This document shows, in pieces, positions 1-64,000 of a stretch of DNA of 64,000 nucleotides. The notes under the pieces were generated by a model, which was not told the origin of the DNA, did no database searches, and saw nothing but the letters and a program-made list of their open reading frames with translations. Both the position numbers and the translations under genes were made by a program. The stretch comes from an uncultured Lachnospiraceae bacterium (GTDB lineage Bacteria; Bacillota; Clostridia; Lachnospirales; Lachnospiraceae). The stretch's first letter is position 1. Each line of letters begins with the position of its first letter. The DNA lies in assembly GCA_934899185.1 (NCBI GenBank), contig CAKXYI010000002.1:327853-391852 (forward strand), in the 5' to 3' direction.

Positions 1-2
1 AT

Positions 3-440
3 CTAGATACAATATGGATGACATATAGCTTTTATTCGGTACCAGGGTTAAATGTAATATATAAAATGGGGGGACAAAGCGAAGAATATGCAAATAAATA
101 TATAAATGCGGGATATTGTGCATCGAACAATACACAATTTCCTACATACGAACGATATGTGTGTGCTCCGTCATTAGTAGGAGTAAGCCAAACAAGAACA
201 GGAGTGCAGGTAAAATGGAAGCAAGTAGAGGGAACTTCGAAATACCGAATCTTCCGAAAAGAAGAAGGACAGACTGCATGGAAAAGTTTGAACGATGTGT
301 CAGGAAGTGAGAGTAAATACGAAGATAGGACAGCTAAAAGTGGAAAAGGCTATACGTATACAGTGCGTTGTATAAGTAGCGATGGAAAGAACTATACAAG
401 TAGTTATGATCAAAAAGGCATAGGCATTGTGACACGATAA
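3..440 (+). CDS. C-terminal fragment of a Fn3-like surface protein (5' truncated)
   Basis: The reading frame is open from base 3 and continues beyond the left edge, so the ATG at 18 is probably internal. The last ~90 residues contain the pattern VKWKQVEGTSKYRIFRKEEG followed by a YTYTVRC strand, typical of a fibronectin type III-like beta-sandwich found in clostridial cell-surface and cell-wall proteins. The rest (Tyr-, Asn- and Cys-containing, SFYSVPGLNV...) I do not recognise. It ends 36 bases before the HAD gene and lies on the same strand as the exopolysaccharide genes. A secreted or wall-bound protein is likely, but catalytic identity cannot be judged from this tail. Confidence 0.6.
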   Translation, partial: LDTIWMTYSFYSVPGLNVIYKMGGQSEEYANKYINAGYCASNNTQFPTYERYVCAPSLVGVSQTRTGVQVKWKQVEGTSKYRIFRKEEGQTAWKSLNDVSGSESKYEDRTAKSGKGYTYTVRCISSDGKNYTSSYDQKGIGIVTR

Positions 441-476
441 GTGTAAACAATTGTGTAAGTAAGGTGAGGGAAAATT

Positions 477-2582
477 TTGAGACAAAGAATATATAGTTTT
501 TTAGTAAATCGTCATATTGGAATTACAACGAGATATCACAAAATACATGATGGGTCTGTCGGTATGAAGAAGGTGCTGTCATGGTTGTATCTCCTATGGC
601 TGAACTTTGCCTATTATATTCTTTTTTCCCATTTCCTAGGGCGTAGTCCAAAGATGGATATATATGAGGAAAAGAAACTGAATGAGGTGGAAAGTGAATC
701 GAGATCATATCAGACAAAGACGGCTGATTTATCGGTAAAACAGTATGTATCGGCATTAGCCAAGTACGACATGGTCTCCTTTGATATATTCGATACTTTG
801 ATTTTACGACCATTAGGGCAACCGACAGATGTATTTTATTTGATTGGGGAAAAATTAGGTATTTCCAATTTTAAGAATATTCGCGCATGGGCGGAATGGG
901 ATGCCAGAGTAAAATCCGATCAAAAAAATGGGCATATGGAGATTACCCTAAAGAATATCTGGGAGAATCTTTACGAGGATGTCGGGGAGCAAGCGCGTGA
1001 TGGCATGCAGTTGGAAATTGATACAGAACTCTCCTTATGTTATGCCAATCCTTTCATGTTGGAAGTCTGGCAGGAACTGCGAAGATGGGGCAAGGACATT
1101 ATCGTGGTTTCTGATATGTATTTGCCATCGGATGTCTTGGAAACCATGTTAAAACAGAATGGATTTATTGGTTTTAAAGAATTATATGTGTCCTGCGAGT
1201 ATGGCAAGAATAAGGCGTCTGGCACTTTATTTGAAAAGGTAAAGAAAGATTATCCGGATAAATCTATTGTACATGTGGGAGATAATCCGCGCAGTGATGA
1301 TGTCATGGCAAAAAAGGCAGGGTTTGCTACCATGCCATATCCTAATGTAAATCATAATATGCTCTTGTATCGTCCTTATGATATGTCTTATCTGGTGGGA
1401 AGTGCCTACCGAGGGATAGTGAGCAATCATCTGTATAATGGTCTGCATACATATTCAATGGAATATGAGTATGGATATATTTACGGCGGTTTGTTTGTCT
1501 TTGGCTATTGCAGGTTTATTCATGAGTATTGCAAGAACAACGGAATTGATACGCTTTTATTTTTATCAAGAGACGGGGATATCCTAAAGCAGGCATATGA
1601 TTTTTTATATCCGAATGAAAATACACAGTATGTTTATTGGTCCAGAAAAGCGGCAACGATTTTGATGGCTGGGGAAGATAAACATGATTTCTTTCGTCGC
1701 TTTATCTACCACAAGGTAAATCAGGAATATACGATTCGCGAGATTTTAAAATCTATGGAACTGGAATTTCTGGCAGATGAGTTGGATGACTGGGTAGGAA
1801 TCTGGACAACATGGAAATGTAAGATGCATAGTGATGAGAAGTTTGTGGCACTGCATGCAGAAGAGGAACTTACCGATAAGAATGGTCATCTGCTCCGTCG
1901 TTTTATCGAGGCAAAGTGGGATAAGGTCATGGCGACCTACGAAGGACAGCAAAGAGGGGCAAAAAAATACTACCGTAATATTTTGACGGGAGCAAAGCGA
2001 GCCGTGGCTGTGGATATCGGCTGGGCAGGATCGGGGGCTATGGCGCTGTCCCATTTGGTAGAGCATGTCTGGCAGATACCATGTTCGATCACTGGCATTA
2101 TTGCAGGCACTAATACGTTACATAATGCAGAGCCGGACGCATCTGAGCCATTTTTACAGAGTGAAAAGTTGGTGGCGTATCTATATTCGCAAAGTCATAA
2201 CCGAGATTTGCTCAAAAAACATGATCCGAACAAGGACTACAATGTGTTCTGGGAATTGCTCTTATCATCACCGACACCGCAGTTTGTAGGATTTTATGCA
2301 GGTGATAAAAGAAGAAACAAAGAGGACGACCATTATATTGAGGATCTGGATCTGACACTTTGCTTTGGCAAATATGATAAGAATCAGGACGGCATACGGG
2401 AAATCCAAAAGGGGATTTTGGATTTTATTGCGGATTATTATGAGCATCTTAAAGCATACCCATATATGTTCGCTATCAGTGGAAGAGATGCGTATGCGCC
2501 AATGCTGGTTGCAGCCAGTCACGACGAGAAGTATTTAAAAGCGATTGAGAAAAAGTTTCATTTGGAGATAAACGTTAATTAG
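477..2582 (+). CDS. HAD-superfamily protein of an exopolysaccharide locus
   Basis: A 701-residue protein. The HAD core is clear: motif I FDIFDTL at about residues 102-108, motif II VVSDMYLPS, a following lysine region (GKNKASG) and motif IV HVGDNPRSDD. The remaining ~400 residues form a long C-terminal part typical of large HAD proteins found in glycan-biosynthesis loci; its activity is unknown to me. A hydrophobic stretch near residues 35-55 could be a membrane anchor. The start is TTG at 477, chosen because AGGTGAGGG sits 7 bases upstream; the ATG at residue 30 has no good ribosome site. The stop is 2 bases before the sugar transferase start, so the two are probably co-translated. The substrate (a sugar phosphate or polymer modification) is inference. 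Confidence 0.7.
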   Translation: MRQRIYSFLVNRHIGITTRYHKIHDGSVGMKKVLSWLYLLWLNFAYYILFSHFLGRSPKMDIYEEKKLNEVESESRSYQTKTADLSVKQYVSALAKYDMVSFDIFDTLILRPLGQPTDVFYLIGEKLGISNFKNIRAWAEWDARVKSDQKNGHMEITLKNIWENLYEDVGEQARDGMQLEIDTELSLCYANPFMLEVWQELRRWGKDIIVVSDMYLPSDVLETMLKQNGFIGFKELYVSCEYGKNKASGTLFEKVKKDYPDKSIVHVGDNPRSDDVMAKKAGFATMPYPNVNHNMLLYRPYDMSYLVGSAYRGIVSNHLYNGLHTYSMEYEYGYIYGGLFVFGYCRFIHEYCKNNGIDTLLFLSRDGDILKQAYDFLYPNENTQYVYWSRKAATILMAGEDKHDFFRRFIYHKVNQEYTIREILKSMELEFLADELDDWVGIWTTWKCKMHSDEKFVALHAEEELTDKNGHLLRRFIEAKWDKVMATYEGQQRGAKKYYRNILTGAKRAVAVDIGWAGSGAMALSHLVEHVWQIPCSITGIIAGTNTLHNAEPDASEPFLQSEKLVAYLYSQSHNRDLLKKHDPNKDYNVFWELLLSSPTPQFVGFYAGDKRRNKEDDHYIEDLDLTLCFGKYDKNQDGIREIQKGILDFIADYYEHLKAYPYMFAISGRDAYAPMLVAASHDEKYLKAIEKKFHLEINVN

Positions 2583-2584
2583 TT

Positions 2585-3865
2585 ATGAGAAAAGCACAAA
2601 AGATTTTGCTACATGGAAGCAGAGTCCCGCACTGGGCGGTATTTTGCGTATTACTAATTGAATATGTATGTTTATTTTACCCCTATGGTCTGACATACGA
2701 TAATGTTTTGTTGTTTATCGGATATGGTATTTTGGTTGTTTTGATCACCTGTAATAACCACGGACAAAATGTGCGTATCCGTTATGAGCAGGAACTGAGT
2801 TTGCTGCTCAAGTGTATGTTGACTAATATGGTGTTCGCGGTATTTGGCGCAGCGGTTTTTGTGGATCTTGAATGGAGTGTCAGGACATTTTTACAGAGAA
2901 GCATCTGGCTGACCATATTGCAATTATGTAGTATCGTGATCATGTGTATTGTTGCGGGACAGGTAAATGCAGGTACTTATAATAGGAAACGATTGTATAT
3001 ATATGAAGACAATGAAGTTGATATCGCAGCAGTACCCGGAGCAAAATGTGTGTCTGTCAGAGATATGTCTTTGCAAAGTGTAGAGAATTTAGTCACTACT
3101 TATGATGAAGTCTATCTGTATGATCTTTCCGCTCGTTGGCGAAATGATTTGTTGAAGATCTGTTTTGAGAAAAATATGCCGGTGTATTTCACGACCAAAC
3201 TGGCGGATATGGAATTGCGAGGAGCATCTTTGGCACAGGACGGAGAGTCACCGATCTTTTATAAGGCGGCTTATGGTATGGGGCATCGTTCCGCAGTGGT
3301 AAAGCGCTTATGCGATATTGTCCTTTCAGGTGTGGCACTTGTCTTGCTGGCACCGCTCTTTGCCTTTGTGGCGATAGCAATCAAAGGGGAAGATGGAGGA
3401 GATGTCTTTTATAGGCAGACACGCTGTACAAAAGATATGCGAAATTTTGAGATCATTAAATTTCGCAGCATGGTCATGGGAGCGGAGGAAAAATCCGGAC
3501 CACAGATTGCCGGAAAAAAAGATGAACGCATGACGCGGGTAGGATATGTCTTGCGTAAATTTAAGATTGATGAATTGCCGCAACTGATCAATATCTTTAG
3601 GGGAGATATGAGTTTTGTGGGACCGCGTCCGGAACGACCGGAGATCGTTGCCGAGATTGTAGAGGATGTGCCGGAGTACACCTTCCGCACGACAGTGCCA
3701 GCCGGGCTCACAGGCTATGCACAGGTGCATGGAGATTATCATACAGAATTTTTAGATAAATTAAAATGGGATCTTATGTATATTGAAAATCACTCCCTGA
3801 TGTTGGATCTCAAGATTATTTTGATGACAGTTCCTGTGGTATTGCGGGGAAGCGATGATGTGTGA
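2585..3865 (+). CDS. Undecaprenyl-phosphate sugar phosphotransferase (exopolysaccharide initiation)
   Basis: A 426-residue membrane protein that should transfer a sugar-1-phosphate from a nucleotide sugar to undecaprenyl phosphate, the first membrane step of exopolysaccharide or capsule repeat synthesis. Residues 15-130 contain several hydrophobic helices, then a soluble region. The bacterial sugar transferase domain begins at about residue 238 with a membrane-dipping helix (RLCDIVLSGVALVLLAPLFA). It carries FYRQTR (275-280), KFRSM (292-296) and the signature IDELPQLINIFRGDMSFVGP ending PRPERPE. Length and order fit the WcaJ/PssY-like class. It is the last gene of the left-end glycan locus and is followed by a strong hairpin terminator. 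Sugar specificity is not readable from sequence. Confidence 0.88.
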   Translation: MRKAQKILLHGSRVPHWAVFCVLLIEYVCLFYPYGLTYDNVLLFIGYGILVVLITCNNHGQNVRIRYEQELSLLLKCMLTNMVFAVFGAAVFVDLEWSVRTFLQRSIWLTILQLCSIVIMCIVAGQVNAGTYNRKRLYIYEDNEVDIAAVPGAKCVSVRDMSLQSVENLVTTYDEVYLYDLSARWRNDLLKICFEKNMPVYFTTKLADMELRGASLAQDGESPIFYKAAYGMGHRSAVVKRLCDIVLSGVALVLLAPLFAFVAIAIKGEDGGDVFYRQTRCTKDMRNFEIIKFRSMVMGAEEKSGPQIAGKKDERMTRVGYVLRKFKIDELPQLINIFRGDMSFVGPRPERPEIVAEIVEDVPEYTFRTTVPAGLTGYAQVHGDYHTEFLDKLKWDLMYIENHSLMLDLKIILMTVPVVLRGSDDV

Positions 3866-3883
3866 TTGATAGAGAACTTACGA

Positions 3884-3939
3884 AATAGAATAGCCATACC
3901 AAATGCTTAGAGTAGCAGTTGGCATGGCTATTCTATTTA
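3884..3939. terminator. Bidirectional hairpin terminator between convergent genes
   Basis: AATAGAATAGCCATACC (3884-3900) pairs with GGCATGGCTATTCTATT (3921-3937), giving a long stem with a ~20-base loop. T-rich flanks exist on both strands. It separates the sugar transferase (plus strand) from the Rpn gene (minus strand), so it can end both transcripts. Confidence 0.8.
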
Positions 3940-3970
3940 TCGCGTGATAATGATTTGGAGTTTAATATAT

Positions 3971-4825
3971 CTACTTCTGCGATGCAAGTTGAGCCTGTAA
4001 TTCCGCAATGATGCGGTCTTTTTCGGCAATGGTATCAGCCTGCATAGTAATAGTAGTATCTTTTTCAGCAAGTTTCGCTTCTTGTTTCTTGATTAGATCG
4101 TTCCGATATTTTTCCTCGATTTCGGCGCGTTCCCTAAAGTAGCACATATCGCGGATGGTCTGGTCAGAGTTCATGGTAAGAAGAACCTGTGCACCATCAT
4201 CCATGTATTCGTTGTTTTTTGTGATCATACGCAATTCCTCCCAAGTGGTCGCCCGGAAGAGGGCAGCCCATTGATCAATACCGAAGTTCTTATCTTCTTC
4301 GGTAGCCCTGTCTATCTGTGTCAAGTCTAACACATTTAGAGAAAGTTTTCTACTGTAAGTTTGTTGGGTACGGATATTTTGTAACTCATAAGTGGCATAA
4401 AATTCCGGTGCATTGTCAAACAGCGTATAGTCAAGGATACCGATGTGGATGACAGGCTTAGCATCCAGATAAGATTGCCCCCGATTGAGTTGATCAAAGG
4501 AGCGGCAGAGATAACTGAGCGAACGCTCGGGCCAGTCGTGGTTGTTGGATACCTGCATTTCTAAATTGATATAGGTGTCATCGTTTAATAATAGTGAGAT
4601 ATCTAGGATAAATTCCTTGTCATCATAGACCTTGCCAAGTTCAATGGGATTTTGGATCTCAATGGATTTGACATCGGCTGGATCTATGTGCAGTAGGGCA
4701 CTGACCAGCCCGGTCAAGGTCTTCTTGCTGGTTTGCAGGACGGCTCGGAACATGTAGTCATTGCGAAAACCATAGTCGATTTTACCGGTCGCATTTTTGT
4801 AGGAAACAGTACTAACATTTTTCAT
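3971..4825 (-). CDS. Rpn/PD-(D/E)XK nuclease family protein (transposase_31-like)
   Basis: 284 residues from the chosen ATG at 4825, which has CGAGG 8-9 bases upstream; an in-frame ATG at 4915 would add 30 atypical Cys-rich residues without a ribosome site. The N-terminal part (DYGFRNDYMFRAVLQ) and the core with Asp75 (FILDI) and the ExQ motif at Glu89-Gln91 (INLEMQV) match the Rpn / PDDEXK_2 family, whose E. coli members are Ca2+-stimulated DNases that promote recA-independent recombination. The C-terminal ~70 residues are a charged heptad-rich coiled coil ending AELQAQLASQK. Such genes are common, often multi-copy, in Lachnospiraceae. It stands alone between convergent and divergent plus-strand genes. 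Activity is inferred. Confidence 0.75.
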   Translation of the reverse strand: MKNVSTVSYKNATGKIDYGFRNDYMFRAVLQTSKKTLTGLVSALLHIDPADVKSIEIQNPIELGKVYDDKEFILDISLLLNDDTYINLEMQVSNNHDWPERSLSYLCRSFDQLNRGQSYLDAKPVIHIGILDYTLFDNAPEFYATYELQNIRTQQTYSRKLSLNVLDLTQIDRATEEDKNFGIDQWAALFRATTWEELRMITKNNEYMDDGAQVLLTMNSDQTIRDMCYFRERAEIEEKYRNDLIKKQEAKLAEKDTTITMQADTIAEKDRIIAELQAQLASQK

Positions 4826-5311
4826 TTGTTTTACCTCGTTCTTTCGTTTGCTGGCGAGGCAGTAAGAGAAGAATTGCGTGCAAAAACTCCCCATACACTG
4901 CATCGCATTACTCATAGGAATAAACTTGGCGATCTGCCAAGAATGACGATATCCAGATCGGATATCTATGGGTGCAGTATGACAGATGGTAAGGTAAAAT
5001 GCAAATAAAAAGAGTATAAACTTTCTAAAGAATTTCTAAATATTTAGGAAAGAATACATTGTATGCAACTTTAGTAATTATTACACTACAGGCTAAAATA
5101 GATGAGGTATGCTCGGGGTATTTTCGGCAGTCTGGTGTGTATAGATAGGCGGGAAGTGTGTTAAAAAGATGAAATGCCTTGCGTTTTTTGAATACAAATG
5201 TTACTATTTGACCAGCCCAAAATTGTAGCATGTTACAGTTTTGAGCTGATCAAACGACCCAGATCCAACCTAATTAGGCGGGGAAATTCCCCGCCATTTT
5301 TTTACGGGAAA
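4826..5311. other. Gene-poor intergenic region with small hairpins
   Basis: No convincing gene. Two perfect short hairpins lie close together in the leader side of the Rpn gene: CTTGGC-gatct-GCCAAG (4925-4941) and GATATC-cagatcg-GATATC (4948-4966). Near 5031-5053 there is an A/T-rich near-palindrome, and GTTTTGA...TCAAAC (about 5237-5255) forms a small stem just upstream of the strong terminator at 5277-5303. Open frames here carry no good ribosome site and run through these structures. Confidence 0.5.
5277..5303 (+). terminator. Intrinsic terminator upstream of the vanZ-like gene
   Basis: GGCGGGGAA/TTCCCCGCC (5277-5295) is a perfect G/C-rich stem followed by ATTTTTTT, a textbook rho-independent terminator reading on the plus strand. 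No plus-strand gene precedes it, so it either ends a short untranslated RNA or acts as an attenuator for the downstream small ORF and vanZ-like gene. Confidence 0.85.
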
Positions 5312-5419
5312 ATGTATGAATATTTTGATGTAGAGGCAAGATACAAGTATTATCTGAACAACATAGAGGATTATCGTAAAGAAAAAAAGGAAGAACATCT
5401 GGAAACGTATGAGAGATAG
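5312..5419 (+). CDS. Possible 35-residue small protein upstream of the vanZ-like gene
   Basis: ATG at 5312 opens a 35-residue charged, Tyr-rich frame (MYEYFDVEARYKYYLNNIED...) that stops 6 bases before the vanZ-like start. It begins just after the terminator tail, with only a weak CGGGA ribosome site. Its composition (KEKKEEHLETYER at the end) looks helical and protein-like rather than random. It could be translationally coupled to the next gene. No family recognised; it may be spurious. Confidence 0.3.
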   Translation: MYEYFDVEARYKYYLNNIEDYRKEKKEEHLETYER

Positions 5420-5425
5420 CAAACC

Positions 5426-5914
5426 ATGAATACCTACTCACAAAAATCCCACAAATTTAAACCAACTGCATACCTCATCCTTTCCATCCTCTGGATGCTG
5501 CTGATCTTTACCTTCTCGGCGCAGCCGGCGACGGAATCGACTAAGACAAGCCTGCGCGTCGGTATGACCGTAGGAAGTGTCTTTGTGCCGGATTTCTCTT
5601 CCATGTCGAAAAAAGACCAGACTAAGTATGCCGAGAGCATCGAGTTCCCGGTTCGAAAGACTGCCCATGCGACAGAGTACGCCATTCTTGGCATCTTCCT
5701 GACCACCACTTTGGCATCTTTTGAAAAAAGACATTACGGACTCTTTGGCTGGCTCCTTGGAACAGGCTATGCGGCAACCGATGAGTTCCATCAGTTATTT
5801 GTTCCGGGACGGAGCGGGCAAGTGACAGATGTCATGTTAGATAGTGCGGGATGCCTGCTGGGATGTTTGTTACTTTGTACCATTTATCATCTTTCCAAAC
5901 CCCGCAAATTATGA
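5426..5914 (+). CDS. VanZ-family membrane protein
   Basis: 162 residues with about four membrane helices, beginning after a short basic N-terminus. The family signature is present: an early TFSAQPA motif after the first helix, VRKTAHATEYAILG in the middle, and DEFHQLFVPGRSGQVTDVML near the end. VanZ of Tn1546 gives low-level teicoplanin resistance, but chromosomal homologues in Firmicutes are mostly of unknown role. No vanHAX genes are nearby, so glycopeptide resistance should not be assumed. It ends 19 bases before the preQ1 aptamer. Confidence 0.8.
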   Translation: MNTYSQKSHKFKPTAYLILSILWMLLIFTFSAQPATESTKTSLRVGMTVGSVFVPDFSSMSKKDQTKYAESIEFPVRKTAHATEYAILGIFLTTTLASFEKRHYGLFGWLLGTGYAATDEFHQLFVPGRSGQVTDVMLDSAGCLLGCLLLCTIYHLSKPRKL

Positions 5915-5933
5915 TAAAATCATAAGGATTTAC

Positions 5934-5977
5934 AACGTGTGTTCGGAACCATCCACACGTAAAACAAAACTAAGGAG
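5934..5977 (+). promoter_or_regulatory. preQ1-I riboswitch (translational)
   Basis: A compact hairpin CGTGTG (5936-5941) / CACACG (5954-5959) with a ~12-base loop TTCGGAACCATC is followed by the A-rich tail TAAAACAAAACTAAGGAG. That tail matches the preQ1-I class, which folds back into the loop as an H-type pseudoknot. The tail ends in the ribosome site AAGGAG (5972-5977), 8 bases from the queT ATG, so ligand binding would hide it. Target gene (queT) and architecture agree. Confidence 0.85.
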
Positions 5978-5985
5978 AATTACAT

Positions 5986-6480
5986 ATGAAAAAAACAAGT
6001 GCGTTACGATTGACCCAGGCCGCAATGATTGCGGCTATTTATGTGGTACTGACCTATTTTATCAGTGCCTTTGGACTCGCAAACGGTGCGATCCAGGTAA
6101 GGATCTCAGAGGCTCTGACTATCTTACCAATCTTTACACCGGCAGCGATCCCGGGACTTTTTGTTGGATGTTTGCTCAGCAATATCCTGACCGGATGCAT
6201 GGCACTCGACGTGATCTTTGGCAGTCTGGCAACTCTGATCGGTGCGATTGGCACTTATCTTTTAAGAAAGACCAAGTTTGCCTTTACCTTACCGCCAGTG
6301 ATCGCCAATACCATCATTGTACCGCTCGTACTCCGCAATGTGTATGGCTTAGAGGATGCGGTATGGTATCTGATGCTGACAGTCGGCATCGGTGAAGTGC
6401 TTTCTATCTGCGTTCTGGGAATGATCTTAAAGAAAGCCTTATGGAAACATCGCTTCAAGATCTTTAAGACAGAAGAGTAA
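5986..6480 (+). CDS. queT: QueT-family queuosine-precursor transporter (ECF S component)
   Basis: 164 residues, strongly hydrophobic with about five to six membrane segments. The N-terminus (RLTQAAMIAAIYVVLTYFIS), the motif GAIQVRISEALTILPIFTPAAIP and the NILTGCMALDVIFGSLATLIGAIGTYL stretch, quoted here in parts, are the QueT (formerly DUF988) pattern. QueT is proposed to be the substrate-binding S component that takes up preQ0/preQ1 or related bases with the shared ECF module, which is not in this window. The preQ1-I riboswitch immediately upstream independently supports the substrate. Transport itself is inferred from family and regulation. Confidence 0.9.
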   Translation: MKKTSALRLTQAAMIAAIYVVLTYFISAFGLANGAIQVRISEALTILPIFTPAAIPGLFVGCLLSNILTGCMALDVIFGSLATLIGAIGTYLLRKTKFAFTLPPVIANTIIVPLVLRNVYGLEDAVWYLMLTVGIGEVLSICVLGMILKKALWKHRFKIFKTEE

Positions 6481-6531
6481 TCCGACATCTGTCTCGCACA
6501 TGGATTTATATTAGTAGGAAGGGATAAGAAT

Positions 6532-8298
6532 ATGAAAGAAATCTTGGATTTGATCCGAAAAGAAATTACAGATGCTTTCGTGGCGTGTGGCTACGATGAA
6601 AAATATGGCAGGGTATCTTTGTCAAACAGACCGGATCTGTGTGAATACCAGTGTAATGGTGCTATGGCAGCAGCCAAGGAATACAAGAAGGCACCGATCG
6701 CGATCGCTACAGAGGTCAGCGAAAAGTTGCAGGACAACCCGATGTTTGAAAGTGTCATCGCATGTCCACCGGGATTTTTGAATCTTATCCTTACACCTGC
6801 CTATGTGACAGACTATGTCAATGCTATGGCAGAAGACGAGAGAAAGGGCGTAGATAAGGTCGCAGAGCCAAAGACAGTGATCGTCGATTACGGCGGACCA
6901 AATGTAGCAAAACCACTGCATGTCGGACATCTTCGTTCTGCCGTGATCGGCGAGAGCGTCAAGCGCATCGGCAAGTTCATGGGTGATAACATGATCGGCG
7001 ATGTACATTTAGGAGACTGGGGCTTACAGATGGGACTTATCATTACGGAGTTGCGTCTGCGCCAGCCGGATCTTTGCTATTTTGATCCGGATTATACAGG
7101 AGAGTATCCGAGCCAGCCTCCATTTACGATCAGCGAGTTGGAGGAAATCTATCCGACCGCCAGTGCAAAGTCAAAAGAAGATGCTGCTTACAAAGAGGAA
7201 GCCATGACGGCTACATTTGAATTACAGCAGGGAAATCGCGGCTATCAGGCACTTTTAAAACATATTTTAGATGTATCAGTCAATGATCTGAAAAAGAATT
7301 ATGAGAATCTGAATGTGTCCTTTGAGTTGTGGAAAGGGGAATCCGATGCACAGCCATATATTCCTGACATGGTAGAAAAGATGAAAAAAGATGGTTACGC
7401 CTATGTCAGTGATGGTGCGCTGGTTGTTGACGTTAAGGAAGACACCGATACCAAGGAGATTCCGCCTTGCATGATCTTAAAGTCAGACGGAGCATCTCTT
7501 TATGATACAACGGATCTTGCTACGCTGATCTGGCGTATGGAAGATTATCATCCGGCGAGTGTGATCTATCTGGCAGACAAGCGTCAGGAGTTACATTTTG
7601 TCCAGGTATTCCGCTGTGCAAGAAAGACCGGTATCGTACCGGATACGACAGAACTCAAATTCATCGGTTTTGGTACCATGAATGGCAAGGACGGCAAGCC
7701 TTTCAAGACAAGAGAAGGCGGCGTTATGCGTCTGGAGACTCTGGTTTCTGAGATCAATGAAAAGATGTACGAAAAGATCATGGATAACAAGACCATGGAA
7801 GAGGAAGAGGCGAGAAAGACAGCCCAGATCGTTGCACTTTCTGCAATCAAGTATGGAGATCTTTCCAACCAGGCATCCAAGGATTATATTTTTGATATTG
7901 ACCGCTTTACCTCTTTTGAGGGCAACACAGGTCCATACATCCTTTATACGATCGTTCGTATGAAGTCCATTCTGCACAAGTATGAGGAGAGTGGCAAAAA
8001 GGTTGCAGATGCAAAGATCTTGACCGCAGCATCTGAGAGCGAAAAGTCTCTGATGTTGGAACTTGCCAAGTTCAACAGTGCTATGTGTGGCGCATACGAA
8101 GAAAACGCACCGCACAGGATCTGCGCTTATATTTATGATCTTGCCAATGCATTCAATCACTTCTACCATGAGACAAAGATCATGACTGAGGAAGATGAGA
8201 AAAAGCAGGCTGGCTACATTCGCTTGTTGGAACTGACCAAGGAAGTCCTTGAAATCTGTATTGATCTGTTGGGATTTTCAGCACCGGAAAGAATGTAA
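6532..8298 (+). CDS. argS: Arginyl-tRNA synthetase
   Basis: 588 residues, normal for a bacterial class I ArgRS. It charges tRNA-Arg with arginine in the cytosol. It shows the N-terminal additional domain, the HIGH motif as HVGH at residues 130-133 within GGPNVAKPLHVGHLRS, and the catalytic loop GKPFKTREGG in place of a canonical KMSKS, as in E. coli-type enzymes. The C-terminal anticodon-binding helical domain includes YGDLSNQASKDYIFDID and the FNHFYHE motif. GGAAGGGA sits 9 bases before the ATG. The following radical SAM gene starts one base after the stop. Confidence 0.97.
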   Translation: MKEILDLIRKEITDAFVACGYDEKYGRVSLSNRPDLCEYQCNGAMAAAKEYKKAPIAIATEVSEKLQDNPMFESVIACPPGFLNLILTPAYVTDYVNAMAEDERKGVDKVAEPKTVIVDYGGPNVAKPLHVGHLRSAVIGESVKRIGKFMGDNMIGDVHLGDWGLQMGLIITELRLRQPDLCYFDPDYTGEYPSQPPFTISELEEIYPTASAKSKEDAAYKEEAMTATFELQQGNRGYQALLKHILDVSVNDLKKNYENLNVSFELWKGESDAQPYIPDMVEKMKKDGYAYVSDGALVVDVKEDTDTKEIPPCMILKSDGASLYDTTDLATLIWRMEDYHPASVIYLADKRQELHFVQVFRCARKTGIVPDTTELKFIGFGTMNGKDGKPFKTREGGVMRLETLVSEINEKMYEKIMDNKTMEEEEARKTAQIVALSAIKYGDLSNQASKDYIFDIDRFTSFEGNTGPYILYTIVRMKSILHKYEESGKKVADAKILTAASESEKSLMLELAKFNSAMCGAYEENAPHRICAYIYDLANAFNHFYHETKIMTEEDEKKQAGYIRLLELTKEVLEICIDLLGFSAPERM

Positions 8299-8299
8299 G

Positions 8300-9247
8300 A
8301 TGGAATATTATTCACTGAATGAGTACCTGCGCCATACTTTTGGCACCAAGGCATACAAGATCTCACTGGATGCAGGCTGTTCTTGTCCCAATCGTGACGG
8401 ACTTTTGGATACCCGAGGCTGTATCTTTTGTTCGGCATCCGGGAGTGGAGATTTCGCAGAGCATCTTGACATGCAAAAGATCCTGCAAAAGACCAGGCGG
8501 GGCGAGATACTGACGGAAGCTGATCAAAGAGCCTTACGTCAGGCTGTGCAAAAGCAGTTGATCGCAGGCAAAGCGAGAGTGGAAAAAAAGAATAAAGCAG
8601 GCAAGTACATTGCCTATTTTCAGGCGTATACAGGCACGTATGCGCCTGTTTCTTATTTGCGTCCGATCTTTGAGGCAGCCATAGAGCCGGAAGATGTACT
8701 TGCCCTGTCGGTGGCGACTCGACCGGATTGTCTGGGTGATGCGGTGCTGGATCTGTTAGAGGATCTCAATGCGAAAAAGCCGGTATGGGTAGAACTTGGA
8801 CTACAGACCATTCACCCGGCGACGGCGGAATACATTCGGCGCGGCTATTCGCTTTCCGTATATGATGCGGCGGTCGACCGGCTGAAAGCGCGCGGTTTGG
8901 AAGTCATCGTGCATGTGATCCTAGGACTGCCGGGCGAGACCACAGACATGATGAAGGAGACGGTCGCTTATGTGGGCGCATCTGGCGCAGATGGTATCAA
9001 GTTGCAGTTACTTCATATATTAAAGGGGACAGATCTGGAAAAAGAATATGAGGCAGGAAGATGCCCGGTCTTTACCATGGAAGAGTATGTAGGTTTAGTG
9101 GCAGATTGTATCAGTCTTTTGCCCAAGGATATGGTCATCCACCGCATGACAGGCGATGGGGATAAGAAGGCATTGCTCGCGCCGTTATGGAGTGCGGACA
9201 AGAAGCGTGTCTGGAATGCATTGCAGCATGAGATCGCCAGACGCTAG
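8300..9247 (+). CDS. TIGR01212-family (YhcC-like) radical SAM protein
   Basis: 315 residues from the ATG at 8300, one base after the argS stop; an upstream in-frame ATG at 8249 lies inside argS and is rejected. The N-terminus EYYSLNEYLRHTFGTKAYK followed by Cys27, Cys29, Cys41 and Cys44 (GCSCPNRDG...RGCIFC) is the iron-sulfur/SAM signature of this family, and the TIM-barrel continues with VELGLQTIHPATAEYIRRGY and HVILGLPGET. Reaction unknown; the E. coli homologue YhcC is also uncharacterised. Its coupling to argS may be only operonic convenience. Confidence 0.85.
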   Translation: MEYYSLNEYLRHTFGTKAYKISLDAGCSCPNRDGLLDTRGCIFCSASGSGDFAEHLDMQKILQKTRRGEILTEADQRALRQAVQKQLIAGKARVEKKNKAGKYIAYFQAYTGTYAPVSYLRPIFEAAIEPEDVLALSVATRPDCLGDAVLDLLEDLNAKKPVWVELGLQTIHPATAEYIRRGYSLSVYDAAVDRLKARGLEVIVHVILGLPGETTDMMKETVAYVGASGADGIKLQLLHILKGTDLEKEYEAGRCPVFTMEEYVGLVADCISLLPKDMVIHRMTGDGDKKALLAPLWSADKKRVWNALQHEIARR

Positions 9248-9278
9248 AAGTTAATAAAGGCTGCCATGCAAACAAAGC

Positions 9279-9316
9279 CAAAGGGGACGCTCCATGTGGC
9301 AAAAGGAACGTCCCTA
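9279..9316 (-). repeat. GGGACGTTCC hairpin repeat, copy A
   Basis: AAAGGGGACGCTCC-atgtggcaaaa-GGAACGTCCC: a 10-bp imperfect stem around a ~11-base loop. It matches copy C in the same orientation and the reverse complement of copy B (15813). It follows the radical SAM stop and may act as a terminator or RNA-stability element. Orientation is assigned relative to copy B. Confidence 0.75.
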
Positions 9317-9345
9317 GTTTTAAGTAAATATGTGGAAAAAATGAG

Positions 9346-9429
9346 AAAATTTTGTCAATTTTTTGACGAAAATTTTTTTTGCCTGAAAGACCTCTTGTTT
9401 CAGGAAAAAAACAATGTGCAATTTGCACA
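9346..9429. repeat. Cluster of three hairpins upstream of atpB
   Basis: First hairpin: AAAATTTTGTCAA / TTGACGAAAATTTT (9346-9376), running into T8 (9373-9380), so terminator-like on the plus strand. Second: CCTGAAA / TTTCAGG (9382-9404) followed by A7, terminator-like on the minus strand. Third: TGTGCAA-t-TTGCACA (9415-9429), a near-perfect palindrome that could be a protein site. All lie upstream of the atp promoter. Confidence 0.6.
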
Positions 9430-9517
9430 AAAAGAGGGAGGAAAAACCCAAATGACAGGGGAAAGATACATGAAAAACAAGCAGAAAAAAGTCCTTTAAA
9501 GCCCGAAAAATCAATGA

Positions 9518-9546
9518 TTGACATTAAATTTTTGCAAGACTAAAAT
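9518..9546 (+). promoter_or_regulatory. Sigma-A promoter of the atp operon
   Basis: TTGACA (9518-9523), 17-base spacer, TAAAAT (9541-9546). Predicted start about 40 bases before the atpB ATG at 9596, with the ribosome site AAAGGAGGT between. Confidence 0.85.
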
Positions 9547-9595
9547 CGTATCGTAAATAAGAAAATTATTACATATTAAGAAAGGAGGTATACAG

Positions 9596-10282
9596 ATGGA
9601 TGCTCTGGTAAATGGTCTGATGGAAGAGTTGAACTGCGAGACGGTGTTTACCATCCCTCTTTTTGGCGGAATCCCCATTTATGAGTCTGTGGTCGTTACA
9701 TGGATCATCATGGCGGCACTTGCGATCCTATTCTTTTTCTTAGGCAGGAATTTAAGCGTAGAAAAGCCCGGACGCAGACAGATCGTTGTGGAGACAGGTG
9801 TCAAATTTTTGCACGACTTCTTCGACGAGACCGTAGGAGAGAAAGGAAAAGATTATATTCCATACCTCTCTGCTGTAGCCATCTACATTGGTGTGGCGAA
9901 TCTGATAGGACTTCTGGGATTCAAGCCGCCAACGAAGGATATGAATGTCACGGCGGCATTGGCACTTATGAGTATCGTATTGATTCAGGCTTCCAGCGTT
10001 CGTGCCAAGGGTACGAAAGGTTGGCTGAAAAGTTTTGCCGAACCTATGCCGGTCGTTTTACCGATCAATATCTTAGAACTCTTTATCAAGCCATTGTCCC
10101 TATGTATGCGACTGTTTGGTAACGTCTTAGGTTCCTTTGTTATCATGGAACTCTTAAAGATGGTCGTACCGGCAGTGGTACCGGCAGTATTTAGCTGCTA
10201 CTTTGATATTTTTGATGGTCTGATACAAGCGTATGTATTTGTATTCCTGACCGGGTTGTTCATAAAGGAAGCAACCGAATAA
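9596..10282 (+). CDS. atpB: F1Fo ATP synthase subunit a
   Basis: 228 residues, membrane-embedded subunit a of Fo, which forms the ion half-channels against the c-ring. Five to six helices; the key region ELFIKPLSLCMRLFGNVLGS holds the conserved arginine (MRLFGN). C-terminal helix pair ends FDGLIQAYVFVFLTGLFIKEA, as in the family. AGGAGGT lies 8 bases before the ATG. It is the first gene of the operon; atpI is not present upstream. Confidence 0.95.
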   Translation: MDALVNGLMEELNCETVFTIPLFGGIPIYESVVVTWIIMAALAILFFFLGRNLSVEKPGRRQIVVETGVKFLHDFFDETVGEKGKDYIPYLSAVAIYIGVANLIGLLGFKPPTKDMNVTAALALMSIVLIQASSVRAKGTKGWLKSFAEPMPVVLPINILELFIKPLSLCMRLFGNVLGSFVIMELLKMVVPAVVPAVFSCYFDIFDGLIQAYVFVFLTGLFIKEATE

Positions 10283-10318
10283 ACAAAATAAAATTTGAAT
10301 TGAAAAGGAGAAAACATT

Positions 10319-10549
10319 ATGTCATCAACATTATTAGTAGCAATCGGAGCAGGTATTGCAGTATTAACAGGTATTGGAGCAGGTCTTGGTATTGGTAAGG
10401 CAACATCTTCCGCAGTAGATGCGATCGCAAGACAGCCGGAAGCAGAAAGCAAGATCTCTAAGTCACTTCTTTTAGGATGTGCCCTTGCCGAGGCAACTGC
10501 TATTTACGGTTTCGTTATCGCACTTTTGATCATTCTTTTCCTGAAATAA
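10319..10549 (+). CDS. atpE: F1Fo ATP synthase subunit c
   Basis: 76 residues forming the two-helix hairpin of the rotor ring. The polar loop is ARQPEA (37-42) and the ion-binding carboxylate is Glu58 in LAEAT. The helix-1 Gln of Na+-type rings is replaced by Ile25 (GLGIGKA) and the residue after Glu58 is Ala rather than Ser/Thr, which favours proton coupling by family rules, though Thr60 lies close. AAGGAG precedes the ATG. Confidence 0.96.
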   Translation: MSSTLLVAIGAGIAVLTGIGAGLGIGKATSSAVDAIARQPEAESKISKSLLLGCALAEATAIYGFVIALLIILFLK

Positions 10550-10573
10550 TAAAGACGAAAGGAAGGCACAGTT

Positions 10574-11026
10574 ATGCTGAGTATAGATCCATGGAATATC
10601 CTGTGGACGGTAGTCAATCTGTTAGTCCTTTATGCTATCTTTAAAAAGTTTTTATATCAGCCGGTCATGAATGTGATCAATGCCAGAGATGAAATGGTCA
10701 AGAGCCAGTTCGCAGATGCCAAAAAAGAGCAGGAAGATGCCAAGGCATTAAAGGCTGAATATCAGGATAAGTTGGAGAGTGCAAAGACGGAGGCAGACCA
10801 GATCATTCTGGAGGCAAGAGACCGTGCACAAAAGGAGCACGAGAGGACTTTGGAAAAGACCAGAGTCGAGGCAGATGCCATGCTTGAAAAAGCAAAAAGT
10901 GATATTGCAAATGAGCAGGAAAAGGCAACGAAGGCAGCGGAAGCAGACATTGCGAAGTTAGCGCTCATTGCAGCAAGAAAAATTGTAAAGACAGGTGATG
11001 CTCATGACGCAGGCAGCAGTAAATAA
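10574..11026 (+). CDS. atpF: F1Fo ATP synthase subunit b
   Basis: 150 residues, peripheral stalk. One N-terminal membrane helix (WNILWTVVNLLVLYAIFKKF) followed by FLYQPVMNVINARDE and a long Ala/Lys/Glu-rich coiled coil, ending in the IAKLALIAARKIV segment that contacts delta. A little shorter than many b subunits. AAAGGAAGG sits before the ATG. The 3' end overlaps the atpH start by 23 bases. Confidence 0.95.
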   Translation: MLSIDPWNILWTVVNLLVLYAIFKKFLYQPVMNVINARDEMVKSQFADAKKEQEDAKALKAEYQDKLESAKTEADQIILEARDRAQKEHERTLEKTRVEADAMLEKAKSDIANEQEKATKAAEADIAKLALIAARKIVKTGDAHDAGSSK

Positions 11027-11522
11027 TGCAAAGGTTTTGTACCAGTTGTCTGTAGAGCGTGCGGTTGTAGAAAAGACGGATGCACTCATCTTTTTAACAC
11101 CGGAACTTCTTAGCGTTCTGGAGAATCCGACCGTTGACGAAAAGAAAAAGCAGGAGATCATCGAGCGTGTATGTGCGCTGGAAGAGATCCCGCAGGTCAT
11201 GGTCAATTTCCTTAAAATGATGAGTCATCTGGGAAACTGTGATATGATGCGCCAGATCTTTGATGCTTATTACCAATATTGGGATGAGCAGAATCACATC
11301 ATGCGGGCGAATATCATTTATGCGGACCAGCCGGATGAGGCAACACGCCATGAGGCAGAGCAACTGTTACAAGAGAAGTATCCAGATTATAAAATAGAAA
11401 TGACGGAGAGCGTGGATGAGTCGCTTTTGGGCGGCTATCTGATCCGCGGATTCCATGAGGAATTTGACAGAAGTTATGAGGGCAGACTCCGTCAGTTAGA
11501 AAGAAAATTAACCGGGAGGTGA
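11004..11522 (+). CDS. atpH: F1Fo ATP synthase subunit delta
   Basis: 172 residues linking the peripheral stalk to F1. Six-helix N-terminal domain ([10 protein letters not shown]...FLKMMSHLG) and the C-terminal signature [21 protein letters not shown] place the start at ATG 11004 with AGGTG 6 bases upstream; GTG 10995 and ATG 10998 are in frame but overlap the ribosome site. Starts inside atpF and stops inside the ribosome-binding region of atpA, so translation is probably coupled. Confidence 0.94.
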
Positions 11523-11527
11523 CCCCT

Positions 11528-13027
11528 GTGGGCGCAATAAGTGCAACAGATATTATCTCCATTATTCAGGAAGAGATCGAAAATGCCAACTGGGATGACG
11601 AGAGCAAGGAAACAGGCGAAGTCATCTGGGTAGGCGATGGGATCGCAACGATCTACGGCATTGATCATGCAATGTATGGCGAGATCGTTATCTTTGATAA
11701 TGGAGTCAAAGGAATGGTTCAGGATATCCGCGCAAATGAGATCGGTGTTATCTTATTTGGCAGAGATACCGGGATCAAAGAAGGAACAAAGGTTGTAAGA
11801 ACCAAGAAAAAAGCAGGTATTCCTGTAGGTGATGCCTTTATCGGAAGAATCGTCAATGCTTTGGGTGAGCCGATCGACGGAAACGGCGAGATCAAGGCAG
11901 ACGGCTATCGTCCGATGGAGGAAGATGCACCGGGAATCGTAGACAGAAAGTCCGTTGATACGCCAATGGAAACAGGTATTCTTTCCATTGATTCCATGTT
12001 CCCGATCGGTCGTGGTCAGCGTGAACTTATCATCGGAGACCGTCAGACCGGTAAGACATCTATCGCAACCGATACGATCATCAATCAGAAGGGCAAAGAT
12101 GTCATCTGCATCTATGTTGCCATCGGTCAGAAAGCATCTACCGTAGCAAAGATCGTATCTACATTGACAAAACATGGTGCTATGGATTATTCCATCGTAC
12201 TTTCATCTACCGCAAGTGATCCGGCATCTTTGCAGTATGTAGCACCTTATGCCGGAACAGCATTGGCAGAATATTTCATGCATCAGGGCAAAGATGTTCT
12301 GATCGTATATGATGATCTTTCCAAGCATGCGGTGGCTTATCGTGCATTGTCCTTACTTTTGGAGCGTTCTCCGGGACGTGAGGCATATCCGGGTGATGTA
12401 TTCTATTTACATTCCAGACTTTTGGAGCGGAGTAGCCGTTTGTCAGAGAAACTTGGCGGAGGTTCTATCACAGCACTTCCGATCATCGAGACACAGGCAG
12501 GCGATGTATCTGCATACATTCCTACCAACGTTATTTCCATCACAGATGGACAGATCTTTTTGGAGAGTAATCTTTTCAACTCCGGTATGAGACCGGCAGT
12601 CAACGTAGGTCTTTCTGTATCCCGTGTTGGTGGTGCGGCACAGACCAAGGCTATGAAGAAGGCATCCGGAAGTATTCGTATCGATCTGGCACAGTATCGT
12701 GAAATGGAAGTATTTACCCAGTTCGCATCTGATCTGGATGATGCGACCAAGGCACAACTTACCCATGGTAAGGCTTTGATGGAACTTTTGAAACAGCCAC
12801 TTTGCCAGCCGCTTTCTCTGCACGAGCAGGTCATGACCTTATGTCTTGCCAACCACGGTTTCTTTGATACCGTAGAGACAAAGCAGGTAAAGCAGTATCA
12901 GAAGGATGTCCTTTCCTTTATGGACTTAAAGCATCCTGAGATCGGCGAGGAGATTGAGACAAGCAAAGCCATCAATGATGAACTGGTAGAGAAGATGCTT
13001 GACGCAGCAAAAGAATTTGTAGGATAG
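11528..13027 (+). CDS. atpA: F1Fo ATP synthase subunit alpha
   Basis: 499 residues, non-catalytic nucleotide-binding subunit of F1. Walker [12 protein letters not shown] and [19 protein letters not shown] (Walker B region) with the conserved [20 protein letters not shown] are present. GTG at 11528 is chosen because GGGAGG lies 8 bases upstream; GTG 11519, in frame, is part of that ribosome site. The atpH stop (11522) is 5 bases before the start. Confidence 0.97.
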
Positions 13028-13038
13028 TAGGTGTTGTT

Positions 13039-13932
13039 ATGGCAAATACGAAGGAGATACAGGATCGTATCAAAAGTATCAATGATACATTAAAAATCAC
13101 AAATGCCATGTATATGATATCTTCTTCCAAGTTGAAGAAGGCAAAGAAGATGCTGGCAGATACGGAACCCTATTTCTTTACGTTGCAGTCGGAAATGAGC
13201 CGAATCCTGCGACATCTTCCGGACATGGAGGATATCTACTTTAAGTCCAACGAAGATAAGCCGATGGAAGAAAGAAAAGTCGGTTATATCGTTATCACGG
13301 CGGATAAGGGTTTGGCAGGTTCCTATAATCACAATGTCTTGAAAATGGCAGAGGAGCATTTGCTTTCACATCCCAACCACGAACTTTTCGTCCTAGGAGA
13401 ACTGGGACGTCATTACTTTGAACAGCGTGGGATTGAAATTGAAAAGCAGTTCCATTACACCGTACAGAATCCGACGTTAAATCGTGCGCGAAATATCGCG
13501 GAGGAATTGTTGGAGATGTACCGGGATGAAAAATTGGATGAGGTCTATATCATATATACGACCATGGTCAATGCGGTGCAGGAAGAAACCCAGATCCTGC
13601 AGCTTTTACCACTGAAAAAGGCAGACTTTAATATAAAGTTGCCGATCGATATTCCGCATGAGGAACTGGCACTTCGTCCTTCTGCTGAGGCAGTGATGGA
13701 TCGTATTGTTCCTGACTATGTCGTGGGTTTCGTATATGGTGCGCTGGTAGAGTCCTATTCCTGCGAGCAGAATGCCCGTATGATGGCGATGGAAGCAGCA
13801 TCTAAGAGCGCAAAGGATATGCTGCATGAATTGGATATCCTTTATAACAGAGCAAGACAGGCTGCAATTACACAAGAAATTACAGAAGTGATCGCTGGTG
13901 CAAAGTCACAGAAGCGAAAACGTAAAAAATAA
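13039..13932 (+). CDS. atpG: F1Fo ATP synthase subunit gamma
   Basis: 297 residues, central rotor shaft. N-terminal coiled-coil start ANTKEIQDRIKSINDTLKIT, the TADKGLAGSYNHNVLK motif in the Rossmann-like part, and the C-terminal helix SCEQNARMMAMEAASKSAKD that inserts into the alpha3beta3 core, ending with an unusually basic KSQKRKRKK tail. It follows atpA by 11 bases. Confidence 0.96.
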   Translation: MANTKEIQDRIKSINDTLKITNAMYMISSSKLKKAKKMLADTEPYFFTLQSEMSRILRHLPDMEDIYFKSNEDKPMEERKVGYIVITADKGLAGSYNHNVLKMAEEHLLSHPNHELFVLGELGRHYFEQRGIEIEKQFHYTVQNPTLNRARNIAEELLEMYRDEKLDEVYIIYTTMVNAVQEETQILQLLPLKKADFNIKLPIDIPHEELALRPSAEAVMDRIVPDYVVGFVYGALVESYSCEQNARMMAMEAASKSAKDMLHELDILYNRARQAAITQEITEVIAGAKSQKRKRKK

Positions 13933-13950
13933 GGGAAAAGCTAAGATTAA

Positions 13951-15351
<1,401 letters not shown>

Positions 15352-15380
15352 TTTTTCTGCTGGCAGAAAGGTGAAATGTT

Positions 15381-15797
15381 ATGGCTGCGAGTAATACATT
15401 TTATTTAAAGATCATATCTGCAAACCGTGTTTTTTATTCGGGCAGGTGCCGCTCTTTGATCGTGCCGGAATATGATGGACAAAAGGAGATCTTGGCCCAC
15501 CATGAGGACATGGTCATCGCAATTGATGATGGCGAGATGCGTTTTCAACCGGAGGGCAGCGAGAACTGGGAATATGCAGTTGTCGGCATGGGTTTTGTTG
15601 AGATCGTCAACAACCGTGTGACCCTTTTGGTAGAGACGGCAGAAAGACCGGAGGAGATTGACGTGGCAAGAGCCAGAGAAGCCAAGGAAAGAGCCGAAGA
15701 ACAACTTCGTCAGAAGCAGAGCATTCATGAGTATTACCACTCACGCGCATCTTTGGCAAGAGCCATGGCTCGTCTAAAGGCGACCGCCGGTAAATAG
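15381..15797 (+). CDS. atpC: F1Fo ATP synthase subunit epsilon
   Basis: 138 residues; rotor subunit that regulates ATP hydrolysis. N-terminal beta-sandwich (FYLKIISANRVFYSG...LAHHEDMVIAI) and a two-helix C-terminal domain (REAKERAEEQLRQ...ARAMARLKA). Last gene of the operon, followed 15 bases later by hairpin repeat copy B, which probably terminates the transcript. Confidence 0.95.
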   Translation: MAASNTFYLKIISANRVFYSGRCRSLIVPEYDGQKEILAHHEDMVIAIDDGEMRFQPEGSENWEYAVVGMGFVEIVNNRVTLLVETAERPEEIDVARAREAKERAEEQLRQKQSIHEYYHSRASLARAMARLKATAGK

Positions 15798-15812
15798 AAT
15801 AGCAGATGATTT

Positions 15813-15850
15813 GAGGGACGTTCCTTTTGACACAAGGAGCGCCCCTTTTG
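15813..15850 (+). repeat. GGGACGTTCC hairpin repeat, copy B (likely atp terminator)
   Basis: GGGACGTTCC-ttttgacacaa-GGAGCGCCCC followed by TTTTGGTTT. The stem is 10 pairs with one A-C mismatch and one G-U pair. It is the reverse complement orientation of copies A and C. Position just after atpC and the T-rich tail suggest a terminator on the plus strand. Confidence 0.75.
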
Positions 15851-15862
15851 GTTTGCCCATTT

Positions 15863-15928
15863 CTTAAGAAAATTTAAGAAATAATAAAGGATTTCTATAT
15901 TTCGTTTGTACTTCTAAAACGCTATAAT
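15863..15928 (+). promoter_or_regulatory. Putative regulated promoter of the mac-like operon
   Basis: TATAAT at 15923-15928 is a perfect -10 but no good -35 lies at 16-18 bases. Upstream is a direct repeat with 10-base period, TTAAGAAAA / TTAAGAAAT (15864-15882). Such repeats are used by OmpR/PhoB-type response regulators to activate promoters with poor -35 boxes. No regulator gene is adjacent, so this is a suggestion only. Confidence 0.35.
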
Positions 15929-15992
15929 GAAAAACAAGAATAGGAAATGCGGGTGCATTTTCAAAATTAGATTCATACATAAGGAGTGGGCT

Positions 15993-17354
15993 ATGTTAGA
16001 GAAGATCAAAAAGCACAAGAAACTTACGATTGCGATTGTAGTGATTGTGATTATTGTCATCGTGAGCGGGATTCTTGTGCACCGGATGAGACAGAGCGCT
16101 AGTGAGATCACGCAGGTAGACAGTGGCATACAGGCATTTACGCTGCAAAAGCAGGATATGTCAAATTCGGTTTCTACCAGTGGAACGGTGGAGAGCAGCA
16201 ACGTGACAGAGGTCACGACCGAGGTTTCCAGTGCCATCAAGGAACTCAACGTATCTCTGGGAGATCATGTGGAAAAGGGACAGGTGCTCTGTACCTTTGA
16301 TGATGAGCAGATCCGTCAGCAGATCGCAGACTTAGAAAAGCAGAATTCCGCTACAAAAAAAGCAAGTGACAACACAAAGCAAAAAGCACAGCGAGCCGTA
16401 GAAACCGCGCAGGCACAGGCGAATGCAAAGGCGGCAGCCCTTGCCGCAGCACAAAACGATTATCAGACCATCCAAAATCTTTTGGGATCTTCGGATCAGT
16501 CAGCCGAGGAGAAAGCAAGTGCCTTAGCACAGGCGCAGGCAAACTTACAAAGCGCCCAGAGTGAATATGATGCTGCACAGTCAGCTGTGACATCTGCACA
16601 GGAGGCCTTGGAGGATGCGTCCGGCACAACAGCAGACACCGGATCTTCCGACCTGACCAAGTTATATCAGCAGTTGAACAATCTGACTGTAGTGGCAGAG
16701 CAGTCCGGTATCATCACCCAGTTAAATGTATCCAAGGGAAGTATTCCGACCAATGGATCTTTGATGCGGATTGAGGATGACAGTTCTTTGATGGTCAATG
16801 TCAATATCAAAGAAAAAGATATTCTGAAACTGGCACAGGGACAGAAGGCGTCCATCACGTCAGATGCGATAGGAAGTGATCAGGTCTTTTCAGGTACAGT
16901 AGATAAGGTCGTCAATTTTGCTTCCAAGAATTCCGGCAGTGACGGATCTTCTTCTTCCGGAGGCTACAGTGCAACAATCACATTGGAGCCGGGCACACCG
17001 CTTTTACTTGGTATGTCTGTCAATGTGGAGATCCTTTTAAATGAAGAAGGCGAACAGTTAGCAGTGCCGTATGATGCCATTGCACAGGATGATGACGGCA
17101 CATCTTATGTCTATGTGGGAAAGGCTCAGGACAATGGCAAATACAAGATTAAGAAGGTGACGGTGACGACCGGTATCTCAAATGATTATTACACAGCCAT
17201 TTCTTCGGATGATCTGAGCGAGGGCGATACCATCATCAACTATCCGACGGATGTGTCCGAAGGGGATGAGGTAGACCTCTATTTCCCGGAAGAACAGACA
17301 GATTTTGGCACATCGGATGATGGGGCAGAGACCACTTTCTCAACATCATACTAG
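15993..17354 (+). CDS. MacA-like periplasmic-adaptor (HlyD) subunit of an ABC efflux system
   Basis: 453 residues from ATG 15993 (AAGGAG at 15981-15986); the frame is open further upstream but has no better start. N-terminal membrane anchor (LTIAIVVIVIIVIVSGI), a lipoyl/barrel-sandwich half-motif (VSSAIKELNVSLGDHVEKGQ), a long Ala/Gln-rich coiled-coil hairpin (~residues 115-225), the second half-motif VVAEQSGIITQLNVSKG, then beta-barrel and membrane-proximal domains and an acidic Ser-rich tail. In Firmicutes such proteins work with MacB-type transporters to export peptides or drugs. The next two genes supply ATPase and permease. Substrate unknown. Confidence 0.88.
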   Translation: MLEKIKKHKKLTIAIVVIVIIVIVSGILVHRMRQSASEITQVDSGIQAFTLQKQDMSNSVSTSGTVESSNVTEVTTEVSSAIKELNVSLGDHVEKGQVLCTFDDEQIRQQIADLEKQNSATKKASDNTKQKAQRAVETAQAQANAKAAALAAAQNDYQTIQNLLGSSDQSAEEKASALAQAQANLQSAQSEYDAAQSAVTSAQEALEDASGTTADTGSSDLTKLYQQLNNLTVVAEQSGIITQLNVSKGSIPTNGSLMRIEDDSSLMVNVNIKEKDILKLAQGQKASITSDAIGSDQVFSGTVDKVVNFASKNSGSDGSSSSGGYSATITLEPGTPLLLGMSVNVEILLNEEGEQLAVPYDAIAQDDDGTSYVYVGKAQDNGKYKIKKVTVTTGISNDYYTAISSDDLSEGDTIINYPTDVSEGDEVDLYFPEEQTDFGTSDDGAETTFSTSY

Positions 17355-17371
17355 AAGGGGGCTGCTGATTT

Positions 17372-18082
17372 ATGGATAGAACAAACGTAATTGACATGCA
17401 AGGCATCGTTAAGCGTTATTATGTGGGGCAGCCCAATGAGTTGGAAATCCTGCATGGGATTGATCTGAAAGTCTTTCAGGGCGAATTTGTATCGATCGTC
17501 GGCGAATCCGGTTCCGGTAAATCGACCCTGATGAATATGATCGGGGCTTTGGACCGGCCGACGGAAGGGCAGTATTTTCTGAGCGGACGGGATATCAGCA
17601 AGTTACAGGATGAGGAATTGAGTGATATCCGCAATCAGGAGATCGGCTTTGTCTTTCAGAACTTCTGTCTGATCCCCCGTATGAGCGCGGTGCGCAATGT
17701 GGAGATTCCACTCATGTATGCCAACATGCCGCCAAAGCAGCGCAGAGAGCGTGCCATGGAACTTTTGGCACTGGTCGGCATGGAAGAAAGAGCAGACCAC
17801 AAACCTAATGAATTGTCCGGTGGACAGAATCAGCGTGTGGCGATTGCACGTGCCATGGCAAATAATCCTAATATACTTTTGGCAGATGAGCCGACCGGAG
17901 CTTTGGATTCCAAGACGGGGCATCTGGTCATGGATATTTTTCACAAGTTGCATGAAGAGCAGGATAAGACAATCGTGCTCATCACACACAGTCAGGAACT
18001 GGCACATGAAACAGAGCGTATGATCACGATCTCGGATGGTCGTATCATCGCAGATCAGGGCATAGGAGGTGAGATGGCATGA
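17372..18082 (+). CDS. MacB/LolD-type ABC transporter ATP-binding protein
   Basis: 236 residues. Walker A GESGSGKSTLM, Q-loop VFQNFCLIPRMSAVRNVEIP, signature LSGGQNQRVAIARA, Walker B ILLADEPTGALDS and the H-loop ITHSQELAHE are intact. This is the class that powers MacB-like mechanotransmission transporters. GAAGGGGG precedes the ATG and the stop overlaps the permease start by 4 bases (ATGA), so the two are coupled. Confidence 0.93.
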   Translation: MDRTNVIDMQGIVKRYYVGQPNELEILHGIDLKVFQGEFVSIVGESGSGKSTLMNMIGALDRPTEGQYFLSGRDISKLQDEELSDIRNQEIGFVFQNFCLIPRMSAVRNVEIPLMYANMPPKQRRERAMELLALVGMEERADHKPNELSGGQNQRVAIARAMANNPNILLADEPTGALDSKTGHLVMDIFHKLHEEQDKTIVLITHSQELAHETERMITISDGRIIADQGIGGEMA

Positions 18083-19428
18083 ATTTAACAGAAAGCATAC
18101 GTCTTTCCTTTGAAAGCCTCAAGTCTAACAAATTAAGATCTTTTCTTACCATGTTGGGCATCATCATTGGTATCAGCGCCGTGATCACGATTACAACGAT
18201 CGGAAATTCTTTGCAAAAGACCATCGCGGCTACCATGCGGGAACTCGGCGGAACCAATCTGATCTATGCCTATGTCAGCGCCATCATGCCGGATTTCGAG
18301 ACGGATGAGGAGTGGGAGGCATGGGAATACCCGGAAATGACAAAGGATGAAAAACTGACCTATGAGAAACTGGCAGAGTTTCAGGAGAATTTTTCGGATA
18401 GAGTGGACAGCGTGATAGTTGAGGAGTCCTTATCTTCATCGGCGACAAGTACCGGGGAAAAAGATACTTCCAAGGTGTCTGTGTCCGGGGTGACACCGGG
18501 CCATCTTGCATCTTCCAAACTGACGCTTTTGGCAGGACGCGACATCAATGATGCAGATAACAAAAAGGCCAAGGCTACGGCAGTGGTATCGGATCTTTAT
18601 GTCAAATATGCCTGGGGCGGTCAAAACCCGATTGGCCAGCAGATCGCTGTGCAGTCGGAGGATGACGGTACCGTACAGAAGTTTTATGTGGTAGGTATCT
18701 ATCATTACGATGCCATCAAGCAGGCAGGCGGTGTGGACAGCAAGACACCGGAGCGCAATATCGCGACACCGATCTTTGTGCCATATACTTATGCGGCGGA
18801 GACCAACAAGGCAAATGGCATGGATAATGACTTGCAGTATTTCCAGATTATGGCAAAAGACGGGCAGGATGCGACACAGTTAGCGCAGGATATTGCCACA
18901 TATTTTGACAATAAGTATTATAGTGAAAATGGTAATTTTGAGTTGCAGACTTCCGACATGGCATCGGAATTGGGACAGATCGACCAGGTCTTAAATGTAC
19001 TGACAATCGCCATTTCTGTTATCGCTGCCATATCTCTTATCGTTGGCGGTGTTGGTGTCATGAATATCATGCTGGTCAGCGTGGTGGAAAGAACCAGAGA
19101 GATCGGCATCAGAAAGGCGCTGGGTGCCAAGAATAAGAGCATCCGCAGACAGTTTATGACAGAGGCGGTCGTGATCTGCCTTATGGGTGGTGTCATTGGT
19201 ATCGTGATCGGTATCTTAAACGGATTCCTTTTATCGCAGGCGGCAGGTATGCTGGTGTCATCTTATGAGCAGGAATTGGGCAGCATGCTACATGTGACGG
19301 TCAGCCCTTCGCTCACAGCCATTATCATATCGGTAGTATTTTCTATGTTGATCGGTGTAGTCTTTGGCTATTATCCGGCAAAGAGGGCAGCAAATATGTC
19401 GCCGATCGATGCGCTCAGATACGAGTAA
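18079..19428 (+). CDS. MacB/FtsX-type ABC transporter permease
   Basis: 449 residues. One N-terminal helix (KLRSFLTMLGIIIGISAVIT), a ~250-residue extracytoplasmic MacB_PCD-type domain, and three C-terminal helices of the FtsX family starting LNVLTIAISVIAAISLIVGG, followed by GVMNIMLVSVVERTREIGIRKALGA, given here in parts. The final PAKRAANMSPIDALRYE is diagnostic. Together with the preceding adaptor and ATPase it forms a three-gene efflux unit. Confidence 0.93.
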   Translation: MNLTESIRLSFESLKSNKLRSFLTMLGIIIGISAVITITTIGNSLQKTIAATMRELGGTNLIYAYVSAIMPDFETDEEWEAWEYPEMTKDEKLTYEKLAEFQENFSDRVDSVIVEESLSSSATSTGEKDTSKVSVSGVTPGHLASSKLTLLAGRDINDADNKKAKATAVVSDLYVKYAWGGQNPIGQQIAVQSEDDGTVQKFYVVGIYHYDAIKQAGGVDSKTPERNIATPIFVPYTYAAETNKANGMDNDLQYFQIMAKDGQDATQLAQDIATYFDNKYYSENGNFELQTSDMASELGQIDQVLNVLTIAISVIAAISLIVGGVGVMNIMLVSVVERTREIGIRKALGAKNKSIRRQFMTEAVVICLMGGVIGIVIGILNGFLLSQAAGMLVSSYEQELGSMLHVTVSPSLTAIIISVVFSMLIGVVFGYYPAKRAANMSPIDALRYE

Positions 19429-19435
19429 ATTGCAC

Positions 19436-19472
19436 AGTGGTGACACTCCTTGTGGCAAAAGGAACGTCCCTC
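19436..19472 (-). repeat. GGGACGTTCC hairpin repeat, copy C
   Basis: GTGACACTCC-ttgtggcaaaa-GGAACGTCCC: left arm degenerate, right arm and loop identical to copy A (TGTGGCAAAAGGAACGTCCC). Lies between the permease stop and the shared terminator. Confidence 0.7.
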
Positions 19473-19476
19473 AAGT

Positions 19477-19513
19477 AAAAAAGGATGTAAGCGAAATGCT
19501 TACATCCTTTTTG
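19477..19513. terminator. Bidirectional terminator between mac-like operon and pckA
   Basis: AAAAAAGGATGTAAGC / GCTTACATCCTTTTT with a 6-base loop: a perfect 15-bp stem with A-run on the left and T-run on the right, so it can terminate transcription from both directions between these convergent genes. Confidence 0.92.
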
Positions 19514-19536
19514 TTGTATTTAATCGGTTAAAGAAA

Positions 19537-21141
19537 TTATAACTGAGGACCTGCAGAAACAAGTGCCTTACCAGCATCGTTTCCTTCATACTTAGCGAAG
19601 TTCTTGTTGAATCTAGCAGCAAGATCTTTTGCCTTTTCTTCCCATTCAGAAGCATCAGCATAAGTATCTCTAGGATCTAAGATTGCTGAATCAACGCCAG
19701 GAAGTTCTGTTGGAACCTCGAAGTTGAAGTAAGGAATTGTCTTAGTAGGAGCATTCTTGATATCTCCGTTTAAGATAGCATCGATAATTCCACGAGTATC
19801 CTTGATAGAGATTCTCTTACCGGTTCCGTTCCATCCTGTGTTTACAAGATAAGCCTTAGCGCCGCTCTGTTCCATCTTCTTAACAAGTTCTGCAGCATAC
19901 TTTGTTGGATGTAATTCCAAGAAAGCCTGTCCGAAGCAAGCTGAGAAAGTAGGAGTTGGCTCTGTGATACCACGCTCTGTACCAGCAAGCTTTGCTGTAA
20001 ATCCTGATAAGAAGTAGTACTGTGTCTGCTCTGGAGTCAGGATAGATACTGGAGGAAGTACACCAAACGCATCTGCTGACAAGAAGATAACATTCTTTGC
20101 TGCTGGAGCAGAAGAGATTGGACGTACAATGTTTTTAATATGGTTGATTGGATAAGAAACACGTGTGTTTTCTGTAACACTCTTGTCTGCAAAGTCAATC
20201 TTGCCATTAGCATCCAATGTTACGTTCTCAAGAAGAGCATCTCTCTTGATGGCATTGTAGATGTCCGGCTCAGATTCCTTGTCAAGGTTAATAACCTTTG
20301 CATAGCATCCGCCTTCAAAGTTGAATACACCGTTGTCATCCCAACCATGCTCATCATCACCAATCAAAAGACGCTTAGGATCGGTAGAAAGTGTTGTCTT
20401 ACCTGTTCCGGAAAGGCCAAAGAAGATAGCAGTGTTTTCACCATTTAAATCTGTGTTTGCAGAGCAGTGCATAGCAGCGATGCCCTTAAGTGGAAGATAG
20501 TAGTTCATCATAGAGAACATACCCTTTTTCATTTCTCCACCATACCATGTGTTGATGATAACCTGCTCACGGCTAGAGATGTTGAATGCTACACATGTCT
20601 CAGAGTTAAGACCTAACTCCTTGTAGTTTTCAACCTTTGCCTTAGAAGCGTTGTAAACAACGAAATCAGGCTCGAAGTTTTCTAATTCTTCAGCAGTTGG
20701 CTGGATGAACATATTTGTTACAAAGTGAGCCTGCCAAGCAACCTCAACGATAAAACGGATAGCCATACGAGTATCAGCATTAGCACCGCAGAATGCATCT
20801 ACAACAAATAATCTCTTGTTGCAAAGTTCCTTCTTAGCGATTTCCTTAACAACTTCCCATGTCTTTTCATCCATTGGATGGTTGTCGTTCTTGTACTCGT
20901 CTGTTGTCCACCATACAGTGTCCCTAGAGTTCTCATCAACAACGATATATTTGTCTTTAGGAGAACGTCCTGTGTAAACACCTGTCATTACGTTTACAGC
21001 GCCAAGTTCGCTGACCTGACCCTTTTCGTAACCTTCCAATTCCGGCTTGGTCTCTTCTTTGAATAATTCTTCATAAGAAGGGTTGTGAACGATTTCTGTG
21101 GTTCCGGAAATACCATACTTGCTTAAATTGATTTCTGCCAT
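19537..21141 (-). CDS. pckA: Phosphoenolpyruvate carboxykinase (ATP)
   Basis: 534 residues from ATG 21141 (GAGG 9-10 bases upstream); a longer in-frame extension to 21210 lies in the leader and is rejected. It interconverts oxaloacetate + ATP with PEP + CO2 + ADP. Kinase-1a P-loop [11 protein letters not shown], kinase-2 [11 protein letters not shown], the substrate motif [13 protein letters not shown] and NTRVSYPI are present, all of the ATP-dependent class. In fermentative Lachnospiraceae the enzyme often runs toward oxaloacetate on the succinate/propionate route; direction here is inference. It has its own promoter. Confidence 0.97.
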
Positions 21142-21224
21142 TTCTTTTAACCTCTTTTCTGTATGATTTGAAAATAGTAGATGTACTTTGTTAAAAAATA
21201 AACATTTCAAAGTACCCTCATCAT

Positions 21225-21252
21225 ATTATACAATAATCCTTCACAAAATCAA
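21225..21252 (-). promoter_or_regulatory. Sigma-A promoter of pckA
   Basis: On the minus strand TTGATT (21252-21247), 16-base spacer, TATAAT (21230-21225). Leader of about 75 bases to the ATG. Confidence 0.75.
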
Positions 21253-21328
21253 GAAAAATGCACGTAAAAAACAATCCGTTTTATCTATTTCATCACGTAC
21301 GTTGCTCCTTTACATAGGAAAGGGAGTA

Positions 21329-22174
21329 TTACATGGAGTGAAAGCCCTTGCCAAACACTTCACTGGTACTGGAAACGGACATGAATGCCTGCGGTTGATT
21401 GTCGCGAATGTAATTTCGTAATTCTACCGCCTGTGTACGGGATAGAGAAGTGAAAATAATATATTTCTGACTGTTGGTATAAGCGCCGACACCATCGGTA
21501 ATCGTTGCACTCCGCCCCAGATTTTTTGTGATAAAAGAGCAGATTTCATCTTTGTCATCACATACAATCGTGATGGATTTGCGCAGATTGATCGTGGCAA
21601 TGATATCGTCAATTAAAAAAGATTTGACGGTCAGACCGACGAAAGAATAAAGTGCGGTTTTTAAGTCGAAGACAAAGCAGGCTACAAGAATCATCACAAG
21701 ATCTGTGACAAACAGGGCAATGCCGATGTCTTTCATATTGGTATACTTTTTTAAAAGCATGGCAATGACATCTGTTCCGCCGCTGGAAGCACCAATATTA
21801 AATAGGATGGCAGAGCCGATGGATGGTAAGGCAATCGCAAAAATCAGATCCAGCATAGGCTCATTGGAAAGCGGAGCAGATAGAGGAATCCATTTTTCAA
21901 AGACAAGCAGAAGCAGTGAAAGCAGCATACTGGCGTAAGTTGTCTTTAATGCAAAGCTTTTTCCCAGAAAAATAAAACCAATAATCAAAAGTATGGTATT
22001 CGCAAGAAAAGTAAAAGCGGAAGCACTCAGCGGCGTGATTTTTGCGATAACAGTCGCAAAACCGGTGATGCCACCAAAACAGAAATTATCCGGGAATTTA
22101 AAAAAGTAAATTCCAATGGCCATAATAAAGGTACTCATAGTAATCATAACGAGACTGTTGATTTTGTGCTTCAT
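21329..22174 (-). CDS. yitT: YitT-family membrane protein (DUF161/DUF2179)
   Basis: 281 residues. N-terminal half with about five membrane helices including the family motifs NFCFGGITGFATVI and GSAILFNIGASSGGTDVIAMLL; C-terminal cytosolic DUF2179 domain (about residues 200-281, ITIVCDDKDEICSFITKN...VSSTSEVFGKGF). Function is not established for the family. AAGGAG lies 9 bases before the ATG. It is divergent from the LCP gene and ends 187 bases before pckA. Confidence 0.9.
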   Translation of the reverse strand: MKHKINSLVMITMSTFIMAIGIYFFKFPDNFCFGGITGFATVIAKITPLSASAFTFLANTILLIIGFIFLGKSFALKTTYASMLLSLLLLVFEKWIPLSAPLSNEPMLDLIFAIALPSIGSAILFNIGASSGGTDVIAMLLKKYTNMKDIGIALFVTDLVMILVACFVFDLKTALYSFVGLTVKSFLIDDIIATINLRKSITIVCDDKDEICSFITKNLGRSATITDGVGAYTNSQKYIIFTSLSRTQAVELRNYIRDNQPQAFMSVSSTSEVFGKGFHSM

Positions 22175-22335
22175 GATGCGATAATCTCCTTTTGTGTAAA
22201 AATATAAGTGAAAATATTACGTCTATATTCTAACCACTTTTCGGTATTTTTTCTATAGAAGATATGGTAAACTATATAAGAATTAGGAAAAAGTTGTATG
22301 TTAAAATAAGACAAAAAGAGGAAGGGAGGACGATT

Positions 22336-23361
22336 ATGGCAAATAACAACAAAAAGAAGAAAAAGCGTATGTCATATAAGAAGCGCATTGCAATTATTGT
22401 AATTGCTCTTTTGGTAGCGATTTTGGCGCTTGCTGCATATATATTGTTTGGCAATAGCGGTAAAGACGAAAAGACAGATGATATTTTAGAGGGTTACACA
22501 ACAATAGCCTTCTTTGGCGTGGACAATCGTTCCAATGGTAATTTTGACAGTGGAAACAGTGATACGGTGATGCTTTGCAACATCAACAACTACACGAAGC
22601 AGGTAGAGATCGTATCCGTATATCGGGATACCTTGATGGATGTTGATGGTGAAGGAACGTTCCGCAAATGTAATTATGCGTTTAATCATGGTGGTATGGA
22701 CAGCGCTATTGCTATGTTAAACCGCAATTTAGATCTGCAGATCAAAGATTATGTCGCAGTAGATTTTATGGCACTTGTAAATGCAGTGGATGCGGTAGAC
22801 GGTATTGATCTTGAATTGTCGGATGCGGAAGTTGAGGCAATGAATGGTGGCTATATCGGAGAAGTAGGTGCTATTGTCGGCAAGGAAGCTGATCCGGTAT
22901 CTGTGGGTATGCAGCATCTTGATGGTGTGCAGGCAACTGCTTATTGCAGAATTCGTTCTACTGCAGGGGATGATTTTAAGAGAACCGAGAGACAGCGTAC
23001 CGTTTTGACGCAGATTATTGCAAAGGCAAAGAGTGCAAATCCGGCGCAATTAGCATCCTTGATCAGTGGCGTATTCCCGGATGTAGATACCAGCCTTGAG
23101 ATGGATCAGCTGATTTATCTGGCAAAGAATATGATGGATTATAATCTTGGCGAAACCAAGGGATTTCCATTTTCCAAGTCAACTGATCGCTTTGGCGATG
23201 GCATTGGTGATGCAGTTGTTCCGTGCAGTTTAGAAACCAATGTGGTACAACTTCATCAGGAACTTTACGAGGATACAGAATATGAAGCGTCGGATGAAGT
23301 AAAGAATATTTCAGATGACCTGATACGTTTTACAGGTTATGGCGCGAATGACGGAGACTGA
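22336..23361 (+). CDS. LytR-CpsA-Psr (LCP) family wall-polymer ligase
   Basis: 341 residues from ATG 22336 (GGGAGG at 22324-22329); earlier in-frame ATG at 22264 lacks a ribosome site. Lys-rich cytoplasmic N-terminus, one membrane helix (IAIIVIALLVAILALAAYIL) and an extracytoplasmic LCP domain with IAFFGVDNR, VSVYRDT, NYAFNHGG, VAVDFMALVNAVDAV and the arginine motif CRIRSTAGDDFKRTERQR. LCP enzymes attach polyprenyl-linked glycopolymers to peptidoglycan. The upstream glycan locus at the window start is a possible but distant partner. Confidence 0.9.
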   Translation: MANNNKKKKKRMSYKKRIAIIVIALLVAILALAAYILFGNSGKDEKTDDILEGYTTIAFFGVDNRSNGNFDSGNSDTVMLCNINNYTKQVEIVSVYRDTLMDVDGEGTFRKCNYAFNHGGMDSAIAMLNRNLDLQIKDYVAVDFMALVNAVDAVDGIDLELSDAEVEAMNGGYIGEVGAIVGKEADPVSVGMQHLDGVQATAYCRIRSTAGDDFKRTERQRTVLTQIIAKAKSANPAQLASLISGVFPDVDTSLEMDQLIYLAKNMMDYNLGETKGFPFSKSTDRFGDGIGDAVVPCSLETNVVQLHQELYEDTEYEASDEVKNISDDLIRFTGYGANDGD

Positions 23362-23373
23362 TTTTGTTTTTCG

Positions 23374-23402
23374 TTGAAATGCGAAGTGGAATGTGATAGA
23401 AT
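23374..23402 (+). promoter_or_regulatory. Sigma-A promoter of the cobalamin operon
   Basis: TTGAAA (23374-23379), 17-base spacer, TAGAAT (23397-23402), placing the start point just before the cobalamin aptamer. Confidence 0.8.
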
Positions 23403-23426
23403 AAGGCGAATTTCATAGAGAAATAA

Positions 23427-23616
23427 TTGGTGCCCTTCCAGGATGAGACAGGCTTGAGAAAGGGTTAAAAGGGAAACAGGTGAAATTCCTGTACGATCTC
23501 GTCACTGTGATTAGGGAGTGCGTTTCTTTTGTTTTTACGCCACTGATGCAAAGGCATTGGGAAGGTGAGAAACGCGTGATGATCTTTCAGCCAGGAAACC
23601 TGCCAGTTGTTTGGTA
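23427..23616 (+). promoter_or_regulatory. Cobalamin (B12) riboswitch aptamer
   Basis: All landmark segments appear in order: TTGGTGCCC, AGGGTTAAAAGGGAA, ACAGGTGAAATTCCTGTAC, TCGTCACTGTGA, the variable P7-P10 arm, GCCACTGATGCAAAGGCAT, TGGGAAGGTGAGAAACG, and the closing AGCCAGGAAACCTGCC (the B12 box). It precedes the cobaltochelatase gene and, by continuity, the whole cobalamin operon. Confidence 0.95.
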
Positions 23617-23717
23617 CAGGAATCATTCCGGATCACGAGGCATTGGTCGTACTGTTTTAAGTAATGCAAAACTGCTTTTTTTTGGTGTGCAGATTTTGGC
23701 TTGCATTAGGATTTGAT

Positions 23718-23757
23718 TACTCTGTTCCTTTTTATATGGGGCAGAGTATTTCTTTTT
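23718..23757 (+). terminator. Intrinsic terminator downstream of the B12 aptamer
   Basis: TACTCTGTTCC / GGGGCAGAGTA forms an 11-pair stem (two G-U) with a 9-base loop, then TTTCTTTTT. About 100 bases after the aptamer and 70 bases before cbiK, it is the probable expression platform: with cobalamin bound, transcription would stop here. An imperfect pairing AATGCAA / TTGCATT lies between aptamer and terminator. Confidence 0.75.
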
Positions 23758-23827
23758 ATACAGTCTTTTCGTGGGAATATGACCTGTTCGAATCCTGTGA
23801 AAAGCAATGAAAAATAGGAGGAAGCAG

Positions 23828-25411
23828 ATGAAAAAGAAAGTAATTTCACTTATGATGGTATGTATGCTGGCTGTTGGTCTTGCAACCGGTTGTGGCAACA
23901 AAGACACAGCAAAGACAGACAATACCACAAGCGATCAGGAAGCAGCAGATAAGGTGGCAGAGTTGATTGATGCCATTTATGTGCAGGAAAGAACAGACAA
24001 GACAGACGAGCAGTGCGAGGCCGCAAAAAAAGCATGGGATGCTTTGACAGATGCACAGAAGGAACTTGTCAGTGGTGAGAACGCAGACCCGGATTATTTT
24101 GGAAGAGATACAGGGGATGCTTCTAAGGATGATCCGTTGAATCAGGATGACATCGGTCATAATGAGATCCTCGTTGTCAGTTTTGGTACATCCTTTAATG
24201 ATAGCCGTACCGCGGACATCGGTGGTGTAGAAAAGGCGATTGCAGAAGCAAACCCGGGCTGGTCTGTAAGACGTGCCTTCACAGCACAGATCATCATCAA
24301 CCATATTCAGGCAAGAGATGGGGAAAAAATTGATAACGTAGAACAGGCTTTGGATCGTGCCGTAGACAATGGCGTTAAAAATCTTGTCATTCAGCCAACG
24401 CATTTAATGCATGGTGCGGAATACGATGAATTGATGGAAGCAGTCAAAGAATATGCGGATAAGTTTGATTCTGTTTCTGTTGCAGAGCCATTGCTCGGTG
24501 AAGTGGGAGCAGATGCAAAAGTAATCAATGCAGATAAAAAGGCAGTTGCAGAAGCAATCACAGCAGAGGCTGTAAAGACCGCTGAGTACGATTCTTTAGA
24601 GGCTGCCAAGGAAGACGGTGTCGCATTTGTATTTATGGGACATGGTACTTCTCATACAGCAAAGATTTCTTATTCTCAGATGGCTTCTCAGATGGCAGAC
24701 CTTGGTTATGATAATGTATTTATTGGAACAGTAGAGGGTGAGCCGGAAGAGACTGCTTGTGAAAACGTGATTGAGGCTGTCAAGGAAGCAGGCTACAAGA
24801 AAGTGATCCTTCGCCCACTGATGGTGGTAGCCGGAGATCATGCAAACAACGATATGGCCGGAGATGATGATGATTCATGGAAGAGTCAGTTTGAGGCTTC
24901 TAAGGCATTTGATTCTGTAGAATGTCAGATCGCAGGTCTGGGTGAGATCGAAACCATCCAGCAGCTTTATGTACAGCATACAAAAGATGCCATTACATCT
25001 TCAGGTGTAATGGTTGAGCCAGCAAACAATGCGTCTGCCGGCACATCTACGCTTGCTGACGGTACTTATCAGGTAAAATTTACAACCGACAGCAGTATGT
25101 TTCATGTCAATGAAGCAGACAATGGAATGGGCGAGTTGACCGTAAAAGACGGCAAGATGACCATTCACATTTCTTTGACATCAAAGAGGATCGTCAACCT
25201 GTATGAAGGTCTGGCAGCAGATGCCGAAAAGGACAGCAAGAATGTTCTGCAGCCGACCAATGATACCGTTACCTATAGCGATGGATCTACCGAAGAAGTC
25301 AACGGATTTGATGTGCCGGTACCATATCTGGACAAGGAATTTGATCTGGCACTTCTTGGAACCAAGGGAACCTGGTACGATCACAAGGTAAGTGTTGCAA
25401 GTCCACAGTAG
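23828..25411 (+). CDS. cbiK: Lipoprotein sirohydrochlorin cobaltochelatase (CbiK) with C-terminal beta-rich domain
   Basis: 527 residues from ATG 23828 (AGGAGG at 23816-23821). A lipoprotein signal (KKKVISLMMVCMLAVGLATGC, lipobox LATGC, Cys22) means it is exported. Residues ~112-390 are a CbiK-type chelatase: VVSFGTSFNDSR, VAEPLLGE (Glu220), MGHGTSH (His272) and VAGDHANNDM (His338), matching the two metal-binding histidines and glutamate of the family, which inserts Co2+ into sirohydrochlorin. Residues ~409-527 form a separate domain (ADGTYQVKF...LTVKDGKM...TWYDHKVSV) homologous to the next protein and, by eye, NEAT-like. Normal CbiK is ~260 residues and cytosolic; Desulfovibrio has a periplasmic CbiK. 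A role in extracellular cobalt loading, or in metal removal from a tetrapyrrole, is inference. Confidence 0.88.
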   Translation: MKKKVISLMMVCMLAVGLATGCGNKDTAKTDNTTSDQEAADKVAELIDAIYVQERTDKTDEQCEAAKKAWDALTDAQKELVSGENADPDYFGRDTGDASKDDPLNQDDIGHNEILVVSFGTSFNDSRTADIGGVEKAIAEANPGWSVRRAFTAQIIINHIQARDGEKIDNVEQALDRAVDNGVKNLVIQPTHLMHGAEYDELMEAVKEYADKFDSVSVAEPLLGEVGADAKVINADKKAVAEAITAEAVKTAEYDSLEAAKEDGVAFVFMGHGTSHTAKISYSQMASQMADLGYDNVFIGTVEGEPEETACENVIEAVKEAGYKKVILRPLMVVAGDHANNDMAGDDDDSWKSQFEASKAFDSVECQIAGLGEIETIQQLYVQHTKDAITSSGVMVEPANNASAGTSTLADGTYQVKFTTDSSMFHVNEADNGMGELTVKDGKMTIHISLTSKRIVNLYEGLAADAEKDSKNVLQPTNDTVTYSDGSTEEVNGFDVPVPYLDKEFDLALLGTKGTWYDHKVSVASPQ

Positions 25412-25441
25412 ACAGGATTTGATATAAGGAAGTAAGACATC

Positions 25442-25867
25442 ATGGAAGTACAAAGAAAACAAGGACATATAAGACAGGGGCTGGCAGTCGGTCTATTATC
25501 TGTCTTTTTACTGCTTTCCTTATGGGGATGTGGTACCAAAAAAGATGATAGCCTGGCGGATGGCACTTACAATGTGGAAGTGACATTAGAAGGCGGCAGC
25601 GGACGGGCAACGGTCGTTTCCCCGACCCAGATCACGGTCAAGAATGGCAAGATCACTGCAACGATTATCTGGAGCAGCAGTCATTATGACTATATGTTGG
25701 TCGGTGGAGAAAAATATTTAAACGAGGCGGCAGACGGAGAGGGCTCGACCTTTACGATCCCGGTAGACAATCTGGATCAGCCCTTATCGGTTGTGGGTGA
25801 TACGACGGCTATGAGCCAGCCGCACGAGATTGAATATACCTTGTATTTTTCGTTAATAGACAATTAA
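25442..25867 (+). CDS. Small lipoprotein with the same beta-rich domain as the CbiK C-terminus
   Basis: 141 residues. Signal peptide with lipobox LWGC (Cys30). The rest is one domain beginning LADGTYNVEVTLEGGSGRAT, with ITVKNGKITATIIWSS, YDYMLVGGEKY, FTIPVDNLDQPLSVVGDT and a final EIEYTLYFS. These blocks align in order with the CbiK tail (ADGTYQV, LTVKDGKMTIHI, DVPVPYLDKEF, YDHKVSV), so the two share a fold. It lies between cbiK and the substrate-binding protein, suggesting it relays a metal or tetrapyrrole to the importer. Ligand unproven. Confidence 0.8.
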   Translation: MEVQRKQGHIRQGLAVGLLSVFLLLSLWGCGTKKDDSLADGTYNVEVTLEGGSGRATVVSPTQITVKNGKITATIIWSSSHYDYMLVGGEKYLNEAADGEGSTFTIPVDNLDQPLSVVGDTTAMSQPHEIEYTLYFSLIDN

Positions 25868-25886
25868 GAATAGGAACCTTTGCAAG

Positions 25887-27035
25887 ATGAGATTGAGATG
25901 TAAAAGATGGATCAGTTTGCTACTTGCTGTGGTTATAATGCTGACTCTGGGCGCATGTGGCGTGCAGAGTCAGTCTGATACTACGGACAGGATAGCCTTT
26001 GACAGTTTAGAGAAGACAGGTCAGATGACGCTGGCGTATGCGACACAGTATCAGGTGGAATATTATGGAGATTATTCCCTGATCACCATAGGAGAAGACC
26101 AGCGTTTTCTATTGGTGCCGGAGGGCAAAGATGTGCCAAAGGATCTGCCGGAAGATGTCGTGGCGTTGCAGCAGCCCCTGGATAAGACCTATCTGGTGTC
26201 AACCTCAGTCATGGATCTGATCCGTCAGTTAGACCGCATATCCTATATCCGTTTGTCCGGCTCCAAGGCAAAGGACTGGTATATAACAGAAGCAAAAGAG
26301 GCGATCGAGTCAGGTGATATGATCTATGCCGGAAAGTACAGCGCCCCGGATTATGAGTGCATCTTAAACGAAGGTTGTAATCTTGCCATTGAAAATACCA
26401 TGATCTATCACACACCGGAAGTAAAAGAAAAACTGGAAGAACTGGGTATTCCGGTGCTGGTTGAGCGGTCATCTTATGAATCGCATCCCTTGGGCAGATT
26501 GGAATGGATCAAACTCTATGGTCTTTTGTTTGACGCATCCGATGAGGCAAACGCTTATTTTGACAGTCAGGTGGAACAGATCACGCCATTGCTTGATCAG
26601 GAAAATATCGGTAAGACGATTGCTTTTTTCTCGGTCAATTCCAGCGGAGCCATCAATGTCAGAAAGCCCGGAGATTACATTACCCAGATGATCACCATGG
26701 CAGGTGGCAATTATGCCTTGGCAGATGTGGTTCCTGAGGAAGAAAATGCACTTTCGACCATGAATATGCAGATGGAAGATTTTTATAATGCTGCACAAGG
26801 TGCAGATATCCTGATCTACAACAGTGCGATCGAAGGGGAGATCACAAGCATAGACGAACTTTTGGCAAAAAATAGTATGTTTGCACAGTTTGACGCCGTA
26901 AAAACAGGCAATGTTTATTGCACCGGCAAGAACTTCTTCCAAGAGTCGACCGGTATGGCAGAGTTTGTGGAGGACTTGCATAATGTTCTTGTGGATGCGG
27001 ATGCAGACCTGACCTATTTAGAAAAATTGAACTGA
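25887..27035 (+). CDS. FecB/BtuF-type ABC transporter substrate-binding lipoprotein
   Basis: 382 residues, lipobox LGAC (Cys24). Class III binding-protein fold: first lobe with RISYIRLSGSKAKDWYI, a linking helix, and second lobe ending NVYCTGKNFFQESTGMAEFV. IPVLVERSSYESHPLGRLEW is the region before the backbone helix. Such proteins bind cobalamins, hemes, siderophores or metals. Position under a B12 riboswitch and beside cbiK favours a corrinoid, tetrapyrrole or cobalt ligand. Confidence 0.85.
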   Translation: MRLRCKRWISLLLAVVIMLTLGACGVQSQSDTTDRIAFDSLEKTGQMTLAYATQYQVEYYGDYSLITIGEDQRFLLVPEGKDVPKDLPEDVVALQQPLDKTYLVSTSVMDLIRQLDRISYIRLSGSKAKDWYITEAKEAIESGDMIYAGKYSAPDYECILNEGCNLAIENTMIYHTPEVKEKLEELGIPVLVERSSYESHPLGRLEWIKLYGLLFDASDEANAYFDSQVEQITPLLDQENIGKTIAFFSVNSSGAINVRKPGDYITQMITMAGGNYALADVVPEEENALSTMNMQMEDFYNAAQGADILIYNSAIEGEITSIDELLAKNSMFAQFDAVKTGNVYCTGKNFFQESTGMAEFVEDLHNVLVDADADLTYLEKLN

Positions 27036-27046
27036 GGAAAAGACAG

Positions 27047-28051
27047 ATGAAACGATTTATCGTGACAATGACAGGCCTTGTCATAGCTTTGCTTTTGCTG
27101 GTGATCTGGAATGTTACTTCCGGCAGCGTGTCGGTGGATGGTATGCAGATGTGGCAGGTATTGCTCCGCCAGACAAGAGAAGGCGCCTTTTATCATATTG
27201 TGTGGGATATCCGCATGCCCCGCCTTCTGGCGGCTCTCTTTTTGGGAGGGGCTTTAGCGGTATCAGGATTCCTGCTCCAGACCTTTTTCCAAAATCCGAT
27301 TGCAGGCCCTTATGTGCTTGGTATTTCTTCCGGGGCGAAAATGTTAGTCGCCGTGGCAATGATTCTGTGTTTGGAAAGAGGCATGCAGATATCCTCCCTT
27401 GGAATGGTGGCGGCAGCCTTTATCGGCTCATTGCTTGCCATGGGATTTGTCCTGCTCTTATCCATGCGCGTACAGAAGATGTCGCTTTTGGTTGTGTGTG
27501 GTATCATGATCGGCTATATCTGTTCCGCTATCACAGATTTTATGGTGACTTTCGCGTCAGATTCCAATATCGTCAACCTGCACAACTGGTCTATGGGCAG
27601 TTTTTCCGGTACGGACTGGAAGGACGTAGGTATGATCGTTGTCTTAGTCACACTTACGGTCTTGGCTACCTTTTTCATGGCAAAACCGATCGGAGCATAT
27701 CAGATGGGAGAGGCATACGCCAGAAACATGGGCGTAAACATCCGAATGCTTCGCATCCTTTTGATCCTTTTATCCAGCCTTTTGTCCGGCTGCGTGACAG
27801 CCTTTGCGGGTCCCATTTCCTTTGTGGGAATTGCCGTCCCGCATCTGGTCAAGCAGGCGATGAAAACGGCAAGACCACTTTATCTGATCCCGGGATGCTT
27901 TCTGGGTGGTGCGGCCGTGACCCTTTTTTGTGATGGCATAGCCAGAAGTCTGTTTGCCCCGACAGAGGTCAGCATCAGTTCGGTGACTGCCGTGCTTTTG
28001 GTACCGGTCGTCATTCTTATGATGGTCAAAAGACAGGATGCACGGGCATAG
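27047..28051 (+). CDS. FecCD/BtuC-type ABC transporter permease
   Basis: 334 residues with about ten membrane helices. Family motifs: WDIRMPRLLAALFLGGALAV, FQNPIAGPYVLGISSGA, and the loop GPISFVGIAVPHLVKQ that contacts the ATPase. Works with the flanking binding protein and ATPase. Stop is 11 bases before the ATPase start. Confidence 0.92.
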   Translation: MKRFIVTMTGLVIALLLLVIWNVTSGSVSVDGMQMWQVLLRQTREGAFYHIVWDIRMPRLLAALFLGGALAVSGFLLQTFFQNPIAGPYVLGISSGAKMLVAVAMILCLERGMQISSLGMVAAAFIGSLLAMGFVLLLSMRVQKMSLLVVCGIMIGYICSAITDFMVTFASDSNIVNLHNWSMGSFSGTDWKDVGMIVVLVTLTVLATFFMAKPIGAYQMGEAYARNMGVNIRMLRILLILLSSLLSGCVTAFAGPISFVGIAVPHLVKQAMKTARPLYLIPGCFLGGAAVTLFCDGIARSLFAPTEVSISSVTAVLLVPVVILMMVKRQDARA

Positions 28052-28062
28052 AAACGAGGTAT

Positions 28063-29193
28063 ATGATGGAAGAACAATTCGAAGGCATCCGAGCCTGCAA
28101 TCTGGTCGTCGGCTATGAGGGCAGGAGCGTCTTAAAAGATGTAAACTTTTGGGTACGTTCGGGGCAGATTCTGACTTTGATCGGACCCAACGGATCCGGA
28201 AAGTCGACCCTTTTAAAAAGTATCACGAGACAACTGAAGACGATTGCCGGTCAGGTTTATCTGGCAGAGGGGACGATGGATGCCTATACAGATGCCGCGC
28301 TGGCAAAACAGATGGCTATGGTGACCACAGAGCGGATCTCGCCGGAACTGATGACTTGCCGTGATGTGGTCGCTACCGGACGATATCCCTATACCGGTAG
28401 ATTTGGGGTATTGGGAAAAGAAGACGAGGCAAAAGTACAGAGGGCGCTGGAAAGTCTGCATGCAATTGAGGTGGCAGACCGGCTGTTTGCCAAGGTCAGC
28501 GACGGACAAAGACAGCGCGTCATGCTTGCCAGGGCAATCTGTCAGGAACCAAGGATTTTGATTTTGGACGAGCCTACATCTTATCTGGATATGCATTACA
28601 AATTAGAGATTTTGCAATCTATACGAAATATGGTAAAAGAGGAAAATCTGGCGGTCGTCATGTCTTTGCATGAACTGGACCTAGCACAAAAGGTTTCAGA
28701 CATGGTTGCCTGTGTGGATGGAGACACGATAGCAAAGATCGGCAGACCGGAGGAAATCTTTTGCGGAGATACCATTGCATCCCTATATGGGGTCAGCCCC
28801 CAGGCTTATGATGTCGTATCCGGCAGCATGTTTTTACAAAGGGCAAAGGGAGAACCAAAGGTCTTTGTGATCGGGGGCGGCGGCAGTGGAATTGCAACCT
28901 ACTATGCCTTGCAGCGAGAGCAGATTCCCTTTGCGACAGGCATCTTATCAGAGGGGGATGTCGAGTATAAGGCGGCAAAGGCACTGGCAAGTGCGCTTGT
29001 GACAACGCCTGCTTTTTATCCGATCGAGATCCGACAGATGGCACAGGCGCGCAAATGGATTGATGCCTGCGACTACTGCATCTGTACGCTGGATGCTTTT
29101 GGACCACTCAATCAGGCAAATAAAGATCTGCTTTCCTATGCAAAAGAGCAGGGCAAATGGATCAAAGAGGGAGAAAAACCATGGCAAAAGTAA
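28063..29193 (+). CDS. FecE/BtuD-type ABC ATPase with C-terminal Rossmann-like domain
   Basis: 376 residues, about 120 longer than a usual FecE. Residues 1-255: Walker [13 protein letters not shown]-loop region, signature [14 protein letters not shown] (VSDGQ instead of LSGGQ), Walker [13 protein letters not shown] and H-loop SLHELD. Residues ~265-370: a glycine-rich turn [17 protein letters not shown] and then [17 protein letters not shown], which look like a small nucleotide-binding domain. I recall the same tail on cobalamin-locus ATPases of other Clostridia but know of no assigned role. ATG 28066 is an alternative start. The 3' end overlaps cobQ by 13 bases. Confidence 0.88.
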
Positions 29194-30707
29194 TTATGGT
29201 ACAGGGAACCATGTCAAATGCGGGGAAAAGTATGCTGGTCGCAGGGCTTTGTCGTGTCTTCGCTCAGGATGGCTACCGGGTGGCTCCCTTTAAGTCACAG
29301 AATATGGCACTCAATTCCTTTATCACCAAGGAAGGTCTGGAGATGGGGCGAGCTCAGGTCATGCAGGCGGAGGCGGCAGGCATAGAGCCGGGGGTAGACA
29401 TGAATCCTATTCTCCTAAAGCCTACTAACGACCATGGCTCACAGGTAATCGTGGCGGGAAAAGTCCTTGGTAATATGGAAGCGAGAGATTATTTCTTTTA
29501 CAAAAAAAATCTGCTGCCGGATATCGTAGCAGCCTTTCGGCGTTTGGAAGAAAAGGCGGATATCATTGTGATCGAGGGTGCCGGAAGCCCGGCGGAGATC
29601 AATCTGAAGGAAAATGATATCGTCAATATGGGGCTGGCACATCTGGTGGATGCTCCGGTGCTGCTGGTGGGAGATATCGATCGTGGCGGTGTCTTTGCCC
29701 AACTGCTTGGTACCATGATGCTTTTGACCGAGGAAGAAAAGCAGCGGGTCAAGGGATTGGTCATCAATAAATTTCGCGGGGATGTCACCATCCTGGATCC
29801 GGGCATTGCTATGCTGGAAGAAAAAGCAGGTGTGCCGGTGGTCGGTGTCCTGCCTTATATGTCCGTGACTCTGGATGATGAGGACAGCCTTGCAGAGAGC
29901 CTTTTGCCAAAGGACATGGATCTGATCAATATCGGGGTTGTGCGCCTGCCACGCCTGTCCAATTTTACAGATTTTTCAGTCCTAGACCAGATCGCAGGGG
30001 TCAGCGTTCATTATGTGCGCGATCCGCATGAGATCGAGAAGATGGATATGGTCATTTTGCCGGGAACCAAGAATACCATGGGAGATCTGGCATGGATGCG
30101 GGAAAGCGGAATGGAAAGTGCGGTCAAGAAATTTGCCCAGTATGGACCGGTCTTTGGCATTTGTGGCGGTTATCAGATGCTGGGACAAAGAATCACGGAT
30201 CCGGAGGGGCTTGAGAATGCCATCAAAGCAGACGATTCAGAAGGAATGCGGGGATTGGAACTGCTTCCCATGGAGACAGTCTTAAAATCGGAAAAAGTCC
30301 GCACACAGACCAGTGGAAGTATGGAGATCACGGAAGGCGCCCTTGCAGGATTTTCTTGTCACCGAATCCATGGCTATGAGATCCATATGGGAGAGACCCA
30401 GGCGGTCGATGCCATCAAGCCTTTGTGCTATCTGGATCAGAAGAATGATGTGGTCTGTCAGGAAAGAGACGGCGGGCAAAGAGACAATGTTTACGGCACA
30501 TATGTGCATGGTATTTTTGATGATAAGGATGTGGCATATGACCTGTGCAGGCTTTTGACCAAAAGGAAGGGGTTGACCCTGCAAGCAGAGGCTGACACGG
30601 ATTATCAGTCATTTAAGGAGAGTCAGTATGATCTGCTGGCAGAGGGCATACGAAAGAGCATGGATATGGATGCCGTCTATGCCATGTTACAGGATGCCGC
30701 TATTTAG
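29181..30707 (+). CDS. cobQ: Cobyric acid synthase (CobQ/CbiP)
   Basis: 508 residues from ATG 29181 (GAGGGA upstream); it starts inside the ATPase gene. Amidates the b, d, e and g side chains of adenosylcobyrinic acid a,c-diamide using glutamine and ATP. N-terminal P-loop-like [13 protein letters not shown], the switch region MALNSFIT, synthetase core [11 protein letters not shown], and a C-terminal class I-like amidotransferase with nucleophile [11 protein letters not shown] and [11 protein letters not shown]. Confidence 0.95.
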
Positions 30708-30720
30708 AGAGAAAGAAAAG

Positions 30721-31812
30721 ATGCAGACAGAACAGATTAGAATCGATGAGATCTTAGAAAAACAGCATAAATTGATGCCTTGGGATCATGACATTTTCCA
30801 TAAGATCATGGAGCATTGGGATGGCATTGCAAAGCCTTTGGATGGCATGGGACAGTTTGAACCCATGCTGGCAAAGATAGGTGCCATACAAAAGACGATT
30901 GAGCCAAGGTTTGACGCGGGACGATTACTTGTCTTTTGCGCGGATAACGGCGTTGTTGCGGAGGGGATCAGCCAATCCCCACAGGAAGTGACGGCGATCT
31001 GTGCCAAAAATATTGCCGCAGGGCAGACGGCGGTCGGTCGTATGGCAAGCCTTGCGGGCTGTCAGATCCGGGTCTATGATGTTGGGATCAATACAAGGGA
31101 GACGATTTGCAATGTCATTGATAAAAAAGTAGCCCCCGGCACAAGAAATTTTTACAAAGAGCCGGCGATGGATGAGATACAGATGCGGCAGGCTCTGCAA
31201 TGCGGACTGGATGCAGTCTATGCCTGCAAGTGTGATCATCTCGACTATGTCTGCATAGGGGAAATGGGTATTGGTAATACGACGACTTCCAGTGCGGTCG
31301 CAGCAGCTCTTTTACAGAAAAAGGCAGAGGATGTGACAGGTCGCGGGGCAGGGCTGGATGATGTAAAGTTACAAAAAAAGATTCGGGTCATTCAGGAGAC
31401 CATCGAAAGATGTGATCTCTATCATGCGTCTGCAACAGAAGTCTTAGCCGGTGTGGGCGGATTTGACATTGCAGCCATGGCAGGAGCCTGTATGGGGGCA
31501 GCCGTCTACGGGATTCCACTGATCTTAGATGGTTTGATCAGTATGGTGGCCGCCCTGGTAGCAGAAAGGTTATTGCCCGGAAGCAAAGACTTTTTGATCG
31601 CGTCCCATGCCAGCCGGGAGCCGGCAACGATAGCGCTTATGAAAGAACTTGCCTTGACACCGGTCATTTATGCGGATATGGCACTGGGCGAGGGTACCGG
31701 AGCCATGATGCTGCTGCCTATGCTTGCCATGGCAAAGGCGGTTTATGATGAGACCAATTCTTTTTCGGATGCCGGTGTAGAGACCTATCATAGATACGGA
31801 GATAAGATATGA
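30721..31812 (+). CDS. cobT: Nicotinate-nucleotide-dimethylbenzimidazole phosphoribosyltransferase
   Basis: 363 residues from ATG 30721, preceded by AGAGAAAGAAAAG; the frame extends upstream inside cobQ but without credible start. Activates the lower-ligand base to its alpha-ribotide. Typical CobT signatures: LLVFCADNGVVAEGISQSP, MGIGNTTTSSAVAAALL, GRGAGLDD, FLIASHASREPA and the catalytic-glutamate region LGEGTGAMMLLPML. No bluB or bza genes for base synthesis are present. Overlaps cobU by 4 bases. Confidence 0.95.
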   Translation: MQTEQIRIDEILEKQHKLMPWDHDIFHKIMEHWDGIAKPLDGMGQFEPMLAKIGAIQKTIEPRFDAGRLLVFCADNGVVAEGISQSPQEVTAICAKNIAAGQTAVGRMASLAGCQIRVYDVGINTRETICNVIDKKVAPGTRNFYKEPAMDEIQMRQALQCGLDAVYACKCDHLDYVCIGEMGIGNTTTSSAVAAALLQKKAEDVTGRGAGLDDVKLQKKIRVIQETIERCDLYHASATEVLAGVGGFDIAAMAGACMGAAVYGIPLILDGLISMVAALVAERLLPGSKDFLIASHASREPATIALMKELALTPVIYADMALGEGTGAMMLLPMLAMAKAVYDETNSFSDAGVETYHRYGDKI

Positions 31813-32369
31813 TCGTAGTCGTCATTGGCGGAAGTGGAAGCGGCAAGTCGGCATACGCCGAAAAATGTCTGCTTGCAATGGAAGCAGAAAAGAAACATTA
31901 TATTGCGACGATGCGCGTCTTTGACGAAGAAGGAGAAAAGCGTGTAGAAAAGCATCGGACTATGCGCAGGGAAAAGGGATTCCTTACCATAGAAAAGCCG
32001 ACAGACTTAGGAGAGATTTCCCTAGGTGCAGGGGATGCCTGGATGTTGGAATGTGTCTCTAATCTTCTGGCAAATGAGATGTTTACGGAAGATGGCATAA
32101 GGGATGAAAAAGAGACGGTAGACAAGATTTTAAAGGATATAGGCAGTCTAATAGAGCAGACTGCAGATGGCGTGATCGTCAGCAATAATATCTTTGAAGA
32201 TGGAGGCAACTATGACGAAACCATGGCATCTTATATCAAGGCGCTGGGCTGCATCAATCAAGCATTGGCAGCCATGGCAGATGAAGTCATAGAAGTGGTG
32301 GTCGGTATTCCGGTCACACTAAAGAGTAAGCAGGAGGAAAGTGAGGGCGGACAGATATGCGAAAAATAG
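31809..32369 (+). CDS. cobU: Adenosylcobinamide kinase / guanylyltransferase (CobU), first paralogue
   Basis: 186 residues. P-loop GGSGSGKSAYAE at the N-terminus and the YIATMRVFDEE...VEKHRTMR segment, where the histidine corresponds to the guanylylated His of Salmonella CobU. The C-terminal ADEVIEVVVGIPVTLK is typical. The usual NEVG motif is altered to SNNIFEDGG. It phosphorylates adenosylcobinamide and converts it to the GDP form. A second CobU-like gene follows two genes later. Confidence 0.85.
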   Translation: MIVVVIGGSGSGKSAYAEKCLLAMEAEKKHYIATMRVFDEEGEKRVEKHRTMRREKGFLTIEKPTDLGEISLGAGDAWMLECVSNLLANEMFTEDGIRDEKETVDKILKDIGSLIEQTADGVIVSNNIFEDGGNYDETMASYIKALGCINQALAAMADEVIEVVVGIPVTLKSKQEESEGGQICEK

Positions 32370-33124
32370 CAAAAGCCATAGGCGTAGCCTTTTCCATGTA
32401 TTCTAAGATACCTATGCCGCGTTTTGTATGGGCATCGGAAGATATGCGCTACCATCTGCTCTTTTTTCCTTGGATCGGTGCTGTGATCGGGGGACTGGAG
32501 ATCGGCTGGTATTATCTGGCAGGCTATCTGGGAGTGGGAAAAATCCTTTCTGTGGCGCTGGCGGTTTTTTTGCCGCTCTTTGTGACCGGGGGCTTTCATA
32601 TGGATGGCTTTATGGATACCAAGGATGCCCTAAGTTCCTATCAGGGAAAAGAGAAAAAACTGGAGATTTTAAAAGATCCCCATATCGGTGCCTTTGCCGT
32701 CATCCATTTGCTTTCTTATCTCTTGCTTGCCCTTGGATTTGCTTCAGTCATTGAGGGAACAAAGGCTGTGACCGCAGTCAGTGCTGCCTTTTTCCTCAGT
32801 CGCTGTCTCAGTGGGCTTTCCGTTATCTATTTTCCGGGAGCAAAAAAGGAGGGCAGCCTTTATACCGAGGCAGATACTTCCGGTGCAAAGGTCGTATCCA
32901 TCGGGCTGATGATACAGATGCTTCTTGTCGTGACCTTCCTTTTTATCTATAGCGGTATGTATGGCGTTTTGGTCACGGCAGCCTGTCTATTGATGTTTTT
33001 GTATTATTATCTTATGAGCCGGCGCCAGTTTGGCGGGATCACGGGAGATCTGGCAGGCTATTTTGTCTGTATGGCAGAATTGTGGTCTGTGATTGTGGTC
33101 GGCATCTATCTTGTGTTAAAGTAA
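32357..33124 (+). CDS. cobS: Adenosylcobinamide-GDP ribazoletransferase (cobalamin synthase)
   Basis: 255 residues, polytopic membrane protein. Characteristic N-terminus FSMYSKIPMP, FFPWIGAVIGGLE, the acidic motif GGFHMDGFMDTKDAL (metal/substrate site) and LSRCLSGLSV. Joins adenosylcobinamide-GDP with alpha-ribazole (phosphate) at the membrane. Starts 13 bases inside cobU. Confidence 0.94.
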   Translation: MRKIAKAIGVAFSMYSKIPMPRFVWASEDMRYHLLFFPWIGAVIGGLEIGWYYLAGYLGVGKILSVALAVFLPLFVTGGFHMDGFMDTKDALSSYQGKEKKLEILKDPHIGAFAVIHLLSYLLLALGFASVIEGTKAVTAVSAAFFLSRCLSGLSVIYFPGAKKEGSLYTEADTSGAKVVSIGLMIQMLLVVTFLFIYSGMYGVLVTAACLLMFLYYYLMSRRQFGGITGDLAGYFVCMAELWSVIVVGIYLVLK

Positions 33125-33136
33125 AAGGAGATTGCA

Positions 33137-33553
33137 ATGGAAAAAAGGCTGGAACTCGTCATTGGTGGCAGGGCGCAGGGGAAAAGTGCATATGTTAAAA
33201 AAAAGTACCCGCACGCCGTCTGTCTGGATGAAAGGGATCTTACAGAGGGTGGCAGACTGCCGATCAAGGATCAGGCACAGGATATCATCCTATGGGATCA
33301 TTTTCATCTTTGTGTCAGAATCTGGCAGCAGGCGGGTATGACGATGGATGAGATGCAGGATAGGATAGAGGAGAGTTGCAGGGCATGCAAACATCTTGTC
33401 ATCATCAGCGATGAGGTAGGAAATGGCGTCGTGCCATTGCAAAAAGAAGACCGCATCTATCGGGATCTGGTCGGAAATCTTTTGATCGGGATTGCAAGTA
33501 AAGCAGAAAGGGTGGATAGAATCATATGTCAGATACCACAACAAATCAAGTAG
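33137..33553 (+). CDS. Short CobU-like protein, second paralogue
   Basis: 138 residues. N-terminal P-loop VIGGRAQGKSAYVKKKY and C-terminal ISDEVGNGVVPLQKEDRIYRD, the motif that follows the CobU fold in the normal enzyme and that is changed in the first paralogue. It lacks the guanylyl-acceptor His segment and is ~45 residues shorter than CobU. It may be a partner, a specialised kinase half or a decaying duplicate. AAAGGAG precedes the ATG; its end overlaps cobC by 28 bases. Confidence 0.7.
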   Translation: MEKRLELVIGGRAQGKSAYVKKKYPHAVCLDERDLTEGGRLPIKDQAQDIILWDHFHLCVRIWQQAGMTMDEMQDRIEESCRACKHLVIISDEVGNGVVPLQKEDRIYRDLVGNLLIGIASKAERVDRIICQIPQQIK

Positions 33554-34167
33554 AGATCGTTTTGATTCGTCATGGAAAAACAGAAGGAAATAAGGAAAAA
33601 CGCTATATCGGCAGGACAGACCAGCCACTTTCCGAGGAGGGGATCGCCGGTATCAAAGAAGGGCTGGGAAGGTATCCATCCGTGGAAAAGGTCTATGCCA
33701 GCCCAATGAAGCGTACCAGACAGACCGCTGAACTGATCTATCCGGGACAGACACCGGACCTCATTGACGGTCTGCGCGAGATGGATATGGGTGTCTTTGA
33801 GGGAAAGAACCATGCCGAATTAAAGAACAGACCATCCTATATTTTATGGGTGGCAACCAGAGGAAAGACGGGCATCCCGGAGGGCGAGTCCATGAGGGAC
33901 TTTGGAAAGCGCACCATGGATGCTTTGACACAGGTACTTGGTGATATGCAGGCAGAGGAAATCAAAAAAGCGGCGGTTGTAGCCCATGGTGGTACGATCA
34001 TGTCCATCGTTTCCCAACTGGCTGATGATGACTACTATAAATATATGGTAAACAATGGCGCAGGATTTCGTCTGACGCTGGATGGCGACGGCAAACTGCT
34101 GGATCTCAAGCCGCTCTTAAAAGAGGATAACTGCATGCAGGATGCTTTAGAGGAGCTGGAAGATTGA
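33526..34167 (+). CDS. cobC: Histidine phosphatase, probable alpha-ribazole-5'-phosphate phosphatase
   Basis: 213 residues. Phosphohistidine signature VLIRHGKTEGN, then ASPMKRTRQTAELI, the acid region LREMDMGVFEGKNHAEL and second histidine VVAHGGTIMS. In the cobalamin context this class removes the 5'-phosphate from alpha-ribazole or cobalamin phosphate. Specific role is inferred from position between cobU-like and cbiB. Confidence 0.82.
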   Translation: MSDTTTNQVEIVLIRHGKTEGNKEKRYIGRTDQPLSEEGIAGIKEGLGRYPSVEKVYASPMKRTRQTAELIYPGQTPDLIDGLREMDMGVFEGKNHAELKNRPSYILWVATRGKTGIPEGESMRDFGKRTMDALTQVLGDMQAEEIKKAAVVAHGGTIMSIVSQLADDDYYKYMVNNGAGFRLTLDGDGKLLDLKPLLKEDNCMQDALEELED

Positions 34168-35144
34168 TATATCACATGATCGCCTTTGTGGGCGGCTTTA
34201 TCCTTGACCTGATCTTGGGAGATCCCTACAATTTTCCACATCCGGTCCGTCTGATCGGTCGTCTGATCTCTGCCATTGAAAAGCACGATCTGGGCGAAGG
34301 GGATGCAAAAGCCTTATCCGGAGAACAAAAAAGAAGTTATGGGCGCAGACTGGTTATCATCGTCTGTGTGACGACCCTTTTGCTTACGGCGTTTATCCTG
34401 TTTTTGGCATATGGGATCCATCCGATAGTGGGATGTCTGGTGGAATTGATCCTGACCTATCAGACCCTGGCACTCCGCTGTCTTTGCAAGGAGAGCAAAA
34501 AAGTATATATATGCCTGCGGGATAAGACCTTAGAAGATGCCAGATATGCGGTATCGATGATCGTTGGCAGGGATACCCAGAATTTAAGCCCGACCGGGGT
34601 TGCCAAGGCTGCCATTGAGACGGTCGCGGAGAATACCTCGGATGGTGAGATCGCACCTATGCTTTATCTGGCTTTGGGCGGACCTATCCTGGGACTTACC
34701 TACAAGGCGATCAATACCATGGATTCCATGTTGGGCTATAAGAATGACCGCTATCTGGATTTTGGCAGATGCGCGGCAAAACTGGATGATCTGGTCAACT
34801 TTCTTCCGGCGAGGATCAGTGCCTTATGCCTTTGGGTGGCATCGGCTTTCTTAGGCAAAGACTATGATGCAAAAAGGGCATGGCAGATCTATCGCAGAGA
34901 CCGCTATCAGCACGCCAGTCCAAATTCGGCACAGACAGAAGCCATGGCAGCGGGATCCCTTGGTATCCGGCTTGCGGGAGACGCTTCTTATTTTGGAAAG
35001 ATCGTAAAAAAGCCAACGCTGGGGGATGCGACGCGCGAGATCGTCTATGAGGATATCCTGCGCATGAACCGGCTGGCATACGGGGCGGCTGTCTTTTGCC
35101 TGCTCCTGTGCCTTGGAATCATGGGGCTGATCCTGGCATTTTAA
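34164..35144 (+). CDS. cbiB: Adenosylcobinamide-phosphate synthase (CbiB)
   Basis: 326 residues, membrane protein. Start TTG 34164 overlaps the cobC stop by 4 bases and has AGGAGC 8 bases upstream; ATG 34176 is too far from it. Motifs: LDLILGDPYNFPHPVRLIGR, VGRDTQNL, AAIETVAENTSDGEIAPML and YKAINTMDSMLGYKNDRY. Attaches aminopropanol (phosphate) to adenosylcobyric acid. Confidence 0.94.
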   Translation: MIYHMIAFVGGFILDLILGDPYNFPHPVRLIGRLISAIEKHDLGEGDAKALSGEQKRSYGRRLVIIVCVTTLLLTAFILFLAYGIHPIVGCLVELILTYQTLALRCLCKESKKVYICLRDKTLEDARYAVSMIVGRDTQNLSPTGVAKAAIETVAENTSDGEIAPMLYLALGGPILGLTYKAINTMDSMLGYKNDRYLDFGRCAAKLDDLVNFLPARISALCLWVASAFLGKDYDAKRAWQIYRRDRYQHASPNSAQTEAMAAGSLGIRLAGDASYFGKIVKKPTLGDATREIVYEDILRMNRLAYGAAVFCLLLCLGIMGLILAF

Positions 35145-35173
35145 GAACATAGCAGAAGATGGGAAGGAATGGC

Positions 35174-36238
35174 ATGCACGGAGGAGATTGTTATCGCAAT
35201 GAAGTGAATATGGATTTTTCGATCAATGTCAATCCGCTGGGCATACCGGAGGAGGTGGCGGATGCCATGCAGCAGGCACTGATGCAAGCCATGGTCTACC
35301 CGGATCCCCAGTGTCAGGCACTGCGTCAGGCGATCGGCAGCGTCTATCAAAAAGACCCAGCATGTATTGTCTGTGGCAATGGGGCATCTGACCTGTTGCT
35401 TGCCTTTGTCCGTGCTTTTATGCCAAGGAAGGCACTCCTGCCGGCACCGGGCTTTTCGGGCTATGCCTATGCCTTAAAAAGTATTGGATGTCATATTGTA
35501 TTATTTGATACCAAAGAGGACGAGGATTTTGCCCTGTCCGAGGCGTTTTTGGATCGCATTAGATCAGAAGCACCGGATCTGGTTATCCTGACCAATCCCG
35601 GCAATCCCAGCGGGCATCTGCTGTCACAAGAATTTTTAAAAAAAGTGGCGGGGCTTTGCCGGCATATGGATATTCGGCTTTTGATCGATGAGTGCTTTAT
35701 CGAACTGACCGGAGAAGGCAAAGACAATTCTTTCTTAAAGGCATCTTCCGGAACAAAGAATATCTTTATCTTACAGGCGCTGACAAAGAGCATGGCGATC
35801 CCGGGCATCCGTTTGGGCTATCTGTTTTGCCCGGAGAAGCAGGATGCCAAAAAAGTGCAGGAACAGGTGAGCGAATGGAATGTTTCTGTCATTGCACAGA
35901 GGGCAGGCATTGCAGGTATGCAGGTCTTGGCGGATGGGACTTATCTGTCGCAGACAAGGCAGCTTCTGGAAAGGGAAAGAGAGTATCTTACGCAGGGCTT
36001 GCAGGCTCTTGGCGCAAAAGTCTATCCGGGGACAGCCAATTTCCTTTTGTTTTATGAAGATAGCATAGACTGGTATGCCGCCTTATTAAAAGAAAAGATA
36101 CTGATCCGGGATTGCAGTGATTATGCCGGGCTCTCCAAGGGATTTTATCGCATAGCGATCCGCAGGCGGGAAGAAAATCAGGTTCTGGTGGAGACCATGC
36201 AGGCAGTCAAAGAGGGGAAGGAAGTCAGATGGAAATAG
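35174..36238 (+). CDS. cobD: L-threonine-O-3-phosphate decarboxylase (CobD), PLP enzyme
   Basis: 354 residues from ATG 35174 (GGGAAGGA 6-14 bases upstream), which gives the family N-terminus HGGDCYRNEVNMDFSINVNP; ATG 35159 is an alternative. Class I/II aminotransferase fold with ILTNPGNPSGHLL, LLIDECFIEL and the PLP lysine in LTKSMAIPGIRLGY. Produces aminopropanol phosphate for CbiB, its upstream neighbour. Its end overlaps cbiC by 10 bases. Confidence 0.9.
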   Translation: MHGGDCYRNEVNMDFSINVNPLGIPEEVADAMQQALMQAMVYPDPQCQALRQAIGSVYQKDPACIVCGNGASDLLLAFVRAFMPRKALLPAPGFSGYAYALKSIGCHIVLFDTKEDEDFALSEAFLDRIRSEAPDLVILTNPGNPSGHLLSQEFLKKVAGLCRHMDIRLLIDECFIELTGEGKDNSFLKASSGTKNIFILQALTKSMAIPGIRLGYLFCPEKQDAKKVQEQVSEWNVSVIAQRAGIAGMQVLADGTYLSQTRQLLEREREYLTQGLQALGAKVYPGTANFLLFYEDSIDWYAALLKEKILIRDCSDYAGLSKGFYRIAIRRREENQVLVETMQAVKEGKEVRWK

Positions 36239-36873
36239 AAATCGTAAAGCCGCAGGAGATTGAGAAGCGGAGTTTTGAGATCATTGAGGAAGAATTGCAA
36301 GAGAGGGGGATCGTTCTGCCGGAAAAAGAAGTACCGATCACCAAACGTGTCATCCATACCAGTGCTGATTTTTCCTACGCCAAGACCATGACCTATTCGC
36401 CGGAAGCCATCGAACAGGCGTTGGAACTGATCAAAGGTGGGGCACATATTGTGACCGATACCAATATGGCTAAGGCTGGTATCAATAAGAAGACACTGGC
36501 TCGTTTTGGCGGACAGGTACACTGCTTTATGGCAGATGAAGCTGTGGCAAAAGAGGCAAAGGAACGCGGTGTGACGCGCGCGGTTGTCAGCATGGAGACG
36601 GCGGCAAGACTGCCCGGACCTGTCATCTTTGCTATAGGCAATGCGCCGACAGCACTGATCGAACTGCATGAGATGATAGAGCAGGGAGTCTATGTCCCGG
36701 CATTTATCATTGGCGTTCCGGTTGGGTTTGTCAATGTGGAGGCGGCAAAAGAATTGTTCCTTGACAAAGATGTGCCATATATCATCAACCGGGGGCGCAA
36801 GGGTGGAAGCAACATTGCGGCTGCCATCTGCAATGCCTTGCTTTATCTGGCAAGCAACAATATCAGAGATTAG
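36229..36873 (+). CDS. cbiC: Cobalt-precorrin-8 methylmutase (CbiC)
   Basis: 214 residues. KRVIHTSADFSYAKT carries the catalytic histidine; GGAHIVTDTNMAKAGI, FAIGNAPTAL, PAFIIGVPVGFVNVEAAKE and NRGRKGGSNIAAAICNAL are family motifs. Moves the C11 methyl group to C12, giving cobyrinic acid. Confidence 0.95.
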   Translation: MEIEIVKPQEIEKRSFEIIEEELQERGIVLPEKEVPITKRVIHTSADFSYAKTMTYSPEAIEQALELIKGGAHIVTDTNMAKAGINKKTLARFGGQVHCFMADEAVAKEAKERGVTRAVVSMETAARLPGPVIFAIGNAPTALIELHEMIEQGVYVPAFIIGVPVGFVNVEAAKELFLDKDVPYIINRGRKGGSNIAAAICNALLYLASNNIRD

Positions 36874-36884
36874 AGGGTAGGTCT

Positions 36885-38009
36885 TTGGAAGAAAAACTGC
36901 GAAATGGATTTACAACAGGCTCCTGTGCGGCAGCCGCGGCGAAGGCAGCCTGCTATATGCTTTTGACCGGGAGAAAAAAAGAAAAGATTGATATCATTAC
37001 GCCCAAGGGCATTACCTTTCATGCACATATCGTAGATATTTTGCGTGGTGAGAAGGCAGTGCAGTGTGCGGTCATAAAAGATGGCGGGGATGATCCCGAC
37101 ATTACGACCGGGGCACATGTGGTGGCAAAGGTTTCTTTTTTGGAGGGGCAAGAGGCAGGCGCAGGGGGCAGGATCCTGATCGATGGCGGGATCGGTGTCG
37201 GTCGTGTGACCAAGCCGGGACTGGATCAGCCGGTCGGAAATGCGGCAATCAATCATGTGCCGAGGGAGATGATCGAAAGGGAAGTACGAGAGGTTTGTCA
37301 GGTTTTGGATTATCACGGAGACCTTGCGGTGGAGATTTCCGTGCCGGAGGGGCTGCAACTGGCAGAATCCACTTTTAATCCCAGACTGGGGATTCTGGGC
37401 GGCATATCTATCTTGGGAACCAGCGGGGTCGTAGAGCCTATGAGTGCACAGGCACTCAAAGACACCATTGCGGTCGAACTGCGGCAGAAAAAGGCTTTGG
37501 GACAAAAAGCCGTGGCAGTTTCTCCGGGAAATTACGGTCTGGATTTTATGAAAAAGACCTATGACTATGATCTGGATCGCAGTGTCAAGTGCTCAAATTT
37601 TATTGGAGATACCATAGATATGGCAAAGCAGATGGGATTTGAGGCAATGCTTTTGACCGGGCACATCGGTAAACTCATCAAACTGTCCGGCGGCATGATG
37701 AACACCCATTCCAAAGAGGGCGACTGTCGTATGGAACTCTTAGCGTCGGCTGCCATTTATGCAGGCTGCCAGACCAAGACGGCAAAAGATCTTCTGGATG
37801 CTGTCACGACGGAGGAAGGCGTCAAGATCCTGTCGGAGGCGGGCATCTTGGAGGCGACCATGGAGCGTGCCATGGAGCGGATCTTATTTTACTTAAGAAA
37901 GCGCGCGGGCGATGGAATGCAGATCGAATGTATGATGTATGCGACAGACTATGGGCTTTTGGCAGAAAGTCCCGGAGCACAAAGTCTTTTGCAGGAACTG
38001 AAAGGATAA
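36885..38009 (+). CDS. cbiD: Cobalt-precorrin-5B C1-methyltransferase (CbiD)
   Basis: 374 residues. Start TTG 36885 with GAGGGTAGG upstream; no ATG is near. Motifs: LRNGFTTGSCAAAAAKAA, KDGGDDPDITTGAH, GVGRVTKPGL, FNPRLGILGGISILGTSGVV and GHIGKLIKLSGGMMNTHS. SAM-dependent methylation at C1 in the anaerobic pathway. Confidence 0.95.
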   Translation: MEEKLRNGFTTGSCAAAAAKAACYMLLTGRKKEKIDIITPKGITFHAHIVDILRGEKAVQCAVIKDGGDDPDITTGAHVVAKVSFLEGQEAGAGGRILIDGGIGVGRVTKPGLDQPVGNAAINHVPREMIEREVREVCQVLDYHGDLAVEISVPEGLQLAESTFNPRLGILGGISILGTSGVVEPMSAQALKDTIAVELRQKKALGQKAVAVSPGNYGLDFMKKTYDYDLDRSVKCSNFIGDTIDMAKQMGFEAMLLTGHIGKLIKLSGGMMNTHSKEGDCRMELLASAAIYAGCQTKTAKDLLDAVTTEEGVKILSEAGILEATMERAMERILFYLRKRAGDGMQIECMMYATDYGLLAESPGAQSLLQELKG

Positions 38010-38013
38010 AAGA

Positions 38014-38772
38014 ATGGTTTATTTTGTGGGAGCAGGATGCGGTGCACCGGACTTGATCACGGTGCGCGGGAAAAATCTATTGGAGCAGGCAGATGTGATC
38101 ATTTATGCCGGATCGCTGGTAAACCCGGCACTCTTAACTTATGCCAGAAAAGATGCAAAGATCCATAACAGTGCCTATATGACCTTGGAGGAGGTGCTTG
38201 CCGTCATTGAGGATGCCGAGAAAGAGGGGCTTGATACGGTGCGCCTGCACACCGGAGAACCCAGCATTTATGGGGCGGTGCGGGAGCAGATGGATCGATT
38301 GGACGATCTGGGGATTTCCTATGAGTCCTGTCCGGGTGTCAGTGCCTGCTTTGGAGCGGCGGCAGGTCTGAATCTGGAATTTACCCTGCCGGAAGTGTCC
38401 CAGACCCTCATCATCACAAGGCAGGAAGGCAAGACGAGCGTACCGGACAAAGAAAAGATCCAGAGTCTTGCGGCACATCAAGCGAGCATGGCAATCTATC
38501 TGAGTGCCGGTATGCTAGATATTCTGCGGGAAAATCTGATCGCTGGTGGCTATTCTGCCGATACGCCAGCGGCACTGATCTATAAGGCGACCTGGCCGGA
38601 GGAGAGATCTTTTGTCTGCACTGTGGATACCCTGCCACTGGTAGCAAAGGAAAATCATATTACAAAGACTGCCATGGTATTGGTGGGACAGGTCATTGCG
38701 CACAGCAATTATGCCAGATCCCGCCTTTATGCGCCGGACTTTGAAACCGAGTATCGGAGGAAAAAGCAATGA
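38014..38772 (+). CDS. cbiF: Cobalt-precorrin-4 C11-methyltransferase (CbiF)
   Basis: 252 residues, tetrapyrrole methylase fold. YFVGAGCGAPDLITVRGK, ADVIIYAGSLVNP, HTGEPSIYGAVREQ and PGVSACFGAAAGL. Starts 4 bases after cbiD and overlaps cbiG by 4 bases. Confidence 0.95.
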   Translation: MVYFVGAGCGAPDLITVRGKNLLEQADVIIYAGSLVNPALLTYARKDAKIHNSAYMTLEEVLAVIEDAEKEGLDTVRLHTGEPSIYGAVREQMDRLDDLGISYESCPGVSACFGAAAGLNLEFTLPEVSQTLIITRQEGKTSVPDKEKIQSLAAHQASMAIYLSAGMLDILRENLIAGGYSADTPAALIYKATWPEERSFVCTVDTLPLVAKENHITKTAMVLVGQVIAHSNYARSRLYAPDFETEYRRKKQ

Positions 38773-39791
38773 TCCTAGGGGTGATGACCTTTTCTAAGCA
38801 GGGACAAAAGACGGCAGAAGATCTTTTTGAAAAATGTAAGGAGATCAATTCCTTGTATTATGATGGGGATATGCCGCGGGAGGCATGGATCAGGGACAAG
38901 TTTTCCTATCACATACCGCTTCTTTTTGTGGGAGCAGCGGGGATTGCTGTGCGTCTGATCGCACCTTTTGTCGAGGATAAATTGCAGGACAGTGCGGTGA
39001 TCGTCATGGATCAGAGGGGCAGACACGTTATTCCCCTTTTGTCCGGTCATATGGGCGGTGCCAATGAGATCGCGAAAAATTTAGCAGACCGGATTGGGGC
39101 AGAGGTTATTCTGACAACGGCGACCGACGTGGAAGATCTCTTTGCCGTGGATGTCTTTGCAAGGCGAAACGGCTTTCGCATTCGTGACCGGGCTGGCATC
39201 CGCCGGATCTCCCAAAAACTGTTGGAAGGTGAAAAAATTCGGCTTGCCATTGATCCTGCGATTACCTTTTTAAAAGAGGATCTGCCGGAAGGACTGCATC
39301 TGATAGAGGTGGGCGATAGGAATGTTGATCTGTGGATCGGCTGTAGTCCCTTGGAGCAGGAAACAGACCTCCAACTGATCTATAAGCCCTATGTTCTTGG
39401 CATGGGCTGTAAGAAGAAAAAGCCTTTTGAAGCCTTGCAGACATTTGCCTTGGAAGAATTGCAAAAGGAAGGAATTGCCATGGATCAGGTGGCTGTCCTT
39501 GCAAGTATTGATTTAAAGCAAGGAGAAATGGGCTTGGAGACTCTGGCTTGCTTTTATCATCTGCCCTTTTATACCTATGGAGCAGATGACTTACAAGAGG
39601 TGGAAGGGCAGTTTTCCGAGTCTGCCTTTGTCTCACAGGTGACAGGTGTGTCCAATGTTTGTGAGCGGGCGGCATTGGCATGTGCAGGGCAAGGTGGGCG
39701 ACTTTTGGTGAAAAAGCAGGCAAAGGATGGTATGACCTTTGCTTTGGCAAAGCGGATCCCGCGGATCCAAACTTGGCAGACGTGCGTATAA
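38769..39791 (+). CDS. cbiG: Cobalt-precorrin-5A hydrolase (CbiG)
   Basis: 340 residues. N-terminal domain with FVGAAGIAVRLIAPFVEDK, DQRGRHVIPLLSGHMGGANE and TTATDVEDLFAVDVFA; C-terminal domain with VLGMGCKKKKPFEAL and ASIDLKQGEMGLETL. Opens the delta-lactone of precorrin-5A and releases acetaldehyde. Confidence 0.94.
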   Translation: MILGVMTFSKQGQKTAEDLFEKCKEINSLYYDGDMPREAWIRDKFSYHIPLLFVGAAGIAVRLIAPFVEDKLQDSAVIVMDQRGRHVIPLLSGHMGGANEIAKNLADRIGAEVILTTATDVEDLFAVDVFARRNGFRIRDRAGIRRISQKLLEGEKIRLAIDPAITFLKEDLPEGLHLIEVGDRNVDLWIGCSPLEQETDLQLIYKPYVLGMGCKKKKPFEALQTFALEELQKEGIAMDQVAVLASIDLKQGEMGLETLACFYHLPFYTYGADDLQEVEGQFSESAFVSQVTGVSNVCERAALACAGQGGRLLVKKQAKDGMTFALAKRIPRIQTWQTCV

Positions 39792-39812
39792 AAGTAAGAA
39801 GAAAGGCAAGAC

Positions 39813-40556
39813 ATGGGAGAAAATAGGAAAGTAATCTATATTGTAGGTATGGGACCGGGCAGTATGGCCGGCATGAGTGGTGACGCTGTGGAGGCACTAC
39901 ACAAGAGCGACATGATTATCGGTTATACGGTCTATGTGGATCTGGTGCGCCAGCATTTCCCAGATAAGGAATTTAAGACGACCCCCATGTGTCAGGAGAT
40001 CGAACGCTGCCGCATGTGTTTCGACTATGCCATGGAAGAAAAGCAGGTAGCCATGATCTGTAGCGGGGATGCCGGTGTTTATGGGATGGCGGCACCTATG
40101 TTTGAAATGGCGAAAGACTATCCCGAGGTTGAATTGGTCGTCATTCCGGGCGTGACAGCGGCAAACAGTGGAGCGGCGGTACTGGGAGCACCCTTAAACC
40201 ATGACTACTGTGTGATCAGTCTGAGTGATCTTTTAACACCTTGGGAAAAGATCGAGGCAAGACTGATGGCGGCGATCCAGGGAGATTTTGCCATTGCCAT
40301 CTACAATCCGTCCAGTCATAAGCGGAAAGATTATCTGAAACGCGCCTGTGATATCATGTTGGCGGCTGGAGCCGATCCTATGCGTGCTTGTGGCTATGTA
40401 GAAAATATTGGACGTGAGGGATGTAAGAGTCACGTATGTACGCTAGCCGAATTGCGGGGGTGTCAGGTCAATATGTTTACCACAGTCTTTGTGGGAAATG
40501 AAAAAACAAGGATAGATGGGGACCGTCTGGTCACACCGAGAGGATATAGACTATGA
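39813..40556 (+). CDS. cbiH: Cobalt-precorrin-3B C17-methyltransferase (CbiH)
   Basis: 247 residues, tetrapyrrole methylase. YIVGMGPGSMAGMSGDAVEA, SDMIIGYTVYVDL, SGDAGVYGMAAPM, IPGVTAANSGAAVLGAPLNH and SLSDLLTPWEKIEARL. Methylates C17 with ring contraction. Overlaps the next gene by 4 bases. Confidence 0.95.
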   Translation: MGENRKVIYIVGMGPGSMAGMSGDAVEALHKSDMIIGYTVYVDLVRQHFPDKEFKTTPMCQEIERCRMCFDYAMEEKQVAMICSGDAGVYGMAAPMFEMAKDYPEVELVVIPGVTAANSGAAVLGAPLNHDYCVISLSDLLTPWEKIEARLMAAIQGDFAIAIYNPSSHKRKDYLKRACDIMLAAGADPMRACGYVENIGREGCKSHVCTLAELRGCQVNMFTTVFVGNEKTRIDGDRLVTPRGYRL

Positions 40557-42637
40557 AGAATGCCTTAATTTTTTCCGGGACAACGGAAGGACGCCGGTTG
40601 GCAGAAACTTTAGTGAAAAATGGGATTTTTTGCCATGTCTGTGTGGCAACTGAATATGGCGTACAAGTTATGGAAGCATCGGAACTCATGCAGGTGCACA
40701 TGGGGCGTCTGGATGTCGATGCCATGAAAGACTTGTATGCAGCCGCCCGACCGGATGTGGTGATCGATGCGACCCATCCTTTTGCCAAGATCGTTTCGGA
40801 AAATATAAGAGAGAGTTTGCGGGACAGTGGGATCCCTTATGTGCGTCTGGAGCGGCGGCTGGATGCAGAGGAGGCCTTTGGAAAGGAAGAAGTCTTTGTG
40901 GACAGTCAGGCGGTCTGTCAGGCACTGCTTGCTAGGCAAGGGAATATTTTGCTTACGACAGGAAGTAAGGAACTGCATATCTTTTGTCAGGATGAACGGC
41001 TGAGAAAACGACTGATCGTACGTGTCCTGCCGGGGATGGAGAGTTTGTCCCTCTGTTATGAGAATGGTCTGGAGGGCAATCAGATCATCGCCATGCAGGG
41101 ACCTTTTTCCGAGGAGATCAATACAGCCATTTACCGGCAGTACGACATCCGGCATATGGTGACAAAGGAGAGTGGCTCCATTGGCGGCATGGAAGAGAAA
41201 CTTTCGGCTGCCAAAAAAATGGGGATCCAGTCTTATGTGATCGCGCGTCCGAAAGCCGGTGCAGGTAACTGGCAGACCTATGATGAGAAAGAAATCTTAG
41301 GAGCCTTGGAAGACTTGCTGGGCTGTGCCATTGGGGCAGAGGATGGTCAGATAGAGAAAAAAGAAGTTGAGGCTTTGGCGGAAGCAGATAAAGCATCCGG
41401 GCAAATGCAGGCGTCTCTTGTCGGTATCGGGATGGGGGCAGAAGATTATCTGACCTGTCGTGGAAAAGAAGTGATTTTAAATGCAGATTATATTTTTGGG
41501 GCGAGCCGCATGATTCAGCCTTTTTCGGCAGGCGTGGAAAAATATCCATATTATCTGGCTGCGGACATTGTTCCGAAAATAAGGGAACTGCTTGTAGAAA
41601 AAAAGAGGGGCAATATTGCAATCCTATTTTCCGGTGACACCGGATTTTACAGTGGCTGTAAGAAACTCTATGAGGCTTTGCAGGAGATAGAGGGACTTTC
41701 GGTGGAGATCATTCCGGGAATTTCCTCTTTGGTCTATCTGGTATCTAAGATCCCGACTTCCTGGGAGGATGCCAGGATCATTTCTACCCATGGTGTCGCG
41801 GAAGACCAATGGATCAGCCGTCTTTTGTGGAGCGGTCTGCACGAGAAAAAAGTATTCTTTCTGACGTCAGGATTGGAAGATGTCAGAAAGATCGGAAGTC
41901 TTTTTATGCGCTATGCACCGCAGTTAAAGATCTATCTGGGCTATCAGTTGTCCTATGCAGAGGAAGAAGTCTTATGTCTGACACCAAGAGAGTGTCTGCT
42001 CTTGAAAAAAGAGGGACTCTATGTGGGGATGCTTTATAATGATATGCCGCAGACGATCTATCCGGGCGCAGGTCTTTCGGATGAGTGGATGCTGCGTACC
42101 AAGGTGCCTATGACAAAGGAAGAGATCCGTCACTTATCCGTGGCAAAATTGCGTCTGACACCGGAGGCAGTCTGCTACGATATCGGTTGTGGCAGCGGCA
42201 GTATATCCGTGGAAATGGCAATGTTATCACCGGGGATTCAGGTCTATGCCATAGATTCGGTGGAAGAGGCAGTTGCTTTGACGAGGAAGAATGCGGATCG
42301 CTTTGGACTGAAAAACGTGCAGGTGGTGCAGGGCATGGCACCGGAAGGGATGGAGAATTTCCCGGAACCGACCCATGCTTTTATCGGGGGCAGTCGTGGA
42401 AATATGGCAACCATCCTAAAAAGTCTGTATGCAAAAAATCCTTCTATGCGTGTGGTTATCAATGCCATCAGTCTGGAGACCTTGAGTGAGATCATGGGCT
42501 GTCTGAAAACATGGAAAGTGACAGATCTGGACATTACCCAGGTACAGATCAGCAAAGCCAAGACCCTGGGTGACTATCATATGATGATGGGACAGAATCC
42601 GGTCACTATAGTATCTTTCCAATTCACAAGTAATTAA
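40553..42637 (+). CDS. cbiJET: CbiJ-CbiE-CbiT fusion: precorrin-6A reductase and C5/C15 methyltransferase/decarboxylase
   Basis: 694 residues with three enzymes in one chain. Residues 1-258: CbiJ reductase (ALIFSGTTEGRRLAETL, DATHPFAKIVSENIRE, LLTTGSKEL). Residues ~259-286: an acidic linker. Residues ~287-505: CbiE tetrapyrrole methylase (LVGIGMGAEDYLTCRGKE, LFSGDTGFYSGCKKL, IIPGISSLVYLVSKI). Residues ~506-694: CbiT (RHLSVAKLRLTPEAVCYDIG, CGSGSISVEMA, FIGGSRGNMATIL). It reduces the macrocycle, methylates C5 and C15 and decarboxylates the C12 acetate. CbiE-CbiT fusion equals CobL; the added CbiJ is less common. No frameshift. Confidence 0.95.
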   Translation: MKNALIFSGTTEGRRLAETLVKNGIFCHVCVATEYGVQVMEASELMQVHMGRLDVDAMKDLYAAARPDVVIDATHPFAKIVSENIRESLRDSGIPYVRLERRLDAEEAFGKEEVFVDSQAVCQALLARQGNILLTTGSKELHIFCQDERLRKRLIVRVLPGMESLSLCYENGLEGNQIIAMQGPFSEEINTAIYRQYDIRHMVTKESGSIGGMEEKLSAAKKMGIQSYVIARPKAGAGNWQTYDEKEILGALEDLLGCAIGAEDGQIEKKEVEALAEADKASGQMQASLVGIGMGAEDYLTCRGKEVILNADYIFGASRMIQPFSAGVEKYPYYLAADIVPKIRELLVEKKRGNIAILFSGDTGFYSGCKKLYEALQEIEGLSVEIIPGISSLVYLVSKIPTSWEDARIISTHGVAEDQWISRLLWSGLHEKKVFFLTSGLEDVRKIGSLFMRYAPQLKIYLGYQLSYAEEEVLCLTPRECLLLKKEGLYVGMLYNDMPQTIYPGAGLSDEWMLRTKVPMTKEEIRHLSVAKLRLTPEAVCYDIGCGSGSISVEMAMLSPGIQVYAIDSVEEAVALTRKNADRFGLKNVQVVQGMAPEGMENFPEPTHAFIGGSRGNMATILKSLYAKNPSMRVVINAISLETLSEIMGCLKTWKVTDLDITQVQISKAKTLGDYHMMMGQNPVTIVSFQFTSN

Positions 42638-42652
42638 AGGATGATTTAATAT

Positions 42653-44053
42653 ATGGAAGAAAAGCAAAATAATCCTCACAATCGCATTATGATCGCAGCC
42701 CCGCACAGTGGCAGTGGCAAGACCCTGATCACCTGTGGATTTTTGAAGGCGCTTTTGGATAGTGGTGAGAGCGTGGCGGCTTTTAAGTGTGGACCGGATT
42801 ATATCGATCCCTTGTTTCATGAGCGTGTCTTGGGTGTGCCATCCAAGAATTTGGACCTGTATTTTACGGATGAGAAGACGACACGGGGACTTTTTCTGGC
42901 AGAAAATGAAAGCCGGATTTCTGTGGTGGAAGGTGTCATGGGGCTGTATGACGGACTGGGAGGCATTGAGGAAAGGGCAAGTGCCTATCATCTGGCAAAG
43001 GTCTTGCAGACTCCCATTATTTTAGTCGTTGATGTGCACGGTATGGGGCGGTCTGTTCTGGCAGAAGTGAAGGGATTTCTGGCAATGGATACAGACCACC
43101 TGATCCAGGGACTCATTTTAAACCGTTGTTCCGCAAACTTTTATGAGCAGTTGAAAGGGCTGATCGAAAAGGAAGCAGACATTCCGGTACTTGGTTTTTT
43201 CCCTGTGCGGAAAGATCTGCAATTTCAGAGCCGACACCTGGGCTTACAGTTGCCGGATGAAATCCGGGATCTGCAAGAGGTCTTAGAACGGATCGCAGAC
43301 CAGATGAAAGAGACGATCGATCTGGAAACTTTACTGAAAATCGCAGGAAAAGCCGTTGATCTGGAGGGAGAGGAAATAGGACATATCTGCGAGGAAGGAC
43401 AAGATACTTCTATTCCAAAAGTAAAGATCGGGGTTGCCCGAGACGCAGCATTTTGCTTTTATTATGCAGACAACCTGCGTATGTTAGAAGCCGCGGGTGC
43501 AGAACTTTGCTATTTTTCTCCTATGGATGATGAGCATCTGCCAAAGGGGATTCAAGGATTGCTCTTGGGTGGAGGATACCCGGAACTTTATGCAAAGGAA
43601 TTATCGGAAAACCTTTCTATGCGTCAGAACATACGACAGGTTGTGGCGCAGGGCATGCCAATTTTGGCAGAATGTGGTGGATTTATGTATCTGCATAAGA
43701 CATTGGAAACCAAAGATGGGGAAAGATATGAGATGGTGGGAGCCATAGATGGCGACTGCCATGATACAGGGCATCTGGTACGGTTTGGCTATGTGGGGAT
43801 CACAGAAAAAGAGTCCAAGTTTTTGCCGGAAGCAGACCAGATCCGTGGACATGAATTTCACTATTATGACAGTAGTGATAATGGAAGGGATTGCATAGCG
43901 AAAAAACCGGTGGGCGGTCGTTTCTGGGAATGTGTGCATGAAAACCAAAAGCAGTTTTTAGGCTTTGCACATTTGTATTATCCATCCAATCTGGTCTTTG
44001 TGCAGCATTTTATAGAAGAGTGTCGAAAGGAAAAAGCATGGCAGGAATATTAG
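42653..44053 (+). CDS. cbiA: Cobyrinic acid a,c-diamide synthase (CbiA)
   Basis: 466 residues. P-loop IAAPHSGSGKTLITCGFL, KCGPDYIDPLFH, VEGVMGLYDGLGG and a C-terminal amidotransferase with GLLLGGGYPELYAKEL, ILAECGGFMYL (nucleophile Cys) and GHEFHYYD. Amidates the a and c acetates. Starts 15 bases after the fusion gene; overlaps cbiL by 16 bases. Confidence 0.95.
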   Translation: MEEKQNNPHNRIMIAAPHSGSGKTLITCGFLKALLDSGESVAAFKCGPDYIDPLFHERVLGVPSKNLDLYFTDEKTTRGLFLAENESRISVVEGVMGLYDGLGGIEERASAYHLAKVLQTPIILVVDVHGMGRSVLAEVKGFLAMDTDHLIQGLILNRCSANFYEQLKGLIEKEADIPVLGFFPVRKDLQFQSRHLGLQLPDEIRDLQEVLERIADQMKETIDLETLLKIAGKAVDLEGEEIGHICEEGQDTSIPKVKIGVARDAAFCFYYADNLRMLEAAGAELCYFSPMDDEHLPKGIQGLLLGGGYPELYAKELSENLSMRQNIRQVVAQGMPILAECGGFMYLHKTLETKDGERYEMVGAIDGDCHDTGHLVRFGYVGITEKESKFLPEADQIRGHEFHYYDSSDNGRDCIAKKPVGGRFWECVHENQKQFLGFAHLYYPSNLVFVQHFIEECRKEKAWQEY

Positions 44054-44730
44054 TTGGCGTGGGTGTCGGTCCGGGAGATCCGGAACTATTAACGATAAAA
44101 GCATGTAGGGCATTGAAAGCGTGTGATCTTTTGGTTTTGCCAGCCAAGACAAAGGAGAAATGCTATGCCTATCAGATCGCAGTGCAGGCAGTACCACAGT
44201 TGGCAGAGAAATCCTGCCTTTATATGGATTTCCCTATGATAAAAGATCAGAATGTTCTGGATGCACAGATGGATCAAAATGCCGAGAAAATTATATCGTG
44301 GTTAAAGAAAGGTAAAAATATTGCTTTTGTCACGATCGGGGACCCAAGTATTTATGCGACCTATCATTATATCCACAGACGTGTGGTGGCACAGGGCTAT
44401 GAGGCAAAGATCATCAGTGGAATACCTTCTTTTCTGGCAGTGGCGGCAAGACTTGGTGTCTCACTGGCAGACCGGGATCAGCAGATCCATGTGATTCCGG
44501 GATCCTATGATCTGGAAGATGCGAAAGTTTATCCGGGAACTCGTATCTATATGAAAGCAGGAAAAAATCTGGCTCGCTTGAAGGCAGGACTGCAAAGAGA
44601 AGTGGAAAGTGGGAAAACTCTGGAGGTATATGCTGTAGCAAATTGTGGTATGGAAAACGAAAAGGCCATGATCGGTCTGGATGCCTTGGAGGAGGATGTG
44701 GGCTATCTTACCACGGTCATTGTAAAATAG
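44038..44730 (+). CDS. cbiL: Cobalt-factor II / precorrin-2 C20-methyltransferase (CbiL)
   Basis: 230 residues from ATG 44038 (AAAGGA upstream, inside cbiA). VGVGVGPGDPELLTIKACRA, VLPAKT, FVTIGDPSIYATYHYI and ISGIPSFLAVAARLG are CbiL motifs. It acts early in the pathway, right after cobalt insertion, yet is the last gene of the operon. No clear terminator follows within 100 bases. Confidence 0.94.
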   Translation: MAGILVGVGVGPGDPELLTIKACRALKACDLLVLPAKTKEKCYAYQIAVQAVPQLAEKSCLYMDFPMIKDQNVLDAQMDQNAEKIISWLKKGKNIAFVTIGDPSIYATYHYIHRRVVAQGYEAKIISGIPSFLAVAARLGVSLADRDQQIHVIPGSYDLEDAKVYPGTRIYMKAGKNLARLKAGLQREVESGKTLEVYAVANCGMENEKAMIGLDALEEDVGYLTTVIVK

Positions 44731-44829
44731 GATGAGATTTTAACAAAAAAGTGCTACAATACAAGGCAGATATATTTTGTGTGGTTTATAAAAATAAACT
44801 TTAGATTCAATAAATACGAGGTGAGCGAA

Positions 44830-46125
44830 ATGAAAGAAGCATTTGTAGGTGGAGTTCTTTTGGATGGCAGACAGGATATGGTGCCACAGAAAGATCGTGT
44901 CGTCTTGGTGGAAGATGGCAAGATCACAGGGATTGTAGATAAAGAGGATAAGGAAGCGTATCAGGACTTTCAGATTATTGATCTGCAAGGGGCATATCTT
45001 ATGCCGGGATTGGTCAATCTGCATGTGCATTTAGCGGGATCAGGCAAACCGAAAAAGAAGCCGATTGATCCGGTCAAGTCTGTCAAGCAGATCACATCCT
45101 CCGGGCTTATGCGTGCGGTCGGTCATGCTATGGTGGCAAATTTTGCCAAGACCCAACTTTTGAGTGGGACGACGACCATCCGTACCGTGGGTGGTATTGC
45201 AGATTTTGATACCGGGATTCGTGATGAGATCAATGCCGGAAAGCGTATCGGACCGCGTATCCTTGCCAGTGGTATGGCAATTTCGGTTCCGGGCGGACAT
45301 ATGGCAGGATCGCTGGCATATGTAGCACATAGCGCCGAAGAGGCAAGAGATTATGTGGATGTGATCGCAAAGGATAAACCAGACCTGATCAAGTTGATGA
45401 TCACCGGTGGTGTCATGGATGCGGAGGTGGTCGGAGAACCGGGAGTACTTCGTATGCCGCCGGAGTATGTAAAGGCAGCCTGTGACCGGGCGCATGAACT
45501 GGGCTTTCAGGTGGCTGCCCATGTGGAGAGTCCAAAGGGCGTTGCCGTAGCATTGGAAAACGGCGTGGATTCGATCGAACATGGTGCAAAATCGGATGCA
45601 CACATTGCAGCCTTATTTAAAGAAAAAGGTGCTTTTCAGGTGGCAACACTTTGTCCGGCTCTGCCGTATGGTCTTTTTGATTGCCAGGTATCACACGCGA
45701 CCAAGGAGCAGAAAGCAAACGGCAAGGTCGTCTTTGACGGTATCATTGAGATGGCAAAAGAAAATCTGGCGCAGGGCGTTCCGGTGGGACTTGGTACGGA
45801 CACGGCTTGTCCGTTTGTGACCCAGTATGATATGTGGAGAGAACTGGATTTTTATGGAAAATATTGTGGGGTATCCAATGCCTTTGCCCTATATACCGGA
45901 ACACTTTTGAATGCGACGCTTGCCGGCGTGGGTGATGTCACAGGCTCTATTGAGGTCGGAAAGTGTGCGGATATGATCGTGACCAAGGGCAATCCGCTGG
46001 AGGATCTTTCTGTCCTGCGTCATGTGGAGATGGTCGTAAAAGATGGTCTTATCTACGATCATCCGCAGGTCAAGAAGATCCCGGAAGTGGAAGTTGAGAT
46101 GGATAAATTCAATCGGGTGAAATAA
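44830..46125 (+). CDS. Metal-dependent amidohydrolase
   Basis: 431 residues from ATG 44830 (GAGGTGAGC upstream). Amidohydrolase superfamily: MPGLVNLHVHLAG with His65 and His67, a lysine in DLIKLMITGGVMD, QVAAHVES and IEHGAKSD histidines, and the aspartate of GLGTDTACPF. The closing NATLAGVGDVTGSIEVGKCADMIV is the usual composite-domain segment. It resembles imidazolonepropionase-like and prolidase-like amidohydrolases; substrate unknown. No signal peptide. It lies 100 bases after the cobalamin operon and is probably separate. Confidence 0.85.
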   Translation: MKEAFVGGVLLDGRQDMVPQKDRVVLVEDGKITGIVDKEDKEAYQDFQIIDLQGAYLMPGLVNLHVHLAGSGKPKKKPIDPVKSVKQITSSGLMRAVGHAMVANFAKTQLLSGTTTIRTVGGIADFDTGIRDEINAGKRIGPRILASGMAISVPGGHMAGSLAYVAHSAEEARDYVDVIAKDKPDLIKLMITGGVMDAEVVGEPGVLRMPPEYVKAACDRAHELGFQVAAHVESPKGVAVALENGVDSIEHGAKSDAHIAALFKEKGAFQVATLCPALPYGLFDCQVSHATKEQKANGKVVFDGIIEMAKENLAQGVPVGLGTDTACPFVTQYDMWRELDFYGKYCGVSNAFALYTGTLLNATLAGVGDVTGSIEVGKCADMIVTKGNPLEDLSVLRHVEMVVKDGLIYDHPQVKKIPEVEVEMDKFNRVK

Positions 46126-46150
46126 ATAGTTAAGGGGAGGAGAATTATCT

Positions 46151-46675
46151 TTGGGGGAGAATAGAAAAGTACGGGTTATGGAAGATGCCACTGGTGGCAA
46201 AGTTGTCTATATTGATGAAATTGTATTTAAAGGAAAGCGAAAAATACAATGGATGGATGTTGAAGAATATCTTGGTAATTATGTTGGACAACATTATATA
46301 GTAGAGGAAACAAAAGAGATCATATATATTGGCAATGAATTTCCGGAAGAGTATGCGCAGTCAGAGAGCAGAAAAGCATTGATGGGAGCAAGTGCAAAGG
46401 CGAAAGCAAATGCCGCACTTGCAATTCCAGAATTGATCCAGATTGCAAGCAATCCGCAATATGAGGAAAACAAAAAAGAAAGCCATGCAAAGAATGCAAA
46501 ATATGGTTGGTATCGATATGATGTGAAATTTGCCATTCCTGTATTTGAGGCAGAGCGATTCCTGCGCCATAATGTTTATTCGGCAAGATTATTAATCAAT
46601 CATGCAGCCAATGGAAAGAAGTACTTATATGATATTTTGGCAATAAAAAAAGAAACGAGCAGGCCACAACAATAA
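46151..46675 (+). CDS. Hypothetical protein with an LPD3-like C-terminus
   Basis: 174 residues, start TTG 46151 after AAGGGGAGGAG. The middle has SRKALMGASAKAKANAALAI and ELIQIASNPQYEENKKESHA, then AKYGWYRYDVKFAIPVFE, and the C-terminus is ARLLINHAANGKKYLYDILA followed by IKKETS. By eye this last block resembles the LPD3/BECR-type domains (VRH..DGK.YLYD...IKKE) seen in polyvalent proteins of conjugative elements and phages. No catalytic function can be assigned. It sits at the left edge of the A/T-rich block, 170 bases before hsdM and separated from it by a terminator. Confidence 0.55.
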   Translation: MGENRKVRVMEDATGGKVVYIDEIVFKGKRKIQWMDVEEYLGNYVGQHYIVEETKEIIYIGNEFPEEYAQSESRKALMGASAKAKANAALAIPELIQIASNPQYEENKKESHAKNAKYGWYRYDVKFAIPVFEAERFLRHNVYSARLLINHAANGKKYLYDILAIKKETSRPQQ

Positions 46676-46746
46676 GTGTGGTGAAAACCCATTTCTTGAA
46701 GATATAGTATCATATATAGGGGAAAAGTCAAGGAAAAGATGAATAT

Positions 46747-46792
46747 AAGGAATAGATGAGGATTAAGGACACATCTATTCCTTTTCTTTTTA
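46747..46792 (+). terminator. Intrinsic terminator before hsdM
   Basis: AAGGAATAGATG / CATCTATTCCTT forms a perfect 12-bp stem with a 13-base loop, followed by TTCTTTTTATT. It insulates hsdM from upstream transcription. Confidence 0.88.
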
Positions 46793-46808
46793 TTATTGAT
46801 GCAAAATA

Positions 46809-46817
46809 TGATATAAT
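46809..46817 (+). promoter_or_regulatory. Extended -10 promoter of hsdMSR
   Basis: TGATATAAT is an extended -10 (TGnTATAAT) 30 bases before the hsdM ATG. No clear -35 is present in the T-rich stretch before it, as is usual for extended -10 promoters. Confidence 0.5.
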
Positions 46818-46847
46818 TTTGCCATAAATGCGAAGGAGAAAATAATA

Positions 46848-48956
46848 ATGCCTAATTATGATGAGATAGAAGAATTTTGGGATGATAATCCAATAGATGT
46901 TTCAACAGAAGTAAATTTTATATGGTCTATTGCAAATAAACTAAGAGGACCATATCAAAGTGATAAATATAAAGATGTAATAATTCCTATGGTTATTATT
47001 AGACGGTTTGAATGTGCTTTGCAGGAAAAGAAAGATTTGGTAGTGGCTCAGTATAAAAAGAAACCAACATATCCTGCAAAGGCTATGTACAAGAAATCTG
47101 GTTATCAATTTTATAATACCAGTGAATTTACATTAGCAGAACTTGTAAATGATGCAGATCATCTTGCAGATAATTTCAAAAGTTATATCAATGGTTTTTC
47201 GGCAAATATTCAAGACATTATAAAAAATCTTGAATTTGACAAACAGATTGATAAGATGGACAAGCATAACAGACTTTTAGCAGTAGTAAAAGCATTTAGT
47301 GAAATAGATTTAGATCCCAAGCATATTGATAATATGAAAATGGGATATATCTTTGAGGAACTTATTAGAAAATTTTCTGAAAATGCCGAAGCTGGTGATC
47401 ACTACACAGGTAGAGATATTATAAAAGCAATGGTTTCAATTCTACTTGCAGAGGGTTGTGATGATATATTTGATGATGGCAAAATTGTAACAATATTAGA
47501 TCAAGCCGCCGGAACTGGCGGTATGCTTTCAACTGCAAACAATTATATTAAACGTTTTAATCCGACAGCAGATGTAAGATTATTTTCACAAGAAGTAAAT
47601 CCAGAGTCTTATGCTATGTGTCTTGCAGAAATGCTTATTCGTGGACAAAATGCAGAAAATATCAGATTGCAGGACACAATGAAAGAGGATTGTTTTACAG
47701 ATACAAAGATGAGATTTGTAATTGAAAATCCACCATTTGGAACAGCATGGGGTGGAAAAGATGCACCAGAAGGTGATGAAGAGGCAGTAAAAGCAGAAGC
47801 ATTAAAAGGAACTACTGGAAGATTCCCAGCAGGAGCACCATCATCTGGTGATATGCAGTTATTATTTATTCAGTCGGCAATAAATAAGATGGATGATAAA
47901 TGTGGTAGAGCCGCAATCATTGAAAATGGTTCACCTTTATTTAGTGGCGGTACATCATCTGGTGAATCACAGATCAGAAGATGGTTACTTGAAAATGACT
48001 ATATAGAAGCAATTATTCAATTAAGTACAGATATGTTTTACAATACTGGAATTGCTACATATATTTGGGTACTTTCAAAAAATAAAAGAGCAGAAAGAAT
48101 AGGTAAGATCCAGCTTATTGATGCATCAAGTTTTGCGCAGCCATTAAGAAAATCATTAGGCAATAAGCGTAATGAAATAACACCAGAAGATAGAGTTGCT
48201 ATTACAAAGTTATATGCAGACTTTAAAGAAAATGAGCACTGCCAGATTTATGATAATACAGAATTTATCTATCGTGAATATGCGGTTATGCAACCACTTC
48301 AAAGAGGCTATGCAATCACAGAAGATAGAATTAATGCAATGCTTTCAAGAGGTGCTTTGTCTGCGCTTTATGATGAAGCAAAGGTTGATGAACTTGAAAA
48401 TGCGGATGAATTAACAGGAAAAGACAAAAATAAATTAGATAATTTCAAAAAGAATAAACCTGTATATGATGCTATTGTTGATGCTCTTAATAGTGCTGTA
48501 TCAGATAAAGTATACAAAAATCTAGAAACATTTACACCAGTAGTAAATGATATTCTTTCTGGAATTATTTCGGATGCAAAAGATCTTAAAAAGATTGCTG
48601 ATAAAGTCGTAAAAGGTTTATCGGTAATGGATAAGACAGCAGATATTCAGAAAGATAAAAAAGGCAATGTACTCTATGATACAGAAACAAAAGATACAGA
48701 AATAGTACCATGGAAAATAAATATTGATGATTATATGGCAAGCGAAGTTTTACCACACGTACCAGATGCGAAAGCATTTTTTGAAGAAGATTTAGGAAAG
48801 AAAAATCCTGTAATAAAGACTGGTGCAGAGATACCATTTACAAGATATTTTTATAAATATCAAGTTCCTGTATCAAGTGATGAACTTGCTAAAAGATTCA
48901 ATGAATTAGAAGCTTCCGTTGATTCAAGAATTAAGAAATTATTCGGAGGTAATTAG
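46848..48956 (+). CDS. hsdM: Type I restriction-modification system, methyltransferase subunit HsdM
   Basis: 702 residues; N6-adenine methyltransferase. N-terminal helical domain (FIWSIANKLRGPYQSDKYKD), SAM motif I DQAAGTGGML at ~218-227 (Gln-Ala in place of the more usual Pro-Ala-Cys), catalytic NPPF at 294-297 and the SGDMQLLFIQSAI helix. The C-terminal ~200 residues are Lys/Glu-rich and longer than in a minimal HsdM. GAAGGAG lies before the ATG. The stop is directly followed by hsdS. Confidence 0.95.
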   Translation: MPNYDEIEEFWDDNPIDVSTEVNFIWSIANKLRGPYQSDKYKDVIIPMVIIRRFECALQEKKDLVVAQYKKKPTYPAKAMYKKSGYQFYNTSEFTLAELVNDADHLADNFKSYINGFSANIQDIIKNLEFDKQIDKMDKHNRLLAVVKAFSEIDLDPKHIDNMKMGYIFEELIRKFSENAEAGDHYTGRDIIKAMVSILLAEGCDDIFDDGKIVTILDQAAGTGGMLSTANNYIKRFNPTADVRLFSQEVNPESYAMCLAEMLIRGQNAENIRLQDTMKEDCFTDTKMRFVIENPPFGTAWGGKDAPEGDEEAVKAEALKGTTGRFPAGAPSSGDMQLLFIQSAINKMDDKCGRAAIIENGSPLFSGGTSSGESQIRRWLLENDYIEAIIQLSTDMFYNTGIATYIWVLSKNKRAERIGKIQLIDASSFAQPLRKSLGNKRNEITPEDRVAITKLYADFKENEHCQIYDNTEFIYREYAVMQPLQRGYAITEDRINAMLSRGALSALYDEAKVDELENADELTGKDKNKLDNFKKNKPVYDAIVDALNSAVSDKVYKNLETFTPVVNDILSGIISDAKDLKKIADKVVKGLSVMDKTADIQKDKKGNVLYDTETKDTEIVPWKINIDDYMASEVLPHVPDAKAFFEEDLGKKNPVIKTGAEIPFTRYFYKYQVPVSSDELAKRFNELEASVDSRIKKLFGGN

Positions 48957-48957
48957 T

Positions 48958-50283
48958 ATGGCAGAAATGAAAGATAGTGGTATTCATGCTATCGGAAGAA
49001 TACCTAAAGAATGGAATGTTGTTAGAACTAAATATTTATCAAATATATCTATTGGTTTAGTTACTACTATGACGGAAAACTATGTAGAAAAAGAAGAAGG
49101 AGTTCCATTAATTAGAAATGGAAATATTCGTTGTAATAAAATTGATGTTAATGGAATGGTTTTCTTAGATAAGAGATTTGCTGAAAAGAATAAACACAGA
49201 CAATTACATACAGGACAGATTGCTACTGTTCATACAGGTGATGTTGGGACATCAATTGTTATTCCAGAAGAATATGATGGGGGTTTAGGCTTTGCGACAA
49301 TCCAATCAACTCCGTATAAAGGTGTTTCTTCCGAATTTTTATGTTGGTTTTATAATAGCGCAGCTTTTAAAAACCAATGTATTGAATGTAGTACAGGAGA
49401 TGGACGGCAAAACTTAAATCTCTATGATTTTGTTGACTTGTTTGTTGCTATCCCTAAATATGATTTGCAAAGCAAGATAGCATCATTTCTTGATAAAAAA
49501 TGTGCAGAAATAGATTCTCTACATACCGATATTGAAAAGCAAATAGAAACACTTGAAGAATACAAAAAATCAATTATCACAGAAGCAGTAACAAAAGGAT
49601 TAGATCCAGATGTTGAAATGAAGGATAGTGGTATTGAATGGGTTGGTATGATTCCTAAAAATTGGTCGGTAACAAGAATGCAAGAAATTGGTACTTATAA
49701 GAAAGGCCCTTTTGGAAGTGCAATAACAAAAAATATGTTTGTTGAAAAAGATGACAATACATATAAGGTTTATGAACAAAAAAATGCAATATATAAAAAC
49801 GTTGAATTAGGATATTATTATATCCCATTTTCAATCTATAAGAGATTAAAAGAATTTGCAATTATTCCTCAAGACATTATTGTTAGTTGTGCAGGGACAA
49901 TTGGAGAATGTTACATTATGCCAAACAATATGGAAAAAGGAATTATTAATCAAGCCTTAATGAGAATCCGATTAAAAGAAAACATTAATAAGAATTATTT
50001 TATTTATGTTTTTGATATTATACTTACATATGCAAATTTAAAATACAGTAATGGAAGTGCAATGAAAAATATTCCTCCTTTTTCAGTTTTGAAGAAATTA
50101 GGAATTCCATTGCCCTCAGTACAAGAACAAGAAAAAATTGCAAATTATTTGGATGATTTTTGTAATGAAATAGATGGCGTTATTGTAGATAAAAAGAAAC
50201 AGTTAGAAACGCTTGAACAATACAAAAAGTCACTTATCTATGAATATGTAACAGGAAAGAAAGAGGTACCAGATTATGAATGA
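48958..50283 (+). CDS. hsdS: Type I restriction-modification system, specificity subunit HsdS
   Basis: 441 residues from ATG 48958 (GGAGGT upstream). Two target-recognition domains, each opening with a similar phrase (KDSGIHAIGRIPKEW and KDSGIEWVGMIPKNW) and each closing with a coiled-coil region (QIETLEEYKKSIITEAVTKG and KQLETLEQYKKSLIYEYVTG). The target sequence cannot be read from the protein. Only one hsdS copy is present and no recombinase, so no sign of phase switching. Overlaps hsdR by 8 bases. Confidence 0.95.
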   Translation: MAEMKDSGIHAIGRIPKEWNVVRTKYLSNISIGLVTTMTENYVEKEEGVPLIRNGNIRCNKIDVNGMVFLDKRFAEKNKHRQLHTGQIATVHTGDVGTSIVIPEEYDGGLGFATIQSTPYKGVSSEFLCWFYNSAAFKNQCIECSTGDGRQNLNLYDFVDLFVAIPKYDLQSKIASFLDKKCAEIDSLHTDIEKQIETLEEYKKSIITEAVTKGLDPDVEMKDSGIEWVGMIPKNWSVTRMQEIGTYKKGPFGSAITKNMFVEKDDNTYKVYEQKNAIYKNVELGYYYIPFSIYKRLKEFAIIPQDIIVSCAGTIGECYIMPNNMEKGIINQALMRIRLKENINKNYFIYVFDIILTYANLKYSNGSAMKNIPPFSVLKKLGIPLPSVQEQEKIANYLDDFCNEIDGVIVDKKKQLETLEQYKKSLIYEYVTGKKEVPDYE

Positions 50284-53248
50284 AATATTGACTGAAAAGC
50301 AGTATCAACATTTCATCATGGACTATCTAAAAAATAACAATGGTTATGTTGTAAGAAAAGATAAAGAATATGACCGCTTACATGCAATGGATAGAGAAAT
50401 GTTATTCAAATTTTTGAATGACACACAACCAGATGAAATGGAAGCATTAAGAAAAGTATATAAGCAGGATTTAGAAGAAACACTTGTAAGTTATATCAAT
50501 GCAGAAGTTACAAAGGCACGTAGTAGCTTACTTGATGTTTTAAAGCATGGTATAGAAATTTCAAATATAAAACTTGATTTGATGTATACAAAACCTGCAA
50601 CAGACTTTAACAAAGAACTTGTTGAAAAATATGAAAAAAATGTATTCTCTGTTATGGAGGAAGTCTGGGCATCTGATAAAGAAAGAATAGATCTTGTAAT
50701 ATTTTTAAATGGATTGGCTATTATGACATTTGAATTGAAATGTAATGTAGCAGGACAAAACTATGAAGATGCTATTTATCAGTATAGAACAGAAAGAAAT
50801 CCCAAAACAAGACTATTTTTATTCAAAGCGGGTGCATTAGTAAATTTTGCAATGGATTTAGAACAGGTTTATATGACAACCAAACTTGAAAAAGATGCAA
50901 CCTTCTTTTTACCTTTTAATATGGGTAATGGTGAAGGTATCAATGCAGGTGCAGGAAATCCATTATTTGAAGATAAATATAGTGTTTTCTATATGTGGGA
51001 GGATGTACTTACAAAGGATTCTATTCTTGAAATAATAAGCAAATTTATGTTTATTGAAGTGAAAGAAAAGGAAGATGAGGCTACTGGTAAAAAGAAGATA
51101 AAAGAAAATATTATTTTCCCTCGATTCCATCAAAGAGATGTATTACATAAGATACTTGCAGATGTATATGAAAATGGTTCTACACAGAATTATTTAATAC
51201 AACATTCTGCTGGATCTGGAAAAACAAATTCTATTGCTTGGCTTGCTTACCGATTATCTTCACTTCATGATGCGGATAACAAAATTATTTTTGATAATAT
51301 CATTATTGTTACTGACAGGGTTGTTGTAGATAGACAGTTACAAGCAGCAATTATGGGGATGGAGCATAAATCTGGACTTATAAAAGTTATGGATGATAAA
51401 TGTAATTCCTCCGATCTTGCTATTGCTCTTGATGGAAATACAAAGATTATAGCAACAACTATTCAGAAGTTCCCATATATCGTAGATGATGTAGCAAATT
51501 TGAAAAATAAAAAATTTGCAGTAATCATAGATGAGGCACATTCATCAACAGCAGGAAAAGATATGGCAGCTATGACAATGACACTTGGCTCTGGTGAAGC
51601 AAGTGTTGATGAAAGCACAACAGAAGATTTAATTGTTGAGGAAATCGCAAAACATGGAAAACAAGAAAATGTATCTGTATTTGCATTTACCGCAACACCG
51701 AAGCCAACCACCATACATTTATTTGGCAGGGTAAACAAAAAAGGACAAAGAGAAGCATTTCATATCTATTCTATGAAGCAAGCGATAGAAGAAGGCTTTA
51801 TTCTGGATGTGCTACAGAGTTATACAACCTATAAGACTTATTATAAAATTAATAAAGAAATTGCAGAAGATCCAAAATGCAATACAAATAGTGCAAAAAG
51901 ACAGATCGCTAGGTTTGTAGAATTACATGAAACAAACATAGCACAGAGAATAGAAGTTATTGTTGAACATTTCAGAACAACGGTAATGGATGAACTTGGT
52001 GGAACTGCAAAGGCAATGGTGGTAACAGCATCCAGAGAAAGTGCTGTAAAGTATCGTCAGGCATTTGAAGACTATATAACAAACAAGGGTTATGATAATA
52101 TTCATGCGTTAGTAGCATTTTCGGGCAAAGTGCGTTTGAAGGATGATGAAAAGGAATACACAGAGGCAGGACTGAATGGTTTTAGTGAGGATAAATTAGC
52201 AACAGAATTTGATAAGGATGATTATCAGGTGTTGTTGGTTGCGAACAAGTATCAGACAGGCTTTGATCAACCTAAATTATGTGCAATGTACATTCTTAAA
52301 AAATTAAGAGGTGTAAATGCTGTACAGACATTATCAAGACTTAATAGAATCTGTCCACCATACGACAAGAAAACATTTATACTTGATTTTGTAAATGACT
52401 ATGAAGATATACAGGCGGCATTTTCTAAATACTATACTACCACACTCTTATCTAATTCTATTACACCATCGACAATCTATGATCTTGAGGCAAGTATTGA
52501 TGGTTACTATATACTTGATCCGATGGATATAGATACTCTATGTGATATTTTATATAAAGTGGATCTAAATGCAAAAGAGAAACAACGCATCACTTTTATA
52601 CTACAGAAAACGAAGAAGAATATTGAAAAATTAGAGAGTGATGAACAAAAACAATTTATGATGGCGTTGAGACATTTTGTGAGATTTTACGAATTCTTGT
52701 TGCAGGCTACATGTTTTGAAGATGCAGAACTACATAAGAAATATCGATTTATTGTTTTGTTGATTGCTTATGCCAATATAAAGCATCCTGGGGCAGGATA
52801 TAACTTAGATGGTAAGATCAGTGCCAGTGATTTCGTGCAAAAGAAAAAGGAAGAACATACAAGTCAATTAAGATCAGATCCTATAGTGAAATTGCCAGTG
52901 ACAAGTTATCTGGCGATTCCTAATGATAAAGAAGAAAAATTATCACAAATTATAATAGAGATCAATAGTATAGTAGGAAAGGAATTTGATCCAGATGTTG
53001 CTATCAAAGCGATGCTTCAAATAAAAGATATTATGACAAAATCGGGCAAATTAAAGGTATTTGCTCAAAATAATACAGAGAAGGATTTTGAATTTGCATA
53101 TTATGACAGCGTGGATGAAGCATTGATTGAAGGGTTAGAACAAAATCAAGATTTTTTTGGCATGTTGCTGGCTCATGAAGATATTAAGAAAAGAGTTTTA
53201 GGAATATTTACAGATGAAATATATCAGGAACTGAGAGATGGCGAGTGA
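50276..53248 (+). CDS. hsdR: Type I restriction-modification system, endonuclease/translocase subunit HsdR
   Basis: 990 residues. N-terminal PD-(D/E)xK nuclease with LVIFLNGLAIMTFELKC (Glu-x-Lys), then a superfamily 2 motor: FHQRDVLHKIL, Walker A HSAGSGKTNSIAWLA, DEAH box VIIDEAHSS, FTATPKPTT and motif VI VQTLSRLNRICP. C-terminal helical domain for contact with HsdM/S. Full length, no disruption, so the system is probably functional. Confidence 0.95.
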   Translation: MNEILTEKQYQHFIMDYLKNNNGYVVRKDKEYDRLHAMDREMLFKFLNDTQPDEMEALRKVYKQDLEETLVSYINAEVTKARSSLLDVLKHGIEISNIKLDLMYTKPATDFNKELVEKYEKNVFSVMEEVWASDKERIDLVIFLNGLAIMTFELKCNVAGQNYEDAIYQYRTERNPKTRLFLFKAGALVNFAMDLEQVYMTTKLEKDATFFLPFNMGNGEGINAGAGNPLFEDKYSVFYMWEDVLTKDSILEIISKFMFIEVKEKEDEATGKKKIKENIIFPRFHQRDVLHKILADVYENGSTQNYLIQHSAGSGKTNSIAWLAYRLSSLHDADNKIIFDNIIIVTDRVVVDRQLQAAIMGMEHKSGLIKVMDDKCNSSDLAIALDGNTKIIATTIQKFPYIVDDVANLKNKKFAVIIDEAHSSTAGKDMAAMTMTLGSGEASVDESTTEDLIVEEIAKHGKQENVSVFAFTATPKPTTIHLFGRVNKKGQREAFHIYSMKQAIEEGFILDVLQSYTTYKTYYKINKEIAEDPKCNTNSAKRQIARFVELHETNIAQRIEVIVEHFRTTVMDELGGTAKAMVVTASRESAVKYRQAFEDYITNKGYDNIHALVAFSGKVRLKDDEKEYTEAGLNGFSEDKLATEFDKDDYQVLLVANKYQTGFDQPKLCAMYILKKLRGVNAVQTLSRLNRICPPYDKKTFILDFVNDYEDIQAAFSKYYTTTLLSNSITPSTIYDLEASIDGYYILDPMDIDTLCDILYKVDLNAKEKQRITFILQKTKKNIEKLESDEQKQFMMALRHFVRFYEFLLQATCFEDAELHKKYRFIVLLIAYANIKHPGAGYNLDGKISASDFVQKKKEEHTSQLRSDPIVKLPVTSYLAIPNDKEEKLSQIIIEINSIVGKEFDPDVAIKAMLQIKDIMTKSGKLKVFAQNNTEKDFEFAYYDSVDEALIEGLEQNQDFFGMLLAHEDIKKRVLGIFTDEIYQELRDGE

Positions 53249-53277
53249 CATAATAGCATATAGGAAGGGGGACAACG

Positions 53278-54237
53278 TTGAAAGAAGTTATAGGAAAAAT
53301 GGTGTCAGATGTAGTGGCAAATGAAAATGTGCAAAATACAGCGGTGTCTGCATTGGATCTTTTATTTCCGTATTTAGGGGCACGTAAAAGGGCATTCGAA
53401 CAGTATTGTGAGAATATACAAAATTCTAATTTGTCGGATGAGGATAAGGTTGTAGCCCTACATGATGCAAAACGAACAATTAAACATATGGTAAACCAAA
53501 AGCGAATTGCTGAAATTGCAAAAGAGAATGCCAGCGAAGGTACAGATTTTTCGGAAAATTCAGATGTGGACGAAGAATGGCTAGATCGGTTTATGGATTC
53601 TGCCCAATTTGTTTCGAATGAGCAAATTCAGGATATAAGGGGGAAACTTTTAGCAGGGGAATTTGAGCAACCGGGAACAACGCCTGCAAATATGGTACGT
53701 ATTATGTCGGAAATGTCTCCGCAGTATGCGCAGGCATTTCGAAAAATATGTAGTATGTCGGTTGATATCATATATTTAGATGAGCAAGAACATCCTGAGC
53801 AGAAGAACACACAAATTTATGTACCATATGAAAGAAATCAGAAAGAAATGCGGCAAGTGGGGATTAATTTTGTAATGCTTAATGAGTTAGAAACATTAGG
53901 TCTTATTAAATATGGTTCAATGGGATACCTTTTACAGGATGTGTCGGCAAAGACGGTCATATATCATTGTGAAACTGGAGATATCACCACGAAAATATCT
54001 AGCGAAAAGCAGATACCTATCGGTAATGTAATGTTGACAGCGGCAGGACAAGCACTAAGAAATATTACACCAAGTGAGGAGGTACCAGAATATGTAGATT
54101 GGCTTAAAGCAGATATAAGCCATACTCATTATATTACGATATGTGAGGATTATGAATATCAGGTACAAGTAATGAATACGGTAATTTCCATAAAAAAAAT
54201 CACTAAGGAGCAGTCATGCAGTCAGACAGAGAGTTAA
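53278..54237 (+). CDS. DUF2806-family protein
   Basis: 319 residues, start TTG 53278 with AGGAAGGGGG upstream. The central block EEWLDRFMDSAQFVSNEQIQ followed by RGKLLAGEFEQPGTTPANMV and MSEMSPQYAQAFRKI is the DUF2806 pattern. No enzymatic motif. It lies 29 bases after hsdR in the same orientation. Genes of this family occur in phage and accessory regions; a link to defence is only by position here. Its end overlaps the next gene by 22 bases, although that gene has host-like composition. Confidence 0.7.
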   Translation: MKEVIGKMVSDVVANENVQNTAVSALDLLFPYLGARKRAFEQYCENIQNSNLSDEDKVVALHDAKRTIKHMVNQKRIAEIAKENASEGTDFSENSDVDEEWLDRFMDSAQFVSNEQIQDIRGKLLAGEFEQPGTTPANMVRIMSEMSPQYAQAFRKICSMSVDIIYLDEQEHPEQKNTQIYVPYERNQKEMRQVGINFVMLNELETLGLIKYGSMGYLLQDVSAKTVIYHCETGDITTKISSEKQIPIGNVMLTAAGQALRNITPSEEVPEYVDWLKADISHTHYITICEDYEYQVQVMNTVISIKKITKEQSCSQTES

Positions 54238-55943
54238 GAGAGCAGTTACGAAATATCGATCACAAGTCCTACCCACAGTATAAATCTTTAAAGGGCAGTT
54301 ATCGATTTGCACAATACATATTACATATCGATCATGTGCAGGGAGATCCTTTTGCGGCACCGTCCGATGTGCGTGTGACCATCGATGCAGCAAAGGCAGG
54401 ATTTCCTGACTTTGCCATGAAAGATGACCTGACGAGAGATAGACTGGCAGATATTTTGCTGCGGGAGTTTGCAAGACAGGTCAATGCCTTTTCTTTTAAG
54501 GCAAAAGGATCCGGTAAGAGCGGGCTGATCTCCGTTTCTCATCCGGGGCAGGAAGTTTTGCGGCGGACAGCATGCCAAGTCAAGACCAATGAGATCATCG
54601 TGCGTTTTTCCATCGGGTTTCCGGCAAATGGAAGGACCATCAATGCCAGAGAACTGGATAAGATTCTCTTTGAGTTTCTGCCGGTCTGCGTGGACAAGGC
54701 TTTGTATTATAAAAATCTGGATGCGACGCGGATCAAAGAAGCGATCGATCTGGCAGAAGACCAGAGAGCGATTCGCCAGCAGTTAAAAGAAAAGGGGCTG
54801 GTCGCCTTTGTTGCCAATGGATCCATCCTGCCAAGAGAAAGCGGGATTTTCTCCCGTCCTATGAAGGGTGCTAAGGCATTTGTATCGCCGGAATCTTTAC
54901 AGGTCACACTGGAATTGCCCCACAAAGGAAAGATCGAGGGCATGGGCGTGAAACAGGGGATTACCTTGATCGTCGGTGGCGGTTATCACGGCAAGTCTAC
55001 CCTTTTAAATGCCTTAGAACTTGGTGTTTACGATCATATTGCAGGTGATGGCAGAGAGTATGTCATTGCAGATGATACGGCACTCAAACTGCGTGCTGAG
55101 GATGGCAGATTTATCAAAAATGTAGATATCTCCATGTTTATCAATGATCTGCCAAATGGCAGAGATACCCATGACTTTTCTACGAAAGATGCCAGTGGCA
55201 GTACGTCGCAGGCGGCTGGAATCGTTGAAGGAATCGAGGCAGGAAGTCATCTGTTTTTACTGGATGAAGATACTTCAGCGACGAATTTTATGGTGCGGGA
55301 TGCTTTCATGCAGAAGGTTGTTAGTCCCGACCAGGAGCCGATCACACCGTTTTTGGAAAGAGCAAGAGATCTCTACGAAAAGATGGATATTTCGACCATT
55401 TTGGTTGCCGGAAGTTCGGGAGCCTTTTTCCATATTGCAGATACCGTGATCCAGATGGATCAGTATGTACCGCTTGATATTACAAAAAAGGCAAAGGCTC
55501 TGTGCAGGGAATTCCCGATAGCAGGGGATAAGGCAAAACCTTTTGAAAAGCCGGTGCTCCATCGTATCATGGAAAAAGATAAAAACGGGGCCGTCAAGCA
55601 CAGAGATTATCGGACCGGTGCGATCAAGGATGCCGGTGAGCATCTTAAGGTAAAGACACTTGGCGTCGATGGCTTTGCACTGGGAAAACAAAACGTGGAT
55701 CTGCGTTATCTGGAACAGTTGATCGACAGCGAGCAGACAGCGGCGCTGGGACAACTCTTAAAATATGCCGTAGAAAATCTGGTGGATGGGAAAAGAAGCA
55801 TTGCGGATATCGTGGAATATCTGCAAGCCAAACTGGACAAGGAAGGCATGCAGTTTATCGCAGGGCGCGGTGCGCTTGCCGGAGGCTTAGCGATTCCAAG
55901 AAAACAGGAGATTTATGCCTGCTTTAACCGTTACCGCGTATAG
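54216..55943 (+). CDS. ABC_ATPase-family (PF09818-like) P-loop protein
   Basis: 575 residues. Long N-terminal domain (LRNIDHKSYPQYKSLKGSYR, FPANGRTINARELDKILFEF), P-loop VGGGYHGKSTLLNALELGVY, signature region ASGSTSQAAGIVEGIEAG and Walker B LFLLDEDTSATNFMVRD. These define the predicted ABC_ATPase family, recently linked structurally to nucleic-acid binding in the trypanosome homologue MRB1590. Bacterial role unknown. Base composition is host-like again. ATG 54216 has AAGGAG upstream. Confidence 0.85.
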   Translation: MQSDRELREQLRNIDHKSYPQYKSLKGSYRFAQYILHIDHVQGDPFAAPSDVRVTIDAAKAGFPDFAMKDDLTRDRLADILLREFARQVNAFSFKAKGSGKSGLISVSHPGQEVLRRTACQVKTNEIIVRFSIGFPANGRTINARELDKILFEFLPVCVDKALYYKNLDATRIKEAIDLAEDQRAIRQQLKEKGLVAFVANGSILPRESGIFSRPMKGAKAFVSPESLQVTLELPHKGKIEGMGVKQGITLIVGGGYHGKSTLLNALELGVYDHIAGDGREYVIADDTALKLRAEDGRFIKNVDISMFINDLPNGRDTHDFSTKDASGSTSQAAGIVEGIEAGSHLFLLDEDTSATNFMVRDAFMQKVVSPDQEPITPFLERARDLYEKMDISTILVAGSSGAFFHIADTVIQMDQYVPLDITKKAKALCREFPIAGDKAKPFEKPVLHRIMEKDKNGAVKHRDYRTGAIKDAGEHLKVKTLGVDGFALGKQNVDLRYLEQLIDSEQTAALGQLLKYAVENLVDGKRSIADIVEYLQAKLDKEGMQFIAGRGALAGGLAIPRKQEIYACFNRYRV

Positions 55944-55972
55944 AAATATATTTTACTTTTCTGGAGAAAACA

Positions 55973-57334
55973 ATGGAGAAAAATCTTACATCCGGAAGTG
56001 TAGCAAAGACCATGGTCTTGTTTGCACTTCCTTATATATTGTCTTATTTTTTGCAAACCTTATATGGTATGGCGGATCTTTTCATCATAGGACAGTTTTA
56101 TGGAGTTGATAGCATCACGGCGGTGTCCAACGGAAGCCAGATCATGCATATGATCACAGTCATCATTGTAGGGCTCGCCATGGGTACGACGGTCATTGTC
56201 GGACGTTTTGTCGGAGGCAATCGTCTGGAAGATGCTGCGGATGCCATCGGAAATACCATTACCATGTTTCTGGTCGTGTCGGCAGTGATCACTGTGGTAT
56301 TGCTCTTTTTGCGGCGACCGATCGTGGCGTTGGCCGGCATACCAAAAGAGGCGGTGGCAGGGGCTGTCACCTATCTGACGATCACCTTTCTGGGGATTCC
56401 TTTTATCACGGCATATAATATCATCAGTTCAATCTTCCGTGGATTGGGTGACTCCAAGACACCCATGTATTTTATTGGAATTGCCTGTGTCGTTAATATC
56501 ATTCTGGACTATGTTTTTATCGGAGGTCTGCATCTGGATGCGGCAGGTGCAGCGCTGGGAACAACGATCTCGCAGACTTTTAGTGTGTTCATTGCTCTCT
56601 GGTCGATTCGCAAAAAGAAGAGTGGCATCCGTTTGCAAAAAGAAAATTTTCTGCCAAAGAAACAGGTTCTGGGCAGAATTTTAAAGATCGGTGTCCCGGT
56701 GGCAGTACAGGATGGTTGCATTCAGGTGGCGTTTATCATTATTACCGTCATCGCAAACCATCGCGGTTTAAATGATGCGGCGGCAGTTGGTATTGTGGAA
56801 AAGATCATCAGCGCGATCTTTATTGTGCCATCCTCTATGCTTGCAACGGTTTCTACCTTATCCGCGCAAAATATCGGTGCGGGCAAACATGACCGCGCTT
56901 CCAAGACTTTGCGCTATGGCACAATGATCACCTGTGCCTATGGTGTGCTTGCAACGATTCTTGTACTTGCGACGGGCGGTCATTTGGTCGGTCTTTTTAC
57001 GTCAGATAGTAGCGTTGTGACGCTGGGAACGCAGTACATCAGTTCTTATATTTTTGACAGCATTTTGGCGGGCATACACTTTTGCTTTACCGGCTATTTT
57101 TGCGCTTATGGAAAATCCTATATTGGTTTTATGCATAATATTCTGGCAATCTCTCTGGTGCGTGTCCCGGGATCCTACCTGCTGTCCAAGTGGTATCCGC
57201 ATACGCTTTTTCCGATGGGAATGGCTGCTCCGGCAGGATCGCTTTTTTCGGTGCTCATTTGTCTGCTCGTCTATTTCTGGATGAAAAAAAGGGGACTTCT
57301 GGGGACAGAATCATCGGATATGATAAAAAAATGA
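55973..57334 (+). CDS. MATE-family efflux transporter
   Basis: 453 residues, twelve predicted helices in two homologous halves. N-terminus GSVAKTMVLFALPYILSYFL, QTLYGMADLFIIGQF, IFRGLGDSKTPMYFI and in the second half GVPVAVQDGCIQVAFIIIT and LSAQNIGAGKHDRAS are MATE/NorM-DinF motifs. Expected to export cationic drugs or metabolites using Na+ or H+. CTGGAG precedes the ATG. Confidence 0.92.
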   Translation: MEKNLTSGSVAKTMVLFALPYILSYFLQTLYGMADLFIIGQFYGVDSITAVSNGSQIMHMITVIIVGLAMGTTVIVGRFVGGNRLEDAADAIGNTITMFLVVSAVITVVLLFLRRPIVALAGIPKEAVAGAVTYLTITFLGIPFITAYNIISSIFRGLGDSKTPMYFIGIACVVNIILDYVFIGGLHLDAAGAALGTTISQTFSVFIALWSIRKKKSGIRLQKENFLPKKQVLGRILKIGVPVAVQDGCIQVAFIIITVIANHRGLNDAAAVGIVEKIISAIFIVPSSMLATVSTLSAQNIGAGKHDRASKTLRYGTMITCAYGVLATILVLATGGHLVGLFTSDSSVVTLGTQYISSYIFDSILAGIHFCFTGYFCAYGKSYIGFMHNILAISLVRVPGSYLLSKWYPHTLFPMGMAAPAGSLFSVLICLLVYFWMKKRGLLGTESSDMIKK

Positions 57335-57352
57335 CATAAATAGGACGCTTTA

Positions 57353-57386
57353 TGACATTGTCACGATAGATGATAACAGATATAAT
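57353..57386 (+). promoter_or_regulatory. Sigma-A promoter of the GH2 gene with overlapping palindrome
   Basis: TTGTCA (57358-57363), 17-base spacer, TATAAT (57381-57386). The palindrome TGACA-t-TGTCA (57353-57363) covers the -35 box and could be an operator. An upstream ATGACAT copy at 57331-57337 may be a second half-site. Confidence 0.75.
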
Positions 57387-57441
57387 ACTTGTAAGATATA
57401 AAAATATACTAGCGTGAAAATAGAGGAAAAGAGGAGCGTCT

Positions 57442-59850
57442 ATGAGAAAAATTGATTTTAACCGGGATTGGACGGTACAAAAAGAAGGGCAGGAGAGGGT
57501 AGAACACGTCAATCTGCCACACGATGCCATGCTCTATGAGAAAAGGGCGAAAGAAAATAAGACAGCCAGTGCCAGTGCTTATTTTGAGGGTGGCAAGTAC
57601 ATCTATAAGAAGATCTGGGATGTGGATGCCAAGACAGCAGAGCAGACCAATATCTTGGAGTTTGAGGGTGTTTACCAGAATGCACGCGTCAGCCTCAATG
57701 GAAAGCAGATTGCGGAAAGACCTTATGGCTATACGAATTTTTATGTAGACCTGACAGATCTTCTGGCGGTCGGTCAGAATGAGATTCAGGTGATCGCGGA
57801 TAATGCAGATGTGCCAAACAGCAGATGGTATTCTGGCAGCGGTATTTATCGCCCGGTGTCACTTTATACGGCGGGAGCATCTTATATCAAGCCGGAGGGG
57901 ATCAAGGTTCAGGTACTTAATCAGGAATGTATCTGTCTGCGCCTTGCCTGCGTGGCGGAAAATGCTCAGGCAAAGATCACGATCCTGGATCAGGATGCGG
58001 TCGTGACAGATATGGTAGAGGATGATCTGGCACATCTGGAAAACGAGGGAATCACGATCATGATACCAAACGCGAAACTCTGGTCTGCCGAGGATCCCCA
58101 TCTTTATCGTATTAAAGCAGAACTTGTGCAGGACGGCAATGTGCTTGATAGCGAGGAAAGTCATTTTGGTATGCGTACCCTTGCATGGGGAAAAGAGGGA
58201 TTTCTTGTAAATGGAAAAGAAGTTCTCTTTCGCGGCGCATGTATCCACCACGACAATGGTGTGCTGGGCGCCTGTGGTTTTGCAGATGCTGAGATCCGGC
58301 GTGTGCGCATTTTAAAAGAAGCAGGATTTAATGCCATCCGGTCTGCACACAACCCGATCTCAAAGGCATTGTTAGATGCCTGCGATGCCATGGGTATGTA
58401 TGTGATGGATGAGACCTTTGATATGTGGCTGATCCACAAAAATCCATATGACTATGCCGGTGACAAATTCAGGGAATGGTGGAAAGCGGATACGGAGGCT
58501 ATGATCTTAAAAGACTACAACCATCCATCCGTTGTCATGTATTCGATCGGAAATGAGATCACAGAACTCGGTATGGAAGACGGACAGAAGCAGGCGAAAG
58601 TCATGGTAGATTTCTGCCATGAAAAAGATAAGACGCGTCCGGTGACCGCAGGTATCAACCTGATGCTTGCTATGATGGCGGGCGGCAAAAAGAGCATTTA
58701 CGGAACGGATGACAAGGGAGAAGTCAAGGACAGTGGAGCAGGCGGCATGGACGCTATGCCAACCTCTGATTTCTTTAATCTGCTCATGAATAAGATGGGA
58801 AAATTGATGACCAAGGCTGCGTCTTCCAAAAAGGCAAATGCTGTGGCTGTCAAGATGCGTGAGATCTTTGACATTCCGGGATATAATTATGCGACCAGCC
58901 GCTATGAAAAAGATGCAAAAGAGTGCCCGGAGCAGGCAACGACCGGATCGGAGACCCTGCCGCAATCCTTGTATGAAAACTGGCAGCTGGTAAAGAAACT
59001 GCCGACCATGACAGGAGATTTTATGTGGACGGGCTGGGATTATCTGGGTGAGTCCGGCATTGGTACAGTGCGTTATGTTGATAAAAAGACAAAAGAAAAT
59101 ATTGATCCGGGTCTTATTATGACAGGAGGTCCGGGTATCATTGATATCTGCGGCAAGATGCGTCCGGAAGTGGGCTGGGGCAAGATCATCTGGGGCTTGC
59201 AGGATGTGCCGACGATTGGGGTAGATCCTTTGACCCATGCAGATCATTTCCAGTCGCTTTCCATGTGGCGTACCACGGATGCCGTGGAGAGTTGGTCCTG
59301 GGAAGGCTGTGAAGGAAAGCACACGATGGCAACCGTCTATTCTGATGCACCGGTGGTAGAACTTTTGGTAAACGGTCAGAGTCTTGGAAAGAAAAAGACC
59401 AAGCAGGATATGGCAAAGTTTAAAAAGGTGACCTATCAGGACGGACAGATCGAGGCAGTGGCATACGATGCTTCCGGCAAGGAGACAGGAAGGAGCAAAC
59501 TGGTCTCTGCCAGCGGAAAGACAAAGATTTCTTTGAGACCGGAATCTCAGAGCCTGCGGGCAAACGGACAGGATCTTTGCTTTTTGAATATTGATCTGGT
59601 GGGCGAAAACGGTATTACCAAATCGTCTGTCGATCAGGTCTTAAAGGTGGAAGTCACAGGTGCCGGATGTTTGCAGGGCTATGGCTCTGCAAGACCAAAT
59701 ATCCCGGATGATTTTGTGAGTGATACCCACAAGACATTTCTTGGCAAGTCCCTTGCGGTGATCCGCGCCGGATATGAGGCGGGAAGTATTCATGTGAAAG
59801 TCTCAGGAGAAGGCTTGGAACCGGTCGAGACGGACATAACTGTCGCATAA
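57442..59850 (+). CDS. Glycoside hydrolase family 2 protein (beta-galactosidase-like)
   Basis: 802 residues, no signal peptide, so cytosolic. Sugar-binding jelly roll (~1-165, FNRDWTVQKEG, NLPHDAML, SRWYSGSGIYRPVSLY), Ig-like domain (~170-255), TIM barrel with FRGACIHHDNGVLGACG, NAIRSAHNPISKALLDACD, acid/base Glu372 in SIGNEITELG and nucleophile Glu537 in GWDYLGESG, then a DUF4982-like domain with VYSDAPVVELLVNGQSLGKK and a last Ig-like domain. Substrate could be a beta-galactoside or other beta-glycoside. With the downstream GPH transporter it suggests import and hydrolysis of an oligosaccharide. GAGG precedes the ATG. Confidence 0.92.
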   Translation: MRKIDFNRDWTVQKEGQERVEHVNLPHDAMLYEKRAKENKTASASAYFEGGKYIYKKIWDVDAKTAEQTNILEFEGVYQNARVSLNGKQIAERPYGYTNFYVDLTDLLAVGQNEIQVIADNADVPNSRWYSGSGIYRPVSLYTAGASYIKPEGIKVQVLNQECICLRLACVAENAQAKITILDQDAVVTDMVEDDLAHLENEGITIMIPNAKLWSAEDPHLYRIKAELVQDGNVLDSEESHFGMRTLAWGKEGFLVNGKEVLFRGACIHHDNGVLGACGFADAEIRRVRILKEAGFNAIRSAHNPISKALLDACDAMGMYVMDETFDMWLIHKNPYDYAGDKFREWWKADTEAMILKDYNHPSVVMYSIGNEITELGMEDGQKQAKVMVDFCHEKDKTRPVTAGINLMLAMMAGGKKSIYGTDDKGEVKDSGAGGMDAMPTSDFFNLLMNKMGKLMTKAASSKKANAVAVKMREIFDIPGYNYATSRYEKDAKECPEQATTGSETLPQSLYENWQLVKKLPTMTGDFMWTGWDYLGESGIGTVRYVDKKTKENIDPGLIMTGGPGIIDICGKMRPEVGWGKIIWGLQDVPTIGVDPLTHADHFQSLSMWRTTDAVESWSWEGCEGKHTMATVYSDAPVVELLVNGQSLGKKKTKQDMAKFKKVTYQDGQIEAVAYDASGKETGRSKLVSASGKTKISLRPESQSLRANGQDLCFLNIDLVGENGITKSSVDQVLKVEVTGAGCLQGYGSARPNIPDDFVSDTHKTFLGKSLAVIRAGYEAGSIHVKVSGEGLEPVETDITVA

Positions 59851-59881
59851 AATAATCCGCTATTTTCTATAAGAGTATGTT

Positions 59882-59923
59882 AAAATGACATTAGTAAGCA
59901 AGTGCCGGCTAATGTCATTTTTT
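59882..59923 (+). terminator. Intrinsic terminator after the GH2 gene
   Basis: AAAATGACATTAG / CTAATGTCATTTT forms a perfect 13-bp stem with a 14-base loop, followed by a T run. Confidence 0.92.
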
Positions 59924-59978
59924 ATTGGCGTGTGAATATGCTAAAGCACATGCTGTTTTACGAGAAGGAGGGGATAAA

Positions 59979-60881
59979 ATGGGGGCATTACATATCTTAC
60001 TTATCATTGTGATTGTGTTTATCGTATTGCTGTTTTTGGTGTCTGTCGGTCTTTGTACTTATGCCGTTTTTCCGAAGCGGTTCGGCATGGAAGAAACCAA
60101 AAAAATTGAACTGGGGAAGCCATATTTGAAGGGCATGGAGTTTCCGGCAAAAGAAGTCTATACGGTGCATTCTTATGATGATTATGCCTTGCATGCGGAG
60201 TACATTGAGACAGATCCGCAGTCGAAAAAATTTGTGATCATCAGTCATGGCTATACTTATACCAGATATGGCTCTTATAAGTATGTCTATCTATTCCAGA
60301 AGTTGGGATTCAACTGCATTATCTATGATGACAGGGGGCATGGCGAGAACAAGAGGTGTCGCTGCATGTTTGGTATCCGGGAGTCAAAAGATCTCTTGGC
60401 AATGATCGATGATACTTACAGGCGATTTGGGGACGACATTCTTTTGGGACTGCATGGCGAATCCATGGGATCGGGGCTGAGTCTTATGGCTTTACAGTAC
60501 AAGCCAAATGTCAAGTTTTTGGTGGCGGACTGCGGTTATGGCAGATTGTTGGAGGTCTTGTGTGGAAAGGTCAAAGAGATCTTCCATTTACCGGGTGTCT
60601 TTGCCTATCCGGCATCCTGGGTGTGCAGGATCTTGTATGGATTTTCTCTGGCAAAAGTCAGTCCGGAGGAGTCCTTGTATGACAATGAGATCCCGGTTTG
60701 TTTTATCCATGGGGAAGATGATAATTTCATTCCGTGCAGCCAGAGTCAAAGAATGCATAGGATAAATAAGGGCTATAGTGAACTGCATACATTTCCGGGG
60801 GCGGATCATGCGCAGTCACTGGATTCCGATGTAGAACGTTATGAGGGTATTTTGAGAGATTTTGTAGCAAAGGTATTGTAA
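59979..60881 (+). CDS. Membrane-anchored alpha/beta hydrolase
   Basis: 300 residues from ATG 59979 (AAGGAGG upstream); a longer frame from 59925 passes beyond the terminator and is rejected. N-terminal helix (LHILLIIVIVFIVLLFLVSV) then an alpha/beta hydrolase fold: oxyanion region ISHGYTYTRYGSYKY, DDRGHGENKRCRC, nucleophile Ser162 in LHGESMGSG, acid Asp in IHGEDDNFIP and His in GADHAQSL. Similar to the B. subtilis YqkD/BAAT-like hydrolases; substrate unknown. Confidence 0.85.
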   Translation: MGALHILLIIVIVFIVLLFLVSVGLCTYAVFPKRFGMEETKKIELGKPYLKGMEFPAKEVYTVHSYDDYALHAEYIETDPQSKKFVIISHGYTYTRYGSYKYVYLFQKLGFNCIIYDDRGHGENKRCRCMFGIRESKDLLAMIDDTYRRFGDDILLGLHGESMGSGLSLMALQYKPNVKFLVADCGYGRLLEVLCGKVKEIFHLPGVFAYPASWVCRILYGFSLAKVSPEESLYDNEIPVCFIHGEDDNFIPCSQSQRMHRINKGYSELHTFPGADHAQSLDSDVERYEGILRDFVAKVL

Positions 60882-60896
60882 GAAAGTGGGGGTAAA

Positions 60897-62249
60897 ATGA
60901 TGAAAGAAGAGAAGGTAAGCGTAAGTAGCAAGTTTTGGTTGTGCAGTGCAGACTGTTTGTGTGGAACACTGTCCGGTCTGATCACAGGGGGCGGCATGAC
61001 CTATTTTTATACCAAATATCTGGGCTTGGATGAGGGGCTGGCAAGTATCGTCTGGATGATCTTTGCGGTCTGGAATGCTTTGAATGATCCCTTGTTTGGC
61101 TATATTTCGGATCGGACGAAATCAAAATTGGGACGAAGGATCCCTTATATCCGTTATGGTGCGCTTGCTTATGGCGTGATCTTTATCTTGAGTTGGTTCT
61201 CGTGGCCTTTTGGCGGCAGTCAGACTGTGCTTTTTGTGCAGATGTTGGTATCACTATTTTTCTTTGATACGTTTTATACGGCAATCGCAACTTCTTTGTA
61301 TGTGCTTCCTTATACAATGGCAGAGAGCAATCAGGCAAGGAGCGGGATCTTTGTCTGGAAGATCTTCTTTACTCTCTTGTCGCTGGCAGCACCGCTTGTC
61401 CTCTTTCCTCTGGTCAGACCGGATGTAGGAGAGAGTGCTAAGACGTTTCAGACCATTATGATCGTACTGGGTCTGGTCACGACTCTGGTGATCTTCTTTT
61501 CCACATTCTTTTATAAAGAAAAATATACGTCTGATGCTGAGGAAGCACCGGGGCTTTGGGAGTCTATCTGTCAGTGCTTTAAGAACAGGGCATTTCTGGT
61601 GTATGAAGTCATCAGCTTTACCGTGATTTTTGTGCAGACTATTTTGATGCAGGGCGTGATCTATTACTTTGATGAGTTCACGGTTCCGATGCCACTGGCT
61701 TATGCAAGTCTTGGCATTGGTGCTGTGTGTGGTATCATTCTCTGGATCAAGAGTATGGGAAAGATCGGTGTTGCCAAGTGCATTATCGTGATGAGCATCG
61801 CCTTTGCGGCAGGTGCACTCTTAGTCATTTTTGCAGGACAGTATGTCGTTCCTGCCATGATCGCATTCTTTATCATTGGTTTGGGCTTTTCCGGTGGTAT
61901 GTATCTTGTGCCGCTGATGAACGGCGAGGTGATTGATTATGATGAAGCCAAGACCGGATTTCGTAGAGAGGGTATGTATGCAGGTGTGAACAGCCTGATC
62001 ACGAAACCGGCGATCAGTTTTGCCAATGCAGCCTTTGTCACGATCATTGGATGGTTTGGCTACGATAATGCCGTCAAAGCAGGGGCACAGGATGTCATGG
62101 CAAAGTTTGGTGTAAAGGTTGCTTGGATGGCGCTGCCGGCATTGCTCTTTATCATTTCTGCAATCGCCATGAAAGCCTATCCGCTGGTTGGCGAGGAATG
62201 GAAGAAGATGAAAGAGGAACTGATCCGGAAGCATGAAGGGGAGAACTAA
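60897..62249 (+). CDS. GPH-family sugar:cation symporter (MFS)
   Basis: 450 residues, twelve helices. Signature NDPLFGYISDRTKSKLGRRI after helix 2, then YTAIATSLYVLPYTMAES, and DYDEAKTGFRREGMYAGVNS in the second half, all of the glycoside-pentoside-hexuronide family (XynB, MelB, LacS). Probably imports the glycoside cleaved by the upstream GH2 enzyme. Sixteen bases separate it from the hydrolase gene. Confidence 0.9.
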   Translation: MMKEEKVSVSSKFWLCSADCLCGTLSGLITGGGMTYFYTKYLGLDEGLASIVWMIFAVWNALNDPLFGYISDRTKSKLGRRIPYIRYGALAYGVIFILSWFSWPFGGSQTVLFVQMLVSLFFFDTFYTAIATSLYVLPYTMAESNQARSGIFVWKIFFTLLSLAAPLVLFPLVRPDVGESAKTFQTIMIVLGLVTTLVIFFSTFFYKEKYTSDAEEAPGLWESICQCFKNRAFLVYEVISFTVIFVQTILMQGVIYYFDEFTVPMPLAYASLGIGAVCGIILWIKSMGKIGVAKCIIVMSIAFAAGALLVIFAGQYVVPAMIAFFIIGLGFSGGMYLVPLMNGEVIDYDEAKTGFRREGMYAGVNSLITKPAISFANAAFVTIIGWFGYDNAVKAGAQDVMAKFGVKVAWMALPALLFIISAIAMKAYPLVGEEWKKMKEELIRKHEGEN

Positions 62250-62285
62250 GGATAGGAAAAGGTTTTTGTACCGGAGATAGGAAGA

Positions 62286-62324
62286 TTAATTACAACCACC
62301 CATTGGACGGGTGGTTGTGATTAA
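62286..62324. terminator. Hairpin between convergent genes
   Basis: TTAATTACAACCACCC / GGGTGGTTGTGATTAA gives a 16-bp stem with one mismatch and a 7-base loop. No strong T-run on either side, so it may be a weak or factor-assisted terminator for both the GPH gene and the thioredoxin gene. Confidence 0.65.
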
Positions 62325-62368
62325 TTCATGATTCAAACTTATAATACGCTGTACTTCCGTGAATAGAT

Positions 62369-63277
62369 TTATTTATTCGCGCTGTCTGCATCAATGACAG
62401 ACTGAATCTGTTTCATCAAAGTATCGTAGTTCTCCTGATCATCAATTCCACCAAGCATAGGATCGCCTACAATATTGCCATTTCTGTCGACCAAGATTGT
62501 TGTAGGAAATGCCATAATGTCGGAGGCATATTTGCCTGCAGCGGAAGTGGAATCAACGGAAAGATTGCGATACTTGGCACCCTGGCTTTTCAGAATATCT
62601 GCAGCTTCTTTTATAGCAGTTTCATTTCCATCGAAGGTTTCTGTGTTGATTCCTATTACTTCGCCACCAGATGCCTTGATGGCATCGTTTAACTCGTTAA
62701 GTTTAGATAATTCTGCAACACAAGGCTTGCATCCGGTAAACCAGAAATTAACGACAGTTACTGCATTTTGAGAAAACAGGCTTTCATCAACAGAATTGCC
62801 ATCAAAATCCTTTGCGGAAAAATCTTTGAAAGGAGATACATCGTCGGATGTATTTTTCTGGCTGTTGCTGTCAGATGCAGCATTTTTCTTTTCGATTGCT
62901 GCAATTTTTTTCTCGATTTTTCTGATCTTTTCAATATCATCATTAAGTGTTTTTAACTCATCTTTTGTGAAAGAGTCCTTGTTTGATTCTACGGTGTCAG
63001 CCAGATAATCAGCATAATTTCCGCTCGGGTCAGCAGTGCTTTTATTCATCATGCCAAATGCCTTATCCCATACATCTTTATGATCTGCAAAGAGTTGGTT
63101 TTCCTGCTGATATAAATCATTCAGTTCAGAACTGGAATCATCAGAAGAAGATGCACTGGAGTCTGTCTGGGTATCCTGTGACTTTTCAGTGTTTGCAGGT
63201 TGTTTTCCGTTACATGCAGTAAACAATAATGCTGCGCAGAGTGTAAAAATAAATAATAAAGATTTTTTTGTTTTCAT
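62369..63277 (-). CDS. TlpA/ResA-like thioredoxin-fold lipoprotein
   Basis: 302 residues from ATG 63277 (AAGGAG upstream). Lipobox FTAC (Cys22). A Ser/Asp-rich linker and a helical, Lys/Glu-rich region (~40-150) precede the redoxin domain with VVNFWFTGCKPCVAELSKL (CKPC active site) and FPTTILVDRNGNIVGD (cis-Pro). Acts outside the membrane as a thiol-disulfide reductase or peroxide reductant. It follows the NapH-like ferredoxin gene on the same strand, a combination seen with electron supply to exported redox proteins. Confidence 0.88.
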   Translation of the reverse strand: MKTKKSLLFIFTLCAALLFTACNGKQPANTEKSQDTQTDSSASSSDDSSSELNDLYQQENQLFADHKDVWDKAFGMMNKSTADPSGNYADYLADTVESNKDSFTKDELKTLNDDIEKIRKIEKKIAAIEKKNAASDSNSQKNTSDDVSPFKDFSAKDFDGNSVDESLFSQNAVTVVNFWFTGCKPCVAELSKLNELNDAIKASGGEVIGINTETFDGNETAIKEAADILKSQGAKYRNLSVDSTSAAGKYASDIMAFPTTILVDRNGNIVGDPMLGGIDDQENYDTLMKQIQSVIDADSANK

Positions 63278-63298
63278 GAGTAATTGCTCCTTTTCGTA

Positions 63299-63326
63299 AT
63301 TATATGATGTGCAGTGATTCTGCAAA
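63299..63326 (-). promoter_or_regulatory. Possible promoter of the TlpA-like gene
   Basis: On the minus strand TTTGCA (63326-63321), 16-base spacer, TATAAT (63304-63299), 20 bases before the ATG region. The -35 is poor. The gene could also be read from the upstream ferredoxin gene. Confidence 0.4.
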
Positions 63327-63357
63327 GATTAAATAGTTACCGGTTGTCTGTCACTGG

Positions 63358-64000
63358 TTATTGCTCTTCCTTTTTCTTACAAGGTTTTCCCATAAACTGA
63401 TAGTGGATGGCATCTTTCGGACAAGCCTTTATACAGGCACCGCATCGTATGCATTCTGGATGATTTGGAGTCTTACATACATCTACATCCATTTTGCATG
63501 CGGTTACACATTGGTTACATCCGACGCATTTGCTGTTCTCGACTTTAAGCGTGAGAAAACTTATTTTATTAAATAATGAGTAGATCGCACCAAGAGGACA
63601 GATCCATTTACAGAAAGGTCTGTAAAACAAAATACTTAACACAACAACCGTAATTAAAATAAAGCATTTGAAGGAAAAAAGAGTTCCAAGTGCAGATCGT
63701 ATAGCAGCGTTTCCAAGTGAAAGTGGGATAGCTCCCTCCAAAACACCTTGTGGACAAATATATTTACAGAAGAATGGGTCTCCCATTCCGATTGAGTTCG
63801 TTATAAGCATCGGCAGAAGGATAACGAAAACAATAAGGATGATGTATTTCAGGTATCTGAGTGGCTTCAGCCGGGCTGTTGAAAACTTTTTCCCGGGGAT
63901 TTTATGAAGCAGATCCTGAAACCATCCAAAGGGACACAAAAAACCACATATAAATCTTCCAAGTGTTACACCGAGTAAAATAAAAAAACCGGTGATGTAG
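63358..64000 (-). CDS. NapH/CcoG-like 4Fe-4S membrane protein (5' end outside window)
   Basis: The frame is open to the right edge, reading GRFICGFLCPFGWFQDLLHK near its visible start, so the gene is cut off. This CxxxCP motif, two to three membrane helices (YIILIVFVILLPMLI, FILITVVVLSILFYRPFCKW), a second FCKWICPLGAIYSLFN motif and two ferredoxin clusters (CVGCNQCVTACKMDVDVC and CIRCGACIKACPKDAIHY) are typical of NapH-type polyferredoxins, which pass electrons across the membrane. It likely reduces the adjacent exported thioredoxin system, directly or via another partner. Confidence 0.88.
   Translation of the reverse strand, partial: YITGFFILLGVTLGRFICGFLCPFGWFQDLLHKIPGKKFSTARLKPLRYLKYIILIVFVILLPMLITNSIGMGDPFFCKYICPQGVLEGAIPLSLGNAAIRSALGTLFSFKCFILITVVVLSILFYRPFCKWICPLGAIYSLFNKISFLTLKVENSKCVGCNQCVTACKMDVDVCKTPNHPECIRCGACIKACPKDAIHYQFMGKPCKKKEEQ

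Follow-up and report, generated by a model that had tools for sequence, protein, structure and literature searches.

An exported CbiK-family lipoprotein with a NEAT-like tail and its candidate role in tetrapyrrole salvage for B12 synthesis

B12 synthesis is usually drawn as a pathway that runs entirely inside the cell, and the CbiK of Salmonella is cytosolic. Why, then, would a CbiK-family protein of an uncultured Lachnospiraceae bacterium carry an export signal? The gene lies on the forward strand at 23828-25411 of the window, by which we mean the whole stretch of 64,000 nucleotides that was analysed. Its open reading frame of 527 residues (CbiKlp) begins with a signal peptide and a lipobox ending in Cys22, followed by an N-terminal helical domain (approximately residues 30-110), a CbiK domain (114-391), a linker and a tail domain, NEAT1 (409-527). 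An alternative in-frame ATG is present at 23807, and AGGAGG directly precedes 23828. A sequence-only reading of this DNA had proposed the signal peptide and lipobox, and the proposal is borne out by the invariance of Cys22 in all 53 aligned sequences. One could also suppose that the start codon was called wrongly and that this is a cytosolic CbiK of the usual kind, an interpretation that we reject because of the same invariant cysteine. Judged by its export signal, CbiKlp is probably a membrane-anchored, outward-facing CbiK-family protein. The region from about residue 30 to 110, which the sequence-only reading did not mention, is mostly helical in the structure model; prediction of the full-length protein gave a pLDDT of 86.1.

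Does the exported domain resemble a working chelatase? The Pfam profile PF06180 covers residues 114-389 with an E of 9e-73, its score of 245 bits exceeding the cut-off of 26.2. When the CbiKlp model is ranked against known structures, Salmonella CbiK (1QGO) comes first, with a TM-score of 0.92 by target length, and together with 2XVX/2XVZ and the fourth-placed FetB of P. gingivalis (9B86) it stands ahead of all else. The NCBIfam equivalog model for sirohydrochlorin cobaltochelatase (NF047852) yields 196.6 bits, below its cut-off of 400, and CbiKlp is therefore filed as an exported CbiK-family protein and not as the equivalog. Alignment to 1QGO pairs residues 89, 145, 175 and 207 of the Salmonella protein (Glu, His, Glu and His) with E198, H272, E303 and H338 of CbiKlp, a set kept in full by 157 of 157 long-type domains and by 48 of 55 other CbiK domains. 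The metal site had earlier been assigned to Glu220, His272 and His338. Both histidines stand in the 1QGO alignment, but Glu220 is ruled out as a metal ligand, as it is not paired with the 1QGO metal site and is Glu in 15 of the 55 other CbiK domains, against 150 of the 157 long-type ones. By whole-domain sequence, fold and aligned metal ligands CbiKlp belongs to class II CbiK, and catalysis is predicted.

The tail had been judged NEAT-like by eye, and structure prediction (pLDDT 89.6) together with structure comparison of residues 409-527 agrees in predicting a NEAT fold, its nearest folds being NEAT proteins, many of them solved with heme. The sequence score against PF05031 is 18.4 bits, under the Pfam cut-off of 32.8, and 38 of 69 sequences match NEAT at E <=0.1 while missing the curated Pfam score. 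Heme ligation in NEAT domains relies on a Tyr motif, YxxxY. Judged by sequence, NEAT1 bears a near-invariant WYD on its C-terminal strand, close to the C-terminus, and it differs from the NEAT hemophores (IsdX1/IsdX2, IsdC, Hbp2 and Shp) in this motif and in scoring under the Pfam cut-off. A second NEAT-like lipoprotein (NEAT2, or NEATlp), with a lipobox read by eye, is encoded on the same strand at 25442-25867 (PF05031, E 5e-5, 24.2 bits, likewise under the cut-off of 32.8); 21 of 47 relatives match NEAT at E <=0.01.

Which pathway might such a pair of lipoproteins serve? A cobalamin riboswitch aptamer (RF00174; 108.9 bits, E 2.3e-26, full model 1-189) lies upstream on the same strand at 23411-23621, and it probably represses the system under ample B12. 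The stretch leading from riboswitch to gene (23590-23700) folds no more stably than its shuffles (z -0.11). RF00174 also precedes the exported CbiK in 37 of 40 loci scanned (18/20 and 19/20), always on the same strand and at a distance of 162-847 bases ahead of the CbiK match, compared with 1 of 20 cytosolic CbiK loci, a contrast that is only supportive because cytosolic genes may sit deeper inside operons. Downstream of NEAT2, on the same strand, follow genes for a BtuF-type substrate-binding protein (25887-27035; PF01497, E 8.9e-23), a BtuC-type permease (27047-28051; PF01032, E 1.6e-76; top NCBIfam model BtuC, under cut-off) and a BtuD-type ATPase (28063-29193; ABC_tran, E 5.1e-32; top NCBIfam model "corrinoid ABC transporter ATPase", under cut-off). 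The BtuFCD set is complete, as PF01497, PF01032 and an ABC ATPase occur together, and with the NCBIfam models under cut-off a corrinoid is its candidate substrate. The ATPase ends in an extension of about 115 residues that could be Rossmann-like, with a weak DAO match at 266-333.

The remainder of the operon, again on the forward strand, consists of late cobamide genes at 29157-36238 (CbiP, CobT, CobU, CobS, a second CobU-like gene, CobC, CbiB and CobD, several of them under the NCBIfam cut-off) and of corrin-ring genes at 36229-44730 (CbiC, D, F, G, H, a JET fusion, A and L), which represent the anaerobic pathway from cobalt-factor II on. Among the genes of 29157-44730, profile searches turned up neither a cytosolic chelatase nor any hem gene or cbiM, and no TonB-dependent receptor was recognised among the operon genes scanned. 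The second CobU-like gene (33137-33553) matches the C-terminal part of CobU only, a full-length CobU being encoded at 31809-32369. An amidohydrolase gene (PF01979) at 44779-46125 directly follows CbiL, and type I restriction-modification genes (hsdM, hsdS and hsdR) lie at 46848-53248, downstream of the cobamide genes.

Is this arrangement shared by other bacteria? At least 7995 candidates pass E 1e-10 in a protein search with CbiKlp, among those sharing most words with it. A genome scan supplied relative loci, of which the best 80 of 595 confirmed were compared; by their titles most belong to Lachnospiraceae or to further Firmicutes, and isolated loci to Eggerthellaceae and Treponemataceae. 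In 58 of these best 80, genes for NEAT2, BtuF, BtuC and BtuD all lie on the CbiK strand and no further than 9 kb downstream. The others comprise eight loci with less than 5.2 kb of DNA downstream, seven with some partners in another arrangement or at another distance, and seven without any NEATlp or BtuFCD match in the DNA compared (ten of the 80, if three with short flanks are counted). Frames containing CbiK, collected over 211 DNA pieces that overlap in part, read N-CbiK-NEAT1 in 77 cases, N-CbiK in 60 and CbiK alone in 50, cytosolic proteins included. The same pieces hold NEAT fusions of the form CbiK-NEAT1-NEAT2 with or without N (18), NEAT1-NEAT2 (43) and NEAT2-BtuF (56) and, more rarely, NEAT1-NEAT2-BtuF (6), NEAT1-BtuF (1) and NEAT1-N-CbiK (1). 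Taken together, these overlapping fusions spell CbiK-NEAT1-NEAT2-BtuF. We read them as evidence for a physical relay among the predicted domains, although the order of transfer is not given by them.

If the chelatase is exported, what has become of the cytosolic one? From the family of G006, a genome available as a single contig of 3.19 Mb, 200 genomes were sampled evenly and searched with profiles for CbiK, HemC, CbiD and CbiM, which matched in 119, 85, 120 and 72 genomes, respectively; the classing covered 197 of the 200, the other three being matched by none of these profiles. To class the 149 CbiK matches as exported or cytosolic, N-termini were read in 100 stretches, while 46 matches, including one fragment and that of G150 (a long match in a short frame), were classed as cytosolic by frames of at most 291 residues; a 44-residue CbiK fragment in G102 was left out. 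This survey of CbiK homologues for the export signal, which the sequence-only reading had suggested, places exported CbiKs in 69 of the 200 genomes (53 of a long and 16 of a short type). Cytosolic CbiKs, a class that includes fragmentary and divergent matches and a non-functional gene of G006, occur in 72, and both kinds in 22. A CbiM-type match, as opposed to a NikM-type one, was defined as strong and with its end no later than profile position 202, and was present in 35 genomes, 12 genomes with weak matches only being counted as without.

Nearly all genomes with an exported CbiK (68 of 69) have CbiD. When the 120 genomes with CbiD are split by HemC, the 47 without it comprise 36 with the exported CbiK only, one with both kinds, three with the cytosolic kind only and seven with neither, compared with 11, 20, 41 and one, respectively, among the 73 with HemC. 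Regrouped by chelatase, the exported-only genomes with CbiD (also 47 in number) include 11 with HemC, none with a CbiM-type match and eight with any strong CbiM or NikM match; these eight are of the NikM (nickel) type, which might carry cobalt, and weak CbiM matches in four were not counted. The corresponding figures for the 65 CbiD-positive genomes with a cytosolic CbiK are 61, 33 and 37. The CbiM-type contrast between the two groups has a Fisher p of 2.7e-10, and the association of cytosolic CbiK with HemC across the 120 CbiD-positive genomes one of 5e-17, both values ignoring relatedness. HemC is missing in 37 of the 68 CbiD-positive genomes with an exported CbiK. All 37 are without a strong CbiM-type match and 36 are without a second, cytosolic-type CbiK. 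The 37th is G006, where a CbiK-like gene of 263 residues (L112) has lost both catalytic histidines and is ruled out as a working enzyme; none of the 37 shows, by sequence, a working cytosolic CbiK.

These losses do not trace to a single event. On a rapidly built tree of 68 exported CbiKs (one per genome, G102 left out), the HemC state requires 19 changes, compared with 22.6 for shuffled labels, and at least five are forced by supported branches; the state is near scattered, and the losses therefore recur rather than mark one clade. In a larger tree of 93 rows, for which the 124 long-type sequences were thinned at random to about 40 while retaining that of the window, the long exported type forms a supported group nested among short exported ones. 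Two members of this group (L119 and L197) have no readable signal, and the automatic labels of this tree list L167 as cytosolic despite an N-terminus of lipoprotein-like appearance.

How much of the front of the pathway is gone was followed in 40 genomes out of the best 80 of 595 loci, picked mostly for long contigs. CbiK is present in all 40 (with a second match in 11) and CbiD in 39, compared with HemC in 13 (one partial) and HemB in 11; HemC is thus missing in 27. Strong SirC-type matches (PF13241, E <1e-15) occur in 14 genomes, two of them without HemC. CbiX as a hidden cytosolic chelatase is ruled out, since every listed PF01903 match in the 40 genomes is the CbiK gene itself. A cell that has corrin-ring genes but neither HemB nor HemC makes no ring, even from ALA or porphobilinogen, and so a formed tetrapyrrole must be imported, or else the corrin genes would be idle. 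With the sole chelatase facing outward and fused to NEAT domains of the porphyrin-carrier type, these being fused in turn to BtuF, and with CbiM unseen, the simplest account is therefore that cobalt is inserted outside and the cobalt-ring imported.

We give a probability of roughly 60% to this reading, according to which CbiKlp would be an outward-facing cobaltochelatase that loads a scavenged ring, the cobalt-ring then being imported by BtuFCD. As to substrate, catalytic direction, hand-over and transported species, we infer the following. CbiKlp would take up a scavenged, unmetallated tetrapyrrole of the sirohydrochlorin type outside the cell and would insert Co(II) into it on the outer face; the product would be handed from the NEAT1 tail to the NEAT2 lipoprotein and on to BtuF. 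BtuCD would import it as cobalt-factor II, from which CbiL and the products of the remaining operon genes would finish the corrin. In many relatives such a system would take the place of the early enzymes HemB, HemC, SirC and cytosolic CbiK, and also of CbiM, the cytosolic cobalt importer; where both chelatases occur, salvage would proceed alongside synthesis.

Several counts run against this scheme. The main misfit is posed by the 11 of 47 exported-only genomes that keep HemC, so that a ring could be made inside; HemC may serve siroheme synthesis there, or SirC may insert the cobalt. In addition, 20 genomes with CbiD and HemC hold both chelatases, and 10 of the 47 with CbiD and without HemC have no exported CbiK (seven have no CbiK match and three the cytosolic type only). 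The NikM-type matches in eight exported-only genomes, the seven loci of the best 80 without NEATlp or BtuFCD, and the NCBIfam and NEAT scores under cut-off also count against it. Finally, CbiL, which would be needed for imported cobalt-factor II, scores over its cut-off of 163.25 in 24 of the 40 genomes and reaches 155.6 and 142.6 in two more, but 14 (G004, G007, G009, G010, G012, G013, G016, G019, G023, G029, G032, G038, G039 and G040) are without a match near the cut-off. Thirteen of these 14 are also without HemC, and their other corrin genes remain. They have three to five TP-methylase matches each, against 5, 5, 5 and 6 in four CbiL-positive genomes; among the three with five, the count includes a gene broken into two parts in G019 and a fragment in G029, and in G009, which has HemC, a fifth gene in a 535-residue frame on the HemC contig. 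Our guess is that the CbiL-less genomes import a ring that is already methylated at C20.

The sequence-only reading had offered three uses for a chelatase on the outer face. Cobalt loading of a scavenged tetrapyrrole is favoured by the riboswitch, by CbiD in 68 of 69 genomes and by the missing HemC and HemB. Heme dechelation fits less well, and so does pure cobalt storage or import, which is disfavoured because it leaves the missing HemC and HemB unexplained. The riboswitch, NEAT2, the fusions involving BtuFCD and the lost early pathway do not figure in the sequence-only reading. Perhaps CbiKlp instead strips the metal from a scavenged heme, siroheme or other metallo-tetrapyrrole so that the iron is used, with the NEAT domains binding heme, as the many heme-bound structures among the nearest folds of the tail would suggest. 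P. gingivalis offers a precedent in FetB and IhtB, which we take to be one protein and which resembles CbiKlp in being an exported CbiK homologue with an ABC importer; the sequence of FetB matches CbiKlp with an E of 2.1e-34, and 9b86, the FetB structure, is fourth in the fold ranking. The available part of one paper presents IhtB as a putative heme-binding lipoprotein with CbiK homology and the ABC partners IhtC-E, with a presumed role in obtaining iron from heme (PMC10913741), whereas FetB inserts manganese into protoporphyrin according to the accessible text of a review (PMC13402209). As far as these excerpts go, the protein is read in terms of iron-from-heme or Mn-protoporphyrin chemistry, not B12 supply. 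The Iht system also uses a TonB receptor, and FetB, with its 293 residues, is too short to include a NEAT domain; the window locus, unlike Iht, lies behind a cobalamin riboswitch and shares its operon with cbi genes. Given this riboswitch, here and at 37 of 40 exported loci, CbiD in all but one of the 69 exported genomes, and the co-loss with HemC and CbiM, dechelation for iron appears unlikely, though a siroheme-to-cobalt swap would merge it with extracellular cobalt loading.

It is also conceivable, if quite unlikely, that CbiKlp and the NEAT domains serve only to capture cobalt, as Co(II) or in a complex, for import by BtuFCD in place of CbiM, the ring being metallated inside by another enzyme or spontaneously. 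The lack of a confident CbiM-type importer in all 47 exported-only genomes and the retention of HemC in 11 of them would agree with this. However, the other 36 have no HemC and hence no internal ring to metallate, metal capture needs neither a full chelatase site nor NEAT domains of the porphyrin-binding type, and uncatalysed insertion is reported, in the part of the source available, to be negligible at buffered cobalt (PMC7689651). Just as improbable is a non-catalytic CbiK fold serving as surface receptor that passes ready-made corrinoids such as B12 or cobinamide to BtuFCD. The BtuFCD neighbourhood and the cobalamin riboswitch would suit such a receptor, but all four metal ligands are kept, CbiM and HemC are lost together, and a single exported CbiK of 69 is found in a genome without CbiD, where a receptor should be at least as useful. 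Very unlikely, finally, is storage of cobalt or tetrapyrrole, or another non-corrin role, with the HemC/CbiM pattern as a by-product of lineage or assembly gaps: many genomes are MAGs and the P values ignore kinship, but the contrast arises within one sample, recurs on the gene tree and holds in the single-contig G006, so that assembly gaps are unlikely as its sole cause.

Extracellular cobalt loading would also bear on an older problem. Tetrapyrrole precursor salvagers were defined by Shelton et al. (2018) as keeping the corrin pathway with its early steps lost, and salvage of 5-aminolevulinate was verified in three species (PMC6461909); the part of that paper available to us names no uptake machinery. 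The relatives described here differ from such ALA salvagers in needing a formed ring, because HemB and HemC are missing. The window itself retains the corrin-ring genes that a precursor salvager keeps, and its own genome is presumably without hem genes. P. gingivalis is reported to be without the steps to precorrin-2 (Roper 2000, as cited in the available part of PMC6461909), and corrin genes without ring synthesis have been a puzzle since that report. A literature search over titles and the starts of abstracts did not find a NEAT-CbiK system. The odds seem to us evenly balanced that this is an undescribed and widespread B12 route of gut Firmicutes, in which cobalt insertion, the committed anaerobic step, would take place outside on a foreign ring and a chelatase-NEAT-NEAT-BtuF relay would import the cobalt-ring, already C20-methylated in CbiL-less genomes. 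If so, the missing uptake route of hem-minus precursor salvagers would be supplied, and the B12 enigma of P. gingivalis, which has an exported CbiK too, would find an answer. Formed tetrapyrroles would then be shared goods in gut and rumen, genome-based calls of producers and auxotrophs would need revision, and exported CbiK proteins labelled as heme or iron proteins would deserve a second look.

Other chelatases show parts of this architecture. The periplasmic CbiK-P of Desulfovibrio vulgaris (2XVX-2XVZ) has a cytosolic twin and is linked to heme transport. The title of one cited reference speaks of two CbiKs in distinct roles. Like CbiKlp, CbiK-P is exported, with 33% identity over the domain, and 2XVZ was co-crystallised with cobalt according to the entry titles, but its chain of 269 residues leaves no room for a NEAT domain. 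Salmonella CbiK, the best structural match, has the metal site in common with CbiKlp, but its 264-residue chain has neither spacer domain nor NEAT. HmuS of Bacteroidota is likewise an envelope protein of a chelatase family (CobN-like) acting on scavenged heme, but belongs to Class I, has no CbiK similarity reported in the excerpts available and harvests iron from heme. Exported CbiKs themselves vary in build. Some lipoproteins carry two CbiK modules in a chain of about 750-1100 residues, sometimes with NEAT1 between or after them (P0001, P0002, P0007-P0009, P0021, L076, L078, L053 and L073). The exported-type CbiKs of L183 and L199 have a cleavable-looking signal peptide without a lipobox, and at L171 (genome G141) two exported CbiK genes stand in tandem, each preceded by its own cobalamin riboswitch.
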